Source: Anniella stebbinsi (lineage: Eukaryota > Chordata > Lepidosauria > Squamata > Anniellidae). From it: a stretch of DNA of 64,000 bases. Below the pieces are notes generated by a model that did no database searches, was not told where the DNA came from, and saw nothing but the letters and a program-made list of their open reading frames with translations. Made by a program: the position numbers and the translations under genes. Shown one piece after another: positions 1 to 64,000 of this stretch. The stretch is from NCBI GenBank assembly GCA_029215795.1, contig JARDYH010000003.1, positions 95,946,609 through 96,010,608 of the forward strand, in the 5' to 3' direction. Positions within the stretch are counted from its first letter, which is position 1. Each line of letters starts with the position of its first letter.

Positions 1-507
1 TTACCACTTTCCTAAGTTTTCGACTAACACAGATACTAAAACAGAAAGCAAGGCTGTCCTATTACAATGAATAAAACTATGATGATGCCTCTGGGCACTT
101 TTAGATTGAACTCTTCAATTAATTCTCTCTACCATCAATGACTGTGGGACATTTCAGGCTGTACTCTGGAAAAGCTAAAATACATCATCAGGAGCACGAG
201 AGGCATGGATGTAACAGATCTATCTATATTTGGGAGTGACCTTCTTTGTGCCTATGAGAGACTGCCCACAGGGATTTCCCTTCCACCCCAGGGTCCTGAG
301 CATTTCTGTCATTGTTTTCAGGGAGAATTTTTCAGAATCTATAGAGTCCCCCCCCTTCTCTCACACATACACAGCACGTACTGGGTGTTTGTTGGGAATA
401 GGAAGTTCATCTGTGCCTCCTCCCATATTCTCTCCAATTCCCCATCTTGTCCACTGCCCATTCTTCAATGGGGCATTGGGATTTGTTTTATGTCATTGGT
501 TTTTAGG
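1..507. other. Anonymous stretch, no gene seen
   Basis: Two overlapping short open frames run through about 205-565, but they show no recognisable domain, no good start context and low-complexity C-rich text. I see no repeat ends here. Nothing can be supported. Confidence 0.5.
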
Positions 508-597
508 GAACAATCCTATGCATGTTTACACAGAAAAAATGGCTAGGGAGTGCTGGGAGTTGTAGGCTTTTTCTGGCTAAACCTACATAGGATTATG
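508..597. repeat. Short palindromic repeat, family E (CAATCCTATGCA ends)
   Basis: The left end reads caatcctatgcatgttta and the right end reads cctacataggattatgcc, so the two ends are inverted copies. The interior 'tgctgggagttgtaggctttttctgg' resembles text at 12985-13025. Family E is the name used here for a common fold-back repeat of squamate genomes whose interior usually carries a 'gggagtaag...cttactt' inverted pair. It is probably a non-autonomous DNA transposon. Confidence 0.5.
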
Positions 598-1949
598 CCC
601 TTAAAGGACGAAAGCATGGCTACATGCTGATATGTCTGCTCATGAAGTCCTTTACAAAGGAAAAAAAAACAGCAGTGTTTCCAACTCCTCGTCCAGTCCA
701 TTTAAAATCTCTCTCAATATCTATACTGCTCGGGGAAATGCCAGCCATCATTTTGAACTTAATTTTATTAATCATCTGATCAAAACACTGTCGACAGAAG
801 GACGAATTATGCAATTTAGTTAGTTTTGGTTAAGAACTAATAGATCAAATTCCTTGCAAAAGAGCGGCCCTGTACTTCATATGTTCTTCATCTAACATAA
901 AAAATTGTTAAAGAAATCCTTCTTACGGTCTCCCAAGATCCCTTGCTAGCAATCATCTATTTTGTGACTTTTCATTTCCAATTTTATGCTTGCAGTTTTG
1001 AAATTCCCTTACTCCCTCACACCTTCTTGAAGACACATTCCTTCTTTCCATCTTTTTTTTTAGTTTCTATGATGTAAAAAAAAAAGCTATTTGTGTGGCC
1101 ACTTCAGTCCTTAAGAATTTCCCCATCTTCCCATTGCACAGAAATAGCGCATAAGTGTGCCACTGATATCCTACATCTAGGAACTTCAACAGACTTCACA
1201 TTTTTTTTCTCTCCAACCTCACTATTGCAACTCTTAGCAGAAATAACAGAGACAAGGATGTGTAAAAAAATCTAATTTATTTCTTACAATTCTATTATCC
1301 ATTCAGGCCTCATTTTCATTGTCCTTCCATTTCTCAGAATAAAAATCTCTCCGTTTTTACATTTTTCAATTAATTTCATCTCATCCTTAACTGCCTGACC
1401 ATCACCTAGTTCCCCCACCCTCGTCAGTATCAAAGAAGCCTTTCAACTAGAGCTGGCCAGTAGTTAAAGAATTTAACGGGTATCTGCCTTATAACTAACT
1501 CAAAACTGGGTAGAGCAATCCTACCACTAACAGTAGGAAGATCTGAGGGCATAGGAAACGGCCGAGCTCATGCTGACAAGGTGGAAGAGAGAGAGGAACA
1601 GTGGTACTGCCAATTTGGTTTCAATGGGAAGAAATTAATCTGCATGATCTTCAAGGCTGATGTAGATATGCTGCTAGCTCAGGGGGCAGGGGGCATTGCC
1701 ACTGGCACCAGATCTACTGTGTCTCCTGGCACCCACCCACCCCAGAATGCCTCCTTTTGCCCATCCCCACCATTGGAATTCCATGTTTAGAGAAGCACCA
1801 CCCATGGAGGTTTCCACAGAAGCTGGGAGTGAGGTTCCAACGGTGGATCTCCCCTCCCTTCCCCCCCCCCAAGATGGGCCTCTCTCCATCCTCAGTGGAG
1901 GAGATCCAATAGGGCCCTGAGCAGGTGTCCAAGGGACCACAGGATTGCA
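598..1949. other. Anonymous AT-rich stretch, no gene seen
   Basis: There are only short open frames without recognisable domains, plus A and T runs around 1060-1085. No repeat ends, RNA gene or splice-bounded open frame stands out. Confidence 0.5.
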
Positions 1950-2070
1950 GTCAAGGGCTGCAATCCTGTACCCATTTACTTGGGAGTAAGCCCCATGGAA
2001 CATAATGGGATATACTTCTGAGCAGACGTGCACATGTTTGCTCTGTAATTGACTCACACTGCAAACCTAA
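1950..2070. repeat. Family E palindromic repeat copy
   Basis: The text 'gctgcaatcctgtaccc..cttgggagtaagccccatgg' is followed by 'catgggatatacttctgagcagacgtg'-like inverted text. This is the family E layout: a CAATCCT end, then an inverted GGGAGTAAG/ACTTCTGAG pair. Confidence 0.5.
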
Positions 2071-2249
2071 ACACACAGCCGGTAGAGATTGTACTGGTAG
2101 TCGAAATAAAAATGCATATTACCCACAATTCCACATTAGTGCCTCTATTGGGGGGCAGATATTCAAGGAGGTCTAATGTAAGATATAATGCAGTGAGTAA
2201 AGGCTATCATTTCCTAGTGAAAATGACAGTTGCGGCCAGAACCATAAAT

Positions 2250-2420
2250 GTCCTTAATAATAATAATAATATGTATTTGTAACCCGCCTCTCCCTCCGGA
2301 TCGAGGCGGGGAACAACAACAATATAAACATAAAAATCACAACAGTTAAAAATTTTAAAAGCAAGAGAACAATACAACATTAAAAACATCTTAAAATTCA
2401 TCTGCATAGGCCTGTCGGAA
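2250..2420 (-). mobile_element. L2 LINE 3'-end fragment
   Basis: A (TAA)n run at about 2254-2270 is followed by 'aacccgcctctccctccgg' and 'tcgaggcgggg'. This is the reverse complement of the 3' end of the L2 copy at 10935-12410 (cctcaatccggagggagag then gcggg). It is therefore a 5'-truncated L2 tail in minus orientation. A similar tail lies at 15197. Confidence 0.65.
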
Positions 2421-2792
2421 GATGTCAGCCCTTAAATGTCAGCCCTGCCTATTTAAATTTGTCTTCACCACTTATGAATCCACTAGAATTGCAGTTGATT
2501 CGTCTAACCGATTAAAAGTGGCAGCTCTTCTTCAAACATGTCACAACTTTGCAGGAACTTTAAATGGTGGTTTGTTAGTTTGTTTTAAATAGTATTCTAT
2601 ATAGACTCTTCCACGAACAAGGGGTGGCAAGCCAAAAGCTAAATACCCAGATGATTTTGGTGGTGTATATAAACAGAGTTCATTTGAATTACAATATTAT
2701 CTGAAGATACCTGAAATATAATGGCAAGGATTCCTCAATCCTGTTGCTGCCAAACAGGTGATCACCGTTGCCAACTCGGGATCAGGCTACAG

Positions 2793-3094
2793 TAGGGTGA
2801 CCAGATAAAATCCAAGTCAGGGCTCATGTAACTTTAACAGTTGTAGAGAAAAGGGAATTTCAGCCAGGGTCATTTGAAATTGCCTCTTTATCACAACAGT
2901 TAAAGGTGCAGGCACTATACTAGAGTGACCAGATACAAAAAAAAAGGCAGGGCCCTTGCAACTTTAACTGTTGTGATGAAGAGGGAATTTCACCAGGAAC
3001 TAATTGCATACAAATGACACTGGCTGAAATTCCCTTTTCTCTACAACTGTTAAAGTTACATGAGCCCTGACCTGGATTTTATCTGGTCAGCCTA
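2793..3094. mobile_element. hAT fold-back MITE, family A, copy 1
   Basis: This 302-bp element is almost one long inverted repeat. It starts tagggtgaccagat and ends atctggtcagccta. It is flanked by a perfect 8-bp duplication, GGCTACAG, at 2785-2792 and 3095-3102. The arms carry the paired blocks 'aactttaacagttgtagaga' and its complement. Both the TAGG..CCTA ends and the 8-bp duplication are hAT traits. It has no coding capacity. Confidence 0.85.
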
Positions 3095-3200
3095 GGCTAC
3101 AGTGTAGCCGAGTCATATAATTATCCTGGACTGAACCACTTCAGGATGAAGGTAAATGTTTGACTGTTTTCCTGACAAGGGGCAAGTTGACCTAAAGGGA

Positions 3201-3360
3201 AGGGTTGTAGCTCAATGGTGGAGCACATGCTTTGAATATAGAAGGTGCCAGGTTCAATCCCAGGCATCTCCACATAGCAGGGGCTCAAAGGAATCCTGCC
3301 TGTATTCCCGTCAGTGTTGGCATTGATCTGACACAATATAAGGCAAATTCCTGTATCCCT
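3201..3360 (+). mobile_element. tRNA-derived SINE
   Basis: An RNA polymerase III A box (tagctcaatgg) at about 3209 and a B box (ggttcaatccc) at about 3251 lie about 40 bp apart, as in a tRNA gene. The 3' part 'gatctgacacaatataaggca' is the same tail seen in the SINE at 7686. The A box is partly decayed, so this is an old copy and not a working tRNA gene. Confidence 0.7.
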
Positions 3361-4371
3361 ATGACCTTCTGCACAGAGAAGATAAGCATGGCAAGAAGGA
3401 AGTCCATTTATCTTCCCCCTTGACATGGTATTTTTCTACATTCGAGGCTCCTGGATTTGGCAGCTCAGCTCAAGTCACACACAGTGGGCCCATATAGCCT
3501 GGAAAGTGCAGGGTGACTAAATCAACAATTCTCTCTTGCTGACTTTGATCTGGTTGGGTGCTCCTTGCAAAATAATACTGGTGCTGCTCTGAATGGAGTG
3601 ATGACCCCAGTATTACTCTTGGGCCCACAGAAAGTGCCTGACCTCAGTCACCACCCACTGGAGCTAGCCCTGACAATGAGGGGGGTATTTTTAAGAATGA
3701 GGAGTGTTCAAAAATGTGATGCTCTCACCTGCAACCTAGAGTGCCACAGTTTACTACTTCAACACATCATTTTGTTGAATGTATACAATGGCCTTCTGAC
3801 AGTTCTAATCATCTGCTTAGCAGTCAATATGGGAGTGGCCACATAGATTCAGGAGTGCAGCTTACCCTTGTGCAAGAAACACCCTTGTGTATAAGATGTA
3901 TGGTATTCCACCCCTCACACAGCAGGTAATGGCATCTGCCAGTGGTGATCCAAGTCAGCAATCCAGGTGCAGGAATGATTTCTGCCCAGGGTTGCCCTTT
4001 GCAGTAAGCATAGTTGACTGTGGTGACGCAACATATGAGCCCCCACACTAGTTCTGTAAACCAAAGAATGCTTTGCATATGAAAGGAGCACTACCCATGT
4101 GTACACAGAGCATTTCACCTTATACCAGGGAACAAGAATCCCCTGCGGCAGAGGAGTTTTGGAACGCGCCCCTATGGAGAATAAGATCAGGCATAATTTA
4201 CACTTGCTCTTTGGAGTTAACAGAACATCACTAGATTCATGTTCAATTTATGGAGGAGAGAATAAAGAATTTGGTGCAAGTCCCAGGCAACAGCTTGGTA
4301 TAACATTAAATCTGATTAGTATCAACAAAAGCATGTACCTAGGTGATGATCTATCTCACTGAACTTAACTG
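3361..4371. other. Anonymous stretch, no gene seen
   Basis: Several short open frames on both strands are mutually overlapping and lack domains. I see no repeat ends or RNA genes. Confidence 0.5.
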
Positions 4372-4822
4372 GGACTTACAATGCAATCCTTTACAGTTCA
4401 ACTCAGAAGTACGCCGCGGTGTGTTCCATGAGACTTAGGTCCTCTCTACAAGAATTCGCCTGGTTGTCCGATTATGCGCATCTTCTCACAATCGCTTTTA
4501 CAGTAAATCACTGTACGCGGGAGGCGGTTAAGCGCATAACTGCTGGCCTTACCGGTTGTATGAAACATGCTTTAGAAGTGTTTAATGCGGAGAATCGCTT
4601 GTTTACATGGGCATAAGGAGCTTTAACGGCCACGGTAAATTAAAACTTGCTATTTGACGCGCATTCGATAATGCGCATAATCGGAGAGAAAAAGCGCCTC
4701 GACCCCCGATTTGCGCTCCGCTCTTGTAAAGGTAAAAAATTTAATGCACCTTGAAAGAGCTTTAAATCGCTCTTGTAGAGGCACCCTTACTCCCAGTTAA
4801 GTGTGTCTAGGATTGCAGCCTT
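4372..4822. repeat. Family E repeat split by a family F insertion
   Basis: The left half (acttacaatgcaatccttt to about 4438) and right half (cttactcccagttaagtgtg then taggattgcagcc, to 4822) together make one family E copy. The F element at 4441-4781 sits between them. The nesting shows that F is younger than this E copy. Confidence 0.5.
4441..4781. mobile_element. TIR element, family F (CCTCTACAAG ends)
   Basis: It begins cctctctacaag and ends cttgtagagg. The interior is rich in CpG motifs such as attatgcgcat and aatgcgcat. The right half (about 4640-4781) matches, inverted, the element at 54548-54803 over 'aaagctctttcaaggtgcat' and following. I could not settle a target duplication. Confidence 0.55.
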
Positions 4823-4963
4823 CAAAGTGATTAATCCTGTGATTTGCAACCACAAACTTTCTGAATGTTTCTTTAAACAACTTTTCAAATTAAAAAAAGA
4901 AGAACGTCTTTACTAGTTTTTCTTCTGCATTGATAAGGATCAATAGTTGCCTACAAATGTACA

Positions 4964-5161
4964 GGCTGCAATCCTCAATACACTTACTAAGAAATAAGCC
5001 CCATTGGACACAGTGGGACTTACGTCGGAGTAAACAAGTATCAGATTGCAAATTAATGGATTTATAGTGCAATGTGATACATGACTTCTCAAACATAAGT
5101 GCTACTGGGATGGGGGGGGGGGGGGCTTACTCCCAGGTAAGTGGATATAGGATTGCAGCCT
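4964..5161. repeat. Two family E repeat pieces
   Basis: At 4964-5055 'caggctgcaatcctcaatac..acttactaagaaataagccccattgg' is followed by inverted text. At 5125-5161 'gcttactcccaggtaagtgg' is followed by 'ataggattgcagcc'. A run of G (about 5112-5126) lies between them. Confidence 0.5.
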
Positions 5162-5175
5162 TAAAGGGCTTCAGC

Positions 5176-5262
5176 AGGAGTGGCAACTCCCTCCAGATGT
5201 TTTGGCCAGCATAGCCAATGGTGAGAGATGATGAGAGTTGTGCCCCAAAACACATGGATGCC
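5176..5262. repeat. Family C palindromic repeat, degraded copy
   Basis: The text 'ggagtggcaactccctccagatgttttggccagcatagccaatgg' is followed by 'agagatgatgagagttgtgccccaaaacacat'. It matches the CCAGATGTTTTGG...CCAAAACATC fold-back layout seen in the copies at 7832, 32527 and 37861. Confidence 0.45.
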
Positions 5263-6225
5263 CGTAAGTATCAATCACTAAAAATGCATTTTCTTCAGGG
5301 CCCAAATAAAGTCAAGTGTCCTGATCCAGCAAAAGGGATCCACAAGCACATTCACTTCTGTATTGATGAGCTCTTTGACACTGCATTAAATCAGCTGGGT
5401 GCATCAAGGTTCTTGTACGTAAAACGTTTCAGATCAGTAAAGCTGGATCAAGTCACCACAATTTTTTTTTTAAAAAAAGACTAGCAAATCAAATGCATGT
5501 GAACACTCATCTAGGAATTCTCTCCCTTCCCCTTTTCACTAGACATGTGTTATTTAACAGTGGCCAATGGAATGAGTTTACCAGTTCAGTTTCTGTGCCC
5601 TACCCATCAGCCAGCGGAGATGTAAATATTTCTCAATAAGCTAGGAGGTACAGTGAAGTATTGCTCTCGACAAGGATTTCAATGCATATGTCAGAATGCC
5701 TAAACAAAAAGTTTCACCACTCAAGTGAGGGAAAAGGTGGTTCTTCAGATGATATTTCAGTTGTTGTGTACCATTCCAGAAGGCACATTCCTTACTGGGT
5801 AGTAAACAATTCCACTTCTGTATTTATATTGCTCCAACTCAGATGGGAACTTAAAAAACTGGAGGGGGGGAATATAGTGAAACTGCTGCTGTAAATTATT
5901 TCTTTTAGCATGTATTCAGTTGGTAAATAAACATTTCTTCAAAATATTTGAAGTTGGCTGTCTTGACTGTTTACATGGAAATGTTCCCTGTAAACTTAAT
6001 GGAAGTGTGGAGTGCATTACTACCAATATAATTCTGTCACTTTTCTTTTAACTCTCCATACACTAAGCCAAAAGTGTTTGCTTTTAGCTTCTATATTGAT
6101 TATATTTAGAATGGAGGCCTAGCATCACTAAAGCGAAAATGGAGAACTCCCATATTCTAATCCTGATTTTATCTTCCTATGTGGTCCTGGGGAAGTAACG
6201 TATTATGATAATGCTTATTATATTT

Positions 6226-6258
<33 letters not shown>

Positions 6259-7685
6259 CAGATGTTATTTATTATAAGTGCATATGTGGCCCATGACTTC
6301 ATTGAACTATGTTAAATATCTAGTCAGTAACAAAAAAAACCCTACAGTCTTATTTACATACCCATTTGTTTGGGGTTGCTTTATCAGTAGCTGTTATGCA
6401 AATGTTATGCTGCTCTTGTGAATGTTTCAACACATAACTAAGGATGGAAGACATTTTTAAGTTCAACTAAAATTTTTGAAACTCACTTTGAAATTCATTT
6501 CAGCTCACTTCCATTTTCATTTTCGACTGTTTTTCAGTTTGTTCGAACAGGACAAGTGAGTGTTTTGAACAAGTCTGCATTTATGCGTAAATTTTACAAA
6601 ATGCATATGCTTTTCGAACATAATAGTAAGTTCAGAAATTTGGAAATATTTTTGGAGACTAAATACTGGAGGAGAAGGGTATAACTACTAGTCCTGGTAG
6701 TTATGTGCTACCTCCAGTGTCAGAGGCAGTAAGCCTATACAGTTATACATCAGTGGTGGGGAACATAGGTGGGAGAGTGCAGTTGCACCCATGTCCTGCT
6801 TATGGGTTCCTGGTAAACAGCTGGTTGGCCACTGTGTGAACAAAGTCCTGTGAACTGCACATTTCTAAGTGATTTGCAAACAGAAATGAAATGCTCATAC
6901 ATCCCTACACATACCAAGATTGCGGTTCAGAACTAGGATGTTCTGAGAGCTGCTTCACACTTGTATGTGGCAATCACGTTTGCTGTTGCTAAATGTTCTT
7001 ACACTGGAGTTTGCTTCAGTAGACATGCCAAGTGTGGGGGACAGGCACAAGTTCACAAATGCTGGTTGCCTGCAGTTCCCTGATGCATGGCCACTACATG
7101 TTTAGGACCATGTCTTCCCTTTGCACTTTACATGATTACCACAGGTAGCAATGATGTAACACTGGAGAATGCCATGTAAAGTATGAAGCATCTCCTAAGA
7201 GTAATGAAAGAAGTCATGATGTGACCCACTATGTGTTCAAATGATTGGCCCTGATGAGGGCCAATTGGGTAATCCTTTTCCAATTCCTTTGTTGATCACT
7301 CTGCTGATAAGACTGGCATTAGAATGATCCCATCCAGCCAACTTGCTCCATTTTGGCTTAGTGAACACTTGTAGGAGCTCAGTAATTGCTTTTCTTGAAC
7401 TGTATTCCATGCCAAACTATATTAATTTCCAACCAAGTCCCAGAAATTCTGGTTCCACGTAAGTGTGCCAAGACTCACAAACTTCTCAAAGGCTAAGTGT
7501 AGCCCATTAGGAGGTCAGCTACAGAAAAAGTTTAGCGCACATTGATCATTCCTCACAAAGCACTGCGGTGTGGCATGTCTTAAAATCTTAGCTCAGTCCA
7601 TATTATACTACAGGAGACAGCTCCGTTTCTTTATGGCATGCAGATACTTTGCTCACATTGAGCCAGTCTTGGGGCTGAGTACTAA
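5263..7685. other. Anonymous AT-rich stretch, no gene seen
   Basis: It contains a (TAA)n microsatellite at about 6225-6257. About 6480-6660 is a run of AT-rich text with repeated 'ttttcagtttgttcgaac' style motifs that may be an old transposon, but I could not place its ends. No credible open frame is present. Confidence 0.5.
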
Positions 7686-7970
7686 GAGATGTAGCTCAGT
7701 GGTAGAGCACATGCTTTGCATGGAAAAAGGTTTCAGGTTAGGTTGGGAAAGCCACCTAACTAAAATCCTGGAGAGCAGTCAGTGTACCCAGTATGAAGCA
7801 AGATGGACCTACGGTCTGACTTGGTATAAGGCAGCCTTCCCCAACCTGTGCCTTCCAGATGTCTTGGATACAATTCTCATCATCTCCAGCCAGTGATGGA
7901 ATTGATAATTTGATGCATCTGGAGGACACCAGGTTGGGGAAGGCTGGTATAAGATATCTTCCTTCGTTCC
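7686..7970 (+). mobile_element. tRNA-derived SINE, interrupted
   Basis: The A box (tagctcagtggtagagcac) at about 7691 is followed by a decayed B-box region. The typical tail 'agatggacctacggtctgac' and 'ttggtataag' runs up to 7831. The tail is interrupted by the family C element at 7832-7946 and resumes as gtataaga. Confidence 0.65.
7832..7946. mobile_element. Family C fold-back MITE with 8-bp duplication
   Basis: The arms cagccttccccaacctg and caggttggggaaggctg are exact reverse complements. Inner arms 'ccttccagatg' and 'catctggagg' pair as well. It is flanked by gtataagg (7824-7831) and gtataaga (7947-7954), a 7/8 match consistent with an 8-bp hAT-type duplication. It inserted into the SINE tail. 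Confidence 0.7.
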
Positions 7971-9085
7971 TTTCCAGGTGTGTTGCTACTGTCCACTGGC
8001 TGCTTTGAGACTTGAGTGTCCAGTACAGCAATCACTGTTTCTGAAAGTGTTGGTCTTTATGTTGAGGGCATTGTTGTTCTAGAATCTGAGCTGAAACCAC
8101 CAGGAGTTCACAGGAACACTCAGATTGTGAAGTCTCAAATAAAGCTGAAGGGCTGGTGAAAACAAATCTCCCCTTCATTTGCCTGGGCCTGAATGGTCTC
8201 TTGATGAAGCCACTCTTAAAGAGGCTTACCAACATTTGGAGCCTGACAAAGTGACCTGGTTCACATGACATGATAGCCCTTTCAGGATTCATTTACCTTT
8301 GAGGAGCTGTGAGGCATGCCAGCAACCATTATGAATATGCAACCTCTGACAGGAGGTTGTCAAGTCATGAGAACCCAGTCGGCTGGCTTATCTGAGGGTT
8401 AAACATCCCTCGTGTGCCCCCAACCATGACCTATTGTAAGGTTATGCAATGTTTTTTAACCCTCAAATATCCCCACCAGCCAGGTTCACGTGACACAATC
8501 CCCAAGTATCCCTGGTTGGGGGTTGTAGTATATTCATAATGGCTGCCAACATAGACCATAGCTCCTCAAGGCTAAATGAACCCTCAATGAACTGTTGTGT
8601 TGTGTGCACTATGGCCCTGCTGGCCAAGAGCCTGCTCCTGGCCAGCTGTACCGCAGTATCAGGACTGGCCCGAGACATTTGGCTGATTGTGATAGAACAA
8701 CAAATGTTGTCCCTATACTAACACCCCACATAAAATCAAGGCTGTCCAAGATATTTTGGCACCTGATGCATAAAATCCCAGAAAATCCTCTTCTTGGGAT
8801 TAAACATACATTAAATAACTAAATACATTAAATAACTAACAGTTTGCCACTCTTTCATGATACCCCAAGCCTCCAACTAATGGTAGGTCCATTTCAGCAT
8901 AATATAAAGCTTTCTGGACTTCCAGAACAAAGCATGATGGGACATGGCAGAAAAATAAAACACAAATGTCAGCAGTGACATGAATTCTGAGAGAGGAGGT
9001 GGTCTTTTTTCCACATGCTGAAAACTGGATGTATAGCTAATGGCAATCACAGAGCTCTCAGACTGAAGAATTACAAGTAAACTTT
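7971..9085. other. Anonymous stretch, no gene seen
   Basis: Short overlapping open frames lack domains. I see no RNA genes or repeat ends that I can define. Confidence 0.5.
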
Positions 9086-9306
9086 GGCTCAATTCGGATG
9101 ACACAATAAACAACTGGTGTGGGGGAAACAATCGTCAGTTGTTTTGACTATTGTGTCATCCGAATGCTGCCATAGTCAACTCAGCGCTGATCCTAATCCA
9201 CACCACAGTTGATTATTTATTACCATGTTGTGTGGGGAGTATCCCCTAGGGTTAGGGTTAGGGTTAGTCAACCCACCATTGACTATTGTGTCGTCCGAAT
9301 TGAGCC
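9086..9306. mobile_element. TIR element, family B (GGCTCAATTCGGATGACACA)
   Basis: The left end ggctcaattcggatgacaca and right end tgtgtcgtccgaattgagcc are inverted copies with one mismatch. The interior shares 'atgctgccatagtcaactcag' with the copy at 15138. No clear target duplication survives here. The copy at 10905 suggests an 8-bp, hAT-like duplication. The short TTAGGG run at 9247-9267 lies inside. Confidence 0.65.
9247..9267 (+). repeat. Short interstitial TTAGGG run
   Basis: The text tagggttagggttagggttag holds three TTAGGG steps inside the family B element. It is too short to imply a telomere or a fusion point. The sister copy at 15138 lacks it, so it probably arose by local expansion. 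Confidence 0.6.
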
Positions 9307-9320
9307 ATACTGTTCTAGAT

Positions 9321-9638
9321 CAGGAGTGTTGAACCTCAAATCCCAGGTGGGCCAAATCCTGCCCACCTAGGATCCAAATTTGGCCCATCCAGGGTTCCCC
9401 AAATGGTCACATCCCTTTTCCTGGCCCCACCAATCATTTGATGGTTTTCCAACTTTTGCGCAGTCATGAAATCCTCTCCTAAAGTTTTTTATTGGCAGAA
9501 ACAGGTTTCAAGTAAATTATGCTGGTATTTTGGCCCTGTTGTCTTTGCTTTTGGCTCCACCCACCACTGGAATCTGGGCTCTGAGAGCATCTCCAAAATT
9601 GAATTTGGGCCTTAGACTAAAAGAGGCTCAACATCTGT
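9321..9638. mobile_element. Old hAT-like element (CAGGAGTGTTGAACCTC end)
   Basis: The left end caggagtgttgaacctc and the right end gaggctcaacatctg form an imperfect inverted pair. The CAGGRGTGT start resembles Charlie-type hAT ends. The interior is non-coding. No duplication is evident, so the edges are approximate. Confidence 0.45.
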
Positions 9639-10904
9639 TGTAGGTGGTGTGAGCCCATTTAAACAAAAGATTGGTCAGGATAGCTGGGTGCTGAACAAGC
9701 CCAGAGAGCTTAGGATAAGATCCTGTAAAGATCCTTCCAGTATTGCATGGGGAAACATTCTCAAGAGATGAGGAAGGAGAAAGAGAAGTGTACAGCAACT
9801 GAAAAGTTCTAATCTCACACTTCAGCATTTATCTTTGTAATCTCATAATATATTCTGGTGGATGCTTCGGAACAAAATTCAAGAATGCTAGTATTTCCGA
9901 AAGTACACCTCCAGCTGGGACAAATGAGCATTGCTCCGAAATGACTTCCTGTTCCACAATTCTGTGGTGGCGCCTCTCAAAGAGTGAGATAGTTAGGCCT
10001 GCCATGGAAAACAATGCGAAGCAGTCAGGTTTTCATATGAACAAACACGTATAGGAGGCTGAACATCTAGAATTGCCAAGAAGGCTATTTTCCAGTCATA
10101 AAGGGGGGCTTGGTCAGAATGTTCAATCAATCTGGGGTTTATTTTGAGCGCCTTTCCTGAAATTCAGTTTTATAGGAACGTATGAATATAGTAATTGACT
10201 TACTTCATCAGCCCAAATGGCCATCTTGCCCAATGTTCACTGCGTATCTGAGGGCAGCCTCTACCAACTCTTATGGTAGACTGCAAAAGACGCACCTGTC
10301 TCATAACCATGATGAACCTTGAGGACGGTCTGTCCCAATTCCCATTTGTTCATACATATAAGTCAGGCCCACAGTGAGAAGCCAGGGAGATGGCAGTTTC
10401 CCGACATGTGTTGTCTAAGGTAAGTGCAAACACAGAAGTTCAACATGCTCATGCTAGCTGTTGCTATACATTGCACATGCTGTTAGCATTTTTTAAAAGC
10501 CGCTCAAAGGAGGCTCGCGTTCCGTACTACCGCATATTTATTCATCCCTATAACAATTCTTCAACCTGAGTGCTCAGCTTGGGTTAGCACAAACACTCTG
10601 AGTCCAGAATGCTTTTTAATTCCTGTAATGTTCGCAGAGAGGGCCCCTTCATTACCACAGCAAGAGCTGCTTTTATGTGATTTCATTCCACGCTACAGAG
10701 GAAGAGGAAGAAGCCAGTGAGGTGAACTATCATCATGGCTGGCTTGACTACTGTCATCATGGCTGCTTCACAAGCAGGGACTGGGCCCCACCTCCCCTCA
10801 CAGAGGATATTCCAACTAAATGCCCTGAGAGCAGGAGAAGTGGTAAACCATCGCTATCTCATCAAATGGGTTATTTTTTGCCTTTATTTTACAATTTGTC
10901 TATC
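9639..10904. other. Anonymous stretch, no gene seen
   Basis: No repeat ends, RNA genes or credible open frames were recognised. The short frames present overlap each other on both strands. Confidence 0.5.
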
Positions 10905-12670
10905 TATGGTTGGGTTCGGATGACATATTAAGCAATGGAGTGGTATGGCCGCTTCAAAAAAAAAAAGCCCTCCCTGGACCCCCTGGACCTTAATAACTAC
11001 AGACCAGTATCAAATCTTCCATTTCTGGGCAAGGTGATTGAGAGGGCAGTTGCCTTCCAACTCCAAGCAGTTTTGGATGATACAGATTTTCTAGAACCAT
11101 TTCAAACCGGCTTCAGGGCAGGATACGGAGTTGAGAGCGCTATGGTCGCCTTAGTGGATGATCTATGCTTGAGTACAAAGGGAGTGTGTCCCTGCTGGTA
11201 CTTCTGGACCTCTCAGCAGCTTTCGATATCATCGACCATGGTATCCTTCTGGAACACCAGAGGGGATTGGGGCTCGGGGGCACTGTGCTTCAGTGGTTCT
11301 GCCTACCTCTCGGGCAGGTTCCAGATGGTGATGCTTGGGAATAGTTGCTCCTCAAAGAAGGAGCTGTTGTGTGGCATACCTCAAGGCACCATCCTGTTCC
11401 CAATGCTGTTTAACATCTACATGAAACCGCTGGGAGAGATCATCCGGAGGCATGGGGCGGGGCGCTATCAATATGCTGATGACACCCAAATATATTTCTC
11501 TATGCCTTCGACAACAGCTAAGGATAGTGCATCTCCTCTGAATGAATGCCTGGAGACAGTAATGGGCTGGATGAGGGAAAACAAACTGAAGCTGAATCCA
11601 GACAAGACGGAGGTGCTTACTGTCAAAGGCCCCAACCTGGGTTTGGAGGTGTGTCAACCAGTTCTGGATGGGTTACACTCCCCCTGAAAGGCTGTGTTCG
11701 CAGCTTGGGGGATGCTCCTGGATCCATTGCTCCAAATGACAGCTCAGATAGATGCAACGGCCAGGAGTGCCTACTATCAGCTTCGGCTGATACGCCAGCT
11801 GCATCCCTTTCTAGAGTTGGAAGACCTAAAGACAATAGTGCACACGCTGGTAACTTCGAGGCTCGACTTCCTCTGTGCCTAGTCCAGAAACTTCAACTAG
11901 TTAAAAATATGGCAGCCAGGTCGGTCACTGGTACACCTAGGGGTGACCATATCAAACCAGCTTTAAAATTTCTCCACTGGCTGCAAATTAGTTTCCGGGC
12001 GAAGTACAAAGTGTTGGTCATTACCTTTAAAGCCCTTCATGGTTTGGGTCCAGGTTACCTGTGGGAACACCTTCTCCCATACAATCTGCCCCGCACGCTT
12101 ATGTCCTCTGGGAAGAATTTACTACAGTCAGCCAAGACTAGGCTGACAACTGTTACCCAGAGGACCTTCTCTTCTGCCGCTCCCAGATTGTGGAATGACC
12201 TGCCGGGAGAGATCCGCCAACTCACCAGTCTTCAAGAATTTAAAAGAGGCCTACCCAGATGAATTTTAAGTGGTTTATTGGTATTTTATTGATATTTTAA
12301 TGATGTATTGGTTTTATGTGCTTTTAATCTGTTTTGTGTATTTTATATTTGATATTGTACCCCACCTCAATCCGGAGGGAGAGGCGGGTAATAAATAAAT
12401 AAATAAATAACTGTCCATTGTGTTGATTATTGTGTCATGTGGGGGGGGGGGTGACACACAATGGACACACAGTGTATTATTTAACAATGGGGGGAAACAA
12501 TGGGCTACTCTATTGCTTATCAGAGACCCATTGCTTATCATGAGGCCGGGACTTTCAGCCACGCAACGGGGGAGGGGCAATGTGTCATGTGGGGAGCACC
12601 GCAAAAAACAACGACCCATCAGTTGCCTCTTCCCCCTCCATTGCCTATAGTGTCATCCAAACACAGCCTA
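10905..12670. mobile_element. hAT-like TIR element, family B, carrying an L2 insertion
   Basis: The left end tatggttgggttcggatgac and right end gtcatccaaacacagccta are imperfect inverted repeats. They are flanked by a perfect 8-bp duplication TGTCTATC (10897-10904 and 12671-12678). The element's own DNA is only about 10905-10934 and 12411-12670. The rest is an L2 LINE that inserted later. The interior 'gtgttgattattgtgtcat' matches other family B copies. Confidence 0.7.
10935..12410 (+). pseudogene. L2-clade LINE, 5'-truncated, reverse transcriptase broken by frameshifts
   Basis: This is the 3' part of an L2-type non-LTR retrotransposon. The frame at 10935-11687 shows reverse transcriptase blocks: LNNYRPVSNLPFLGKVIE at the start, FQTGFRAGYG, GIPQGT, and the catalytic YADDTQIY near codon 180, followed by KLNPDKTEV. 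The reading then shifts frame near 11690 and again near 11880. It continues in the frame ending at 12262 through NMAARSVTGTPRG, KALHGLGPGYL and RLWNDLPGEIR, the usual L2 C-terminus. The first Asp block (LLDLSAAFD in relatives) is damaged by a frameshift. The element ends at 12410 in (ATAA)n after the L2-type 'aatccggagggagaggcgggta' tail. The endonuclease domain is absent, so it is dead. It sits inside the family B element at 10905-12670. Confidence 0.85.
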
Positions 12671-12678
12671 TGTCTATC

Positions 12679-13434
12679 TTCCCTCCCTCTCTATTCCTTA
12701 TTCTTGTGTGCTAAAGGACAGGTTATAAATGCTGCAAATAAAACAAAACAAACAAACAAACATTAGAAGGCCTAGCACCATATGGGTGATCCCAATCCGA
12801 TCATCGCATGGTCGGGAGGAAACACATGAATTGGCACTTAGGGCCTGACTACATACAACACTAATAATGTGATGAGCATCATAGGCGTGCGCAAGGGGTG
12901 TGCCGGGTGTGCCCAGGCACCCCGTAATGTCTCAAGCAATAATGTCTCTCAGCTGGGAGCCACATTTCAAAGAAGCCAGGAGGAATGCTGGGGAATGCTG
13001 GGAGTTGCAGGGCCTTTTTCTGTCCAAACGTGCCTAGGACGGCACCCAAGATTGCTAACCTTTTTGTTCGGGTCATGTGTAGTAAGGCCCTGAGAGCACA
13101 GTTAAAACTCATAAAGGGACAGAGTACAGACTGCTTTTTTTTAAAAAGAAGATAGTCACATCCTAAATATGGCTCAAGCTTGTGCCAGGATTGTTGTTGA
13201 ACTTTAGCCTCGTGGGGGATTGTACACACACATATATTGCACTATGGTCTGTAGCATTCATTGTACAAGGATTATGGTGACCAAAGAAAAACCTATCACA
13301 GCATTTCCGATTTTGATACGGCCAGAAAATATAACAATTTTACTTCACACGTTTGTCCACATGTGCTACTCATAAATTGTAGACTCTTCAGGTAAGCTTT
13401 ATGCCACATATCAGTTGATTAAATTCTCTACTTG

Positions 13435-13475
<41 letters not shown>

Positions 13476-15137
13476 ATACCCCTTAAATTTTCATATATTT
13501 GGTATGATTACTCTGTTTGAAAGATATCAAGTTCCATGGTAGAACTGACTTGTGGTATGGGCTTTGGCCAACTCTTTCCTTATATTGCACATTTTTTATG
13601 GGCTTGAGAAATATGTTTGATCAAACAGAGAAGAAATATGATTTTTCCATATGCTTTGGTTTGCACTTGAGGGGGTTGCATGTTTCTTTAGAGGGATGTA
13701 ATACACTGAGGCAGCTAAAGTAGCTACAAACCGCAGAGTAGGGAAGTCAGGTGTCCAACTCGATTTGCACATAGGAAGCCACGGAAGGTCGCCTCTGGTT
13801 GTGAGGCCTCAGAAATTCCAAAATGGCCACACAGTTGTTCCTCACTGCTGGATGACAAGCATTTCCTACTGCTCTCTGTCAATCAAAAAGTGGAAAGCTA
13901 GTTCTGTTTCCCCCAGCCTTTATTGCCGCTTTGCGTGCATGGAGTTATACGAGAGAAACATGGCAATTAAAAAAAAAAAGATCAGCTGAAATATCTACAA
14001 TGATTTTCTACCACTCCCTGTGGGAAGAACTTGCATTGTCTTTCCAAAAAACATGCAGCTGATGTAGCAGTTTGTTTTCTTATGGCTGACTGACACAAAC
14101 CACAACATAAATAGATGGTGGTTGTTAAATGAAGAGCCAAGTGAGAGAAAAGTGGCACAAACTGTTGCACACTTATTTCAAGCTGGTCATAATGGTCTTA
14201 CAGTCAGCAACCAACACTGCATGAACTGGTGAAATCTTTGGTTGGCCCTAGTTCTAAGAGGCATTTATCCTTTGCATCTCTCAGAACAGAGCAAGAGATG
14301 AACCAAATGCGGAAGGTCATGCATTTATGTTATTCTGACTTCCGTCAAGTGCCTTCGTCCTGAGAATCCAACCCATTTTGAGGTATTGATGTGCAAAGCC
14401 CATGATTTTTCCACATCCTTGGATTTGCACTGGAGGGCGTGGCATGTTTTTTTGAGAGATGCAACTCTCAAATTTCATTCGGGCTAATAATTGTGGGGAA
14501 AGTCCATCCCACCCTCAAACTGAACCTGGACTCTCCCAAGATCACTTCCCCCCCCCCCCAAGACTTTCAAATGTTGCCTGGGAACAGTAACGTGAGAATG
14601 CACCAACAGCAGTGCTTTGCCTAAGCAACTGTGTGACCCTCCTGTTCATCATGATGTCCTGGTCCCTAATTGGCTCCTGGAATGAAGAGGAGGAGGAACA
14701 GAAAGAGGCGTTCCGTGGCATCAGCAGTGGCTAGCAGTGCATTGGTGGCAATCTCCTTCACCAGATGGGAGCTCCAGATGGCAGCCACCATTTGCAGTGG
14801 TATGCATCCCGTCCTCCTCTCACCTAGTCAACCTCCCATTGTGGAAATGAGGCCCATCGGCTCCCGTAGATGCAGGAATCATGCGGTGGATGGTGGGACA
14901 GGTGATACAAAGCCTGGAACGTCAGCTCAATAGTAAATATTTCAGGGTGAGGATGTTCGACTCATAATAAGAACAAGTGTCATGAGCAGTGAACATCTGT
15001 ATTACAAGCTTGTCCTTTTCCAGTTTTATCTGCATCACTAATCAGATGTGGTGCCAAATACTGGATGCAAACCTCAGGGTATGGCCATTCCCTGCATACC
15101 CGGCATATGAGCTGGCCATAGACTAGAGAAACAGAAT
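12679..15137. other. Anonymous stretch, no gene seen
   Basis: It contains a (TA)n run at about 13438-13471. At about 12960-13035 'ggaatgctgggagttgcagggcctttttctgtcc' resembles the family E interior at 508-597. A C run lies at about 14549. No credible coding region was found. Confidence 0.5.
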
Positions 15138-15194
15138 GGCTGAATTCGGATGACACATTAAGCAACTGGGGGAGGGGAAACAATCGTCAGTTGT

Positions 15195-15233
<39 letters not shown>

Positions 15234-15508
15234 TTATTTCTTACCCGCCTCTCCGTTCGGATCGAGGCAGGGAACAACAAATAATAAAATACATAAAACT
15301 TATTAAAACATGACACACATTTTTAAAACTGCATTAAAACATCCTAAAACATGTCGTCCGAATGCTGCCATAGTCAACTCAGTGCTAATCATAATCCACA
15401 CCACGGTTGATTATTTATTACCATGTTGTGTGGGGAGTACCCCCTAGATGAACAACTGTAAAGTTGATTATTACCCCATCATTGACTATCGTGTTGTCCG
15501 AATTCAGC
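15138..15508. mobile_element. TIR element, family B, with a nested L2 tail
   Basis: The left end ggctgaattcggatgacaca and the right end gtgttgtccgaattcagc are inverted. The interior 'atgctgccatagtcaactcag' and 'ttattaccatgttgtgtggg' matches the copy at 9086. An L2 tail (15197-15350) interrupts it. Confidence 0.65.
15197..15350 (-). mobile_element. L2 LINE 3'-end fragment nested in family B
   Basis: A (TAA)n run at 15197-15230 leads into 'tttatttcttacccgcctct' and 'ggatcgaggcagggaacaac'. This is the L2 tail in minus orientation, as at 2250. Confidence 0.65.
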
Positions 15509-15881
15509 AAATGAGTGCATTAAGATAGGCCTTGGTCTGATACAGCACAGCCGATCTGAGGCTCTTAATCTTTAGGAAAAGCAGGGAAAGGATGAGCAGG
15601 TATCATTCCTGCATCCACCACAAGCAACTTGCTGCTCATCACTCCTTACGGAAGACAGAGCCATTGAATTTGCATGGCAGGTGCCAGGCCTTTATCAGGC
15701 TGTGGCTAACAAAATGGTGGCTATCTTAGAAAGTTTGGTCAGCTAACATGACCAGATCTATATTTCTGGGGCCTAAAACCTCAGTGTCAGCGTGCCCAAT
15801 TGTGAGGGTGTATCATTTCCCTTTGTGAATCAATATTTCTCACCCAGCAACAGACACATCCAATTCCCCCTCACCCTTGTG

Positions 15882-16050
15882 TAGGCTGACCAGATAAAAT
15901 CCAGGTCAGGGCTCATGTAACTTTAACAGTTGTAGAGAAAGGGAATTTCAGCCAGTGTCATTTGTATGCACTTAGTTCCTGGTGAAATTCCCTCTTCATC
16001 ACAACAGTTAAAGGTGCATACACTATACTAGAGTGACCATATACAAAAGA
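15882..16050. mobile_element. Half copy of fold-back MITE A
   Basis: It starts taggctgaccagat and follows the left arm and centre of family A, through 'tatactagagtgaccatatac', then stops. The right arm is missing. A LINE 3' fragment follows directly, so insertion or deletion removed the other half. Confidence 0.7.
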
Positions 16051-16059
16051 AGACAAATT

Positions 16060-17143
16060 AAATCTAAAGCTGAACAGAGTATATAAACGCACTGGCTAGG
16101 TTTTATCATACTAAGGGAGGGAAATTCACAGTTGCAGCCATATGAGTATATAAATCAATGACAGTGTCCCAAGTCCTGTACGGATCTCCTATATGGTTCC
16201 CATTGACAACAAGTACCCTAGAGGGACTGCAACATCGCTTCCTTAGGATCATTTTTGGTGCCCCCCGCTGTGTGGCAGGTGCAGTACTAAACGTAGAAGC
16301 AGGTTTGAACTCATTAAAATGCATGGCCTGGATTCACGCAACCCATTTTTGGCTTCGATGTCGTTTCTTGACATCTTCCAATTCCTTGATTCCCAAGTTA
16401 TATGCAGACTCATATGTCTCCCCATGGGTTAAATCCATAGAAAAAAAATCACTTCTATCGGGCTTTCGCCCTCTTATTTGTTGGCATTAGGCCTGGAAAA
16501 GGCCAGGGCCTTATCTAAACAACGATTGATAGATATTGACAACCAGGAACTTCTTGGTGCTGCATGGGGCCCTTGTGCGCCACAGTCGCTGGGGTTGTCA
16601 TGCAATCCTACTAAAGATGGAATGCAGTACTTGAAGTGGTTAATCATTCCCAAATACAGGAAGGCCTTTACGTTGGCCAGGTTTAACGCCCTCCCTTCAA
16701 AGGTTCTATAGAGCAGACTCAAGAAGATTCCGTGGTTCCTTAGAATTTGCCCATGCAACAATTTAGACGTAGAGACTGTTGAACACATTTTGTTCTCATG
16801 TCGCTTTTATCAAAAAGCAAGGGAGGATTTAATCTGGCCTTTTATATGACCTTTAACAAATCTCACCCCAGGATATCATTTAAACCTCTTGCTACAGGGC
16901 ACAAATGAGGATATTACTATACAAGTGGCCAAGTTTTTGAATGTGGCTATATCCATCAGAGCAATGGTTGTTGGTTAAGATAAGTGTTTTAATTTTTATG
17001 AAATGTATAAAGTATTTTAAGGTGTGTTGGATCCTGTTATTAACAATTTTAATTTTTAAAAACTTTACTCTTGTCATATTTCCTATGGTCTATGGATTGC
17101 CATAAAGGAAGGTCACTGGCTGATTGAATTTCAGCTACTAACC

Positions 17144-17180
<37 letters not shown>
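16060..17180 (+). pseudogene. Non-LTR retrotransposon 3' fragment (reverse transcriptase C-terminal region), broken
   Basis: The frame 16158-16490 contains the block VLYGSPIWFPL followed by LQHRFLRIIFGAPRCVAGA. It then shifts to the frame at 16478-16711, which contains KYRKAFTLARFNALPSKVL. After another break it shows a zinc-knuckle-like CPC...VEHILFSC.FY motif at about 16747-16811. That order is typical of the C-terminal region of non-LTR element polyproteins, downstream of the polymerase core. At least two frameshifts and stops make it a dead copy. The fragment runs through an AT-rich 3' UTR to a (TAA)n tail at about 17146-17180. I do not assign a clade. The polymerase core itself is not present. 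Confidence 0.6.
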
Positions 17181-17181
<1 letters not shown>

Positions 17182-17448
17182 TACATATAGCGTAAGACGC
17201 TTACATTGTTATGCTTCTAGAGAGTTTTCATCTTTTCTTTTCTATGGTTAATATGTTACTAAAAATTTTGGTTCCTTCTAAATATTGAAATTATTTTTGG
17301 CTGTTTCATATGTGACTTTTAATTAATCTCTCTAATGGCTTAGGCAGGTGTTTTATAGGTTTGGGGCACTGTGGCAGCCCAGAAAAGAATTAGCAGGTTT
17401 TGCACTGCAGTTTGCCACAACGCCATATAATAAAACCAAGAGACGGCA

Positions 17449-17540
17449 TAATCCTATGAATGTCTACTCAGAAGTACCTCCTATAGAGTTCAATGAGGCA
17501 TAGTTCCAGGTAAATAGGCATTGGATTGCAGCCTTCGAAT
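17449..17540. repeat. Family E palindromic repeat copy
   Basis: The left end is aatcctatgaatgtctactc, followed by 'agaagtacctcctatagag'. The right end is 'caggtaaataggcattggattgcagcc'. This is the E layout. Confidence 0.5.
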
Positions 17541-17570
17541 ACCACAAATGGAAAGCCAAAACTGTGGCCC

Positions 17571-17780
17571 AGTTAGTAGAGACTAGAGACGACTGGGTCA
17601 AGACTTAAAGTCACACTCTGCCATAACTTTCCTATGTATTTTTGGACAACTGGTAGTTTCTCAGCCTCAATTTTACCCATCCATAAAATGAGAATAGTAG
17701 AGAGTCAAGACCTGCCTCACAAGATGGTTGTGAGGATGAAATGATTGCAGTACTAGAAAGCCAAGGCCAACGTTTACCAT
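17571..17780 (+). mobile_element. MIR (CORE-SINE) fragment
   Basis: The text 'ttttggacaactggtagttt', 'ctcagcctcaattttaccca', 'ccataaaatgagaatagtag' and 'acaagatggttgtgaggatg' with 'aaatgat' follows the well-known MIR core order (cctcagtttccccatctgtaaaatggg, then ttgtgaggattaaatga). The copy is old and diverged. Confidence 0.7.
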
Positions 17781-17852
17781 GCTGTAGAGTTCATAATGAT
17801 AATGTAATATGTGAGCATTTTGTCATTTGCATCTATGAAACTGTGTCAGGAT

Positions 17853-19261
17853 TAGGGATGTGCACTGACCCCCCGGATCGGATCGGATAGCGGATCGGAA
17901 TCGGACCTGGGGGGTCGGATCGGATCGGATCAGATAGTGTGTCGGATCGGATCGGATCCGATTCCGATCCGCGGATCGGATTTTCCGATCCGGATCGGAC
18001 GCCATTTTGAATGCTTTTTCCTATAGCAAATTATTGTTTTACAAAAACGCCTATAACTTTTTCATTTTTAACGACAGAAGGATGAAACTTGGGCACATTG
18101 TACACTGGTTAGGGATAGGTATCTGTGAGAAATTTCAGAAAGATTGGTGCATGCAGTTTGTGGCAATTAATTTTTTAATAAATAACATGGAATGCCTATA
18201 ACTCGGTCATTTTTAAAGTTACACACATGAAACTTTGCCACATTGTAGGTGGTACCTTGGGACCCACGTGTGTGAAATCCCAGAACCGTGGGTGCTTGCC
18301 TGGTGTGGCAATGAATTTTTGAAAATGGGTAGTAGTGGGGTAAATGCAGTTATGCCTCCCATGTTTTTATTTTTAAAGATACAAACAGGACACTTCGGCA
18401 CATTACAGGGAACACTTCCCTTGATATGTGTGTAACATTTCAGACAGCTAGCTCCAGGCATGTGTTGGCAATGAATTGTTGAAAATTGGGTAGCAGTGGG
18501 GTAAAATACAGTTTTGCCTCCCATTTTTTTATTTTCAAAGATACAAACGGGAAACTTTGGCACATTGCAGGGAACACTTCACTTCAAATGTGTGTGAAAT
18601 TTCCGGAAGCTAGGTGCAATATTTTAGTGGGAAACGAACGTTTATTCATGGCATTTCACATGGGATTTATGGGTTGGTTTGAAGAGCTACCAAGCTCTAA
18701 CTCGCTCACATGGCAGAGGACCTATGGCCGCTCATACGCTGAAAATTTCACAAACTTTGGTGCAATGCTTTAGTGGGAAAACAAAGGTTTATTCATGGCA
18801 TTTCACATGGGATTTATGGGTTGGTTTGAAGAGCTACCAAGCTCTAACTCGCTCACATGGCAGAGGACTTATGCCTGCTCAAACGCTGAAAATTTCACAA
18901 ACTTTGGTGCAATGCTTTAGTGGGAAAACAAAGGTTTATTCATGGCATTTCACATGGGATTTATGGGTTGGTTTGAAGAGCTACCAAGCTCTAACTCGCT
19001 CACATGGCAGAGGACTTATGCCTGCTCAAACGCTGAAAATTTCACAAACTTTGGTGCAATGCTTTAGTGGGAAAACAAAGGTTTATTCATGGCATTTCAC
19101 ATGGGATTTATGGGTTGGTTTGAAGAGCTACCAAGCTCTAACTCGCTCACATGGCAGAGGACTTATGCCCGCTCAAACGCTGAAAATTTCACAAACTTTG
19201 GTGCAATGCTTTAGTGGGAAAACAAAGGTTAAACTTTATTATTTTAAACCTTCAGGAAGGG
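17853..19261. repeat. Left inverted arm of the giant hAT
   Basis: It begins with about 150 bp dense in ggatcgg steps, likely transposase-binding subterminal repeats. Three or four diverged blocks of about 150-200 bp follow, each carrying 'ataact..tcatttttaa..gaaact.tg.cacatt' text. Four 147-bp units come next. Read in reverse, the right arm 28888-30150 follows the same text, with very few differences where I compared them. The arms end together at 'aaaccttcaggaa'. Confidence 0.85.
18641..19228. repeat. Four tandem 147-bp units in the left arm
   Basis: The phrase tttattcatggcatttcaca begins at 18641, 18788, 18935 and 19082, so the period is exactly 147 bp. Because 147 is divisible by three, one reading frame stays open across the array (203 codons). 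I regard that as a by-product and not a gene. Confidence 0.9.
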
Positions 19262-19599
19262 GACATTGCCTGCCTGGTGTGGAATGGTAATGAGGGAAGA
19301 AAGTTTCACTTATTCATTTGTAAAATGTAAAGTGATTGTAAATTGCTTTAGGGACCCATACATTTACATGACAAGACAGGTGTTGGTTGCAGGAATGCTA
19401 CGAAATGCACTAGTAGCTAATCAGATCCCAGCTAATAGCTATTCAGATCCTAGCTAATAGCTATTATTCAGATCCTAGCCTGGGAAGGGATCTTGCAGGA
19501 TAAATGATTGTTCTTTTCTTGTGTAGTATGTAATTCTAAACCAGAAGGCTGCTTTGATGTAGAGCCAATCCACATGGTCTCTTGCAGCACCTAGTATTA
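19262..19599. other. Spacer between left arm and exon-like array
   Basis: AT-rich text with a threefold 'ctaatagct' repeat (about 19411-19465). There is no open frame. It follows the minus-strand poly(A) signal at 19600-19605. Confidence 0.5.
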
Positions 19600-19605
19600 T
19601 TTATT
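19600..19605 (-). terminator. Poly(A) signal AATAAA on the minus strand
   Basis: The plus strand reads tttatt, giving AATAAA on the minus strand, about 425 bp downstream of the last splice-acceptor-like site (20030). It would end the proposed minus-strand spliced transcript. I saw no clear AATAAA on the minus strand between here and the transposase stop codon. Confidence 0.5.
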
Positions 19606-20030
19606 TCTCCTTCCACAGCAGAATCTGGAAGGCGGGCAGGCAGGCTGGCATCCAGGGCAAAGTCCAACAGCGGCGTTGGGGACTGGGTGACATTCCCCTT
19701 GAGGGCGAATGCCAAGTCCCATGGCTTGTGCAAGGAGGGTGGCTGGCCCTCCTCACAGGAAGGATCTGGAAGGCGGCAGGCGGCATCAGCAGCGGGCGGG
19801 CAGGCAGGCTGGCATCCAGGGCAAAGTCCAACAGCGGCGTTGGGGACTGGGTGACATTCTCCTTGAGGGCGAATGCCAAGTCCCATGGCTTGTGCGAGGA
19901 AGGCGGGTGGCCCTCCTCACAGGAAGGATCTGGAAGGCGGCAGGCGGCATCAGCAGCGGGCAGGCAGGCTGGCATTTAATGGGCAAAGTCTCTCCTTTCC
20001 CGGGCACTGTGGCAGTGAGAGTTCCATAGG
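19606..20030 (-). other. Terminal exon-like block with about 172-bp tandem repeats
   Basis: The acceptor ttcttttgcag precedes 20030 on the minus strand. The block opens CCTATGGAACTCTCACTGCC, like the 203-bp exon-like blocks at 21177 and 22849. No GTAAG donor follows. Instead the sequence runs through just over two repeats of about 172 bp (about 19630-19980), each containing 'ggcatccagggcaaagtcca'. It ends near AATAAA at 19600-19605. It is therefore a candidate last exon. No frame shared with the other blocks is open, so it is probably non-coding. Confidence 0.5.
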
Positions 20031-20534
20031 CTGCAAAAGAAGAGGAGGGGGAAAATGAATATTACATGAATACTTTTATACTGCAAAAGAAGAAAGGAAA
20101 ATAAATAAAGATTTGTATTAAATTAATACATGCAAGTCCTAGTAGTCTCCCACCGGCACACTTCTCTTGTTTGTGATGCAATCCTCCTTCTCCTGCTGCA
20201 CCCCTCCCTTTCTAAATCACTCTTCTGAGCCCATTGTTAGAGAGATTGGCTATCCTTTTGTGTCTGGCAGGACACAGCTTACCGGAGCATTAGAGAATCA
20301 CCATTTCTTTTGTCCTGGGGTTATTCATTCACTCCTAATAGCACCCTACGTTAGGCTGACCAGATCAAATCCAGGTCAGGGTTCCTAACTTCAGCAGTTG
20401 TAGAGAAAAGGGAATTTCTGCCAGTGTCATTTGTATGGAATTAGTTCCTGCTGAGATTCCCTCTTCATCACAACAGTTAAAGGTGCAGGGGCCCTGCCTT
20501 CTTTTCTATATGCCCACTCTGCCTGCACTCTTAC

Positions 20535-20649
20535 CTGAGTCGTACGGGCGACGTGAATCGATGGGCCACCTCCATGCGGCCGTGGCTGGGGCAGATGGGC
20601 AGTCTGGAATCACGGGTGCGCTTTGCGCAGTGGCGAAGAGTTCCATAGG
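20535..20649 (-). other. Exon-like block, 115-bp type
   Basis: On the minus strand a pyrimidine-rich run and TTTTGCAG precede CCTATGGAACTC, and the block ends ACTCAG followed by GTAAGAG. It has both a strong acceptor and a strong donor. It is identical in design to the blocks at 21884 and 23556. Confidence 0.55.
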
Positions 20650-20856
20650 CTGCAAAAGAAGAAGGGGGGGGAAGAATATGAGAAAAATGATACTTTTCCA
20701 CCACTGGCTCCCTCCCACCCAAGACTGGCATGTGCCCGGTCCTGAGTGCCCACGCCCCAGCAGGCACACGGGGCTGCCTGCTTACTCGGAAGTTAGCAGG
20801 CAGACAGCCAACCTTCAGTTAGGTGGAAGGTGCCCCCCCATTCACAGAACACTTAC

Positions 20857-20969
20857 CACAGTCGTGAGGGCGTTGTTGATAAGATGCCACTTCCAGGCGG
20901 GCAGTGACGGGCAGGTGGGCAGTCTGCATTACCGTCTCTCCTGGGCACTGTGGCAAAGAGTTCCATAGG
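20857..20969 (-). other. Exon-like block, 113-bp type
   Basis: The minus-strand acceptor TTTTGCAG comes before CCTATGGAACTC. The donor is GACTGTG followed by GTAAGTG. Sister copies are at 22207 and 22529. Confidence 0.55.
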
Positions 20970-21176
20970 CTGCAAAAGAAGAAGGGGGGGGAAGAATATG
21001 AGAAAAATGATACTTTTCCACCACTGGCTCCCTCCCACCCAAGACTGGCATGTGCCCGGTCCTGAGTGCCCACGCCCCAGCAGGCACACGGGGCTGCCTG
21101 CTTACTCGGAAGTTAGCAGGCAGACAGCCAACCTTCAGTTAGGTGGAAGGTGCCCCCCCATTCACAGAACACTTAC

Positions 21177-21379
21177 CATAGTCCTGAGGGCGTTGAGGAC
21201 TAGGTGAGATTCTCCTGGAGGACCCCTAGTCCCATGGCTTGTGCAAGGAAGGCGGCTGGCCCGCCTCGCAGGAACGATCTGGAAGGCGGCAGGTGGCATC
21301 AGCAGCGGGCAGGCAGGCTGGCATGTAATGGGCAAAGTCTCTCCTTTCCCGGGCACTGTGGCAGTGAGAGTGCCATAGG
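21177..21379 (-). other. Exon-like block, 203-bp type
   Basis: The minus-strand acceptor TTTTGCAG comes before CCTATGGCACTC. The donor is GGACTATG followed by GTAAGTG. Its start matches the terminal block at 20030, and its sister copy is at 22849. Confidence 0.55.
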
Positions 21380-21883
21380 CTGCAAAAGAAGAGGAGGGGG
21401 AAAATGAATATTACATGAATACTTTTATACTGCAAAAGAAGAAAGGAAAATAAATAAAGATTTGTATTAAATTAATACATGCAAGTCCTAGTAGTCTCCC
21501 ACCGGCACACTTCTCTTGTTTGTGACGCAATCCTCTTTCTCCTGCTGCACCCCTCCCTTTCTAAATCACTCTTCTGAGCCCATTGTTAGAGTGATTGGCT
21601 ATCCTTTTGTGTCTGGCAGGACACAGCTTACCGGAGCATTAGAGAATCACCATTTCTTTTGTCCTGGGGTTATTCATTCACTCCTAATAGCACCCTACGT
21701 TAGGCTGACCAGATCAAATCCAGGTCAGGGTTCCTAACTTCAGCAGTTGTAGAGAAAAGGGAATTTCAGCCAGTGTCATTTGTATGGAATTAGTTCCTGC
21801 TGAGATTCCCTCTTCATCACAACAGTTAAAGGTGCAGGGGCCCTGCCTTCTTTTCTATATGCCCACTCTGCCTGCACTCTTAC

Positions 21884-21998
21884 CTGAGTCGTACGGGCGA
21901 CGTGAATCGATGGGCCACCTCCATGCGGCCGTGGCTGGGGCAGATGGGCAGTCTGGAATCACGGGTGCGCTTTGCGCAGTGGCGAAGAGTTCCATAGG
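21884..21998 (-). other. Exon-like block, 115-bp type
   Basis: Second copy of the 115-bp block, with acceptor TTTTGCAG and donor ACTCAG followed by GTAAGAG. Confidence 0.55.
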
Positions 21999-22206
21999 CT
22001 GCAAAAGAAGAAGGGGGGGGGAAGAATATGAGAAAAATGATACTTTTCCACCACTGGCTCCCTCCCACCCAAGACTGGCATGTGCCCGGTCCTGAGTGCC
22101 CACGCCCCAGCAGGCACACGGGGCTGCCTGCTCACTCGGAAGTTAGCAGGCAGACAGCCCCACTTCGGTTAGGTGGAAGGTGCCCCCCCATTCACAGAAC
22201 ACTTAC

Positions 22207-22319
22207 CACAGTCGTGAGGGCGTTGTTGATAAGATGCCACTTCCAGGCGGGCAGTGACGGGCAGGTGGGCAGTCTGCATTACCGTCTCTCCTGGGCACTG
22301 TGGCAAAGAGTTCCATAGG
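22207..22319 (-). other. Exon-like block, 113-bp type
   Basis: Copy of the 113-bp block, with TTTTGCAG acceptor and GTAAGTG donor intact. Confidence 0.55.
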
Positions 22320-22528
22320 CTGCAAAAGAAGAAGGGGGGGGGGAAGAATATGAGAAAAATGATACTTTTCCACCACTGGCTCCCTCCCACCCAAGACTGG
22401 CATGTGCCCGGTCCTGAGTGCCCACGCCCCAGCAGGCACACGGGGCTGCCTGCTCACTCGGAAGTTAGCAGGCAGACAGCCCCACTTCGGTTAGGTGGAA
22501 GGTGCCAACCCATTCACAGAACACTTAC

Positions 22529-22641
22529 CACAGTCGTGAGGGCGTTGTTGATAAGATGCCACTTCCAGGCGGGCAGTGACGGGCAGGTGGGCAGTCTGCA
22601 TTACCGTCTCTCCTGGGCACTGTGGCAAAGAGTTCCATAGG
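22529..22641 (-). other. Exon-like block, 113-bp type (extra copy)
   Basis: This is the additional 113-bp block that makes the second array unit longer. Acceptor and donor are intact. Confidence 0.55.
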
Positions 22642-22848
22642 CTGCAAAAGAAGAAGGGGGGGGAAGAATATGAGAAAAATGATACTTTTCCACCACTGGC
22701 TCCCTCCCACCCAAGACTGGCATGTGCCCGGTCCTGAGTGCCCACGCCCCAGCAGGCACACGGGGCTGCCTGCTCACTCGGAAGTTAGCAGGCAGACAGC
22801 CAACCTTCAGTTAGGTGGAAGGTGCCCCCCCATTCACAGAACACTTAC

Positions 22849-23051
22849 CATAGTCCTGAGGGCGTTGAGGACTAGGTGAGATTCTCCTGGAGGACCCCTA
22901 GTCCCATGGCTTGTGCAAGGAAGGCGGCTGGCCCGCCTCGCAGGAACGATCTGGAAGGCGGCAGGTGGCATCAGCAGCGGGCAGGCAGGCTGGCATGTAA
23001 TGGGCAAAGTCTCTCCTTTCCCGGGCACTGTGGCAGTGAGAGTGCCACAGG
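22849..23051 (-). other. Exon-like block, 203-bp type
   Basis: Second copy of the 203-bp block. It opens CCTGTGGCACTC, one base different from its sister. Acceptor and GTAAGTG donor are intact. Confidence 0.55.
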
Positions 23052-23555
23052 CTGCAAAAGAAGAGGAGGGGGAAAATGAATATTACATGAATACTTTTAT
23101 ACTGCAAAAGAAGAAAGGAAAATAAATAAAGATTTGTATTAAATTAATACATGCAAGTCCTAGTAGTCTCCCACCGGCACACTTCTCTTGTTTGTGACGC
23201 AATCCTCTTTCTCCTGCTGCACCCCTCCCTTTCTAAATCACTCTTCTGAGCCCATTGTTAGAGTGATTGGCTATCCTTTTGTGTCTGGCAGGACACAGCT
23301 TACCGGAGCATTAGAGAATCACCATTTCTTTTGTCCTGGGGTTATTCATTCACTCCTAATAGCACCCTACGTTAGGCTGACCAGATCAAATCCAGGTCAG
23401 GGTTCCTAACTTCAGCAGTTGTAGAGAAAAGGGAATTTCAGCCAGTGTCATTTGTATGGAATTAGTTCCTGCTGAGATTCCCTCTTCATCACAACAGTTA
23501 AAGGTGCAGGGGCCCTGCCTTCTTTTCTATATGCCCACTCTGCCTGCACTCTTAC

Positions 23556-23670
23556 CTGAGTCGTACGGGCGACGTGAATCGATGGGCCACCTCCATGTGG
23601 CCGTGGCTGGGGCAGATGGGCAGTCTGGAATCACGGGTCCGCTTTGCGCAGTGGCGAAGAGTTCCATAGG
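23556..23670 (-). other. Exon-like block, 115-bp type (first after the minisatellite)
   Basis: Third copy of the 115-bp block. The minus-strand acceptor is a C/T run then TTTTGCAG, and the donor is ACTCAG followed by GTAAGAG. In transcription order it is the first internal block after the donor at 23890. Confidence 0.55.
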
Positions 23671-23889
23671 CTGCAAAAGAAGGAGGGGGGGGGAAAGAAT
23701 TAACATGAGATAAATCATACTTTTCCACCATTGGCTCCCTCTCACCCAGGACTGGCATCTGCCCGGTCCTGAGTGCCCACGCCCCAGTAGGCACACGGGG
23801 CTGCCTGCTTCCTTACTCGGAAGTAAGATCTCAGACTGCCCCACTTCTGGACACCCTCAGGTGTCCCTGCGTTGACTGCACACACTTAC

Positions 23890-24653
23890 CTTATTCGTGC
23901 GGCCGCTGTGGATCGGAGGACTCCAGTGGCACATAGGCTCCTCCAGGCAAAGTCACATTGGCATAGGCTCCTCCAGGCAAAGTCACATTGGCATAGGCTC
24001 CTCCAGGCAAAGTCACATTGGCATAGGCTCCTCCAGGCAAAGTCACATTGGCATAGGCTCCTCCAGGCAAAGTCACAGTGGCATAGGCTCCTCCAGGCAA
24101 AGTCACATTGGCATAGGCTCCTCCAGGCAAAGTCACATTGGCATAGGCTCCTCCAGGCAAAGTCACATTGGCATAGGCTCCTCCAGGCAAAGTCACATTG
24201 GCATAGGCTCCTCCAGGCAAAGTCACATTGGCATAGGCTCCTCCAGGCAAAGTCACATTGGCATAGGCTCCTCCAGGCAAAGTCACAGTGGCATAGGCTC
24301 CTCCAGGCAAAGTCACAGTGGCATAGGCTCCTCCAGGCAAAGTCACATTGGCATAGGCTCCTCCAGGCAAAGTCACATTGGCATAGGCTCCTCCAGGCAA
24401 AGTCACATTGGCATAGGCTCCTCCAGGCAAAGTCACATTGGCATAGGCTCCTCCAGGCAAAGTCACAGTGGCATAGGCTCCTCCAGGCAAAGTCACATTG
24501 GCATAGGCTCCTCCAGGCAAAGTCACAGTGGCATAGGCTCCTCCAGGCAAAGTCACATTGGCATAGGCTCCTCCAGGCAAAGTCACATTGGCATAGGCTC
24601 CTCCAGGCAAAGTCACAGTGGCATAGGCTCCTCCAGGCAAAGTCACATTGGCA
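23890..24653 (-). other. Candidate first exon: minisatellite ending in a splice donor
   Basis: On the minus strand the sequence leaving the minisatellite ends GAATAAG followed by GTAAGTGTG, a strong donor with its last exon base at 23890. No acceptor is obvious upstream, so this would be the 3' part of a first exon that starts in or near the promoter-like repeat at 24654-25164. Several frames are open only because the 30-bp repeat contains no stop. Confidence 0.4.
23932..24653. repeat. 30-bp minisatellite, 24 copies
   Basis: The unit can be written as cataggctcctccaggcaaa followed by gtcacattgg. Twenty-four copies stand in perfect register. The only variation I see is one position, cattgg versus cagtgg, with six G copies (numbers 5, 12, 13, 18, 20 and 23). 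Since 30 is divisible by three, long open frames exist on both strands. These are artefacts of the repeat. Confidence 0.95.
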
Positions 24654-25164
24654 GGCAGGCAGAGGCGGGCCGGGCATGATGCTTCACAATGGCGGCAACC
24701 TAGCAGGCAGGCAGGCAGGCAGAGGCAGAGGCAGAGGCAGAGGCGGGCATGATGCCAGGCGCTTGCGCATTGCACAAGTAAGCAATAGAACCGTGAGACC
24801 AGCCCACGCATTCCGGCTACTTCACAATGGCGGCAACCTAGCAGGTGGGCAGGCGGGCAGGCAGGCAGGCAGGCAGGCAGAGGCAGAGGCAGAGGCGGGC
24901 ATGATGCCAGGCGCTTGCGCATTGCACAAGTAAGCAATAGAACCGTGAGACCAGCCCACGCATTCCGGCTACTTCACAATGGCGGCCACCTAGCAGGTGG
25001 GCAGGCGGGCAGGCAGGCAGGCAGGCAGAGGCAGAGGCAGAGGCGGGCATGATGCCAGGCGCTTGCGCATTGCACAAGTAAGCAATAGAACCGTGAGACC
25101 AGCCCACGCATTCCGGCTACTTCACAATGGCGGCAACCTAGCAGCTGGGCAGGCGGGCAGGCAG
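24654..25164. promoter_or_regulatory. Promoter-like tandem repeat, about 150-bp period
   Basis: GC-rich units recur with 'catgatgccaggcgcttgcg' starting near 24749, 24900 and 25048. Each carries 'ttccggctacttcacaatgg' then cggc. The motifs match familiar elements of TATA-less vertebrate promoters: an ETS site (CCGGAA on the minus strand), a YY1-like GCCGCCATT on the minus strand (four copies, near 24690, 24828, 24979 and 25128), and an NRF1-like gcgcttgcgcat. Runs of (GGCA)n and (GGCAGA)n separate the units. Direction of transcription is not proven. Confidence 0.5.
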
Positions 25165-25744
25165 TTTTTTAAATCATATAGCTAAAATAAACACAACACA
25201 CAGTGACAGCCCTGCAAGGCTGCCACATAAGTCCAAAAGACACAGTCAGAAACAGTGTGGGATGCTGCTTGTCATCCACTCAATGTAGGAGCCTGGAAGA
25301 GGAATCCTATCGCGTCCTTCGTTCATAGTCAGAGAGGTGCATGCGTTCCTTGGCGACAAAATTAAGCCTTCTTCTTATCCAAAGTTCTCATGAGCCTCTG
25401 ACGTGGTCTTACAAGAGGAAACGCCCATGGAAGTGTGGGACCTTACAGAAGGCCTGGAGGGAGCCATCGGAGTCCAATTTCAGAGGCACACGTGCAAGCA
25501 CATTGGTTCAAGTCAAACAACATAGAATGTGTGAGATGCTTGTGCATCCCCTCAATGTAAGAGGCTAGGAGAAGGAACTAGATCCCTTCGGGATCCATCG
25601 TTCAGAGTTGAGTTACTGAGCTGTAAACAACACAGCCAGTAAATTAAAGTAAAGAAAATTAATTAACCGAAAATAAGAATTAAAAAATCAAGGGCCTGCC
25701 GGTGCCTGCCCAAAGGTGTGGGATGGATGGGGGGTGCCTGCCAA
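25165..25744. other. Spacer downstream of the transposase
   Basis: Two diverged copies of one block, 'gatgctgcttgtcatccact' with 'caatgtaggag' near 25261 and 'gatgcttgtgcatcccctca' with 'atgtaagagg' near 25534, suggest an old duplication of about 275 bp. A small hairpin 'gatcccttcgggatc' lies near 25582. No clear minus-strand poly(A) signal is present for the transposase. Confidence 0.5.
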
Positions 25745-28273
25745 TTACTCCCCCGCGGGCATGAGGGTGGGGTATCCCAGCAGGGGCAGATTGACCTTGA
25801 GGAAGACCAGCTGCTCCACAATCTCAGCGTCCAAGCGAGAACGGTGGGGTGTGACCACGTCGCCCGCCATGGAAAACACCCGCTCGCTTGGAACGCTGGA
25901 CGGTGGGCAGCTGATTCTGTCCATGGCCACCCGCGCCAGATCAGGCCACATCTGGCGCCGAGATGACCAGTAGGCCAGGGGTTCGATGGAGCCGTCCTCC
26001 ATCTGCTCCGCCAGGTAACGCTGCACTGCTGCTGCAGCGTCATCCTGGCGGCGGCTGGGTTGAGTGCCTCTATGCCCAACCGCAGCCTGCAAAGCCTTGT
26101 CCCAAAACCCCTGGCCTGTCCCCCTGCTGGGTGTGGTGGTGCTGCTGCCGCCGCTGCTGGTGGTGCTCAGCGGACTTAGCGCCTGGGCTTCGGTGGCCTC
26201 CTCCTCTGCCTGCCCAATCCTGGCATCCCGGGCCGCCCGAACGTCCGTCACCAGCATTTCCACCCAACCTGCCCGGGAAGTCTGCCCACATAACCCATCC
26301 TTGATGCGCGGGTCGCACATGGTGGCCAACATGTACTGCCTCTCGTTGTAGAGAGGCTGGACCCGGCGGGATAGGCTTTCCCTCAGCCTCGTCACCACTT
26401 CCCGCACCTCTGGCAGGAAGCGCCTGCCGGTGACGGCATCCCCGGCCTCCAGAAACTCGCCCATCTGATTCTGGAGATGCCTGGCCACGGGGAGCACCTG
26501 GCTGAGAAGGGCAGTGCTGCTGCTCAGGGTCTCGGTGGCCTCAAGGAACGGCTTGAGGACCACCAGAAGCTGGGACATGGCCTCCCACTGCTGCCTGGAC
26601 AGTGGGGCCTGGATGCCAATGTCCCCGACCCTGAACATCTCGTGGACAACACGCTGTTGCTCCACCATACGCTCGAGCATGTGGTAGGTGGAGTTCCAAC
26701 GTGTTGCCACGTCCTGCACTAGCCGGTGCTGCGGAAGTCCCAGCTCCTGCTGCTTCTCCCGCAGCAACCGACTGCCCTTCACGCTGTGGTGGAAATGCCC
26801 AGCCACCTTCCTGCAGCTCTCTAGGAGATTACGGATTTGGGGAGGGAGAGGGGCCTTGCTGCCTCCAAGGCCATCCCTGACGACCAGGTTGAAGACGTGC
26901 GCGATGCAGCGGATGCCCTCAAATCCGCCATCGCGCACCGCCTTCAGCATATTGGCTCCCCCGTCCGTGACCATGTAACCGCGGGTGTGCTGGTGCCCGC
27001 CCAGCCACCCTGCCACCATGCGGTTCATGGCCTCCGTAATCTCCTCCGCCGTGTGGGACTGGTCCATGACTGCGGTATGAAGGAGGGCCCAGCGGCAGCC
27101 CTCCTTCCCAGTCCCAGAAGTCCTGGGTGCTTCCTGCCCTGAGGCTCCCCACCAGTGAGCCGTCAGGGACAGGTAAGCGTGCACTCCTCCTTCGCTGGAC
27201 CAGATGTCCGAAGTGAAGTGCACCTTCTGTGCCTCTGCCTGGCACAGACGACCCAGAACTAACTCCCTGCATGCCTGGTACAGGGAGGGCACCACACGCC
27301 TGCTCAGGGTGGTGCGACACGGCGGCTTGTAGTATGGAACCACAAGAGCCATCAGCCTCTTGAAGCCTGCGTTCTCGACGAGGCTGAATGGCTGGTCATC
27401 CAACGCCACCATCTCACCGATGCAATTGGTGATCTGGTTGGGCGCTGGAAAACGCCACCTTGTGGCTCCATACTTCCCCCACCCCATCTCTTCCATGGTG
27501 GCCTGGCGAAGCCTCTTGGGGATGGGAGGTCGAGAGCTGGCAGAAGTTGCAGGAGCCTTCTGCTTGCCCTTGCCGCTAGCACCAGTCTGCTGCGAGGTGC
27601 CCGCCTCGGTCCCAAGCAAAACAGACTGGTGGTGCCTCTGCATGTGGCGGCTGAGGTTCGTGGTGGTGAAGTGGCCTGGCATTTTTTCCCTGCTCACTGA
27701 CATCTTGCAGTGGCGACAGACAGCAAAGCGGGAATCCACTGCCACCTCAAAGTGGTCCCACACCTTGCTTGCCTGTCGCTTCTGGGGTGACACAGACGGC
27801 CTGCCGGCGCCTTCGCTCTGTGGTGTCACCTCAGGAGCAAGGGAATGAGTGGAAGAGAGGACGGATTGTGGAGAGTAAGTCTCTGGTGCTGCCTGCTCTT
27901 CCTCTTGCCCCACATCAGAGTCCTCCTCCTCACTCTGAACCTCGCTGACTTCCACAAGATCTGGGAAAAGATCAGTCAGCGGGTTCACAGGCTCACCCAC
28001 CAAAGAAGGAGCTGGATATAGTGCTCCTTCTTCATGCCCACTGCTGCTCCCAGCACCTGCCTCATGTTGCTGAAAGAGTGCCCTGCAGGCACTACTTTGA
28101 GTTGCCTCTGCCTGCTTCTGCTGCCCCAGTGGAGAACGCCTCAGTTTAACTGGGGGTGTGGAAGTAGGCTGCCTGCTGCTGGTCCCAGCAGCAGCAGCAG
28201 CAGCGCCATGCCCAGAGCGGCCTCTCCCAAATGCTGCCTTGGGAGCACCCCCCCTTTGAGTGCCACGCTTCAT
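25745..28273 (-). CDS. hAT transposase with BED zinc finger (ZBED-like)
   Basis: An 842-codon uninterrupted frame encodes the enzyme that would excise and insert this element. Residues 1-165 are low complexity, with an acidic patch (108-127). A BED zinc finger covers about 169-215: C186 and C189, then H210 and H214 or H215, after the aromatic W172. The RNase H-like catalytic core follows, with SDIW at D356 and VTDGGAN at D437, then CIAH (C456, H459) and the RWNSTYHMLER block at 525-535. The C-terminal dimerisation domain spans about 763-830 with SVPSERVFSMAG. Its Glu at 797 is probably the third catalytic residue by analogy with Hermes. The start was chosen as the first ATG after an AT-rich leader. 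All key blocks are intact, so it may be active. A host-domesticated ZBED gene is unlikely because the frame lies inside a complete transposon with matching ends. Confidence 0.93.
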   Translation of the reverse strand: MKRGTQRGGAPKAAFGRGRSGHGAAAAAAGTSSRQPTSTPPVKLRRSPLGQQKQAEATQSSACRALFQQHEAGAGSSSGHEEGALYPAPSLVGEPVNPLTDLFPDLVEVSEVQSEEEDSDVGQEEEQAAPETYSPQSVLSSTHSLAPEVTPQSEGAGRPSVSPQKRQASKVWDHFEVAVDSRFAVCRHCKMSVSREKMPGHFTTTNLSRHMQRHHQSVLLGTEAGTSQQTGASGKGKQKAPATSASSRPPIPKRLRQATMEEMGWGKYGATRWRFPAPNQITNCIGEMVALDDQPFSLVENAGFKRLMALVVPYYKPPCRTTLSRRVVPSLYQACRELVLGRLCQAEAQKVHFTSDIWSSEGGVHAYLSLTAHWWGASGQEAPRTSGTGKEGCRWALLHTAVMDQSHTAEEITEAMNRMVAGWLGGHQHTRGYMVTDGGANMLKAVRDGGFEGIRCIAHVFNLVVRDGLGGSKAPLPPQIRNLLESCRKVAGHFHHSVKGSRLLREKQQELGLPQHRLVQDVATRWNSTYHMLERMVEQQRVVHEMFRVGDIGIQAPLSRQQWEAMSQLLVVLKPFLEATETLSSSTALLSQVLPVARHLQNQMGEFLEAGDAVTGRRFLPEVREVVTRLRESLSRRVQPLYNERQYMLATMCDPRIKDGLCGQTSRAGWVEMLVTDVRAARDARIGQAEEEATEAQALSPLSTTSSGGSSTTTPSRGTGQGFWDKALQAAVGHRGTQPSRRQDDAAAAVQRYLAEQMEDGSIEPLAYWSSRRQMWPDLARVAMDRISCPPSSVPSERVFSMAGDVVTPHRSRLDAEIVEQLVFLKVNLPLLGYPTLMPAGE

Positions 28274-28887
28274 TTTATTTTTATTATTATTTATTTTTGT
28301 GTAAGTGTGTGCTTTGCTGACTTTTTTTGTGTTTGTAGCAGCAGGCTACACAGCCCAGCAACACACACTCACTCACAAGCGCGCACACACACACACACAC
28401 ACACAGAGAAAGAGAGAGAGAGAGAGAGAGGATAGAAATATTTTTTTATTATTTTTTTGGGTTTTTTTCAGAAAGCGAAAGAAGAACAAACAAACACACT
28501 CACTGCAAAGACAAACTGAACTCACAGACAAACAAACGTGCTATCTAAGAAAGGAAAGGCAAGAGAGAAAGGAAAGCCAAGAGAGAGAACAAGAAAAGCT
28601 GAAGTAAAAGATCAGAAAAACTCCTCAAAACCACCTCCAAATACAATCAAATCAATACAGTCTCTCCAACACAGCTCCAAAACACTCCCTAATCTCCTCC
28701 ACGTTCAACCCACAAAGAGCCAGAAGGGCAGGGCTGAGAGAATATATACTGGTGCCCTCCTCCAGCATTGCGATTGGAGGCTGAAGAAAGTCTTCACAGG
28801 ATTGGGTGATTCAGTCATGTATTCTAAAGCACAATTGGTGGATCAAGCTGTCAAACACACACACACAAACACAGCCTCCCCCTCCCT
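28274..28887 (-). promoter_or_regulatory. Transposase leader with (CA)n and (GA)n runs
   Basis: This lies between the transposase start and the right arm. It holds a (CA)n tract followed by (GA)n at about 28384-28430. A minus-strand TATATATT lies near 28743-28750, in a suitable place for a TATA box of the transposase promoter. The promoter assignment is inference. Confidence 0.35.
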
Positions 28888-30150
28888 TTCCTGAAGGTTT
28901 AAAATAATAAAGTTTAACCTTTGTTTTCCCACTAAAGCATTGCACCAAAGTTTGTGAAATTTTCAGCGTTTGAGCAGGCATAAGTCCTCTGCCATGTGAG
29001 CGAGTTAGAGCTTGGTAGCTCTTCAAACCAACCCATAAATCCCATGTGAAATGCCATGAATAAACCTTTGTTTTCCCACTAAAGCATTGCACCAAAGTTT
29101 GTGAAATTTTCAGCGTTTGAGCAGGCATAAGTCCTCTGCCATGTGAGCGAGTTAGAGCTTGGTAGCTCTTCAAACCAACCCATAAATCCCATGTGAAATG
29201 CCATGAATAAACCTTTGTTTTCCCGCTAAAGCATTGCACCAAAGTTTGTGAAATTTTCAGCGTATGAGCGGCCATAGGTCCTCTGCCATGTGAGCGAGTT
29301 AGAGCTTGGTAGCTCTTCAAACCAACCCATAAATCCCATGTGAAATGCCATGAATAAACGTTCGTTTCCCACTAAAATGTTGCACCTAGCTTCCGGAAAT
29401 TTCACACACATTTGAAGTGAAGTGTTCCCTGCAATGTGCCAAAGTTTCCCGTTTGTATCTTTGAAAATAAAAAAATGGGAGGCAAAACTGTATTTTACCC
29501 CACTGCTACCCAATTTTCAACAATTCATTGCCAACACATGCCTGGAGCTAGCTGTCTGAAATTTTACACACATATCAAGGGAAGTGTTCCCTGTAATGTG
29601 CCGAAGTGTCCTGTTTGTATCTTTAAAAATAAAAACATGGGAGGCATAACTGCATTTACCCCACTACTACCCATTTTCAAAAATTCATTGCTACACCAGG
29701 CAAGCACCCACGGTTCTGGGATTTCACACACGTGGGTCCCAAGGTACCACCTACAATGTGGCAAAGTTTCATGTGTGTAACTTTAAAAATGACCGAGTTA
29801 TAGGCATTCCATGTTATTTATTAAAAAATTAATTGCCACAAACTGCATGCACCAATCTTTCTGAAATTTCTCACAGATACCTACCCCTAACCAGTGTACA
29901 ATGTGCCCAAGTTTCATCCTTCTGTCATTAAAAATGAAAAAGTTATAGGCGTTTTTGTAAAACAACAATACTTTGCTATTGGAAAAACGCATTTAAAATG
30001 GCGTCCGATCCGCCGATCCGATCCGATCCGGATCGGACCTCGTCGGATCGGATCGGATCGGATGTTGTGTCGGATCGGATCGGATCGGATTTTCCGATTT
30101 TTGGGGCGGATCGGATTCGGATCGTGGATCGGATCCGATGCACACCCCTA
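28888..30150. repeat. Right inverted arm of the giant hAT
   Basis: This is the reverse complement of the left arm, from 'ttcctgaaggttt' outward to the end 'cacaccccta'. It is about 1,263 bp against 1,409 bp on the left, and the difference is one 147-bp unit. The outer 150 bp (about 30003-30140) is again dense in ggatcgg steps. Confidence 0.85.
28919..29359. repeat. Three tandem 147-bp units in the right arm
   Basis: The phrase ccatgaataaac recurs at 29054, 29201 and 29348, an exact 147-bp period. There are three copies here and four in the left arm. Confidence 0.9.
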
Positions 30151-30158
30151 GTCAGGAT

Positions 30159-31256
30159 GTTTTCCATCTGATTATATCCTATCAAGCATTCTAGAGAACT
30201 TGCCTTCTCTTGAAGGCACTTACTCCCACATATTAAATTGGAGAACAGGAGAAACGAAACGGCATGCTGGCAGGGTTTGCATGAGGCAATGGACAAATCT
30301 CTTTGCTACAAAGTTTCCCTCTTTCACCATGTAATTCTTTTTGTGCCTTCAAGTACTCCTAGGTAAACATTAAATGCCAGTGAATGTGCTATACCTTACC
30401 CAGAAAAAGAGGGTTTTGTGGGGCTTTCATACATTTTGAAAAGATTAAGTGCACCTGCATGTCACGAACCCCCATCTCCATCTGAAGGACGAACAGGAAA
30501 AGGTCCCTTATAATGAAGAGAGAAAAAAGAGGGAGGAAGGTCCCTTATTTCATCAGGCACATTCAAAGGAGATGTAGCAGTGCATATACAGGCTCTTAAA
30601 AAGTGCATGCCTGCCATCCAGTGGTTATTCACAGTAGTACACATGACAGCAAAAAGGGCATTTTCAACTTCTTTGTGGCACTGAAGCATTTCCAGCTTGT
30701 AGTTTTGTCACTCTTGTGTTTGGTGGACATGCGTAAGAATAAGTGGGTTTTTTTCCATTCCATGACTGGTCTGCAGATTCACTCTGCCCTACATTCTGCT
30801 CTGCCTGTCTTAGGCATTATACATTGCAGTTTTCCACCCTTCTCAGTATTTCTGAAAAGTCTGGAGGGAAAAATGTTCCAGACGAGAGAATGGTTAATAC
30901 ATTGATCCCAACTCCAGAAAGAGAGACTTCAACATCCAGCGATGAATTTGGACAGGGAGAGTTTTGTAAGCATTCTGCATCAGCGTTGGTGTCCCTTAAT
31001 TTCTTAGATTCAATGCAATGTTTCTCAAACATTTTACACCCTCGCCCTCCCATTCGTAACACCGTCATTCACTGTCCGAAGCTCCCCTGGCAGAATGGGA
31101 CATGAAGAGCTGCATAAGGGGCTTGAGCTGGAAGTGCAATTCAACAAACCCCAGATAAAAAGGTGGAACGCTGTATCCATTCTGTTCACTACGTTGTACA
31201 CTAAACCAAAATCCCATTCTTGACAAGGGCTTCCAGATGGTATTTCACTTAAAGAA
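30159..31256. other. Anonymous stretch, no gene seen
   Basis: Short overlapping open frames on both strands lack domains. No repeat ends were recognised. Confidence 0.5.
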
Positions 31257-31281
31257 ATATATATATATATATATATATATA

Positions 31282-31601
31282 TAGGCTGACCATATGAAAA
31301 GGAGGACAGGGCTCATGTAACTTTAACAGTTGCAGAGAAAAGGGAATTTCAGCCAATGCCATTTGTATGCAATTAATTCCTGGTGACATTCGCTCTTCAT
31401 CACAACAGTTAAAGTTGCAGGGGACCTGCCTTCTTTTGTATGTGGTCACTCTAGTATAGTGCCTGCAACTTTAACTGTTGTGATGAAGAGGGAATATCAC
31501 CAGGAACTAATTGCATACAAATGACACTGGCTGAAATTCCCTTTTCTCCACAACTGTTAAAATTACATGAGCCCTGTCCTCCTTTTCATATGGTCAGCCT
31601 A
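31282..31601. mobile_element. hAT fold-back MITE, family A, copy inserted in a (TA)n run
   Basis: It starts taggctgaccatatg and ends catatggtcagccta, and is nearly one inverted repeat. Flanking 8-mers are tatatata (31274-31281) and tatatatt (31602-31609), a 7/8 match. A (TA)n microsatellite lies immediately left, at about 31257-31281. Confidence 0.8.
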
Positions 31602-31675
31602 TATATATTGCATCTTTCCATCTGAATGTTTGTTTGTTTGTAGTATTTTTATGGCACTCCTCAGCCAAAACAACA

Positions 31676-32110
31676 CAGAATCATAGAATCATAGAGTTGG
31701 AAGGGGCCTCTAAGGCCATCGAGTCCAACCCCCTGCTCAATGCAGGAATCGACCCTAAAGCATCCCTGACAGATTATTGTCCAGCTGCCTCTTGAATGTC
31801 TCTAATGTGGGAAAGCCCACCACCTCCCTAGGTAATTGGTTCCATTGTCATATTGCTCTAACAGTCAGGAAGTTTTTCCTGATGTCCAGCCGGAATCTGG
31901 CTTCCTGTAACTTGAGCCCATTATTCCATGTCCTACACTCTGGGTTGATCGAGAAGAGATTCTGGCCCTCTTCTGTGTGACAACCTTTCAAGTATTTCAA
32001 GAGTGCTATCATGTATCCCCTCAGTCTTCTCTTCTCCAGGCTAAACATGCCCAGTTCTTTCAATATCTCCTCATAGGGCTTTGTTTCCAGACCCCTAATC
32101 ATCCCCGTTG
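31676..32110 (-). mobile_element. CR1 LINE 3' end
   Basis: The left edge 'agaatcatagaatcatagag' followed by 'ttggaaggggcctctaaggc' and 'catcgagtccaaccccctgc' is the reverse complement of a CR1 3' end with its (ATTCTATG)n tail. The match continues through 'cttcctgtaacttgagccca' and 'ccaggctaaacatgcccag'. The copy is 5'-truncated and lies in minus orientation. Confidence 0.85.
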
Positions 32111-32526
32111 CCGAGAGAGGTTTACATGTAATCAGTCAAACAAGACAGGCCCTGCCTACAGGCTCACAATCTGAAAAGACATAACACAGAAGGAAAAGTG
32201 GATGGGGAGGAAAGAGGGGGAAAAAATAGTCCTTCCTCAGGTTTTGTGGAATGGTCCCACTTCCCCTTTCATAGTCCTCTCTAATAAATATAGACTTGGT
32301 GAGCTGACTGCATTATCACAGAGAAACATGTACTCCTATTGATCCAGAGACAATGTTGCTGGATCTGGATTTGCTTCTGATTTGTTCTTCCCCTTTTCTT
32401 TTCTTCTCTTCCTGTTATAACCCAGCTTGAAAGGACAATACATCTCCTGCGTATCCAGACAGCCAAGGAAAACTATAGCTATTCAGCTACCAATGACCAA
32501 GTTGTCAACATTCTGTTTCTCAGAGG

Positions 32527-32665
32527 AGCCTTCCCCAGGCTGGTGGTGGACCCTAGATGTTTTGGACTTCAACTCCCATTGACCATACTCAGCATAGCCA
32601 ATGGTCAGGAATGCTGGGTGCTGTAGTCGAAAACATCCAGAGCGCACCCAGTTTAGGAAAGGCTG
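32527..32665. repeat. Family C palindromic repeat copy
   Basis: Outer arms are agccttcccca and the tgg..aaaggct end. Inner arms are agatgttttggacttcaac and gtagtcgaaaacatc. It has the same layout as 7832-7946 but is more diverged. No clear duplication is seen. Confidence 0.55.
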
Positions 32666-33041
32666 TCTTGAGGTATTTTGGGCAAACACCCTATTTGAGT
32701 CATGAACAATGTCTGGTTGGCAAAGTTCTAGAGGTAGAGATATTTATGTCAGAACTCTTAATGATGAGGAACCATCCTTTTTGCTAGGTAGTGCTGCTTG
32801 TGAGGCTGCAGTGTACCTGACCTGAGTTCAACCTCTGGCACATTCAGGAATTCACACATTGCCAGCTTGCAGGAAGCTTTTGGAACAATTCCCCCAGTCC
32901 TGATGTCTTGCTGTAATGTGTAATTGAAGCAATGGCATATTCTCCTGTTTATCTGTCTTCATTTTTCGCTCCTTCCTCTACTGTTTCTACTTTTAAACAC
33001 TTGGGGTAGAGACTTATCACACCTGGGTTTGGAACCTGGAT

Positions 33042-33360
33042 TAGGCTGACCATATGAAAAGGAGGACAGGGCTCATGTAACTTTAACAGTTGTAGAGAAA
33101 AAGGAATTTCAGCCAGTGTCATTTGTATGCAATTAGTTCCTGGTGATATTCCCTCTTCATCACAACAGTTAAAGTTGCAGGCACTATACTAGAGTGACCA
33201 CATACAAAAGGAGGCAGGTCCCCTGCAACTTTAACTGTTGTGATGAAGAGGGAATTTCACCAGGAACTAATTGCATACAAATGGCATTGGCTGAAATTCC
33301 CTTTTCTCTACAACTGTTAAAGTTGCATGAGCCCTGTCCTCCTTTCATATGGTCAGCCTA
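33042..33360. mobile_element. hAT fold-back MITE, family A
   Basis: This is a 319-bp near-perfect inverted repeat, starting taggctgaccatatg and ending catatggtcagccta. A perfect 8-bp duplication ACCTGGAT flanks it at 33034-33041 and 33361-33368. Confidence 0.88.
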
Positions 33361-33368
33361 ACCTGGAT

Positions 33369-34654
33369 CTACCTTCTGTGAATGGAAAACTCTGCTCATG
33401 GAAGGGGTCACTGCCTGATTGGGGGGATCCCCCTCCCCTCCTGCACCCCAGTCAACCAGATCACCAGACCTTCTTTTTCAGGGGGCTCGAGGGGCTGCCA
33501 TAAGAAGGGAGAGGTGGAAATATCCACTTTGCCAACCCAGTTCTATCCATCGAAATCTGGATTCAATCCCTGTTTTTTGTAAAATACCCTTTATGTAGAT
33601 GATACTGAAATAAATATTTGATAGCTTCCTGCCATCATTCCAGAGATACTTAACTGGCCAAATTCCACTTTTAATCCAGCAAGGGTGCCTCATTTAAGAG
33701 CTGAGTATCCTGGTCTAATTGCAGCAGGATTCTTTTAGCTATCTGTTTCTCTTTCACTGCGTAAATACTTAGATAAGAATAAGGTTGCGAAGGCTACTAG
33801 ATCCTAGGCTTTCCTCCAGTGATACAAAGCCATCTCCTTAATAGTTACCAAGATCATGTTCTCCTGGTAGTCATTTTTCTGCTGCACTTGGATCAGTGAA
33901 AATGCAGTGGACATTGTGTAACCAAATAGGAGAATATCTCCTCTCCACATACCTTGTCATGGGCATGGGCAGGTTTTTTTAAGGTCACATGAGAGGCCGT
34001 TGATGTGCTCTCCACAGGAAGTCTCTTGATTTATCTAGCCGCAAAAATCAAAACAAATTATTTTGTAGTTTTGCGATACTTGCTTTCTATACAGACAGCA
34101 AAGGGTCAGGTATTTTTCCCAAAAGAGAAACTACACACATAGGGTTGGATACAGATTTAGTCAAACTTAGAGTAAACCCACTGAGATCATTTGGGCCAAA
34201 TCTACCCCTAGAGTCAAACCATTATGATTCCATAATGGTAACACCTTTATCCCACTTGCGCATTTATACTTTGTAGGGCACCCAATAACATTTGTTGCGG
34301 CATTTTGGATAACGTAGAACATCAGGAAATAACATTATGATAGCAGTATATCAAATGTGTAATCAGTGCACTTCGATACCACTATAAAGCAGGAGTGCAG
34401 TGTAGACTTAGCCCTTTGGGACTTAAGTTAGTTGTGACTTACTTGTCCTGTTAATTTCTGTGGGACACCACTAAGCATGACTAAATCGGTATTCAATCCA
34501 TTCTTATTAAGTTCCAGAAGGTAAGGAAACAATGGCCCCCTTCCATGGGAATATGGAATTGCACTTTGCTAAAATGTGGTGTGAATACCAACTGTGTCTC
34601 TCCCAACTGACTGCCATTCTCTATCATGGTCCAGTAGTGACTGAGTGGGAAATG
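33369..34654. other. Anonymous stretch, no gene seen
   Basis: No credible open frame. At about 34320-34412 'cagtgcacttcgataccact' and 'gtgtagacttagcccttt' resemble the right half of the family D repeat at 57575-57822. Confidence 0.45.
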
Positions 34655-34662
34655 TCCACACC

Positions 34663-35372
34663 TAGGGTTACCAGATTTTGGAAACCAAAATCCCAGTCCC
34701 CCCCGCCACCCCCCACCCCAAACAACCCCCCCAACAAGCCACTCACCCCCCAAAAAAAATCCCAGCATGGACCTACCGGCTCCTCTGCCGCCGGCGGACT
34801 CATGCCGCCGCCGGGTTCATGGCACCGCCGGGCTCGTGGCGCCGCCGCCACCGCCGGCGCTGCACGACTCGTGCCAGAGGCTGCGAGGAAGAGGGCCGAT
34901 TCTGGAAGTGATGTAATCGGCCTCCCCTGCCTCTTCCGCATAGGCATCCGGGCTCCTTGGGGCTCATCGCCTTCGCGACAAACCCCGAGGAGGCCAGAGG
35001 CCACACAGAAGAGGCAGGAGAGGGCCGATTTCATCATTTCTGGATTCGGCGCTCTCCTGCCTCTTCTGGGCGGCCTCTGGCATGAGCCCTGCAACGCCAG
35101 CGGCGGCGGCACGAGCCCGGTGGTGGTGGCAGTCGGCAGCATGAGCCCGGCGACGGCGGTGCCACGAGCCCGGCAGTGGCGGCAGCGGCGGCAGCAGCAG
35201 CACGAGCCCGGCGGCGGCAGCCCGGCGGCGGCACGAGCCCATAATCGGCCCTCTCCCGCCTCTTCCGCTCGGGCATCATTTCCCCTGTTTGCCCCGCTGT
35301 CCCCCAGTTGGCCCGGATCGCCCCAGTTTTCCCGGTTAGGACCGGGAATCCCCGGGCGATCTGGTCACCCGA
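34663..35372. mobile_element. GC-rich hAT-like non-autonomous element
   Basis: The left end tagggttaccagat and the right end, read inward, tcgggtgaccagat, are inverted and nearly the same as the family A ends. Flanking 8-mers are TCCACACC (34655-34662) and CCCACACC (35373-35380), a 7/8 match. The interior is extremely rich in GCC/GGC and 'cacgagcccggcg' repeats. Long frames on both strands come from the stop-poor GC content and are not a gene. Confidence 0.65.
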
Positions 35373-35380
35373 CCCACACC

Positions 35381-36400
35381 AATTAGGCCCATATGGAAAA
35401 AGTTCTAATACTGAATTAGGCCAATTAGACATATACATGTTTATACTGCCAAGCACAAATGTACAACTGTGGAACTTATTTGCTTTTATCCTCATCATTT
35501 CAACTTTATTGCTGGGATGGTGTTCGAAGGACGTTTGACTTCCTGTTACTCTAGATGGCTCCATTTGAATTTGCCATTTTTGTGTCTGCCTTCATTTGAC
35601 TTAAACCATTTCCATGATACATAAAGAAATAGAACACTACATTGGAGGAATGAAAGTCATCATCCCATTTTAAATGGATGAAGCAAAAGCATTCAAAAAC
35701 AGGGTGCTAAATTCCCACCAACTTAGTTTGGTAGCAAATAATATTAGATACAGCTGCTGCCTGGCATTCTGCAGGGATTGTTGAGAATTTGCTCAAATTG
35801 TGTTTTTCAATGGCTATATCCAATCCCTAAATCCTGGAACCTAACACAGACCCAAACACAATTTGTAGTCAGAAATCCGTACATTTTTGAGCTTGCGATA
35901 CATTCCGCAAAACAAAACACAAATTGTGTTTGCTACTATGCACACGTTTGGAAAAAAAATGAGCAAAGGAAACTGTGCATTTCTAAAATTGGCACAAACA
36001 CACTTTAGTCAATGGGCCCATAAGCACAAAAATACGTACATTTGAAAAACATGCATTAAATGTGGGCAAAAAAAATATCTATGAACCTTTGTGGCTGGGA
36101 GGGAAAGCTTGCACGGTAACAGAACCAGACGAAAGAAGTTTGGCAGTGGAAAAATGAGAACCTTGACGAAATCGAGCTTGACAGATCTGCCCATCCCCAG
36201 CATTCTGCAGCGTCTCAAGCAGAGGCATTTCCTCATCCTGCTTGCCAAGAGTTCTTTATTAAAAAGCAAAACCTAGAGATGCCAGCAGTTGTATCAGGGA
36301 CCTCCATGTGCCATGCTTGGACTTTGCCACTGAAAATTATGGATCCTCCCTAGTCTTATCCCCACTGGTGTTTCTGGTTGATATGTGTCTCTCCTTAGCA
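35381..36400. other. Anonymous AT-rich stretch, no gene seen
   Basis: The phrase 'aaacacaaattgtgttt' and several partial copies (about 35790-36070) suggest an old repeat, but no ends could be placed. Confidence 0.45.
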
Positions 36401-36416
36401 GCTGTACCCCCATCAT

Positions 36417-37217
36417 TTTTTTAAAAAATCAATTTTTTATTGTAAGTTTTAACAAAACAAAAATAAAAATAAAAACGCAAATGTAACTACATACTTCGAA
36501 AGCCTCAGTTTCAAATATTACAACATTCTAAAAAACAAAAAGGAAAACGGAGTAAATCAGACATAAACTGTTGTTGTGCTTTGACCCAGAAGGATATTGT
36601 AATTTTAACTTGTTTTTATGCTTTATGCTTTTAAATTTTGTATATCGGTGTTTTAATTGTTCAATGTTTTTAATTTTTGTAAACTGCCCAGAGAGCTTCA
36701 GCTATGGGGCGGTATATAAATGGAATAAAATAAATAAATAAATAAAGATGGACCAAATATCCAAATATAAGTCCATTCATGAATGGCACCTATATATCAC
36801 TGTTTCAAATGTTGCTAGTGTTGTCAGGTCTTCAATCCATTGTATTATAGGCAATAAGCTTTTATCTTTCTAATGTTGTAGTATCAGCCTTTCAGCAGTC
36901 AAGAAATCCATTTATGCTGACCATGTCTTACATTCCAAGAAGCAGGTATATAATTTAAGAAAACATGTATAGCAGACAATATTAAAGAGCTTTCCAATAC
37001 AAAGTGTATCTGTCTGATGACTTCCTCCCAAAAGGAGGCAACCATTGGGCATTTCCAGAACATACGAACAAAAGAAACATTAACGGTATGACACCTAAAA
37101 CAATTAGATGAGTTAGAACAAACCTTTGTCAAAGATGTTGTGATATCCAATAAACCCGAAAACAAATTTTGCTGAATAAAATGTAACTGGAGGTTCATAG
37201 ACATATCAGATACCGAT
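36417..37217 (-). pseudogene. L1 LINE 3' fragment with 16-bp target duplication
   Basis: The duplication GCTGTACCCCCATCAT is exact at 36401-36416 and 37218-37233, as expected of target-primed insertion. On the minus strand a frame at about 37217-36899 carries CFRCHTVNVSFVRMFWKCP then FWEEVIRQI. This is the cysteine-rich C-terminal motif of L1 ORF2. The T-rich left edge is the poly(A) side. Only the extreme 3' end was inserted and the frame is degraded. An L2 tail is nested inside. Confidence 0.8.
36596..36748 (+). mobile_element. L2-type LINE tail nested in the L1 fragment
   Basis: The text 'tttgtaaactgcccagagag', 'cttcagctatggggcggtat' and 'ataaatggaataaaataaat' is a LINE 3' tail ending in (ATAA)n. 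It splits the L1 3' UTR, so it is younger than the L1 copy. Confidence 0.65.
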
Positions 37218-37233
37218 GCTGTACCCCCATCAT

Positions 37234-37860
37234 GTGTGTTAAGTTGCAGAATTATGCAAAATAGGAGGATAGTTGCATGGAGACTATCAGGATGATTCAT
37301 GGTATGCTAACATGGAAGTGAGTGCCACTGATCTCAATTAGAAGGTACCCTCTTCAGGTGTTCCTGGAAGTGTGTTGCTGCAATAAGCAAGGAGGGGGGA
37401 GCACCCCAGTCCTGCCTCTCTTCATTGTTGCATCCAGCAGTCGCTACTCTGAGCGTTCTGGATAGTGTGGACAGCCCCCACCAATAGAGGAGGCTTTTCT
37501 TTTCAGACAATCACCCTCCACGCATAGAGGGCAGCAGGTGTGATGGTAGAGAGGGGTGGAGCTGGAACATTCCCCCTCATCACAAGTTGTACCCATATGC
37601 TTCCTGCAATGGTTGAACACAGCTGTACTCCCAAATAAATGTACCAAGGATTGCAGCTATAACCAGACACATATGTGCCGGGGCTTACTTGGTGGGTTAC
37701 TTCTTAATAGCTCTGTGATAAACTCTACATGTTGATTCTCTTTCCTATCCCATCAAAATTAATTCTTGACTCTTACTATACGGTAGCAAAAAAAAAAAAA
37801 AGAGCCCATTATTATGATGGGTGGGGTATATCTCGAGAGATAACTTGTGAACTCCTAAGG
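37234..37860. other. Anonymous stretch, no gene seen
   Basis: No credible open frame or repeat ends. Confidence 0.5.
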
Positions 37861-37982
37861 CAGGGATGGGAAATGTTGGTGGACTCCAACTCCCATCAAC
37901 CCTAGCCAGCACCGCCAATAATGAGGGATGATGGGAGTTGCAGTCCAACAATAGCTGGAAGGCCACACATTCCCCATCCCTG
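37861..37982. mobile_element. Family C fold-back element
   Basis: Outer arms are cagggatgggaaatg and attccccatccctg. Inner arms are ttggtggactccaactccca and gggagttgcagtccaac. Flanking 8-mers tcctaagg and gcttaggg match at only 5 of 8 positions, so the duplication is doubtful. Confidence 0.6.
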
Positions 37983-39186
37983 GCTTAGGGGGTTCAACAT
38001 ATTTCTGTCCAGTTTCCATCCAGAGACAGAGCATAGTGTACCTTCCTCCTGCAGGATCCCAGCTTCCCCAAGGAAAGTAATGGACTGTTCTCCATAGGAA
38101 TGAATGACAAACATTTATTTTTTTATAGAAGAAAGTAAAGAGGTGCACTGAGGATAATCTTCTGCATAGGGGGCAGAATGTGTTCCCTGCCCACCACGAC
38201 CCCAGCCATTAAGAAACAAGCCTGTCCCTATAGCCCCATTCTTTGTGGTGTTTTATTGTCAGGTAATATGTGGCTGAATGTTGGAAGAACGGATCATAAT
38301 CGCTGGAACTAGCTTTTTATATCCATAAAAGGTTCGGTGATTTTCTGCTTTGATATTATGCGTACTATTGACTTGTGCATATTCTTTGGGCCGTGTCATT
38401 TCATGGTGCATAAGCCACATGTTTCTTTCCTAGCCCATGAGCATAAACTGAACTTTGTTTCTAAAAAATTACTGTGGAAATGCTATTCATAGCCAAGATT
38501 CTCAATACCATATTGGCTGTATAATTGAATAAGGCAGGTCATATTTGACACGGCTTGGTTTGGAACAGGCCCCAGAGGAAAGAAAACATTACAATGGATG
38601 CAGTTTAGAGCAGGACAATTCAACTGAGGAACATTATAGAGGGACAGTGGTAAGTAGCCAAGTGAAGTGGGGAAAATAACGGTCTTAAGAAAAGGAAGCA
38701 GAGTAATCTGCTGCCAACATGCCCTTCCTCTATAACTTCTTAAGTAAATTCAGGGATGTGGGACCCTGGGTAGAGAGTAGGAATCTGAAGCACACTAAAT
38801 TAAATTTTCCACTGAAATCAAATATTAAACTATCAGACAGGCAGGGAATCCTAAATCATCCAGGCTTTCCTCCAGCTGTTGCAGGAAACTGAATCATTCA
38901 TGCAAACTTCAAGAAGTATTTTCCTGTTCCATTGTGAAGCAAGCAAGGTCTGTTGCTTCCACTGTTTCTTTTGGGAGGCTGTTAACAGAACTTTTCTCTA
39001 CTAATGATTAGAAATGTTCAGATCGCCAGTCCAAAAATGTACTCATGTTTATTTTGCTGTCGCCCCACCCGACCCCACCCCTTTGCAAAAAGATGTACAT
39101 GCAGAAATTGTGTGTTTTCCTCACTTTGGTTTATGCCAGGAAAGTTGCGTACTGCCTTTTTAAGAGGCAAGCTCAGAGCATAAGGC
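37983..39186. other. Anonymous stretch, no gene seen
   Basis: No credible open frame, RNA gene or repeat ends. Confidence 0.5.
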
Positions 39187-39194
39187 CATATGAA

Positions 39195-39513
39195 TAGGCT
39201 GACCATATGAAAAGGAGGACAGGGCTCATGTAACTTTAACAGTTGTAGAGAAAGAGAATTTCAGCCAGTGTCATTTGTATGCAATTAGTTCCTGGTGAAA
39301 TTCCCTCTTCATCACAACAGTTAAAGTTGCAGGGGCCCTGCCTTCTTTTGTATATGGTCACTCTAGTATAGTGCATGCACCTTTAACTGTTGCGATGAAG
39401 AGGGAATTTCACCAGGAACTAATTGCATGCAAATGACACTGGCTGAAATTCCCTTTCCTCTACAACTGTTAAAGTTACAGGAGCCCTGTCCTCCTTTTCA
39501 TATGGTCAGCCTA
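39195..39513. mobile_element. hAT fold-back MITE, family A
   Basis: This 319-bp near-perfect inverted repeat has a perfect 8-bp duplication CATATGAA at 39187-39194 and 39514-39521. Confidence 0.88.
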
Positions 39514-39521
39514 CATATGAA

Positions 39522-40935
39522 TGAACTGGAAAAGTTTCACTTTTGCTGCTAAAACCTCTATGCGTGGTTGGGCCTACATAACCTTCTCAGGGGCCAAAGC
39601 AACTGTGCCCCAAGATGCATCCAGGCACAATTCTCAGTTATGCTGTATTCGCCCCTAACCCTCCAATCCACTATTTTTCTGCCGTGTGTGATTCAGGATA
39701 AGTTTCTGATGAATTAACCCTGGTTTTCCTTGGTTGTCTAATCTCATAGCATCGCTCAGATATCTGAGTTTCTAGTGTCAAACTGGCTTTTCATTCAGGC
39801 TTTATCTGAAGTATTTTTCTGCTGCTCCTTAGCCAAGAAGTCTCCTATAATGGCAGTAAAACAAGACAGTCTCTGCCCACAGTCTTGCAATCAAAAAAGA
39901 CACGATGCACAAGGAAATAGGAATTGGGAGGGAAGAGGAGAAAAAGAGAAGCCTCTCAGCCCTGCTCTCCCCATCATCTCCCTCCATACAGCATGCTGGA
40001 ATGGCTGCTGATGGTGATAAATGAGAGAGGAGGAGGCTTCAGGAGGGAGATTTTCAGGAGGGCTGGTGAAATGGCCCTGCTCTCCCTCACATCTCCCTCA
40101 GCTCTGCTTGCAGGATTATAGACTTACATGACAAGATGCCCTTGCTCCGGGCTTCGCAATACAGGCAGGACCCAATCCATAGTTTTACATTTAGGCCCCC
40201 CCTCAGCAAAACTGCAAAGCTTTCAGCCAATTGCTGCAGAGGCTGCCAGAAAATATAAGGCAATTTTCACCCAACCCCATAAATCACATGAGTCTTGTGT
40301 GGGACTGATAAGAGATCCCTGGGAATACCCCATTCTTCCCACTGTCCTGGGAACTTCCCGAGGCTGTGGGAGGTGTGGGCGCCCATCCTGCATGGTGCCC
40401 ACTTACTCACAAGGAAGCGAGCATCAGAAATGGACACGGAGCTGCACGGCGTAGCTCCGTCCCCATCAGGAGAGGGGGTGGCAGCAACTTCACCATCCCT
40501 GGGATGGCAGGGGGGCGGTTTGGTTTTTTAAAAATAAAATAAAAAACATACTTTTGCAATGGAGAGCAAGAGCGCTTTTCGGATCCTTCATAAAAAAGAA
40601 AATGGCAGGTGCCTATTGGGCCGTTGCGGCATTGCATCCCCCCATTTACTTTTTTTACGGAGGACCCAAAGAGCACTCTTGCGCTCTATCGCAAAAGTAC
40701 GTGTTTGGAAAAAAGAGGACGATCCCAGAAGCAGGTATGTCTGGGATCGCCCCCTCCCTTTACACCCGTAGGTGTAGAAAGGCCCATAGACTGAAAGGCT
40801 TTGAGCATGAGCAGAGTGTACATTAAACCAACTCCATATATGGGATTATGGATATATGGAATATATATGTATATATGTGTGTTTGAAGCAATACAAACAC
40901 ACACACCTCCAAGGTCATACTTCTATTATTAAGCT
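39522..40935. other. Anonymous stretch with one possible transposon end
   Basis: At about 40769-40790 'ggtgtagaaaggcccata' is the right-end motif of family D (TAGGCC..TCTACACC inward). Its left partner may lie near 40191 (taggcccccc) but is unproven. 'gacaagacagtctctgccca' at 39862 recurs in related form at 32141. No gene seen. Confidence 0.4.
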
Positions 40936-40936
40936 A

Positions 40937-40955
40937 TGGTAATAATAATAATAAT

Positions 40956-40987
<32 letters not shown>
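40937..40987. repeat. (TAA)n microsatellite
   Basis: An imperfect (TAA)n run adjoins the tail of the minus-strand SINE at 41055-41293 and is probably derived from that tail. Confidence 0.8.
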
Positions 40988-41054
40988 CACTGATTTTAAT
41001 AAAAAGATTATCAGAAAGAATAGCAGGCCAAAAAAATTATAAAGAAAGACTGGC

Positions 41055-41293
41055 CTGCTGTATTTGTTTTTTATTATATTTATATCCCACCTTTTTTCTT
41101 CCAAGGAACCCAAGATGACATATATAATTCTCTTCCTCTCCAATTTATCCTCACAAGAATAATCCTGTGAGGTAGGTTGGGCTGAGAGTCTGTGACTGGC
41201 CAAAAGTCACCCAGTGAGTTTCCATGGCCAAATTGGGATTAGAACCTGGATCTCCTGACTCCCAGTCCAGCACTCTAACCACAACACCACACT
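41055..41293 (-). mobile_element. tRNA-derived SINE with L2-like tail
   Basis: Read on the minus strand it begins 'gtggtgttgtggttagagtg' (A box) and continues to 'aggttctaatcccaa' (B-box region). It then runs through 'gactttt..ccagtcacaga' and ends 'gttccttggaagaaaaaagg' with 'tgggatataaat'. Head and tail are those of a common squamate SINE. Confidence 0.7.
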
Positions 41294-41381
41294 GAATTTG
41301 TGAGATTGAAGGGCAGCTGTGAGGAGAGGTTAAAGAATGTAAGATAATATCTATTGCTTTGAACAGTAGAAATGTATCTAT

Positions 41382-42937
41382 TAGGGGTGTGCACGGACCC
41401 CCCGGATCGGATCGGGACCCGGATCGGGACCTCCAATTTTGTCCCGGACCGGTTCGGACAAAATCGGAGGCCCCCCGGACCGGATCGAGTCCGATCCCGA
41501 CCCAAAAATCGTAAATTTTTGGATCGGCCGCCATTTTTTTCCCCATAGACTTGCATTGCAATGCAAGTCTATGAGGAAAAAATGGCGGCGGGTGGGTGAG
41601 GGGGGGCCTAACTCCCTCCCCCCCCGGGGCCGTCCGCTGTGGACGGCCCCGGCAGGTAAGCCCCCTCCCCCGCGCTCCCTACCCCCCCTGGGGCCGCCCG
41701 CTTCCATCCGCTGGCGCCCGCGGGCGCCAGCGTATAGAAGCGGACGGCTCCGGGGGGGGGTAAGCCCCCTTCCCCGCCACTGCTTACCTTCTCGGCCCGT
41801 CTGCTCCCGTCCGGCGCCGGCGGCTACTACCAGCGGGCTCCGCGGCCTACTCTCGAGTAGCGCGCCGGGTGATGACATCACCCGGCGCGCCACCCTGGAG
41901 TAGGCCGCGGAGCCTGCTGGTAGTAGTAGGCGCCGGCGCCGGACGGGAGCCGCCGGGCCGGGAAAGTAAGGGCCCCCCTCCCCCCTCCGCGCGCCCCATC
42001 CTCCCCTCCACGCACCCCCTGCTTACCTTCCCGGCCCAGCGGCTCCCGTCCGGCGCCGGCGCCTACTATTACCAGCAGGCTCCGCGGCCTGCTCTACAGT
42101 AGCGCGCCGGGTGATGACATCACCCGGCGCGCCACCCTAGAGCAGGCCGCAGAGCCTGCTGGTAGTAGTAGGCGCCGGCGCCGGGACGGGAGCCGCCGGG
42201 ACGGGAAGGTAAGGGCCCCCCTCCCCCCTCCGCACGCCCCCTCCTCCCCTCCACGCACCCCCTGCTTACCTTCCCGGCCCGGCGGCTCCCGTCCGGCGCC
42301 GGCGCCTACTACTACCAGCAGGCTCCGCGGCCTGCTCTAGAGTAGCGCGCCGGGTGATGACATCACCCGGCGCGCCACCCTAGAGCAGGCCGCGGAGCCT
42401 GCTGGTAGTAGTAGGCGCCGGCGCCGGACGGGAGCCGCCGGGCCGGGAAGGTAAGGGCCCCCCTCCCCCCTCCGCGCGCCCCCTCCTCCCCTCCACGCAC
42501 CCCCTGCTTACCTTCTCGGCCCGTCTGCTCCCGTCCGGGGCCGGCGGCTACCACCAGCAGGCTCCGCGGCCTGCTCTAGAGTAGCGCGCCGGGTGATGAC
42601 ATCACCCGGCGCGCCACCCTAGAGCAGGCCGCGGAGCCCGCTGGTAGTAGCTGCTAGTGCCGGACGGGAGCGGACGGGCCGAGAAGGTAAGCGCCCCCCT
42701 CCTCCCCCCCCCGCTGTCCACTTTCATCGGCGGGCGCCTGCTGGCGCCCGCCAATGGAAGCGGCGGTGGGCGCCAGTGGGCGCCCGCCGATCCGCCGATC
42801 CGGTTCGGAGCCTTTTCGGACCGGTTCGGATTGGATCGGCCGATCCAGCTGCGGGATCAGAAATCGGATAATTTATCCGATTTCCCACTGGACTGGACTC
42901 GGATCGTGGATCGGGTCCGATCCAGTGCACATCCCTA
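41382..42937. mobile_element. Non-autonomous hAT element related to the giant hAT
   Basis: The left end is taggggtgtgcacggacc and the right end, read inward, tagggatgtgcactggatc. A perfect 8-bp duplication GTATCTAT lies at 41374-41381 and 42938-42945, again of nTnnnnAn form. Subterminal ggatcgg-type repeats match the giant element. The 1,556-bp element has no transposase. Its interior is four tandem GC-rich palindromes. It would depend on a transposase such as that at 25745-28273. Confidence 0.88.
41782..42692. repeat. Four tandem GC-rich hairpin units
   Basis: Units lie at about 41782-41970, 42021-42214, 42264-42455 and 42506-42692, a period of about 242 bp. Each is a near-perfect palindrome with arms of about 90 bp. 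The arms centre on gggtgatgacatcaccc and carry 'gcgccggcgcc' and 'gcgcgcc' blocks. Each left edge reads gcttacctt and most right edges aaggtaag, so outward-facing splice-donor-like text borders every unit on both strands. Confidence 0.85.
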
Positions 42938-42945
42938 GTATCTAT

Positions 42946-43445
42946 TTGTTCTTATTCGTTTTGTAGAAGAGACAATCTTTGGTAAATATGGAAATTGGTA
43001 TTTAGAATGGAGAATAATAATATTCATATGTTTCTGAGTGCTGAAAGTACTTTACTAGTATAATTTCATTAACCATTATAAAAGTAGTGCAATGTAGGTT
43101 TCCCCTTTTCTTGAGGAAATGAAGTTAAGAGATATCAGGTTGGCTACATATTCAGTTCATGCATAAACTGTAATTTGAATCTTTAACGTAAGGGGACATC
43201 CCTTCTTCAGCTTCTGAAATTCCCTACTAAAATTCCCAAAGGCATGTTATAACCTGGCCTCAGGGCCTAGGTTCATTTAGGAAAATGTAAATAAGCAAGG
43301 GATAAGTATCTAGCATGATAGTGAGGCAAGAAATTACTGTTATCAGGTATCATTTGCTAGAGAAGTGGCAGATTAAGGCTTTTGAAAAACACACTGAAGG
43401 GGAAGATGCCAGTGAAGGGTTTTGCTTGTTGTATAGTAATTACCC
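42946..43445. other. Anonymous stretch, no gene seen
   Basis: AT-rich, with no credible open frame or repeat ends. Confidence 0.5.
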
Positions 43446-43660
43446 AGAGGTAATTCGGACGACATATTAAGCAACGAGGGGGAGGGGGGGACAATCGTCA
43501 GTTGTGTTGCTTATTGTGTTGAGTGGGGAGTAACACACAATGCACACACAACTGACAGTACACTAAGCAGCCCAATTAAGCAACTGAGAGAAACAACGGG
43601 CTTGCACATTGTTTAGCCCAAAGCCACATTGTTTAAAGTGTTGCCCGAATTGAGCACCCC
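43446..43660. mobile_element. TIR element, family B, diverged copy
   Basis: The left end ggtaattcggacgacatatt and the right end 'aagtgttgcccgaattgagc' match the family B ends. The interior 'ggacaatcgtcagttgtgtt' matches 9127 and 15179. No clear duplication. Confidence 0.55.
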
Positions 43661-43739
43661 CCCCCCTCCATGTACTATTCCGTTTGGGAATAGAGTTCGC
43701 CGGCCGGAGCAGCTGAAACCCCCCAGCTGCTCTATTTGT

Positions 43740-44181
43740 GGTGATAGACTGAACATATGTGCCAAATTTGAGATCGATCCCCCCAGCCCTCAATTTTATA
43801 TGAATTTATTAAGGATCATTTCAGTTTTGACAGATCAGAATGACAGCTCCCTACGTGTGTTCATTCAGACCTGTCAGAACGGAAATGATCTTTTAAAAAT
43901 TCATATAAAATCGAGGGTTGGAGGGATCGATCTCAAATTTCATACACATACTTAGGCATACCCCATAAGCACTGTGACCAAGTTTCAAGCCTCTAACTTT
44001 TAAAATATAGAAGTTATAGGCATTTTTTCTTTAAAAATAGGGCTGCAAAAATATCATTTTTTCACGATAATTATCATGAAGACGATACAGTTCACCTACG
44101 ATATGAATGAAGACGATCATATTTTTGGTCCAAAATGATGATAACAATAAATAACAATAATTTTTGGCGCGCACACCTCTA
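43740..44181. mobile_element. Fragment of a hAT-like element
   Basis: It contains an imperfect inverted pair, 'tcaattttatatgaattt' and 'attcatataaaatcgag', and 'tagaagttataggcattttt' text like that in the arms of the giant hAT. It ends gcgcacacctcta, close to the TAGRGGTGTGC inward end motif. A TAGGGCTGC at 44038 could be a second end. Duplications do not match, so its limits are uncertain. Confidence 0.4.
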
Positions 44182-45546
44182 GTCCTTACTCTATGCCTGA
44201 CATTCAAACAATTGCTCAGTCAGTTCCACATGCCAAGGAGGCACTGGACATGTTTCTCAAACAGCCACACACCATGCTGCATGTCCAAGGAGAACTTCAA
44301 AAGCAGTTTGCGATTTGGGATAGGGGAACTACTATTGAAAGAAAGAAGAAGCCAAAAAATCCCACTGAGCAAGTACAAGTACTGGAGTAACTGCAGCAGC
44401 TTTCTGCATCCCAGTCAAGAAAAACAGCTACAACATTTTATTTCTATCATTCCTTTTGATCCAGAAGAATCCCCACAGCAGCTTACATAAATTATATTAG
44501 GCCTATCTCTATCCCATCCAGCATATTTGTCTTAAATCAGGATGTTGCTGCAAGTAAAAAAGAATTCATTCTTTTTTCCCCTTCTGAAATTTTCCTAATG
44601 TAAAGAATGGAGATATTAGAAAAACAGTGTGCCCTATAAAATATATGGAACAGATGAACAGAAACATTTATTGGGCTGTACTGAAAAAAAAAAAAATGCC
44701 AAAATAGACTTTACTCATATTTGCCATGATAACCCATTTTGCAGAACTACCCACTTCCTGCTCCAAAGAATAGTGCTGTTCTAAATGGAGTCCTAGAGCC
44801 TATCTACACATGAAGGATACAACACTTTGAAAACATTTTGAAAACTGTATATGGAGTGTGTCCTGGGCCCCAACAGTTCTCAAAACTGTTATAAAACGTT
44901 TTAAACCGTTTTAAAGCCGTAGTGTAGATAGGCTCCTATTAAAATTATACACAAACTAGTAATCTTCAGTAGCACTGTAGTTATTTATTTATACATTTTC
45001 AGGTTCTTTTCCAGAACAACTGGAACAACAATTTCCAGAAGTTCAGTGAGCTCAAAGATCTGCACACTTTGATTTTTGTTAGTGTGCTGATCCCTATATA
45101 GGGGTAGCAAAACAGTACTTAATAAAAATGTAAAGACTGAACATTAAAAAAAAAGTTTAAAAAAACCATATACAAATTTTAAAACCATAAAACATAAAAA
45201 CTGCTGATATTTAAAACATTTTAAACTTCTAAGCCTGCTTATAATGCTGTTACCTGATCTTAACATCGAGGCCAGGAACCGTCAGGGGTCCACAAGCTGT
45301 GCCAGGCCAGGCTGCAGCTCCAGGAAGAGGACCAGGCCAGGCCACTGCTCCAAGGGCCAAGGCCAGGCGGCTGCCACACCTAGCAGGCCACCATGCCAGA
45401 CCAGGCCGCAGCTCCAAGCCCAGCCCAAGCCACTCACTGCCGTCGTCGCCACTTACTGCTGCCTCTCTCCAGCCATCCAGGCTCCTTGTGCAGTGCCGAG
45501 ACAGGACTTCCGAGGCCTGCTTATGGCAGATCTGGGTTCCTAATGC
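44182..45546. other. Anonymous stretch with one fold-back element
   Basis: The fold-back element is given separately at 44794-44938. About 45249-45500 is GC-rich with 'ccaggccaggc' repeats and contains only a chance frame. No gene seen. Confidence 0.45.
44794..44938. repeat. Family D fold-back element
   Basis: The left end tagagcctatctacac and the right end gtgtagataggctccta are inverted. The interior 'gtgtcctgggccccaacagt' is shared with 57575-57822. No matching duplication. Confidence 0.6.
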
Positions 45547-45554
45547 TTCATTGC

Positions 45555-45872
45555 TAGGCTGACCATATGAAAAGGAGGACAGGGCTCATGTAACTTTAAC
45601 AGTTGTAGAGAAAGGGAATTTCAGCCAGTGTCATTTGTATGCAATTAGTTCCTGGTGAAACTCCCTCTTCATCACAACAGTTAAAGTTGCAGGGGCCCTG
45701 CCTTCTTTTGTATATGGTCACTCTAGTATAGTGCCTGCAACTTTAACTGTTGTGATGAAGAGGGAGTTTCACCAGGAACTAATTGCATACAAATGACACT
45801 GGCTGAAATTCCTTTTCCTCTACAACTGTTAAAGTTACATGAGCCCTGTCCTCCTTTTCATATGGTCAGCTA
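45555..45872. mobile_element. hAT fold-back MITE, family A
   Basis: A near-perfect inverted repeat flanked by a perfect 8-bp duplication TTCATTGC at 45547-45554 and 45873-45880. The right end has lost one C (gtcagcta). Confidence 0.85.
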
Positions 45873-46059
45873 TTCATTGCCATGGCAGGCCTCAGAAGGC
45901 TGGTTCCCGAAAGTGGCCATAATGGGCCTTTCAGGGGACTAAATTTCCGGAATTGTCCCCCAAAACCAAGATTTCCTCCCAGTTCCCCCCCCCCCCCGTT
46001 TTCCAGCCATGTCCGGGCAAAACTGGATGGATGGTCACCCTGCGTATGACCTCTACAAT

Positions 46060-46230
46060 ATAATCTGAGCTGATATTCAGCTCTACCTCTCATTGCCACC
46101 TACACAGACCAGGGAGGCTGTCAAACTATTGGAGGCTATTTTAGAGGCGGACGAAGGTGAACAAACTGAGGCTTAATCCAGACAAGACAGAGGTACTGTA
46201 AATTGGGAAACCAACTACTCTGGATGGAAG
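46060..46230 (+). pseudogene. L2 LINE fragment, left part (split by the provirus)
   Basis: The text 'gctgatattcagctctacct' to 'ctgaggcttaatccagacaa' and 'gacagaggta' is the L2 region just after the YADDTQ motif (KLNPDKTEV-like). It continues at 51821 after the provirus. The copy is old and diverged. Confidence 0.65.
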
Positions 46231-46637
46231 TGATAGGGAATGTTGCCTCAACCTAACTGACTCCATCTTATATTTTCTCAAACCCAGTATTCATATTTCA
46301 TGCCCCCCCCCTTTTTCCTCTGTCTCTTCTGGTAAGTCACAGACAGCTTCTGCAGCTTCGGAGCAAAAGGCTGACCGCAGACCACAACCTGACCTAGTTG
46401 AACAGCTACACTGACATTTAAGAGCGCACCTGCATGCCAGACCATTGGGTTGCGCGCGCATCATCCTGTTATGTGACGTGACATGCATGTTTCCTGCTTG
46501 TTTGAACTGTATAACTAGTTGCTTCACCCATTAGGGGGGGCCAGTCTGTGGAGCTATCCCAGGCTGTCATTGCTAGCAATAAAGGCTATCTGTAGAACCT
46601 GTAACTTTGGATTGGACTCCGATTATTTACTGTAACA
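46231..46637 (+). repeat. 5' LTR
   Basis: It starts tgatagggaatg and ends actgtaaca (TG..CA). It contains a TATA-like tataac at 46510-46515 and a poly(A) signal AATAAA at 46578-46583. Compared base by base with the 3' LTR by eye, it differs only in the length of a C run near 46304. Confidence 0.92.
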
Positions 46638-46640
46638 TTT

Positions 46641-46658
46641 TGGTGCATTGGCCGGGAA
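46641..46658 (+). promoter_or_regulatory. Primer-binding site for tRNA-Gly
   Basis: TGGTGCATTGGCCGGGAA lies three bases after the LTR. It is the exact reverse complement of the vertebrate tRNA-Gly(GCC) 3' end with CCA (TTCCCGGCCAATGCA plus CCA). Minus-strand DNA synthesis would have been primed here. Confidence 0.88.
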
Positions 46659-47322
46659 ACATCCCTCACTGGGAGACCCGCCCGATAATCGGAGAAGCCT
46701 ACCAGGGAGATTTCCCCCGCTTCTGCTTGGTTCCCCGCGGCCCCCGGCCGGCCGTGGCCCTCCTTGGGAGCGCGCCTCCAGCCTTTAGCTGGTGCCCATT
46801 CAGTTTCTGTGGCAGGTCCGGGGACAGTGCGGAACAAAACCGGACCGAGCGGAAGTTCAGTGCAGATACCCTTCTGCCCAGCGCTGGGACATCTGGATCA
46901 GGCAAGTATCAGGGGAATTGCCTATCTTGTTTTGTATTGGCCGACTCAGTAGAGTCGAAGGAGGGCCTGATCAACCCTCGGAATTGTAGACGCGCGTATT
47001 GTTTGGTATTGCCCGACTCAGCAGAGTCGAAGGGGGAGCCTGATCATCTCCCCGTAACGGTAAACTGTTTCTGTTTCTCTGAACTGGGAGGTCTGGGAGG
47101 ACGGGTGTCGTCCTGGATGTTTGATGTGTGAATGACTGTCTGATTTCTATTGCTGACCGTTGGAACTTCCGGCAGCGTAGGCTGACAGCGAAGAGACTGT
47201 GTTCCTCTGTGTCAGCCGTCTGGCTCCCCCACTTCCTATAGCCAGACGGTTCCCTGTCAATCTGATTGCCCTTCTGTGTACTGTCTGTCTGGTGAATTAT
47301 ATTGTGATTTAGACAGGAAAGG

Positions 47323-48545
47323 ATGGGGGGAGGTTTTTCAACCCCACTGAATCTTATGATTAAACATTTTAGTGAAGTCTTTGACTTGACCAAGTGTAAT
47401 GTAAATGATATAGAAGCTAAATGTTATTGAGACTGGCCAGCCCTAGGCCCCCTAGTAGACTGCCCCCCCCAAGGTATTTTACAACCTGGCCATAATAGAG
47501 GGGGGGGGCCTCAGCCCAGAAGACATCCCATATACAGAGGGATGGCTAAGAGTAGCTAAACATCCCCCTCCGTGAACTGAAGAAAGTTGGCAGAAAATGC
47601 AGCCCTCATCCTGATGAATCAAGCCAAGAAAGAGAGAAAGACTAAACCCAAGACAAGCTGCCAGGAGCCCACAGCCCCAGGAAAAATTGCTGACATGATT
47701 GAAGGCGTTGTACCCACTGACAACTGAACAGATGACCTACCTCCACCCTACGTGTCCCAGACTGCGCCCCACCGCCACCTCCTGATGTCCCAGACGTCCC
47801 TAGGTCCGGACCAGACACCCTGGCTCCCTCTCCAATGTCCCAAGACTCCACTGCCCAGCCGTCAACCGCCACCTCTGCACCTGAATACCCCACTTTTGCC
47901 TGATGTGAGAGTTAAGAAACTGACCCGCCTACTAGAACCAACCAATCCCGAAAATTCCTGACCCCGCCACTCCAGCCGCCTCCACCTCGGAAATTTAGCC
48001 GCTAACACAGCTGAAACGAAATTTCTCCCTGTCCGTGAGAGTCCCGCCATCGTTCCTGCCGTCACCGACCCTGCCACGAATGCGTCCACGTACCAGACCT
48101 ACGTCCCCTCTCCTACTGAATTCCCGAACTGAACTGCCTGAATTGAACTGAGCTCTTGAACTCCTGAACTGGAAGAACCACGGACCCTCCTAAGAAGAAG
48201 AACCCGAGAAGTTTGTAGACATAATTGAGGATGTAATAACTGCCCATAATCCAACCTGGACTGATATCCAACAACTAATGGGATATCTCCTGACAACTGA
48301 ACAGAGACTAGAGACCCAGGCTAATCTCGAAAATGCAACCACAGAACGGGGCCAGAGAGAAAGCATCCCCAACCCCAACCAGAGCAACACCGCCTATGCC
48401 CCAAGATTAGACACAGAAGGACGCAGACATCAGCGTGATTACCAGCAAGCATTTATTAATGCCATCAAGAAAGGCAGGCGTACAATGATGAACATGCAGA
48501 AAATCCATGAGGTTCCAGCCGAACCCAAGCCATCAACTGCGTACC
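47323..48545 (+). pseudogene. gag: gag remnant of the provirus
   Basis: The frame starting at 47323 opens MGGGFSTPLNLMIKHF, a matrix start with the Gly needed for myristoylation. A TGA at 47428-47430 stops it at codon 36. Further downstream, in other frames, there is a PPPY late-budding motif at 47740-47751 within proline-rich text. Capsid-like text follows at about 48210-48530 (for example PTWTDIQQLMGYLLTTEQR). The capsid end and nucleocapsid are missing. The sequence passes directly into reverse transcriptase thumb text near 48550. Multiple stops and frameshifts make it non-functional. Confidence 0.75.
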
Positions 48546-48549
48546 ACAG

Positions 48550-50202
48550 CCCAACAGCAAAAAAAGAACTCAGAGTTTCCTCGGCATGGCCGGCTATTGT
48601 CGCATCTGAATCCTGAATTATGCAGCCTTAACACAGCCCCTCTATGAACTCCTGAAAAGTAATCAGTCGGAGTCTTGTCCCCGAATGTGAACTGAAGAAG
48701 CCCTCTCAAGCCTCTGAGGTTTGAAGACTGCCCTGACTAGCCCTGGCCCTACCAGACATTTCCAAGCCTTTCCACTTGTATGTATGTGAACAAGAAAAAA
48801 CTGCCGTTGGAATCCTAACTCAGCACACAAGCTCCTGGAACCGCCCTGTTGCTTACCTAAGTAAGAACACCGATCCTGTTAGTCGTGGATAGCCCGGCTG
48901 TCTCCGCTGCATCGCCGCTACATGCCTACTCTTGACTGAAGCCATAAAGCTCATATATGGCCAAACCATTGAAGTCACTGCCTCCTACTTAATGAAAGTC
49001 CTGCTTGAAATTCATGCTGCTCTGCTGTGTGAAAACCCAAACGTGCATGTGAAGGACTGTGCCACTCTGAACCCTGCCACCTTAATGCCTCTGCCTGAAG
49101 CTCCTGTCCACGATTGCCAGGAAATTATAAAAACCGTGTATTCCAGCCGACCTGATCTTAAAGACACTCCAGTTTCTGAGAGCATCGTCCTGTTTACAGA
49201 TAGAAGCAGTTTTGTCCGAAAATGAAACCACATACTCTGGCTACGCAGTAGTCACTGAAAACGAAATCCTACTAGCACAGACCCTGCCGTCTGGCACGTT
49301 CGCCCAGAAAGCAGAAGAAGCAGAACCTTACAGCCACCCTAGAATTGGCAAAAGAGAAAGAAGCCACCATCTATACTGAATCTAAATATGCATACCTGAC
49401 TCTCCAAGTACCGAGACCGAGGATTCTTGACTGCAGAGAGAAAAAACAGAAATTCAGAAGTTCCTCCAAGCTGTTTGGAAACCAGGAAAAGTAGCTGTTA
49501 TTCACTGCAGAGTACACACAAGCAAGCCGTCAAAGAAGCTGCAACGAACAGTTTCCTGTCAGCGTTGGTTACCACCACTTCCTCCCACCAGAGATGTGTT
49601 CCTTCTCTCCGCCACGTCATCGAGAAAACCATGTACATTGATGACCTGGCCAGCCTCTGCACAGACGTTTCCAGCTGCAGAAGCTCTGTGCAGAAACCAA
49701 GTTGAAGTGGATGCCCATGCTGCCTGTTGCCTTGCTCCATATGCGCTGTACACCAAGAGCCAATAGACTGACCCCTTATGAACTAGTCTACGGAAGACCC
49801 CCGCCACTACCCAGTACAGTTGAAACTCTACCACTGCGAGAAGAAATTGGGCTGAACAGAGTCCTCAAAGAACTGAATCAGACAGTGTTAGAATTGGAAC
49901 AGTACACTGAGCAAGGTCCAGTTGGCTTAACAACTCCAGTCCATGGGTTCAAGCCCGGGGACCAAGTGTATGTCAAAAGTTATAAAGAAGATCTTTTAGA
50001 AAAAACTTGGGAAGGGCCCTCTACAGTCTTACTGACTACTCCTACTGCCTTAAAGGTTGAAGGAAACCCCGTCTCGATCCACTGGAGCCGTGTGAAAGCA
50101 GCCGCCAGTGCAGATCAATGGACCAAGCAACACCAACTGAAATTGACGCTGAAAAAAACTGCCTACGTCACTGGAAGCCTCCCTAGGGTGGGAGCGAAGT
50201 GA
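48550..50202 (+). pseudogene. pol: pol remnant of the provirus
   Basis: It begins in the thumb region of reverse transcriptase (KKELR then AW.AIV text), so protease and the polymerase core with its catalytic motif are absent. The RNase H region (about 49180-49400) shows FTDRSSF and YTESKYAY. The Asp normally found in the second block reads Glu here. Integrase N-terminal and core parts are degraded. The integrase C-terminus is better kept in the frame ending at 50202, with LTPYELVYGRPPPLP, GDQVYVK, WEGPSTVLLTTPTALKV and IHWSRVK. Several stops fall where relatives have Trp codons. The remnant is dead. Confidence 0.8.
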
Positions 50203-50263
50203 CTGGGGGTGCTGCATCCCTTCCCATCCTGGATAGAGGAAGTAGACACCGCCCGAAGACTCC

Positions 50264-51383
50264 TGAAAGACTCTTAGTATTAACACTCCTATTAATCCTT
50301 GTCCCTGCCTCAAGTGATGTCACTCCCTGTCAGTCATGTATTAAAACTGTTAAATTCAGAATAGGCTCCAGTGTAAGGGTAAGGTGCAACCATGCACTTT
50401 CCAGAACATCACATACTCCGCTTGCATACAAGACAGTGCCATTACCTGTTTCAACCCGAAAGAAGCCCCTGCCCAGTGGAGTCTCGAGGTCAGAGACTCT
50501 AATGGACAGAGGACAGTACTACAATGAGTGTCCCTATTAAAATTGTGTATGGTAGGCCACGTGAGAAAAAAAGAACACAAGGGATTGTATTAGATCTGCA
50601 GGCAGTATGCTTATTCTGAACTCCCTGAGCCCTGGGCAGGCACTTGCACCCTAGGAGAGATTCGCCCCTCCTTCTTTCTGGTTTCCCTATCAGAAGGTGT
50701 GCGTCTGGGCCACCCAGCGTACAACAAACGCAGTATATCCCCAAATGTCAAAATTGGGGACTGGAAAGATGATAAGTGGCCCCCTGAGAGGATTGTTCAG
50801 TGTTATGGCCCAGCCACCTGGGCACAAGATAGAATGTCGGGGTACAGAACCCCCATTTATATGCTTAACAGAATCATACAGTTGCAAGCAGTTCTAGAAC
50901 TAATAACCAATGAAATTGCAAGAGTACTGAATGTCCTATCCAAAACCCAGACCCAACTGCGAAATGCTGTGTATCAGAACCGCTTGGCTCTTAACTACTT
51001 GCTTGCTACTGAAGGCGGTATGTGTGAAAAATTTAATCTCACTAATTGTTGTCTGCATATTGATGATAATAGAAAAGTTATTGAAGATCACCAGTAAAAT
51101 GACTAAGCTTGTTCATGTTCCCATGCAAACCTAGAAAAGATTTGAATAGGCAGAAAGACTGAGATCCTGGTTCACATAGATGAGAAGATTAAAAGGGATA
51201 ATAGCGATGGTTATTGTAGAACTCTTGGTTTGTATTCTCCTGCCTTGTTTAATGCCTCTGTTGTTGCAGAGTTTCCGTGGAATGGTGGAGCAGATAGCAG
51301 ACCGGCGCACGGCTGTCCACTTAATGGCTTTACGTGATTACCACCCTGTACCAATGGCAGACGAAGATAGTGAAACTCCTTAG
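50264..51383 (+). pseudogene. env: env remnant of the provirus
   Basis: A hydrophobic signal-like stretch (LLVLTLLLILVPASS) begins near 50264, followed by a short cysteine-containing surface fragment in the frame ending at 50540. Most of the surface subunit is gone. The transmembrane subunit follows in the frame to 51097. It has a heptad region, an immunosuppressive-type helix (NRLALNYLL) and a cysteine cluster with seven residues between the first Cys and the CC pair. A membrane segment (about 51186-51260) and a cytoplasmic tail are in a further frame ending at 51383. Stops and frameshifts make it non-functional. Confidence 0.75.
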
Positions 51384-51403
51384 TAATTGAACATAGGAGT
51401 TTC

Positions 51404-51414
51404 AAAGGGGGGAA
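51404..51414 (+). promoter_or_regulatory. Polypurine tract
   Basis: aaaggggggaa lies directly before the 3' LTR and would prime plus-strand DNA synthesis. Confidence 0.85.
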
Positions 51415-51820
51415 TGATAGGGAATGTTGCCTCAACCTAACTGACTCCATCTTATATTTTCTCAAACCCAGTATTCATATTTCATGCCCCCCCCTTTTTC
51501 CTCTGTCTCTTCTGGTAAGTCACAGACAGCTTCTGCAGCTTCGGAGCAAAAGGCTGACCGCAGACCACAACCTGACCTAGTTGAACAGCTACACTGACAT
51601 TTAAGAGCGCACCTGCATGCCAGACCATTGGGTTGCGCGCGCATCATCCTGTTATGTGACGTGACATGCATGTTTCCTGCTTGTTTGAACTGTATAACTA
51701 GTTGCTTCACCCATTAGGGGGGGCCAGTCTGTGGAGCTATCCCAGGCTGTCATTGCTAGCAATAAAGGCTATCTGTAGAACCTGTAACTTTGGATTGGAC
51801 TCCGATTATTTACTGTAACA
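51415..51820 (+). repeat. 3' LTR
   Basis: 406 bp, starting tgatagggaatg and ending actgtaaca. It matches the 5' LTR except for one C in the C run near 51487. Confidence 0.92.
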
Positions 51821-52605
51821 GAAGTACAAGTGCTCTTAGATGGAGTTGCACTCCCCCGAAAAGACCATGTGCATAGTTTGGGAGTCTTCCTGGACTCTGC
51901 ACTAACTGAGGAAGCCCAGGTGAATGCTGTATCCAGGAGTGTATTTACCAGCTTGAGCCCTATTTGGAGAGGGCAGACTTCACATCAGTTATCCATGCAC
52001 TAGTAACATTTAGGATGGACTACTGTAAGGTGCTGTACATGGGGATGCCTTTGAAGATGGTCTGGAAACTTTGGCTGGTGCAGAATGCAGTTACCTGAGT
52101 GTTGGTGGGGGTGAGATCACACAATGCTTAGACTTGCCAGTTGCATTGGTTTCTGAGCTCAATTTAAAGTGCTCGTTTTGACCTTTAAACCCTTAAGAGG
52201 TTTAGGACCAAAACCACTTTCACCTACATTAGCCTGCCTGCATGTTAAGATCAACAACAGAGGCCCTTCTCACTTGCATACCTTTGAAGTGGGTGACTGC
52301 ACTAGAGAAGGCCTTTTCTACAGTGGCCCCTCACTTTTGGAATGAGTTGTCATGGGGGGGGGGGGGTCTGCTAGGCCCCATCATTTATTTTGGCCTTCCC
52401 TTGATTATGTTTTATCAGACTGACTTGTAACTGCAGTTGTGTGTTGTAGGTTTTGTCTGATGCTGGTGTCTGCTGTTTTTTGGAATGTTTGCTGTTTTTA
52501 TTACCGCATCAGTGTTTATTATGTGAATGTTATTTGTTGTACACCACCTTGAGATGGTTCCTAACCTGAAAGGCAGCCAAGAAATATTGTAAATAAATAT
52601 ATAAC
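51821..52605 (+). pseudogene. L2 LINE fragment, right part
   Basis: It resumes the L2 copy interrupted at 46230 (gaagtacaagtgctcttaga). It runs through decayed 'gtgcagaatgcagttacctg', 'cctttaaacccttaagaggt' and 'cacttttggaatgagttgtc' to a tail 'gtacaccaccttgagatggt' ending in (ATAA). The reading frame is fully degraded. Confidence 0.7.
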
Positions 52606-52748
52606 ACAGGGAGTTTTAGTACATTATAAAAGATATTGGTTGAGTAATGCTTCCATTCTTGGGGTAACGTCACAGCAACCCTGTGGAATGTGGCATATAA
52701 GTGCTAGAATTGTCATGCATAGAATTATATATTTTTCTTTTTTAAACT

Positions 52749-52876
52749 TAGGCCCTTTCTACACCATAGGGGTGTAGAGGGAGGGAGACCCCGGAAGTAC
52801 CTAATACACACCATCAGCGCACAGGGACTAGTCGGGGGTCATCCCAGGCAAACAGCCTGGTGTAGAAACGGCCTTT
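52749..52876. repeat. Family D fold-back element
   Basis: The left end taggccctttctacacca and the right end tggtgtagaaacggcctt are inverted. The interior is GC-rich. The copy is short. Confidence 0.55.
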
Positions 52877-53132
52877 GTTTTTAGTCCCTGTAATCTGGAG
52901 GGGAAAAGGCTGGAAATATCTGGTGTTGAATGTAGGATCTGCCTTCAGTGATTGGAAGGGCTTTGTTCACAGAAAGTGCCTCTGCCCGGAATTTGAAGCT
53001 AATTCCCTGACCCTCCATAGACTTTCCAATTGGGACAGAGGGGCTGCCATGGGGTGGTGGCGTTGGGGAGAGCGATTGGCCAAAGAGATTGACCAAACCT
53101 GCCTGTGGGTGGAGCTTCCTATTTTTGATATC

Positions 53133-53439
53133 TATGGCCTTTATCACACCTACCTGGTTTGCTTTTGCGGGTTCCCCCTCCGTTTCCTACGCAAGTGTAG
53201 CCTTTTGAATCACACGTGGTCAGTTTTGCTCCGATACCTCAGCTCAGACTGCTGAGCTTGCCTAACTTGCCTGAAAAGGACTTTGCCCATTCAGGGTTAA
53301 ATCAAAGCAGAAACTAAAAATGGAGCACTCAGTGCACAAGAACAGTGCAAGGGGGACGATATAATGCAAGTCCCATGCTGAAGATCTGGATCAAAGTCGC
53401 GATGAGTGTGCTTAAAACCGCGCATGTGATAATGGCCTA
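53133..53439. mobile_element. TIR element (GGCCTTTATCACAC ends)
   Basis: The left end tatggcctttatcacac and the right end catgtgataatggccta are imperfect inverted repeats. The interior is anonymous. Flanking 8-mers do not match clearly. Confidence 0.45.
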
Positions 53440-54547
53440 TGTATTGATCTCTGCCTCATCTCTAAGGGAAAATGAAGCAAATAATAAACCTTTCAATGTG
53501 CTTCCATGCTCCTTGAAAGCAGAATGATGAGAAGCTTATAGTATCCAGTATTCATTCTCTTTTTGTTCATTAAAAAAAATCTCCTGCCTCTCCTACACCG
53601 CATAAGTTCAGAATATATATTAATTTGGCAATTGTTGTTGTTCTAATATATAAAGAATATTGAAGCAGCAGCAGTAACACATGAAATTGTGGTTGGGTTG
53701 TGGGAAGAGAAAGTTTAGCTGTATGTTTCACACCTGAAGTAAAATACATGGCTGTCTGTCTAAAGCCCTCCGCTCCACACCCCCACACCCCGACATAAGA
53801 CTATTACACTCAGGGTCTAAACTTTCCTAGCTACACCACTGGTCTGGGGTGGGGAGGGAGGGAGGGAGGACAGCCTAAAGTTTGAATTTGGAGTAGGGAG
53901 AGCTGAGAGCTTTAGAGTTAACTGGAACTGGGTATGTTGCCTTGGAGATGGCTGAAGGAGTTGCTGTTTTGAAAAACTTTATGCAGCATTAACAGTTATG
54001 CTATCTTCTTTTAGGAGTGCATTTGCCTTCACTGTGCTTTGCTTGTATCTTTGGAAGTCAAGGAAATATTAAGAGACTCACAGTCATGAGTCTCTTGTTA
54101 AGATCATTCAGTAAAAAACATATTCCACCATGTTAAAGGGGTAATGGGGGGGGGGGTGATTATTCTAACATTCATAAAATCGAAAATGTTTCACCAATCT
54201 TCCTGAAATGTACATGTGCCAGAATGAAATGATGGTTTTACATAACCTGAAAATTTCAAGAAGGTTGATGAAAGATTGAGGGAAGGAGGGCAGTTTAAAG
54301 TCAAAAGGGGGAAAAGCTCTCAGGATCACTTTGGTATTTGATATTTTTGTTGAGGTTCCCTTACGAATTGACAGGTTAAATAATTAAAATTCCAACAATG
54401 TCCTCTTCATTTTACCTTAGAGTTGATAGAATGGTGTTCTTTTCTTAAAATTCCCTTTAGTTTGTTTTAAATTTGATTTATAAGCTCCCATAGTAATGAA
54501 TGGAGCTCCCTTTAAGGAACGCATGTGGAGTAGTGTCTCTCTGGCTG
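53440..54547. other. Anonymous stretch, no gene seen
   Basis: It holds a G run at about 54147-54156 and a (GGGA)n run at about 53849-53868. No credible open frame. Confidence 0.5.
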
Positions 54548-54803
54548 CCTCTACAAGAGGCATTTAAAGCTCTTTCAAGGTGCATTAAAATTTTTACCTC
54601 TACAAGAATGGAGCGCAAATCGTGCGTAGAGGCGCGTTATCTCCCCGATTATGCGCATTATCGAATGCGCGTTAAATCGCGAGTTTTATTTTGCTCCGTC
54701 CGTTAATGCGCATTTTGACTGTGTGAATAAGTGCTTATGTGCATTAACTACTTGTAAAGCGCATTTTGGACATCTGTTAATGCGCTTCGCTGCCTTGTAG
54801 AGG
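54548..54803. mobile_element. TIR element, family F, inverted relative of 4441-4781
   Basis: It begins cctctacaag and ends cttgtagagg. Text such as 'aaagctctttcaaggtgcat', 'gattatgcgcattatcgaat' and 'gcgcgtta' matches the reverse complement of 4640-4781. It is followed by a (CT)n/(C)n tract to about 54880. Confidence 0.6.
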
Positions 54804-54957
54804 GGACCTCTCTCTCTCTCCCCCCCTCCCCCCTCCCAGCTCTCCTCCCTCCCCGCTCTCCCCTCTCCCTTCTCCCCTTTCCAATTGGATTAGAATGTTG
54901 AGAGGCTAGGGGGAGTGACTGCCTGCCTCCTGGATTCCTTTAACAGTGCTGGCAGTC

Positions 54958-55260
54958 TACTGAGAAGTAAATTCCATTGAATGCAATGGGTCTTACTCCC
55001 AGGTAAGTATGTAGATGATTGCAGCATTTTTAAAATTGGAGCTTGGGGTGTGTGGGCTGGTGGAGAGGGAATTCTGGAAGTAAAGATTTCCTTTTCATTC
55101 CAATGCAACAATACTCCTACAATTAAAAACTTCCTTGCTTGCTTTGTTTGTGTGTGGATTCCCTCAACAGTGCTAGCAGTCTACTCAAAAGTAATCCACA
55201 GCCTGCCTTGTGGATTCCCTTAACTGTGCTAACAATCTATTCAGAAGTAAGCTCCTTAGG
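54958..55260. repeat. Family E repeat pieces
   Basis: At 54958-55025 'ctgagaagtaaattccattg' is followed by 'aatgcaatgggtcttactcc' and 'caggtaag'. Partial copies recur at about 55165-55200 and 55215-55260 ('ctactcaaaagtaat', 'ctattcagaagtaagctcc'). Confidence 0.45.
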
Positions 55261-55461
55261 GAGGATGTGGTGTTAAGGCTTGTGAGACTTAATTTCCAAT
55301 TTCCCTGCTTTTTGGTGTTTGGTTGGAAACTGTAGAGCCTTAACGTTGTTTTTGTAAACAGTAGGTTTTTTTGTTGTTGTTGTTTAATGAACATAGATAT
55401 AGATATACATACATCTCATCCAAAAGAATCTATCCTGGAACCTAATGCTTGCAAGTTCTCT

Positions 55462-55502
<41 letters not shown>

Positions 55503-56541
55503 TACATCACTACTCCCTCCAGCACATCATAAATTGCACTGCTGCTATAATCAGTGTCACGGCCCCATCCTGCATTTCTCTAAAACCCCAACACACCAGG
55601 AGATGGGATAACAACACTGGACTACACTGCAGGGTTGTCATAAACTACACTAACTTCCCCTTTCTCAACAAAATGGGCATGACAAAACAGGACTGCTTTG
55701 CAAAACTGGTGCAATCCATCTCTCAGCCATAGCCCTGCCTCCTGCACTTTGGGTATAATAAAGATGAACTTTATCTGCATGCATTGTCAGGGTAATTTTA
55801 TAAGTGCCTACAAACTCAGGAAGAAAAATGTTGTTTTAAAGACCTGAGTTGTTTGGTGTTACTTTTTCTTTTTGAGTAGATGCACTACTGCCCACTCACA
55901 ACTACAGTAAAATCCTGGATTGCTGAATTGCTTTTAATCAGGCTGCAATTAACTTCCAACCAGGACAGACCCCTCCCCTCCATGGCTTTAAAATGAAGCA
56001 TGAAATTCCGTCTTCAGGCAGTAGGTGAGTCAATCATTGCTATGACTTCAATCATTGGCTAAAAACACTAGAGTTAGGAGCAGGGTAGTTTTTCACAAAA
56101 CAAATGGACAAAATAGTGGCTACACATTTTGTCTTGTATCTTGGGTTCTATAAGATCTGATGGCATGCCTTATTTTAAAAAATGAAAGCTGGGAACTTAG
56201 GGGTTATGGCTCATCCGAGGGGTCAATGGTATTTTATTGCATTTTAGGAAGAAGAAGCCCCAGCTTCTGAGTGCTTGCTTGGGCTGGCACTGGTGTTTTT
56301 CTTTTTTAAAAAATCTGTTTCTGGTTGTTTGTGGCCAATTCTCATTTTTTCTTTTTACTTTGCTTTTTGTGGTTGCTCTGCTTGGCAAGCATTTTACAGT
56401 TCATGTGCCCTGTTTCTGTGGTATGGCTTGCTGGTTGCTGTGGATTTCTTTTCTGGGTTGACTTGAGGATGATTTATTATTACCACTCTGTCCTTTTCGT
56501 AGGTATGATCTAGAAGGCCATGTGCCCAAATTTCCTCTTCA
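55261..56541. other. Anonymous stretch, no gene seen
   Basis: It contains a (TA)n run at about 55466-55498. The T-rich frames around 56237-56513 are low complexity. No gene seen. Confidence 0.5.
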
Positions 56542-56549
56542 TGTACCAT

Positions 56550-56869
56550 TAGGCTGACCATCTGAAAAGGAGGACAGGGCTCCTGTAACTTTAACTGTTG
56601 TAGAGAAAAGGGAATTTCAGCCAGTGTCATTTGTAGGCAATTAGTTCCTGGTGAAATTCCCTCTTCATCACAACAGTTAAAGTTGCAGGGGCCCTGCCTT
56701 CTTTTGTATATGGTCACTCTAGCATAGTGCCTGCACCTTTAACTGTTGTGATGAAGAGGGAATTTCACCAGGAACTAATTGCATACAAATTACACTGGGT
56801 GAAATTCCCTTTTCTCTACAACTGTTAAAGTTACAGGAGCCCTGTCCTCCTTTTCAGATGGTCAGCCTA
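56550..56869. mobile_element. hAT fold-back MITE, family A
   Basis: This 320-bp near-perfect inverted repeat starts taggctgaccatctg and ends cagatggtcagccta. A perfect 8-bp duplication TGTACCAT lies at 56542-56549 and 56870-56877. Confidence 0.88.
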
Positions 56870-57062
56870 TGTACCATGGTTTGCTGGGGAGTCACCCCCT
56901 GCTTTTCAAGCATGATCTTAAATCCCTATGTCCCAGATTCCCCTGTCATGTGGCTTCCTGTGGATTAAGAAGAGCTTCTGTGTTTCTCTGAGGGCATTGC
57001 TATTAATCTTGAGAAGTGGGCCCTGCATTGTAAATAAATAAATAAATCGTGGTCTGCAGTAC

Positions 57063-57180
57063 TTCATAGAATCATAGAATAGTAGAGTTGGAAGGGGCCT
57101 ATAAGGCCATCAAGTCCAACCCCCTGCTCAATGCAGGAATCTACCTTAAAGCATCTCTGACAGATGGTTGTCCAGTTTGG
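57063..57180 (-). mobile_element. CR1 LINE 3'-end fragment
   Basis: 'ttcatagaatcatagaatag' followed by 'ttggaaggggcctataaggc' and 'catcaagtccaaccccctgc' is the CR1 3' end in minus orientation, shorter than the copy at 31676. Confidence 0.8.
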
Positions 57181-57362
57181 TGCTCCAGCATGCCTGGTAT
57201 GCCCTTTACCAGGATATATTCCATCTTCACTTTACATAGCCCCGTCTTGCCATCTCTTCCCCCTCCAACAGTCAACCATCATAACATTCCTTGGGAATTG
57301 TCCATCTCTAGTCCCCGCTAGGCTGTTTTAGGAGTTTGGTCTTGGGACTTTTTGCAGCACTA

Positions 57363-57440
57363 CGGATTTCATGCAGAAGTAAGTCCCACTTTGCTTAATG
57401 GGGCTTAGTCACCTGAGTGTGAATAAAATTGCAGCCTTCC
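57363..57440. repeat. Family E repeat piece
   Basis: 'atttcatgcagaagtaagtc' is followed by 'ccactttgcttaatggggct' and 'aaaattgcagcct'. A diverged copy. Confidence 0.4.
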
Positions 57441-57574
57441 AGGACATGGGATTTTGTTGTGTATTTCTTACAGAACTCTCCGATTGTGTTTTTCCTTCCC
57501 CCTTTAGGCCTATGAGAGCACAGCAGAAAACAGATTTTGTGTGAGGTCTTCCCTATGTAGAGATAAGTCTTTCC

Positions 57575-57822
57575 TAGGCCAGATCTACACCAAGCAGGAT
57601 ATTGCACTATGAAAGTAGTATATAAAGGCAGGCTCTACACTACTGCTTTATAGCGGTATTGAAGTGAACTGACAACAGTTAGGGCCCATGACACATTCTA
57701 TATACCGCATTCATATCACTTTCATCCTGTTACATCTTGCTTGGTATAGATGTATCATGGGCCCCAACAGTTGTCAGTGCACTTCAATACCACTAGAAAG
57801 CAGCAGTGTAGATTCAGCCCTA
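57575..57822. mobile_element. Family D fold-back element
   Basis: The left end taggccagatctacacc and the right end gtgtagattcagccctA are inverted. Internal arms 'ctacactactgctttatagc' and 'actagaaagcagcagtgtag' pair, and 'gggcccatgacaca' pairs with 'atcatgggcccc'. No matching duplication. Confidence 0.6.
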
Positions 57823-59265
57823 GGCAACGTCTTGGTTTCAGATTCAAACAGCACTGCAACAAACTCCTGTCTCCAGGCAAATTGTGTACCTAACTGGAGG
57901 ATGAACTGGATGAAAGGCAAGGTAGAAGTCACACATCGTTTATCTCAGCACACAAGGAGATGACCTGCTCCAAACTCCTTTTTCTGAGTTTTACTGACAA
58001 GCTTCATTTCAAAGACCGAGCAAGCTGCATTTCAAAGCTCTGGGGCTAGATGCCTCGTTCTGCAAATGGGATTCCTAAGTGGTGGATCAGGGTGGCTGTA
58101 AGGGATGGTGGAGGCCACATACCTTTTCTCCCAGTATAGAATCAAGTGTGACAACACTCAACCCTTCTGAACCAAGGTTGGAGACTATCCTTCCATTTAG
58201 TTACATACTAAATATTTGTAAGGCATTGCTTAGGTGCCCTTAGGGTCTTGCAAGAGAGGCAAAGGGGTGACAAACTAGATGCAGTTGGCTTTGTCTCAGC
58301 CCTCCGTCACACCAGCCCCAGTGGACACCAGCTGCTACTGCCAGAGGCAGACTGTGGTTGAATCTGGTGGCTTATGAGGAGAAGCCTGCCACTCTAGGGC
58401 TAGGAAAAGCCAATAGTCCTCAGATTTTAGCAGGCAAGCACTCAATTTTACTGACTTTTCAGCTCTTGATCCTTTTTATTTGTTAGACAGTGGCTTTACT
58501 GATCAGGCCAAGATGGTGGCCAGCTAGCAATTGTAACTGCTGTGGTTTGGAAGGTTTCATTGTGCCAACCCCCTTTCCACTTATTGATTGTCCATGATGC
58601 TTCTGTTACTTCATATAACTGTTTAGTATTTTTGAATTTTTGACTACTGTCAAGATTCCAGGGCCTGTCCTTTCTAGTCAGGGAAGGCTCATACACAATG
58701 GGAATGATACAGGATAGGAGGCCAAATGGTCTTGATAACCTTTTCTTTTTACAATGCACACAAGGTGTCTTTGCAGGAAAGGTGTCACTTTTTCCTTCCT
58801 GTACCTTCCCAATTTGTATTCGCCCTTCCACAGTTATATTTACCATCACATACGCAGTACACTGTACCTGTGCCCATTATAAGTATTACCATATTCAAAA
58901 TTTCTCGGGGACCTTATATCTCGGTTGCTTCCTGATTGTGTCCTAAGAAACACATATTGCTTGCTGTTTGGTTGAGACAGTCAACTGACTCAGCTGATTG
59001 CCCTTTTTGCTCTAGCGGCTTTAAAAATTCATCCTAAAACTTTAGCTTACACTATACTTAACTGTAAATATGATTCTTCGGTGTAAAGGTCTAGACGTAT
59101 TTTATTTCAGGTTCATTAAGTTTCCTTTTTAATTGTTCAGTTGTTCCATCGTTTTATTTTTGTTTTACACTCTGTAACATTATACAGGCTTTCTATAATG
59201 GCCTTTGGCTTGTAAATAAATGACTCAGTACACATATGGTGAGAGGAGGAGAATGGTAGAAGTAA
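57823..59265. other. Anonymous stretch, no gene seen
   Basis: Short overlapping frames on both strands, no domains, no repeat ends. Confidence 0.5.
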
Positions 59266-59273
59266 GTATAACT

Positions 59274-59498
59274 CAGGGGTGGACAACATGCAGTCCCCCC
59301 CCATCCCAGCTTCTACCACCTCTCCAAACTCAGGGTGACCTGAAAAAGAAATTTGAAAGCAGTAATAGAAAAAAATAGCAACTGTGGCTGCTACAGAGCA
59401 CCCAAAAGGTCAAATTTAGCTTGCGAGTGAAGCTAAATGTACCCTTTCTGCACTCCACAACAGCTTTGGATGTCATTTTTTGCTTTAAAAATTCATTT

Positions 59499-59537
<39 letters not shown>

Positions 59538-59622
59538 CTCGGATCACTTTGCAGACTGCAGGCCACAGGGGGGTCCCAGGGAGAAAAAATGGCCCGGGAT
59601 TTCCCAAAGTTGCCTACCCCTG
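59274..59622. mobile_element. hAT-like element (CAGGGGTGGACAAC end) containing (TA)n
   Basis: The left end caggggtggacaac and the right end, read inward, caggggtaggcaac, are inverted. Flanking 8-mers gtataact and atataatg share 5 of 8 positions, and both have TA in the centre, the nnnTAnnn form reported for Buster-type hAT elements. A (TA)n run lies at about 59500-59533. Confidence 0.55.
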
Positions 59623-59630
59623 ATATAATG

Positions 59631-60499
59631 CATCTACAACTGATCACATATTTACGGGAGCGGTAAAAGTCTTACCACTAACAAGATGCGATAAACTCCT
59701 AGCTTCTCTAGTTCCTACATGAACACCATTATAAGTTACAAGTGTTGTTAATTGGCAACTCAGGCACCATTCACACGCCTTAAAATTCCCTGACCCAGCA
59801 GGAGACCAGGCAGTCACAGCTCTTCCTGTCCGGTCACACCACGGTTTTCTGTGTCCATTCTTCCCAACCGACTGGGGCGAGCAGAACTACACAGTCACAG
59901 AGATGGGTTGTAGGACCAGGGAGGGAAAGTGCAGAAAAAGCAACGGCAGCCTTGTTTCCTGCTGCATCGAAGGATCCGAACATTTGTGAGCAGTTTCCAA
60001 GTTCTTATCCCATAGTTACTGATTATCTGTGGTTAGCCATAGTAAGTCCTGAATCATCCAGGAGCAGAGGCTCTACATGTCCTTGCTGATACCATTGGCT
60101 GCTCCTCAGCGTCATTGCCACTGTCCCCGCAAGAGGTCCACAACGGTTGAAGGATTGACGTGTGTGTTGTGCATGGGTGCACATTTATTCATTTTCCGAC
60201 TCCGCCTCAAAAGCTCATTCTCAGCCAAGGCAAGATGTACCTAAAAATCCATTAAGGGGGGGAAGGAATGGAATAACTGCACAAAGCCGCCTGATTGTTA
60301 GTGCTAGGACACCGCCATTGGAGGCACCCCAAGTCAAGTATACATTGAAGACGGCCTTTTCTTTTCTATTTTTTTCTCGCTTATAAAAGAAGGATGACAA
60401 CTTCACAGGTTCACCCAACCTTGGTAAAGACCGGCTGCAGCAGACAATTCTGGAGGAGATCCTTATCTGACAGGAGGAGATTCCATTCTCAAAGAGTGA
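59631..60499. other. Anonymous stretch, no gene seen
   Basis: No credible open frame or repeat ends. Confidence 0.5.
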
Positions 60500-61490
60500 C
60501 ACATATCAATTTATTTCCTCAGAAGTTCTTTCTCTTGAGGGACAGTGTCTCCTTTAGATAACAGAATGTCATTTGAAGTCAGTTAACAACAGCTGCTATC
60601 AATCAAGTGATGTCACATTCTAAGCAAGTTCATGCTGCTATACCAGCCCTGCCTGCTGCCAGCTCTGCTGCTTTGGAGAATCAGAAAGGCTCCTGGAGGA
60701 CCTTAATGCCAGAGAATGCCATACATCTGTTTATTTCCTCAGAAGTTCCTCATCTCAAGGGAGAGTGTCTCCCCTATGTAATGGGGTGTCATTTGAAGAG
60801 TCGCCAAGTCAGGCAACAATGCAGAGAGAGGAAGAAATACATCAGATGGCATCAAGGCAACAGGCAAGCTTAGATGTAAGATCTAAGCCACAGATTCAAC
60901 AATAGGAGACAATTAACATCCAAAGAGCTCTGTCCCACTCCGATGTACATATTAGGAGCGTTACAGACTCTCCTGATGAGGCAGGTGCACAAGAACATGA
61001 ATGTAATTCCTTCACAGATAGTGTTGATCAAGCACCGTGGAATGACGAAACACCTGGGCCATCTCAGTCGGAGCAGGTTCATGCCGTCATGCCTGCTGCT
61101 TTGGACAATTGAGAAAGCTCTGACGAAGAGCCCTGCGAGATTTCATTCCCAGAGGAACAAAAGCAGAGAATGCCATATATCTTTCCTTGGAAGTTCCTCA
61201 TCTTGAGGGACAGAATCTCTCCTACATTTGAAGGGCTGACAAGTTAGACAACAACAGCTGGTCTTGGTCAGATGCCTTGAAACGATGAAACACCTGGGCC
61301 TTCTCATTCAGACTCAGAGCAGGTTCAAGCTGCCATATCTGCCATATCCACTTCCACGTCTGCTACTGTCTTGGAGAATCAGGAAAGCTCTGATGAAGAG
61401 CCCTCTGCAAACACAACTGAGTCACAGGAACAATTCCCAGCTAGTGTAGAGAGGAAGATCACACAGCAAAAAACGTGATTATTCTGGCAA
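60500..61490 (+). repeat. Degenerate multi-copy block with a coding-like phrase
   Basis: Two phrases recur. 'tttatttcctcagaagttcc' with 'tc..tcaagggagagtgtct' appears near 60510, 60728 and 61183. 'gagcaggttcatgc' with 'ctgctttggagaatcagaaa' and 'gctctgatgaagagccc' appears near 60627, 61070 and 61316. Translated, the second reads like PGPSHSDSEQVQAA then LENQESSDEEP. Stops and shifts interrupt it. It may be a decayed repeat-derived exon. I do not recognise the family. Confidence 0.5.
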
Positions 61491-61496
61491 CCAGAG

Positions 61497-61850
61497 GTGG
61501 AGATTCAACACAAGAAGGAAGAAAAGTCAAGAAGTCCAATTGTGGAGAAAGCCACTGAAACAACACAGCACCCTGAGAGGTGGAGGAAAAGGGAGAAGAA
61601 GACACACGTTGAAATCCAGGACAATGGTGAATGTGGTACGCCCTCCTGGAAATGCCACCACTATCGAAACACAGAGAGCAGCAGAGCCTCCTTCCCTGAT
61701 CCTGAAGACCAGAGACAGAAGCAACATGGAAACGGAATCTTTGAACCAACCGCCAAACATCAGGACACGTTTACTGTTAAGGCTCTTAAAGAAACAGATT
61801 GGAACTCCATGGCAGCTGGACTCATCAGAATAGGAAGTGTAACTTTTTAA
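61497..61850 (+). pseudogene. Unrecognised 117-codon open frame following the repeat block
   Basis: The frame is Lys/Glu-rich and hydrophilic, with no domain that I can name. It lies directly after the degenerate block at 60500-61490, whose last segment is open in a compatible style up to a TGA near 61478. It could be the end of the same decayed gene or a chance frame. No promoter or splice site decides the matter. Confidence 0.25.
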
Positions 61851-64000
61851 ATAAAATTGGTTTTAATTTTTTTTAATTTTTTTTTGTTAAAATTGATACA
61901 ATAGACTTTTCTTGAAAGCAACCAACCTTTGTACTTTGAAGTCCAAGACAGCAAAATATTGCTAATCTCCATCACCACCTTTTTTCTGCTGCCATTCTCT
62001 CTCTCTCTCTCTCTCTCTGTATGTACGTGCATTCTCCCCTTCTGCTCTCCTCTTTCACTCACTCTGCTCCCCCTTTCTCTACTCACCACCTCTCTGCTCT
62101 CTCCCTCTGCTCCCCCCCCCCTCTGCTTTCATATGGACAGCTCTTCAGCCGTTATCACGAGTGGTTTGATGCACACCCACCGTGACTTCTTCTGCGCTGG
62201 ACTTTCATGACGTGGTCCCCGTCATGCTGTTCTCTCGCCCTGAGGTCACTGTTTTTAGTTTCTGTTTCGATGTATCCCTGAACGGGCAAAGTCCGAAAGG
62301 CAAATGTGGAACATACAGGTATCGCAGCAATACCGATCAGGTGTAATTCAAAACGCTAGTCGCATAGGAAATGGAGGGGGAACCCGCAGAAGCAAACCGG
62401 GGGGGGGGGGGGGGAATGTAGGTGTGATGAAGTTCTTAGTATTATGAATCCAAAGACATTGTGCATCTATTCCATCTTTTCTTCCTAAACTGATCTTTTG
62501 TGGTAAGAAAAAGGATGGAAGAAGAGGTGGGGAAGAAAGGAGTTTCAGTAAAGCCTCCCCTGAAATCTGTTTCAGATTAGTAATATCTATTTTTTTCTTC
62601 ACAACATTTGCTTATTTTCCTGTTTGTGAAAACTGACTTTTCACTACAACACTTCTAGAGAAAATACCAGTACACAAGACTGGTTATTTAGGCTGCGATG
62701 CTAGGTTTTTTATTTTTATTTTGTCACTGTTATGTTTTATTGCATCATCTCTCAGTAGTGGGAGGCTAAGAAATAGTGATTCCTCGGAGGGGTCACTGAG
62801 TGCATTGCCAAACAACTTGATTTTTTTTAAAAAAGCATCTTCAGGAAAGCAGCATCTAAGTTATGCTGAAGTACCACTGAGGATGCTGAGGAAAGCTTGA
62901 ATGTGATTCTCTAATATCATAGAACTGACAAAACGTTTCTCAGCAAATATATTTAGATCCCTGCCTGACTGGTTTTAAATCCTTCTTAAATTGCATTGGG
63001 AAAATCTAAATTCCATCCTGTCCTCTTTGGCAATCTCATTAAAGAAGTCACAATCAACCTTGGAGGAAGAGTTGGTTTCAGCTTTTTTCACAACTGTTTG
63101 TTGGAAGCGCAATTTATACTACAATATTTATGAGATGGTGAGCAATATAGGTCTTTCGGGGAGAAAAAAAAAGTCCACCTTGATTGGGGAGAAGCAATCA
63201 TATTAAATCTTCCACATTTTGCATACATTCTAAGATGCGGCCCACTCACACCTGGCCCCATTCACCTTACGTGCATCCGCATACAAACTGTATATGTAGC
63301 CTCTATATCCATAACCAGGTATCCTTATGCAGGGTTCCTTACATACCTAGGCTCTTTCAGACATACTAAAAATGCACAGGGTGGAAAAGGGAAGTGAGGA
63401 CTATCCTTCCGCTCTCCCTGCCCATGTTCAGGATAACGTTTGAGCAATACTATCTTTATAACTTGGTGATTCATAAAGACAACAGACTACCAGGACGTTC
63501 TTGGGCACAGGAAACAAACCCCATTAGAGCTTCACGAGATTACATGTAAGCTCTTGGTACTAATTTGGCACTTCCTCTCTAATATAAAACATAGCCCTGG
63601 GTGAAAGACGCACAGATAACATCTATAAGATTCTTACATGTCACAGTGATGCAGTGTTAGTCTAACATTACATCACTAGGACATGTAAGAATCTATAACG
63701 TGTAACAACCTTATTGGTCTAACATTCTTAGAAAATGTGCTGCTTGCACCTTCTCCAGGAAATGATATCATCTTTTGCAGTTACATTTCTCAAAAGAGCA
63801 AGGTTGGCACCCCATCCTTGGGTAGATGCCAGGTGCCCTGCACCCTAGCCCACCAGTGACACCTGACCCTGGCTCTCCTTAATTGTTTTTCTTGGACTGG
63901 TACTCCACGTTGTACTGCATCAGGGAGCTTTGTGTCAAGTTAAAATAGCAGCTAGATCCAACCACCCTGTGTTGCTCACAGCACTGCAGGGGATGGCCCC
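61851..64000. other. Anonymous stretch, no gene seen
   Basis: It contains a (CT)n run at about 61998-62018, a C run at 62114-62122 and a G run at about 62400-62414. No credible open frame, RNA gene or repeat ends. Confidence 0.5.

Follow-up and report, generated by a model that had tools for sequence, protein, structure and literature searches.

A giant hAT transposon, probably autonomous, with inverted arms of foldback scale in Anniella stebbinsi

Elements of the hAT superfamily are usually a few kilobases in length, and those of vertebrates are usually short, with few or no intact mother elements. Hermes and its relatives in the superfamily (Ac, hobo, Tol2) encode a transposase with a BED finger, a DDE site accompanied by a CxxH motif and a tryptophan, and a C-terminal dimerization domain, and their 8-bp target-site duplications follow nTnnnnAn, which we take to be the Ac-clade form of the hAT target consensus. 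Hermes also carries several short subterminal repeats whose orientation differs between the two ends (PMC10368747). Galileo, a P-superfamily element of Drosophila, has an architecture similar to that reported below and undergoes ectopic recombination between copies (PMC2775673). The element gadMor-hAT-1784 of Atlantic cod is described as a hAT-type MITE without a transposase, with inverted repeats of ~600 bp built from 167–169-bp tandem units (PMC12368964), and Muta1, a mosquito MULE, as a foldback element of type 2 whose subterminal regions contain tandem repeats (PMC5225508).

The window analyzed here, a 64-kb stretch of DNA taken as a whole, contains a hAT element of the 12.3-kb class (17853–30150; 12,298 bp; table 1). 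It shares with Hermes and the wider superfamily all of the transposase features and the duplication consensus listed above, and, like Hermes, it has a number of short repeats near its termini whose orientation is not the same at both ends; it is unlike them in its size (10.6–13.6 kb among family members), in its kilobase arms holding tandem units, and in its palindromic satellites. Galileo differs from the giant in that its transposase is of the P type with a THAP domain, its target duplications measure 7 bp, and every copy sequenced by 2013 was broken, whereas the giant has a hAT BED transposase and intact copies. The cod element is likewise of hAT type with long inverted repeats built from tandem units, and differs from the giant, which is a transposase-bearing member with arms of 1.1–1.4 kb; Muta1 differs in transposase superfamily. 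Because Galileo and the cod hAT already show long arms, the giant is a variant on a known architecture; no earlier description of an autonomous long-armed hAT was recognised in our searches of openly available papers. Judged from sequence, it is very probably a giant autonomous hAT cut-and-paste transposon with inverted arms grown to foldback scale, and the window copy is best read as the autonomous representative within a hAT family of foldback type.

Table 1. Positions of features in the window.
Feature	Position	Strand	Remarks
Left target-site duplication GTCAGGAT	17845–17852	none	exact sequence match
Left terminal repeat TAGGGATGTGCA	17853–17864	+	hAT-like 12-bp end
Left inverted arm	17853–19263	+	1,411 bp
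Left subterminal CGGAT(C) array	17874–17999	+	same direction as right-end array
147-bp tandem units, left arm	18613–19230	+	4.2 copies
Middle block	19836–23847	+	1.35/1.67-kb tandem duplications with ~320-bp sub-units; differs among copies
Piece of ~330-bp palindromic genomic repeat, three places	20350–20520, 21699–21869, 23371–23541	+	
30-bp minisatellite	23932–24653	+	24 copies
148-bp tandem array	24703–25164	+	about 3 copies
Transposase	25745–28273	-	842 aa, intact frame
Promoter-like stretch of transposase gene	28742–28838	-	sequence motifs only
Right inverted arm	28883–30150	-	1,268 bp
147-bp tandem units, right arm	28916–29376	-	3.1 copies
Right subterminal CGGAT(C) array	30015–30138	+	outer limit set by eye
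Right terminal repeat TAGGGGTGTGCA	30139–30150	-	hAT-like 12-bp end
Right target-site duplication GTCAGGAT	30151–30158	none	exact sequence match
Second relative, same 12-bp ends	41382–42937	+	1,556 bp; duplication GTATCTAT at 41374–41381 and 42938–42945

The perfect 8-bp duplication and intact 842-codon transposase claimed in a first-pass annotation of this DNA are both present as described. Apart from the two flanking copies, GTCAGGAT is present at a single further place in the 64-kb window (9674, plus strand) and nowhere on the other strand. A search of the window for the 12-mer TAGGGRTGTGCA with at most one mismatch returned four matches, all exact (0.84 expected by chance), of which two are the ends of the giant and two those of the second element. 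The long inverted arms of the same annotation hold for the lengths given in table 1 but not for their outermost part: once the terminal 12 bp are passed, the two ends show no collinear inverted repeat in their outer ~110 bp, and collinear inversion begins ~111 bp inward. The arm core (18030–19083 and 28916–29969) is complementary at 99% across 1,054 nt, and the gap in length between the arms amounts to about one 147-bp unit. Twenty other copies have between 2 and 6 such units in the left arm. Long arms of this kind, with tandem units inside them, are a feature of foldback-type elements. The outer 200 bp at each end are rich in CGGAT(C), with 13 occurrences of CGGAT apiece on the same strand, and these arrays are candidate binding sites for the BED finger.

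Pfam models place a zf-BED domain at transposase residues 169–216 and Dimer_Tnp_hAT (PF05699) at residues 752–828 (E = 1.8e-15; 56.9 bits against a cut-off of 21.4), with no other domain and no THAP-type P transposase; features of MULE transposases are absent both by Pfam domains and by Foldseek fold match. Alignment with Hermes identifies the DDE triad as D356, D437, and E797, accompanied by C456xxH459 and W526. E797 is present in all 15 aligned rows, window copy included, and the remaining residues in 14 of them, the fifteenth (L016) being uncovered in that region. In a Foldseek search of the PDB with an AlphaFold model (mean pLDDT 69, with some low-confidence stretches), Hermes is the top match (E = 2.7e-15) and occupies ranks 1–12, with TM-scores by query length of 0.39–0.44; the model thus suggests a Hermes-like fold, RNase H-like with an insertion domain. 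The nearest named relatives, compared as proteins and named by their annotation, are BED-domain and ZBED4-like proteins of a crocodile, lizards, caecilians, and frogs (up to 51% identity).

We searched the element's own 1.89-Gb genome with 52-nt patterns, allowing up to 3 mismatches. The left-end pattern gave 5,437 matches and the transposase pattern 744, with none for reversed-pattern controls; the window copy's own right-end pattern occurs at just 127 places because, as reading other copies revealed, this copy lacks a 5-bp unit of the majority form. Twenty other copies were fetched by left-end similarity over 200 bp, a sample therefore biased to giants. The 12 ordinary copies among them with right ends read span 10,588–13,556 bp, each with a different, perfect 8-bp duplication (12/12), and are full-length copies of the kind that the first-pass annotation had proposed searching for. 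With the window copy included, the duplications mostly follow nTnnnnAn: 12 of 13 have T at position 2 (P = 2e-6), and 11 of 13 have A at position 7 (P = 5e-5). An empty site, also proposed there, was found in the form of paralogues for a different copy (L023); the traces of movement seen are insertion products and this empty-site paralogue. In each of the five copies followed from one end to the other, the arms align over 1,128–1,161 columns at 98.3–98.6% and the transposase frame is intact (842–844 aa). Over the 169 bp compared, left–right differences are about as large within copies as between them, which gives no sign that the two arms of a copy evolve in concert.

For 14 of the 20 fetched copies the sequence extends into the transposase gene: all seven fully covered genes are intact, in-frame 3-nt insertions aside, and six of seven partly covered ones are clean, L016 having a 1-nt deletion within the 510 nt covered. 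Three of four further transposase matches checked from the genome listing are also intact, and the fourth (L077) has a premature stop; some copies of the family are therefore broken. Pairwise differences between transposase genes are 0–0.8%, which makes the family young, and dN/dS is about 0.36. The family might accordingly have undergone a recent burst and now be silenced, its genes intact merely through youth. The broken copies agree with such a history; several transposase genes differ by merely 0–0.1% and dN/dS lies below 1, which speak against it, although neither demonstrates present activity. We consider a dead family somewhat improbable, yet the most serious of the alternatives.

Arms so abundant and near-identical clearly offer material for deletions and inversions. 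In two of the 20 fetched copies (L013 and L017) the left terminus is followed by the part of the interior that otherwise adjoins the right arm, as would be expected if some copies were inversion isomers, their interiors turned around in place when one arm recombined with the other. L013, however, is better explained by nested copies that lost the DNA between two arms of like orientation: the duplication of the outer copy, CATGCAAT, sits at the predicted place. Two left ends that face each other (C1:30145150 and 30157522; 30.15 Mb) were considered as a left–left element and fit a copy nested in the left arm of another. In-place inversion of the interior, for which L017 is still a candidate, is unlikely, and one rearranged copy is best explained by arm–arm deletion.

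The left-end matches do not correspond to 5,437 copies of 12 kb, a reading that we dropped since the sample in which 20 of 20 were long was biased. From 100 listed left ends we hand-picked about every fifth and used 19 (L060 was dropped), viewing 1 kb located 6–10 kb inward: three have the transposase there and 16 do not, 14 of these without any element match in the segment viewed and two (L061 and L062) with partial matches outside the gene. Two such relatives without the transposase were followed along their full length, 2.5 and 3.6 kb. Both (2/2) are palindromic almost throughout and have perfect duplications; they consist mostly of inverted repeat, as copies of the foldback class do. Giants and satellites have an identical majority left end over the outer 82 bp, are 70–96% alike beyond it (96% at positions 181–300 as well), and have nearly identical right ends over the outer ~57 bp. 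The autonomous member may also move palindromic satellites. Given that sampled satellite left arms are ~89% like those of the giant, the satellites, two of which were read through, may descend from a different mother; their ends could instead match those of the giant via gene conversion or common descent.

We hypothesize that the gene between the arms would supply the transposase, that its BED finger would dock on the CGGAT(C) arrays, and that its DDE site would cut at TAGGGRTGTGCA, with insertion into nTnnnnAn. Satellites would be moved in trans by the transposase of the giant, and slippage within the repeat-rich arms, along with either recombination there or repair by snap-back, would leave copies longer, shorter, or palindromized. 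More tentatively, and with a little less than even confidence, we propose that a vertebrate hAT lineage has independently become a foldback system in which several hundred mostly intact giants now drive thousands of satellites that are nearly perfect palindromes. In this scheme the arms would be both additional docking sites for the transposase and the recombination substrate from which satellites are made. Hundreds of transposase-bearing giants apparently beside palindromic satellites make the origin of long inverted arms testable, as well as their possible roles in offering more transposase docking sites or in feeding recombination.

The first-pass annotation also held that this is an unusually large, possibly active lineage with extra DNA gathered between its arms, a reading that is supported: size and arms are family traits among the copies read, the family is young and its transposases, where read, are mostly intact, and the middle is built of tandem arrays, some containing pieces of a palindromic repeat of the genome, a piece of which was probably captured by the element and duplicated afterwards. 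An interior so composed would also suit an ordinary 4–5-kb hAT inflated at one locus by nested insertions and tandem duplication, its arms a local accident. Giant copies elsewhere in the genome refute this reading, which we hold to be highly improbable: the exact end motif is absent within 9.8 kb in all 20 fetched copies (chosen by left-end similarity), the 12 with right ends read are all of giant length with duplications, and each of the 16 transposase matches listed for C1 as far as 37.2 Mb is accompanied by a correctly oriented left end, 15 of them at 8.2–11.5 kb and one at 19.3 kb, a spacing that fits a nested copy. A Mutator-like element, to which long inverted repeats and 8–10-bp duplications would point and whose features as described in PMC5225508 match the long arms and 8-bp duplication, has almost no standing against a hAT dimerization domain, BED finger, and Hermes fold and duplications that are mostly nTnnnnAn.

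A 49-aa repeated frame in the arms was considered as coding and is treated as chance; stops fall at the same coordinates in 20 of 20 other copies, which are offset there by 1 nt from the window copy, so that the comparison does not track the exact frame. Motifs in the putative promoter comprise a TATA-like sequence at 28742 and CCAAT at 28773, 28801, and 28834.

The giant hAT-type element of the window terminates in TAGGGATGTGCA and TAGGGGTGTGCA and is bounded by inverted arms of 1,411 bp (left) and 1,268 bp (right). The arms share a 1,054-nt core that is 99% complementary. The left arm is longer by approximately one repeat of a tandem array whose 147-bp unit is present in 4.2 copies on the left and 3.1 on the right. 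From after the first 12 bp to approximately position 110, the outer ends are not collinear inverted repeats and instead consist of CGGAT(C)-rich arrays, with 13 CGGAT motifs in each outer 200 bp and both arrays running in the same direction within the element. The interior contains a 1.35/1.67-kb tandem duplication block with ~320-bp subunits, a minisatellite with 24 copies of a 30-bp unit, and a 148-bp array. It also contains parts of a ~330-bp palindromic repeat that recurs at several more sites in the window; half of this repeat is present in three copies inside the element. The transposase gene is preceded by TATA-like and CCAAT motifs.

Locations of the giant element, its relatives and an associated repeat (window positions, except for C2, which belongs to the source assembly G000)
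Feature	Location	Strand	Description
Giant hAT element	17853-30150		exact GTCAGGAT on both flanks
Transposase gene	25745-28273	minus	842 aa, uninterrupted frame
~330-bp palindromic genomic repeat	31275-31608, 33041-33362, 39195-39513, 45555-45870, 56549-56869
Second related element	41382-42937		1,556 bp; same 12-bp ends, perfect GTATCTAT duplication
Nested copies L013, L041, L044	G000 C2:127426376-127444494		best explanation: deletion between like-oriented arms

Pfam searches of the window transposase at an E value of 0.001 identified a BED zinc finger and a hAT dimerisation domain and no further domain. Hermes was the sole match in a sequence search of solved structures, and PDB ranks 1–12 for a predicted AlphaFold model (mean pLDDT 69, N-terminus disordered), for which the window protein was combined with 18 of its 29 relatives, are all Hermes. 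D356, D437, and E797 form the catalytic triad, accompanied by C456xxH459 and W526. The 29 relatives, obtained by scoring 7,986 candidates from a collection of 5.8 billion proteins, include proteins from crocodile, lizards, caecilians, and frogs; given that the best of these reaches only 51% identity, the search at this sensitivity recovered no close relative of the transposase. Together with retroelement frames recognised by eye in the window, these matches suggest that the host is a reptile.

In the 1.89-Gb assembly (window included), a left-end pattern (first 52 nt, at most 3 mismatches) has 5,437 matches and a 52-nt transposase-gene pattern has 744, with 0 matches to the reversed-pattern control of either. 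Among 1,280 first-look candidates matching the left 200 bp, the 40 with the best scores were considered, and 20 of the 39 other copies were retrieved to 10 kb inward from the left end, a selection by left-end similarity that overstates the proportion of giants among left ends. For 14 of these copies the retrieved sequence extends into the transposase gene, and the exact end motif is absent within 9.8 kb in all 20. The 12 ordinary copies whose right end was read are 10,588–13,556 bp long, and each is flanked by a perfect 8-bp duplication of different sequence. Including the window copy, T occupies position 2 of the duplication in 12/13 and A position 7 in 11/13, matching nTnnnnAn, the duplication form of Ac-like hAT elements. 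All five copies read end to end have arms that align over 1,128–1,161 columns at 98.3–98.6% and intact transposase frames of 842–844 aa.

In a second, hand-picked sample composed of approximately every fifth of 100 listed left ends (19 usable), the transposase was found 6–10 kb inward in 3, consistent with the 744 versus 5,437 genome-wide matches. A less biased check begins at the transposase: for each of the 16 matches listed in C1 up to 37.2 Mb (all with 0 mismatches), a correctly oriented left end is also listed, at a distance of 8.2–11.5 kb in 15 cases and 19.3 kb in one, which is consistent with a known nested copy; a left end of the wrong orientation lies within 12 kb in 2 of the 16. Based on this pairing, the transposase-bearing copies in this part of C1 are giants. 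Extrapolating, 744 copies of ~11.9 kb (the mean of 13 lengths) would take up ~8.9 Mb and thus make up 0.5% of the genome.

Empty-site paralogues show that the copy at locus L023 inserted with target duplication. This copy lies within a ~330-bp palindromic repeat, and its flanks, joined with one duplication, align to insertion-free repeat copies in the window, five of which match across the junction at 89–92%; the junction is gap-free in the two alignments inspected. The giant family is young, because transposase genes and left arms are nearly identical between copies. Transposase genes differ pairwise by 0–0.8% (15 copies including the window, some with partial coverage), with a dN/dS of about 0.36 (13 synonymous and 15 nonsynonymous changes; binomial p 0.012), and left arms diverge by at most 1.84% over the outer 760 bp, copies L017-L028 differing by 0–0.26%. 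In-frame 3-nt insertions aside, all seven fully covered genes are intact; six of seven partly covered genes are clean, the seventh (L016) having a 1-nt deletion, and among genes chosen from the transposase match list three of four are intact, with one stop in L077.

In a nested pair on C2, the left end of the first copy is followed by interior sequence from the right-arm side. The second copy, which is reversed, breaks off within copy sequence (element position about 10,034), and CATGCAAT, the duplication of the first copy, was found after a right end at the distance predicted. Given that the stretch expected between two like-oriented arms is absent, the pair is best explained by recombination between arms. 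Copy L017 (C1, around 402.11 Mb) begins in the same way, with an interior in the opposite orientation to its left terminus, and encloses a 3.6-kb palindromic satellite.

Transposase-free satellites share the ends of the giant. In all five left ends retrieved for 1.6 kb from the transposase-negative part of the second sample, the outer arms are ~89% like those of the giant. Two satellites were read to the far end: the one nested in L017 (3,589 bp, ATACAAAT on both flanks) is 98% identical to its reverse complement across 3,404 columns, and L072 (2,533 bp, flanked on both sides by GTTTTTTT) is palindromic at 93–96%. Between the majority left end of eight giants and that of six satellites, the first 82 bp are identical, followed by 70% identity at 83–180, 96% at 181–300, and 89–91% beyond; right ends of five giants and two satellites have one differing position in about the first 57. 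Identity limited to the outer ends is compatible with recognition by one transposase; it could also stem from conversion or common descent.

The insertion products, arms, gene, copies, satellites, and one rearranged nested pair were observed directly. For the mechanism, we propose that the BED finger may bind the CGGAT(C) arrays and that the transposase would cleave at TAGGGRTGTGCA, insert into nTnnnnAn targets, and move satellites in trans. Hermes subterminal repeats, antisense at one end and sense at the other, are described as candidate BED-domain sites in PMC10368747, and by analogy CGGAT(C) may be their counterpart. Slippage in the repeat-rich arms may alter arm length (left-arm unit number varies from 2 to 6 among 20 copies), and recombination or snap-back repair of such arms may give rise to the palindromes.

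Long arms, and long-armed hAT relatives, have precedents in two systems. Galileo has arms of 0.5–1.2 kb whose tandem repeats contain extra binding sites (PMC3688188), an architecture similar to the giant's; however, it is a P element. Cod gadMor-hAT-1784 has ~600-bp arms of 167–169-bp units (PMC12368964), resembling the tandem-unit arms of the giant, but is described without the transposase that the giant carries. What the present family adds is a giant, transposase-bearing, mostly intact, and numerous partner alongside palindromic satellites; a comparable transposase-bearing long-armed hAT was not recognised in the open-licence literature searched.

The second related element in the window is a more distant relative of the giant, GC-rich (71%) and with several internal palindromic modules. 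By eye, an open, reverse-transcriptase-like frame at window 10932-11687 is similar to a non-LTR retroelement, and open frames at 49645-51097 look like parts of an endogenous retrovirus.
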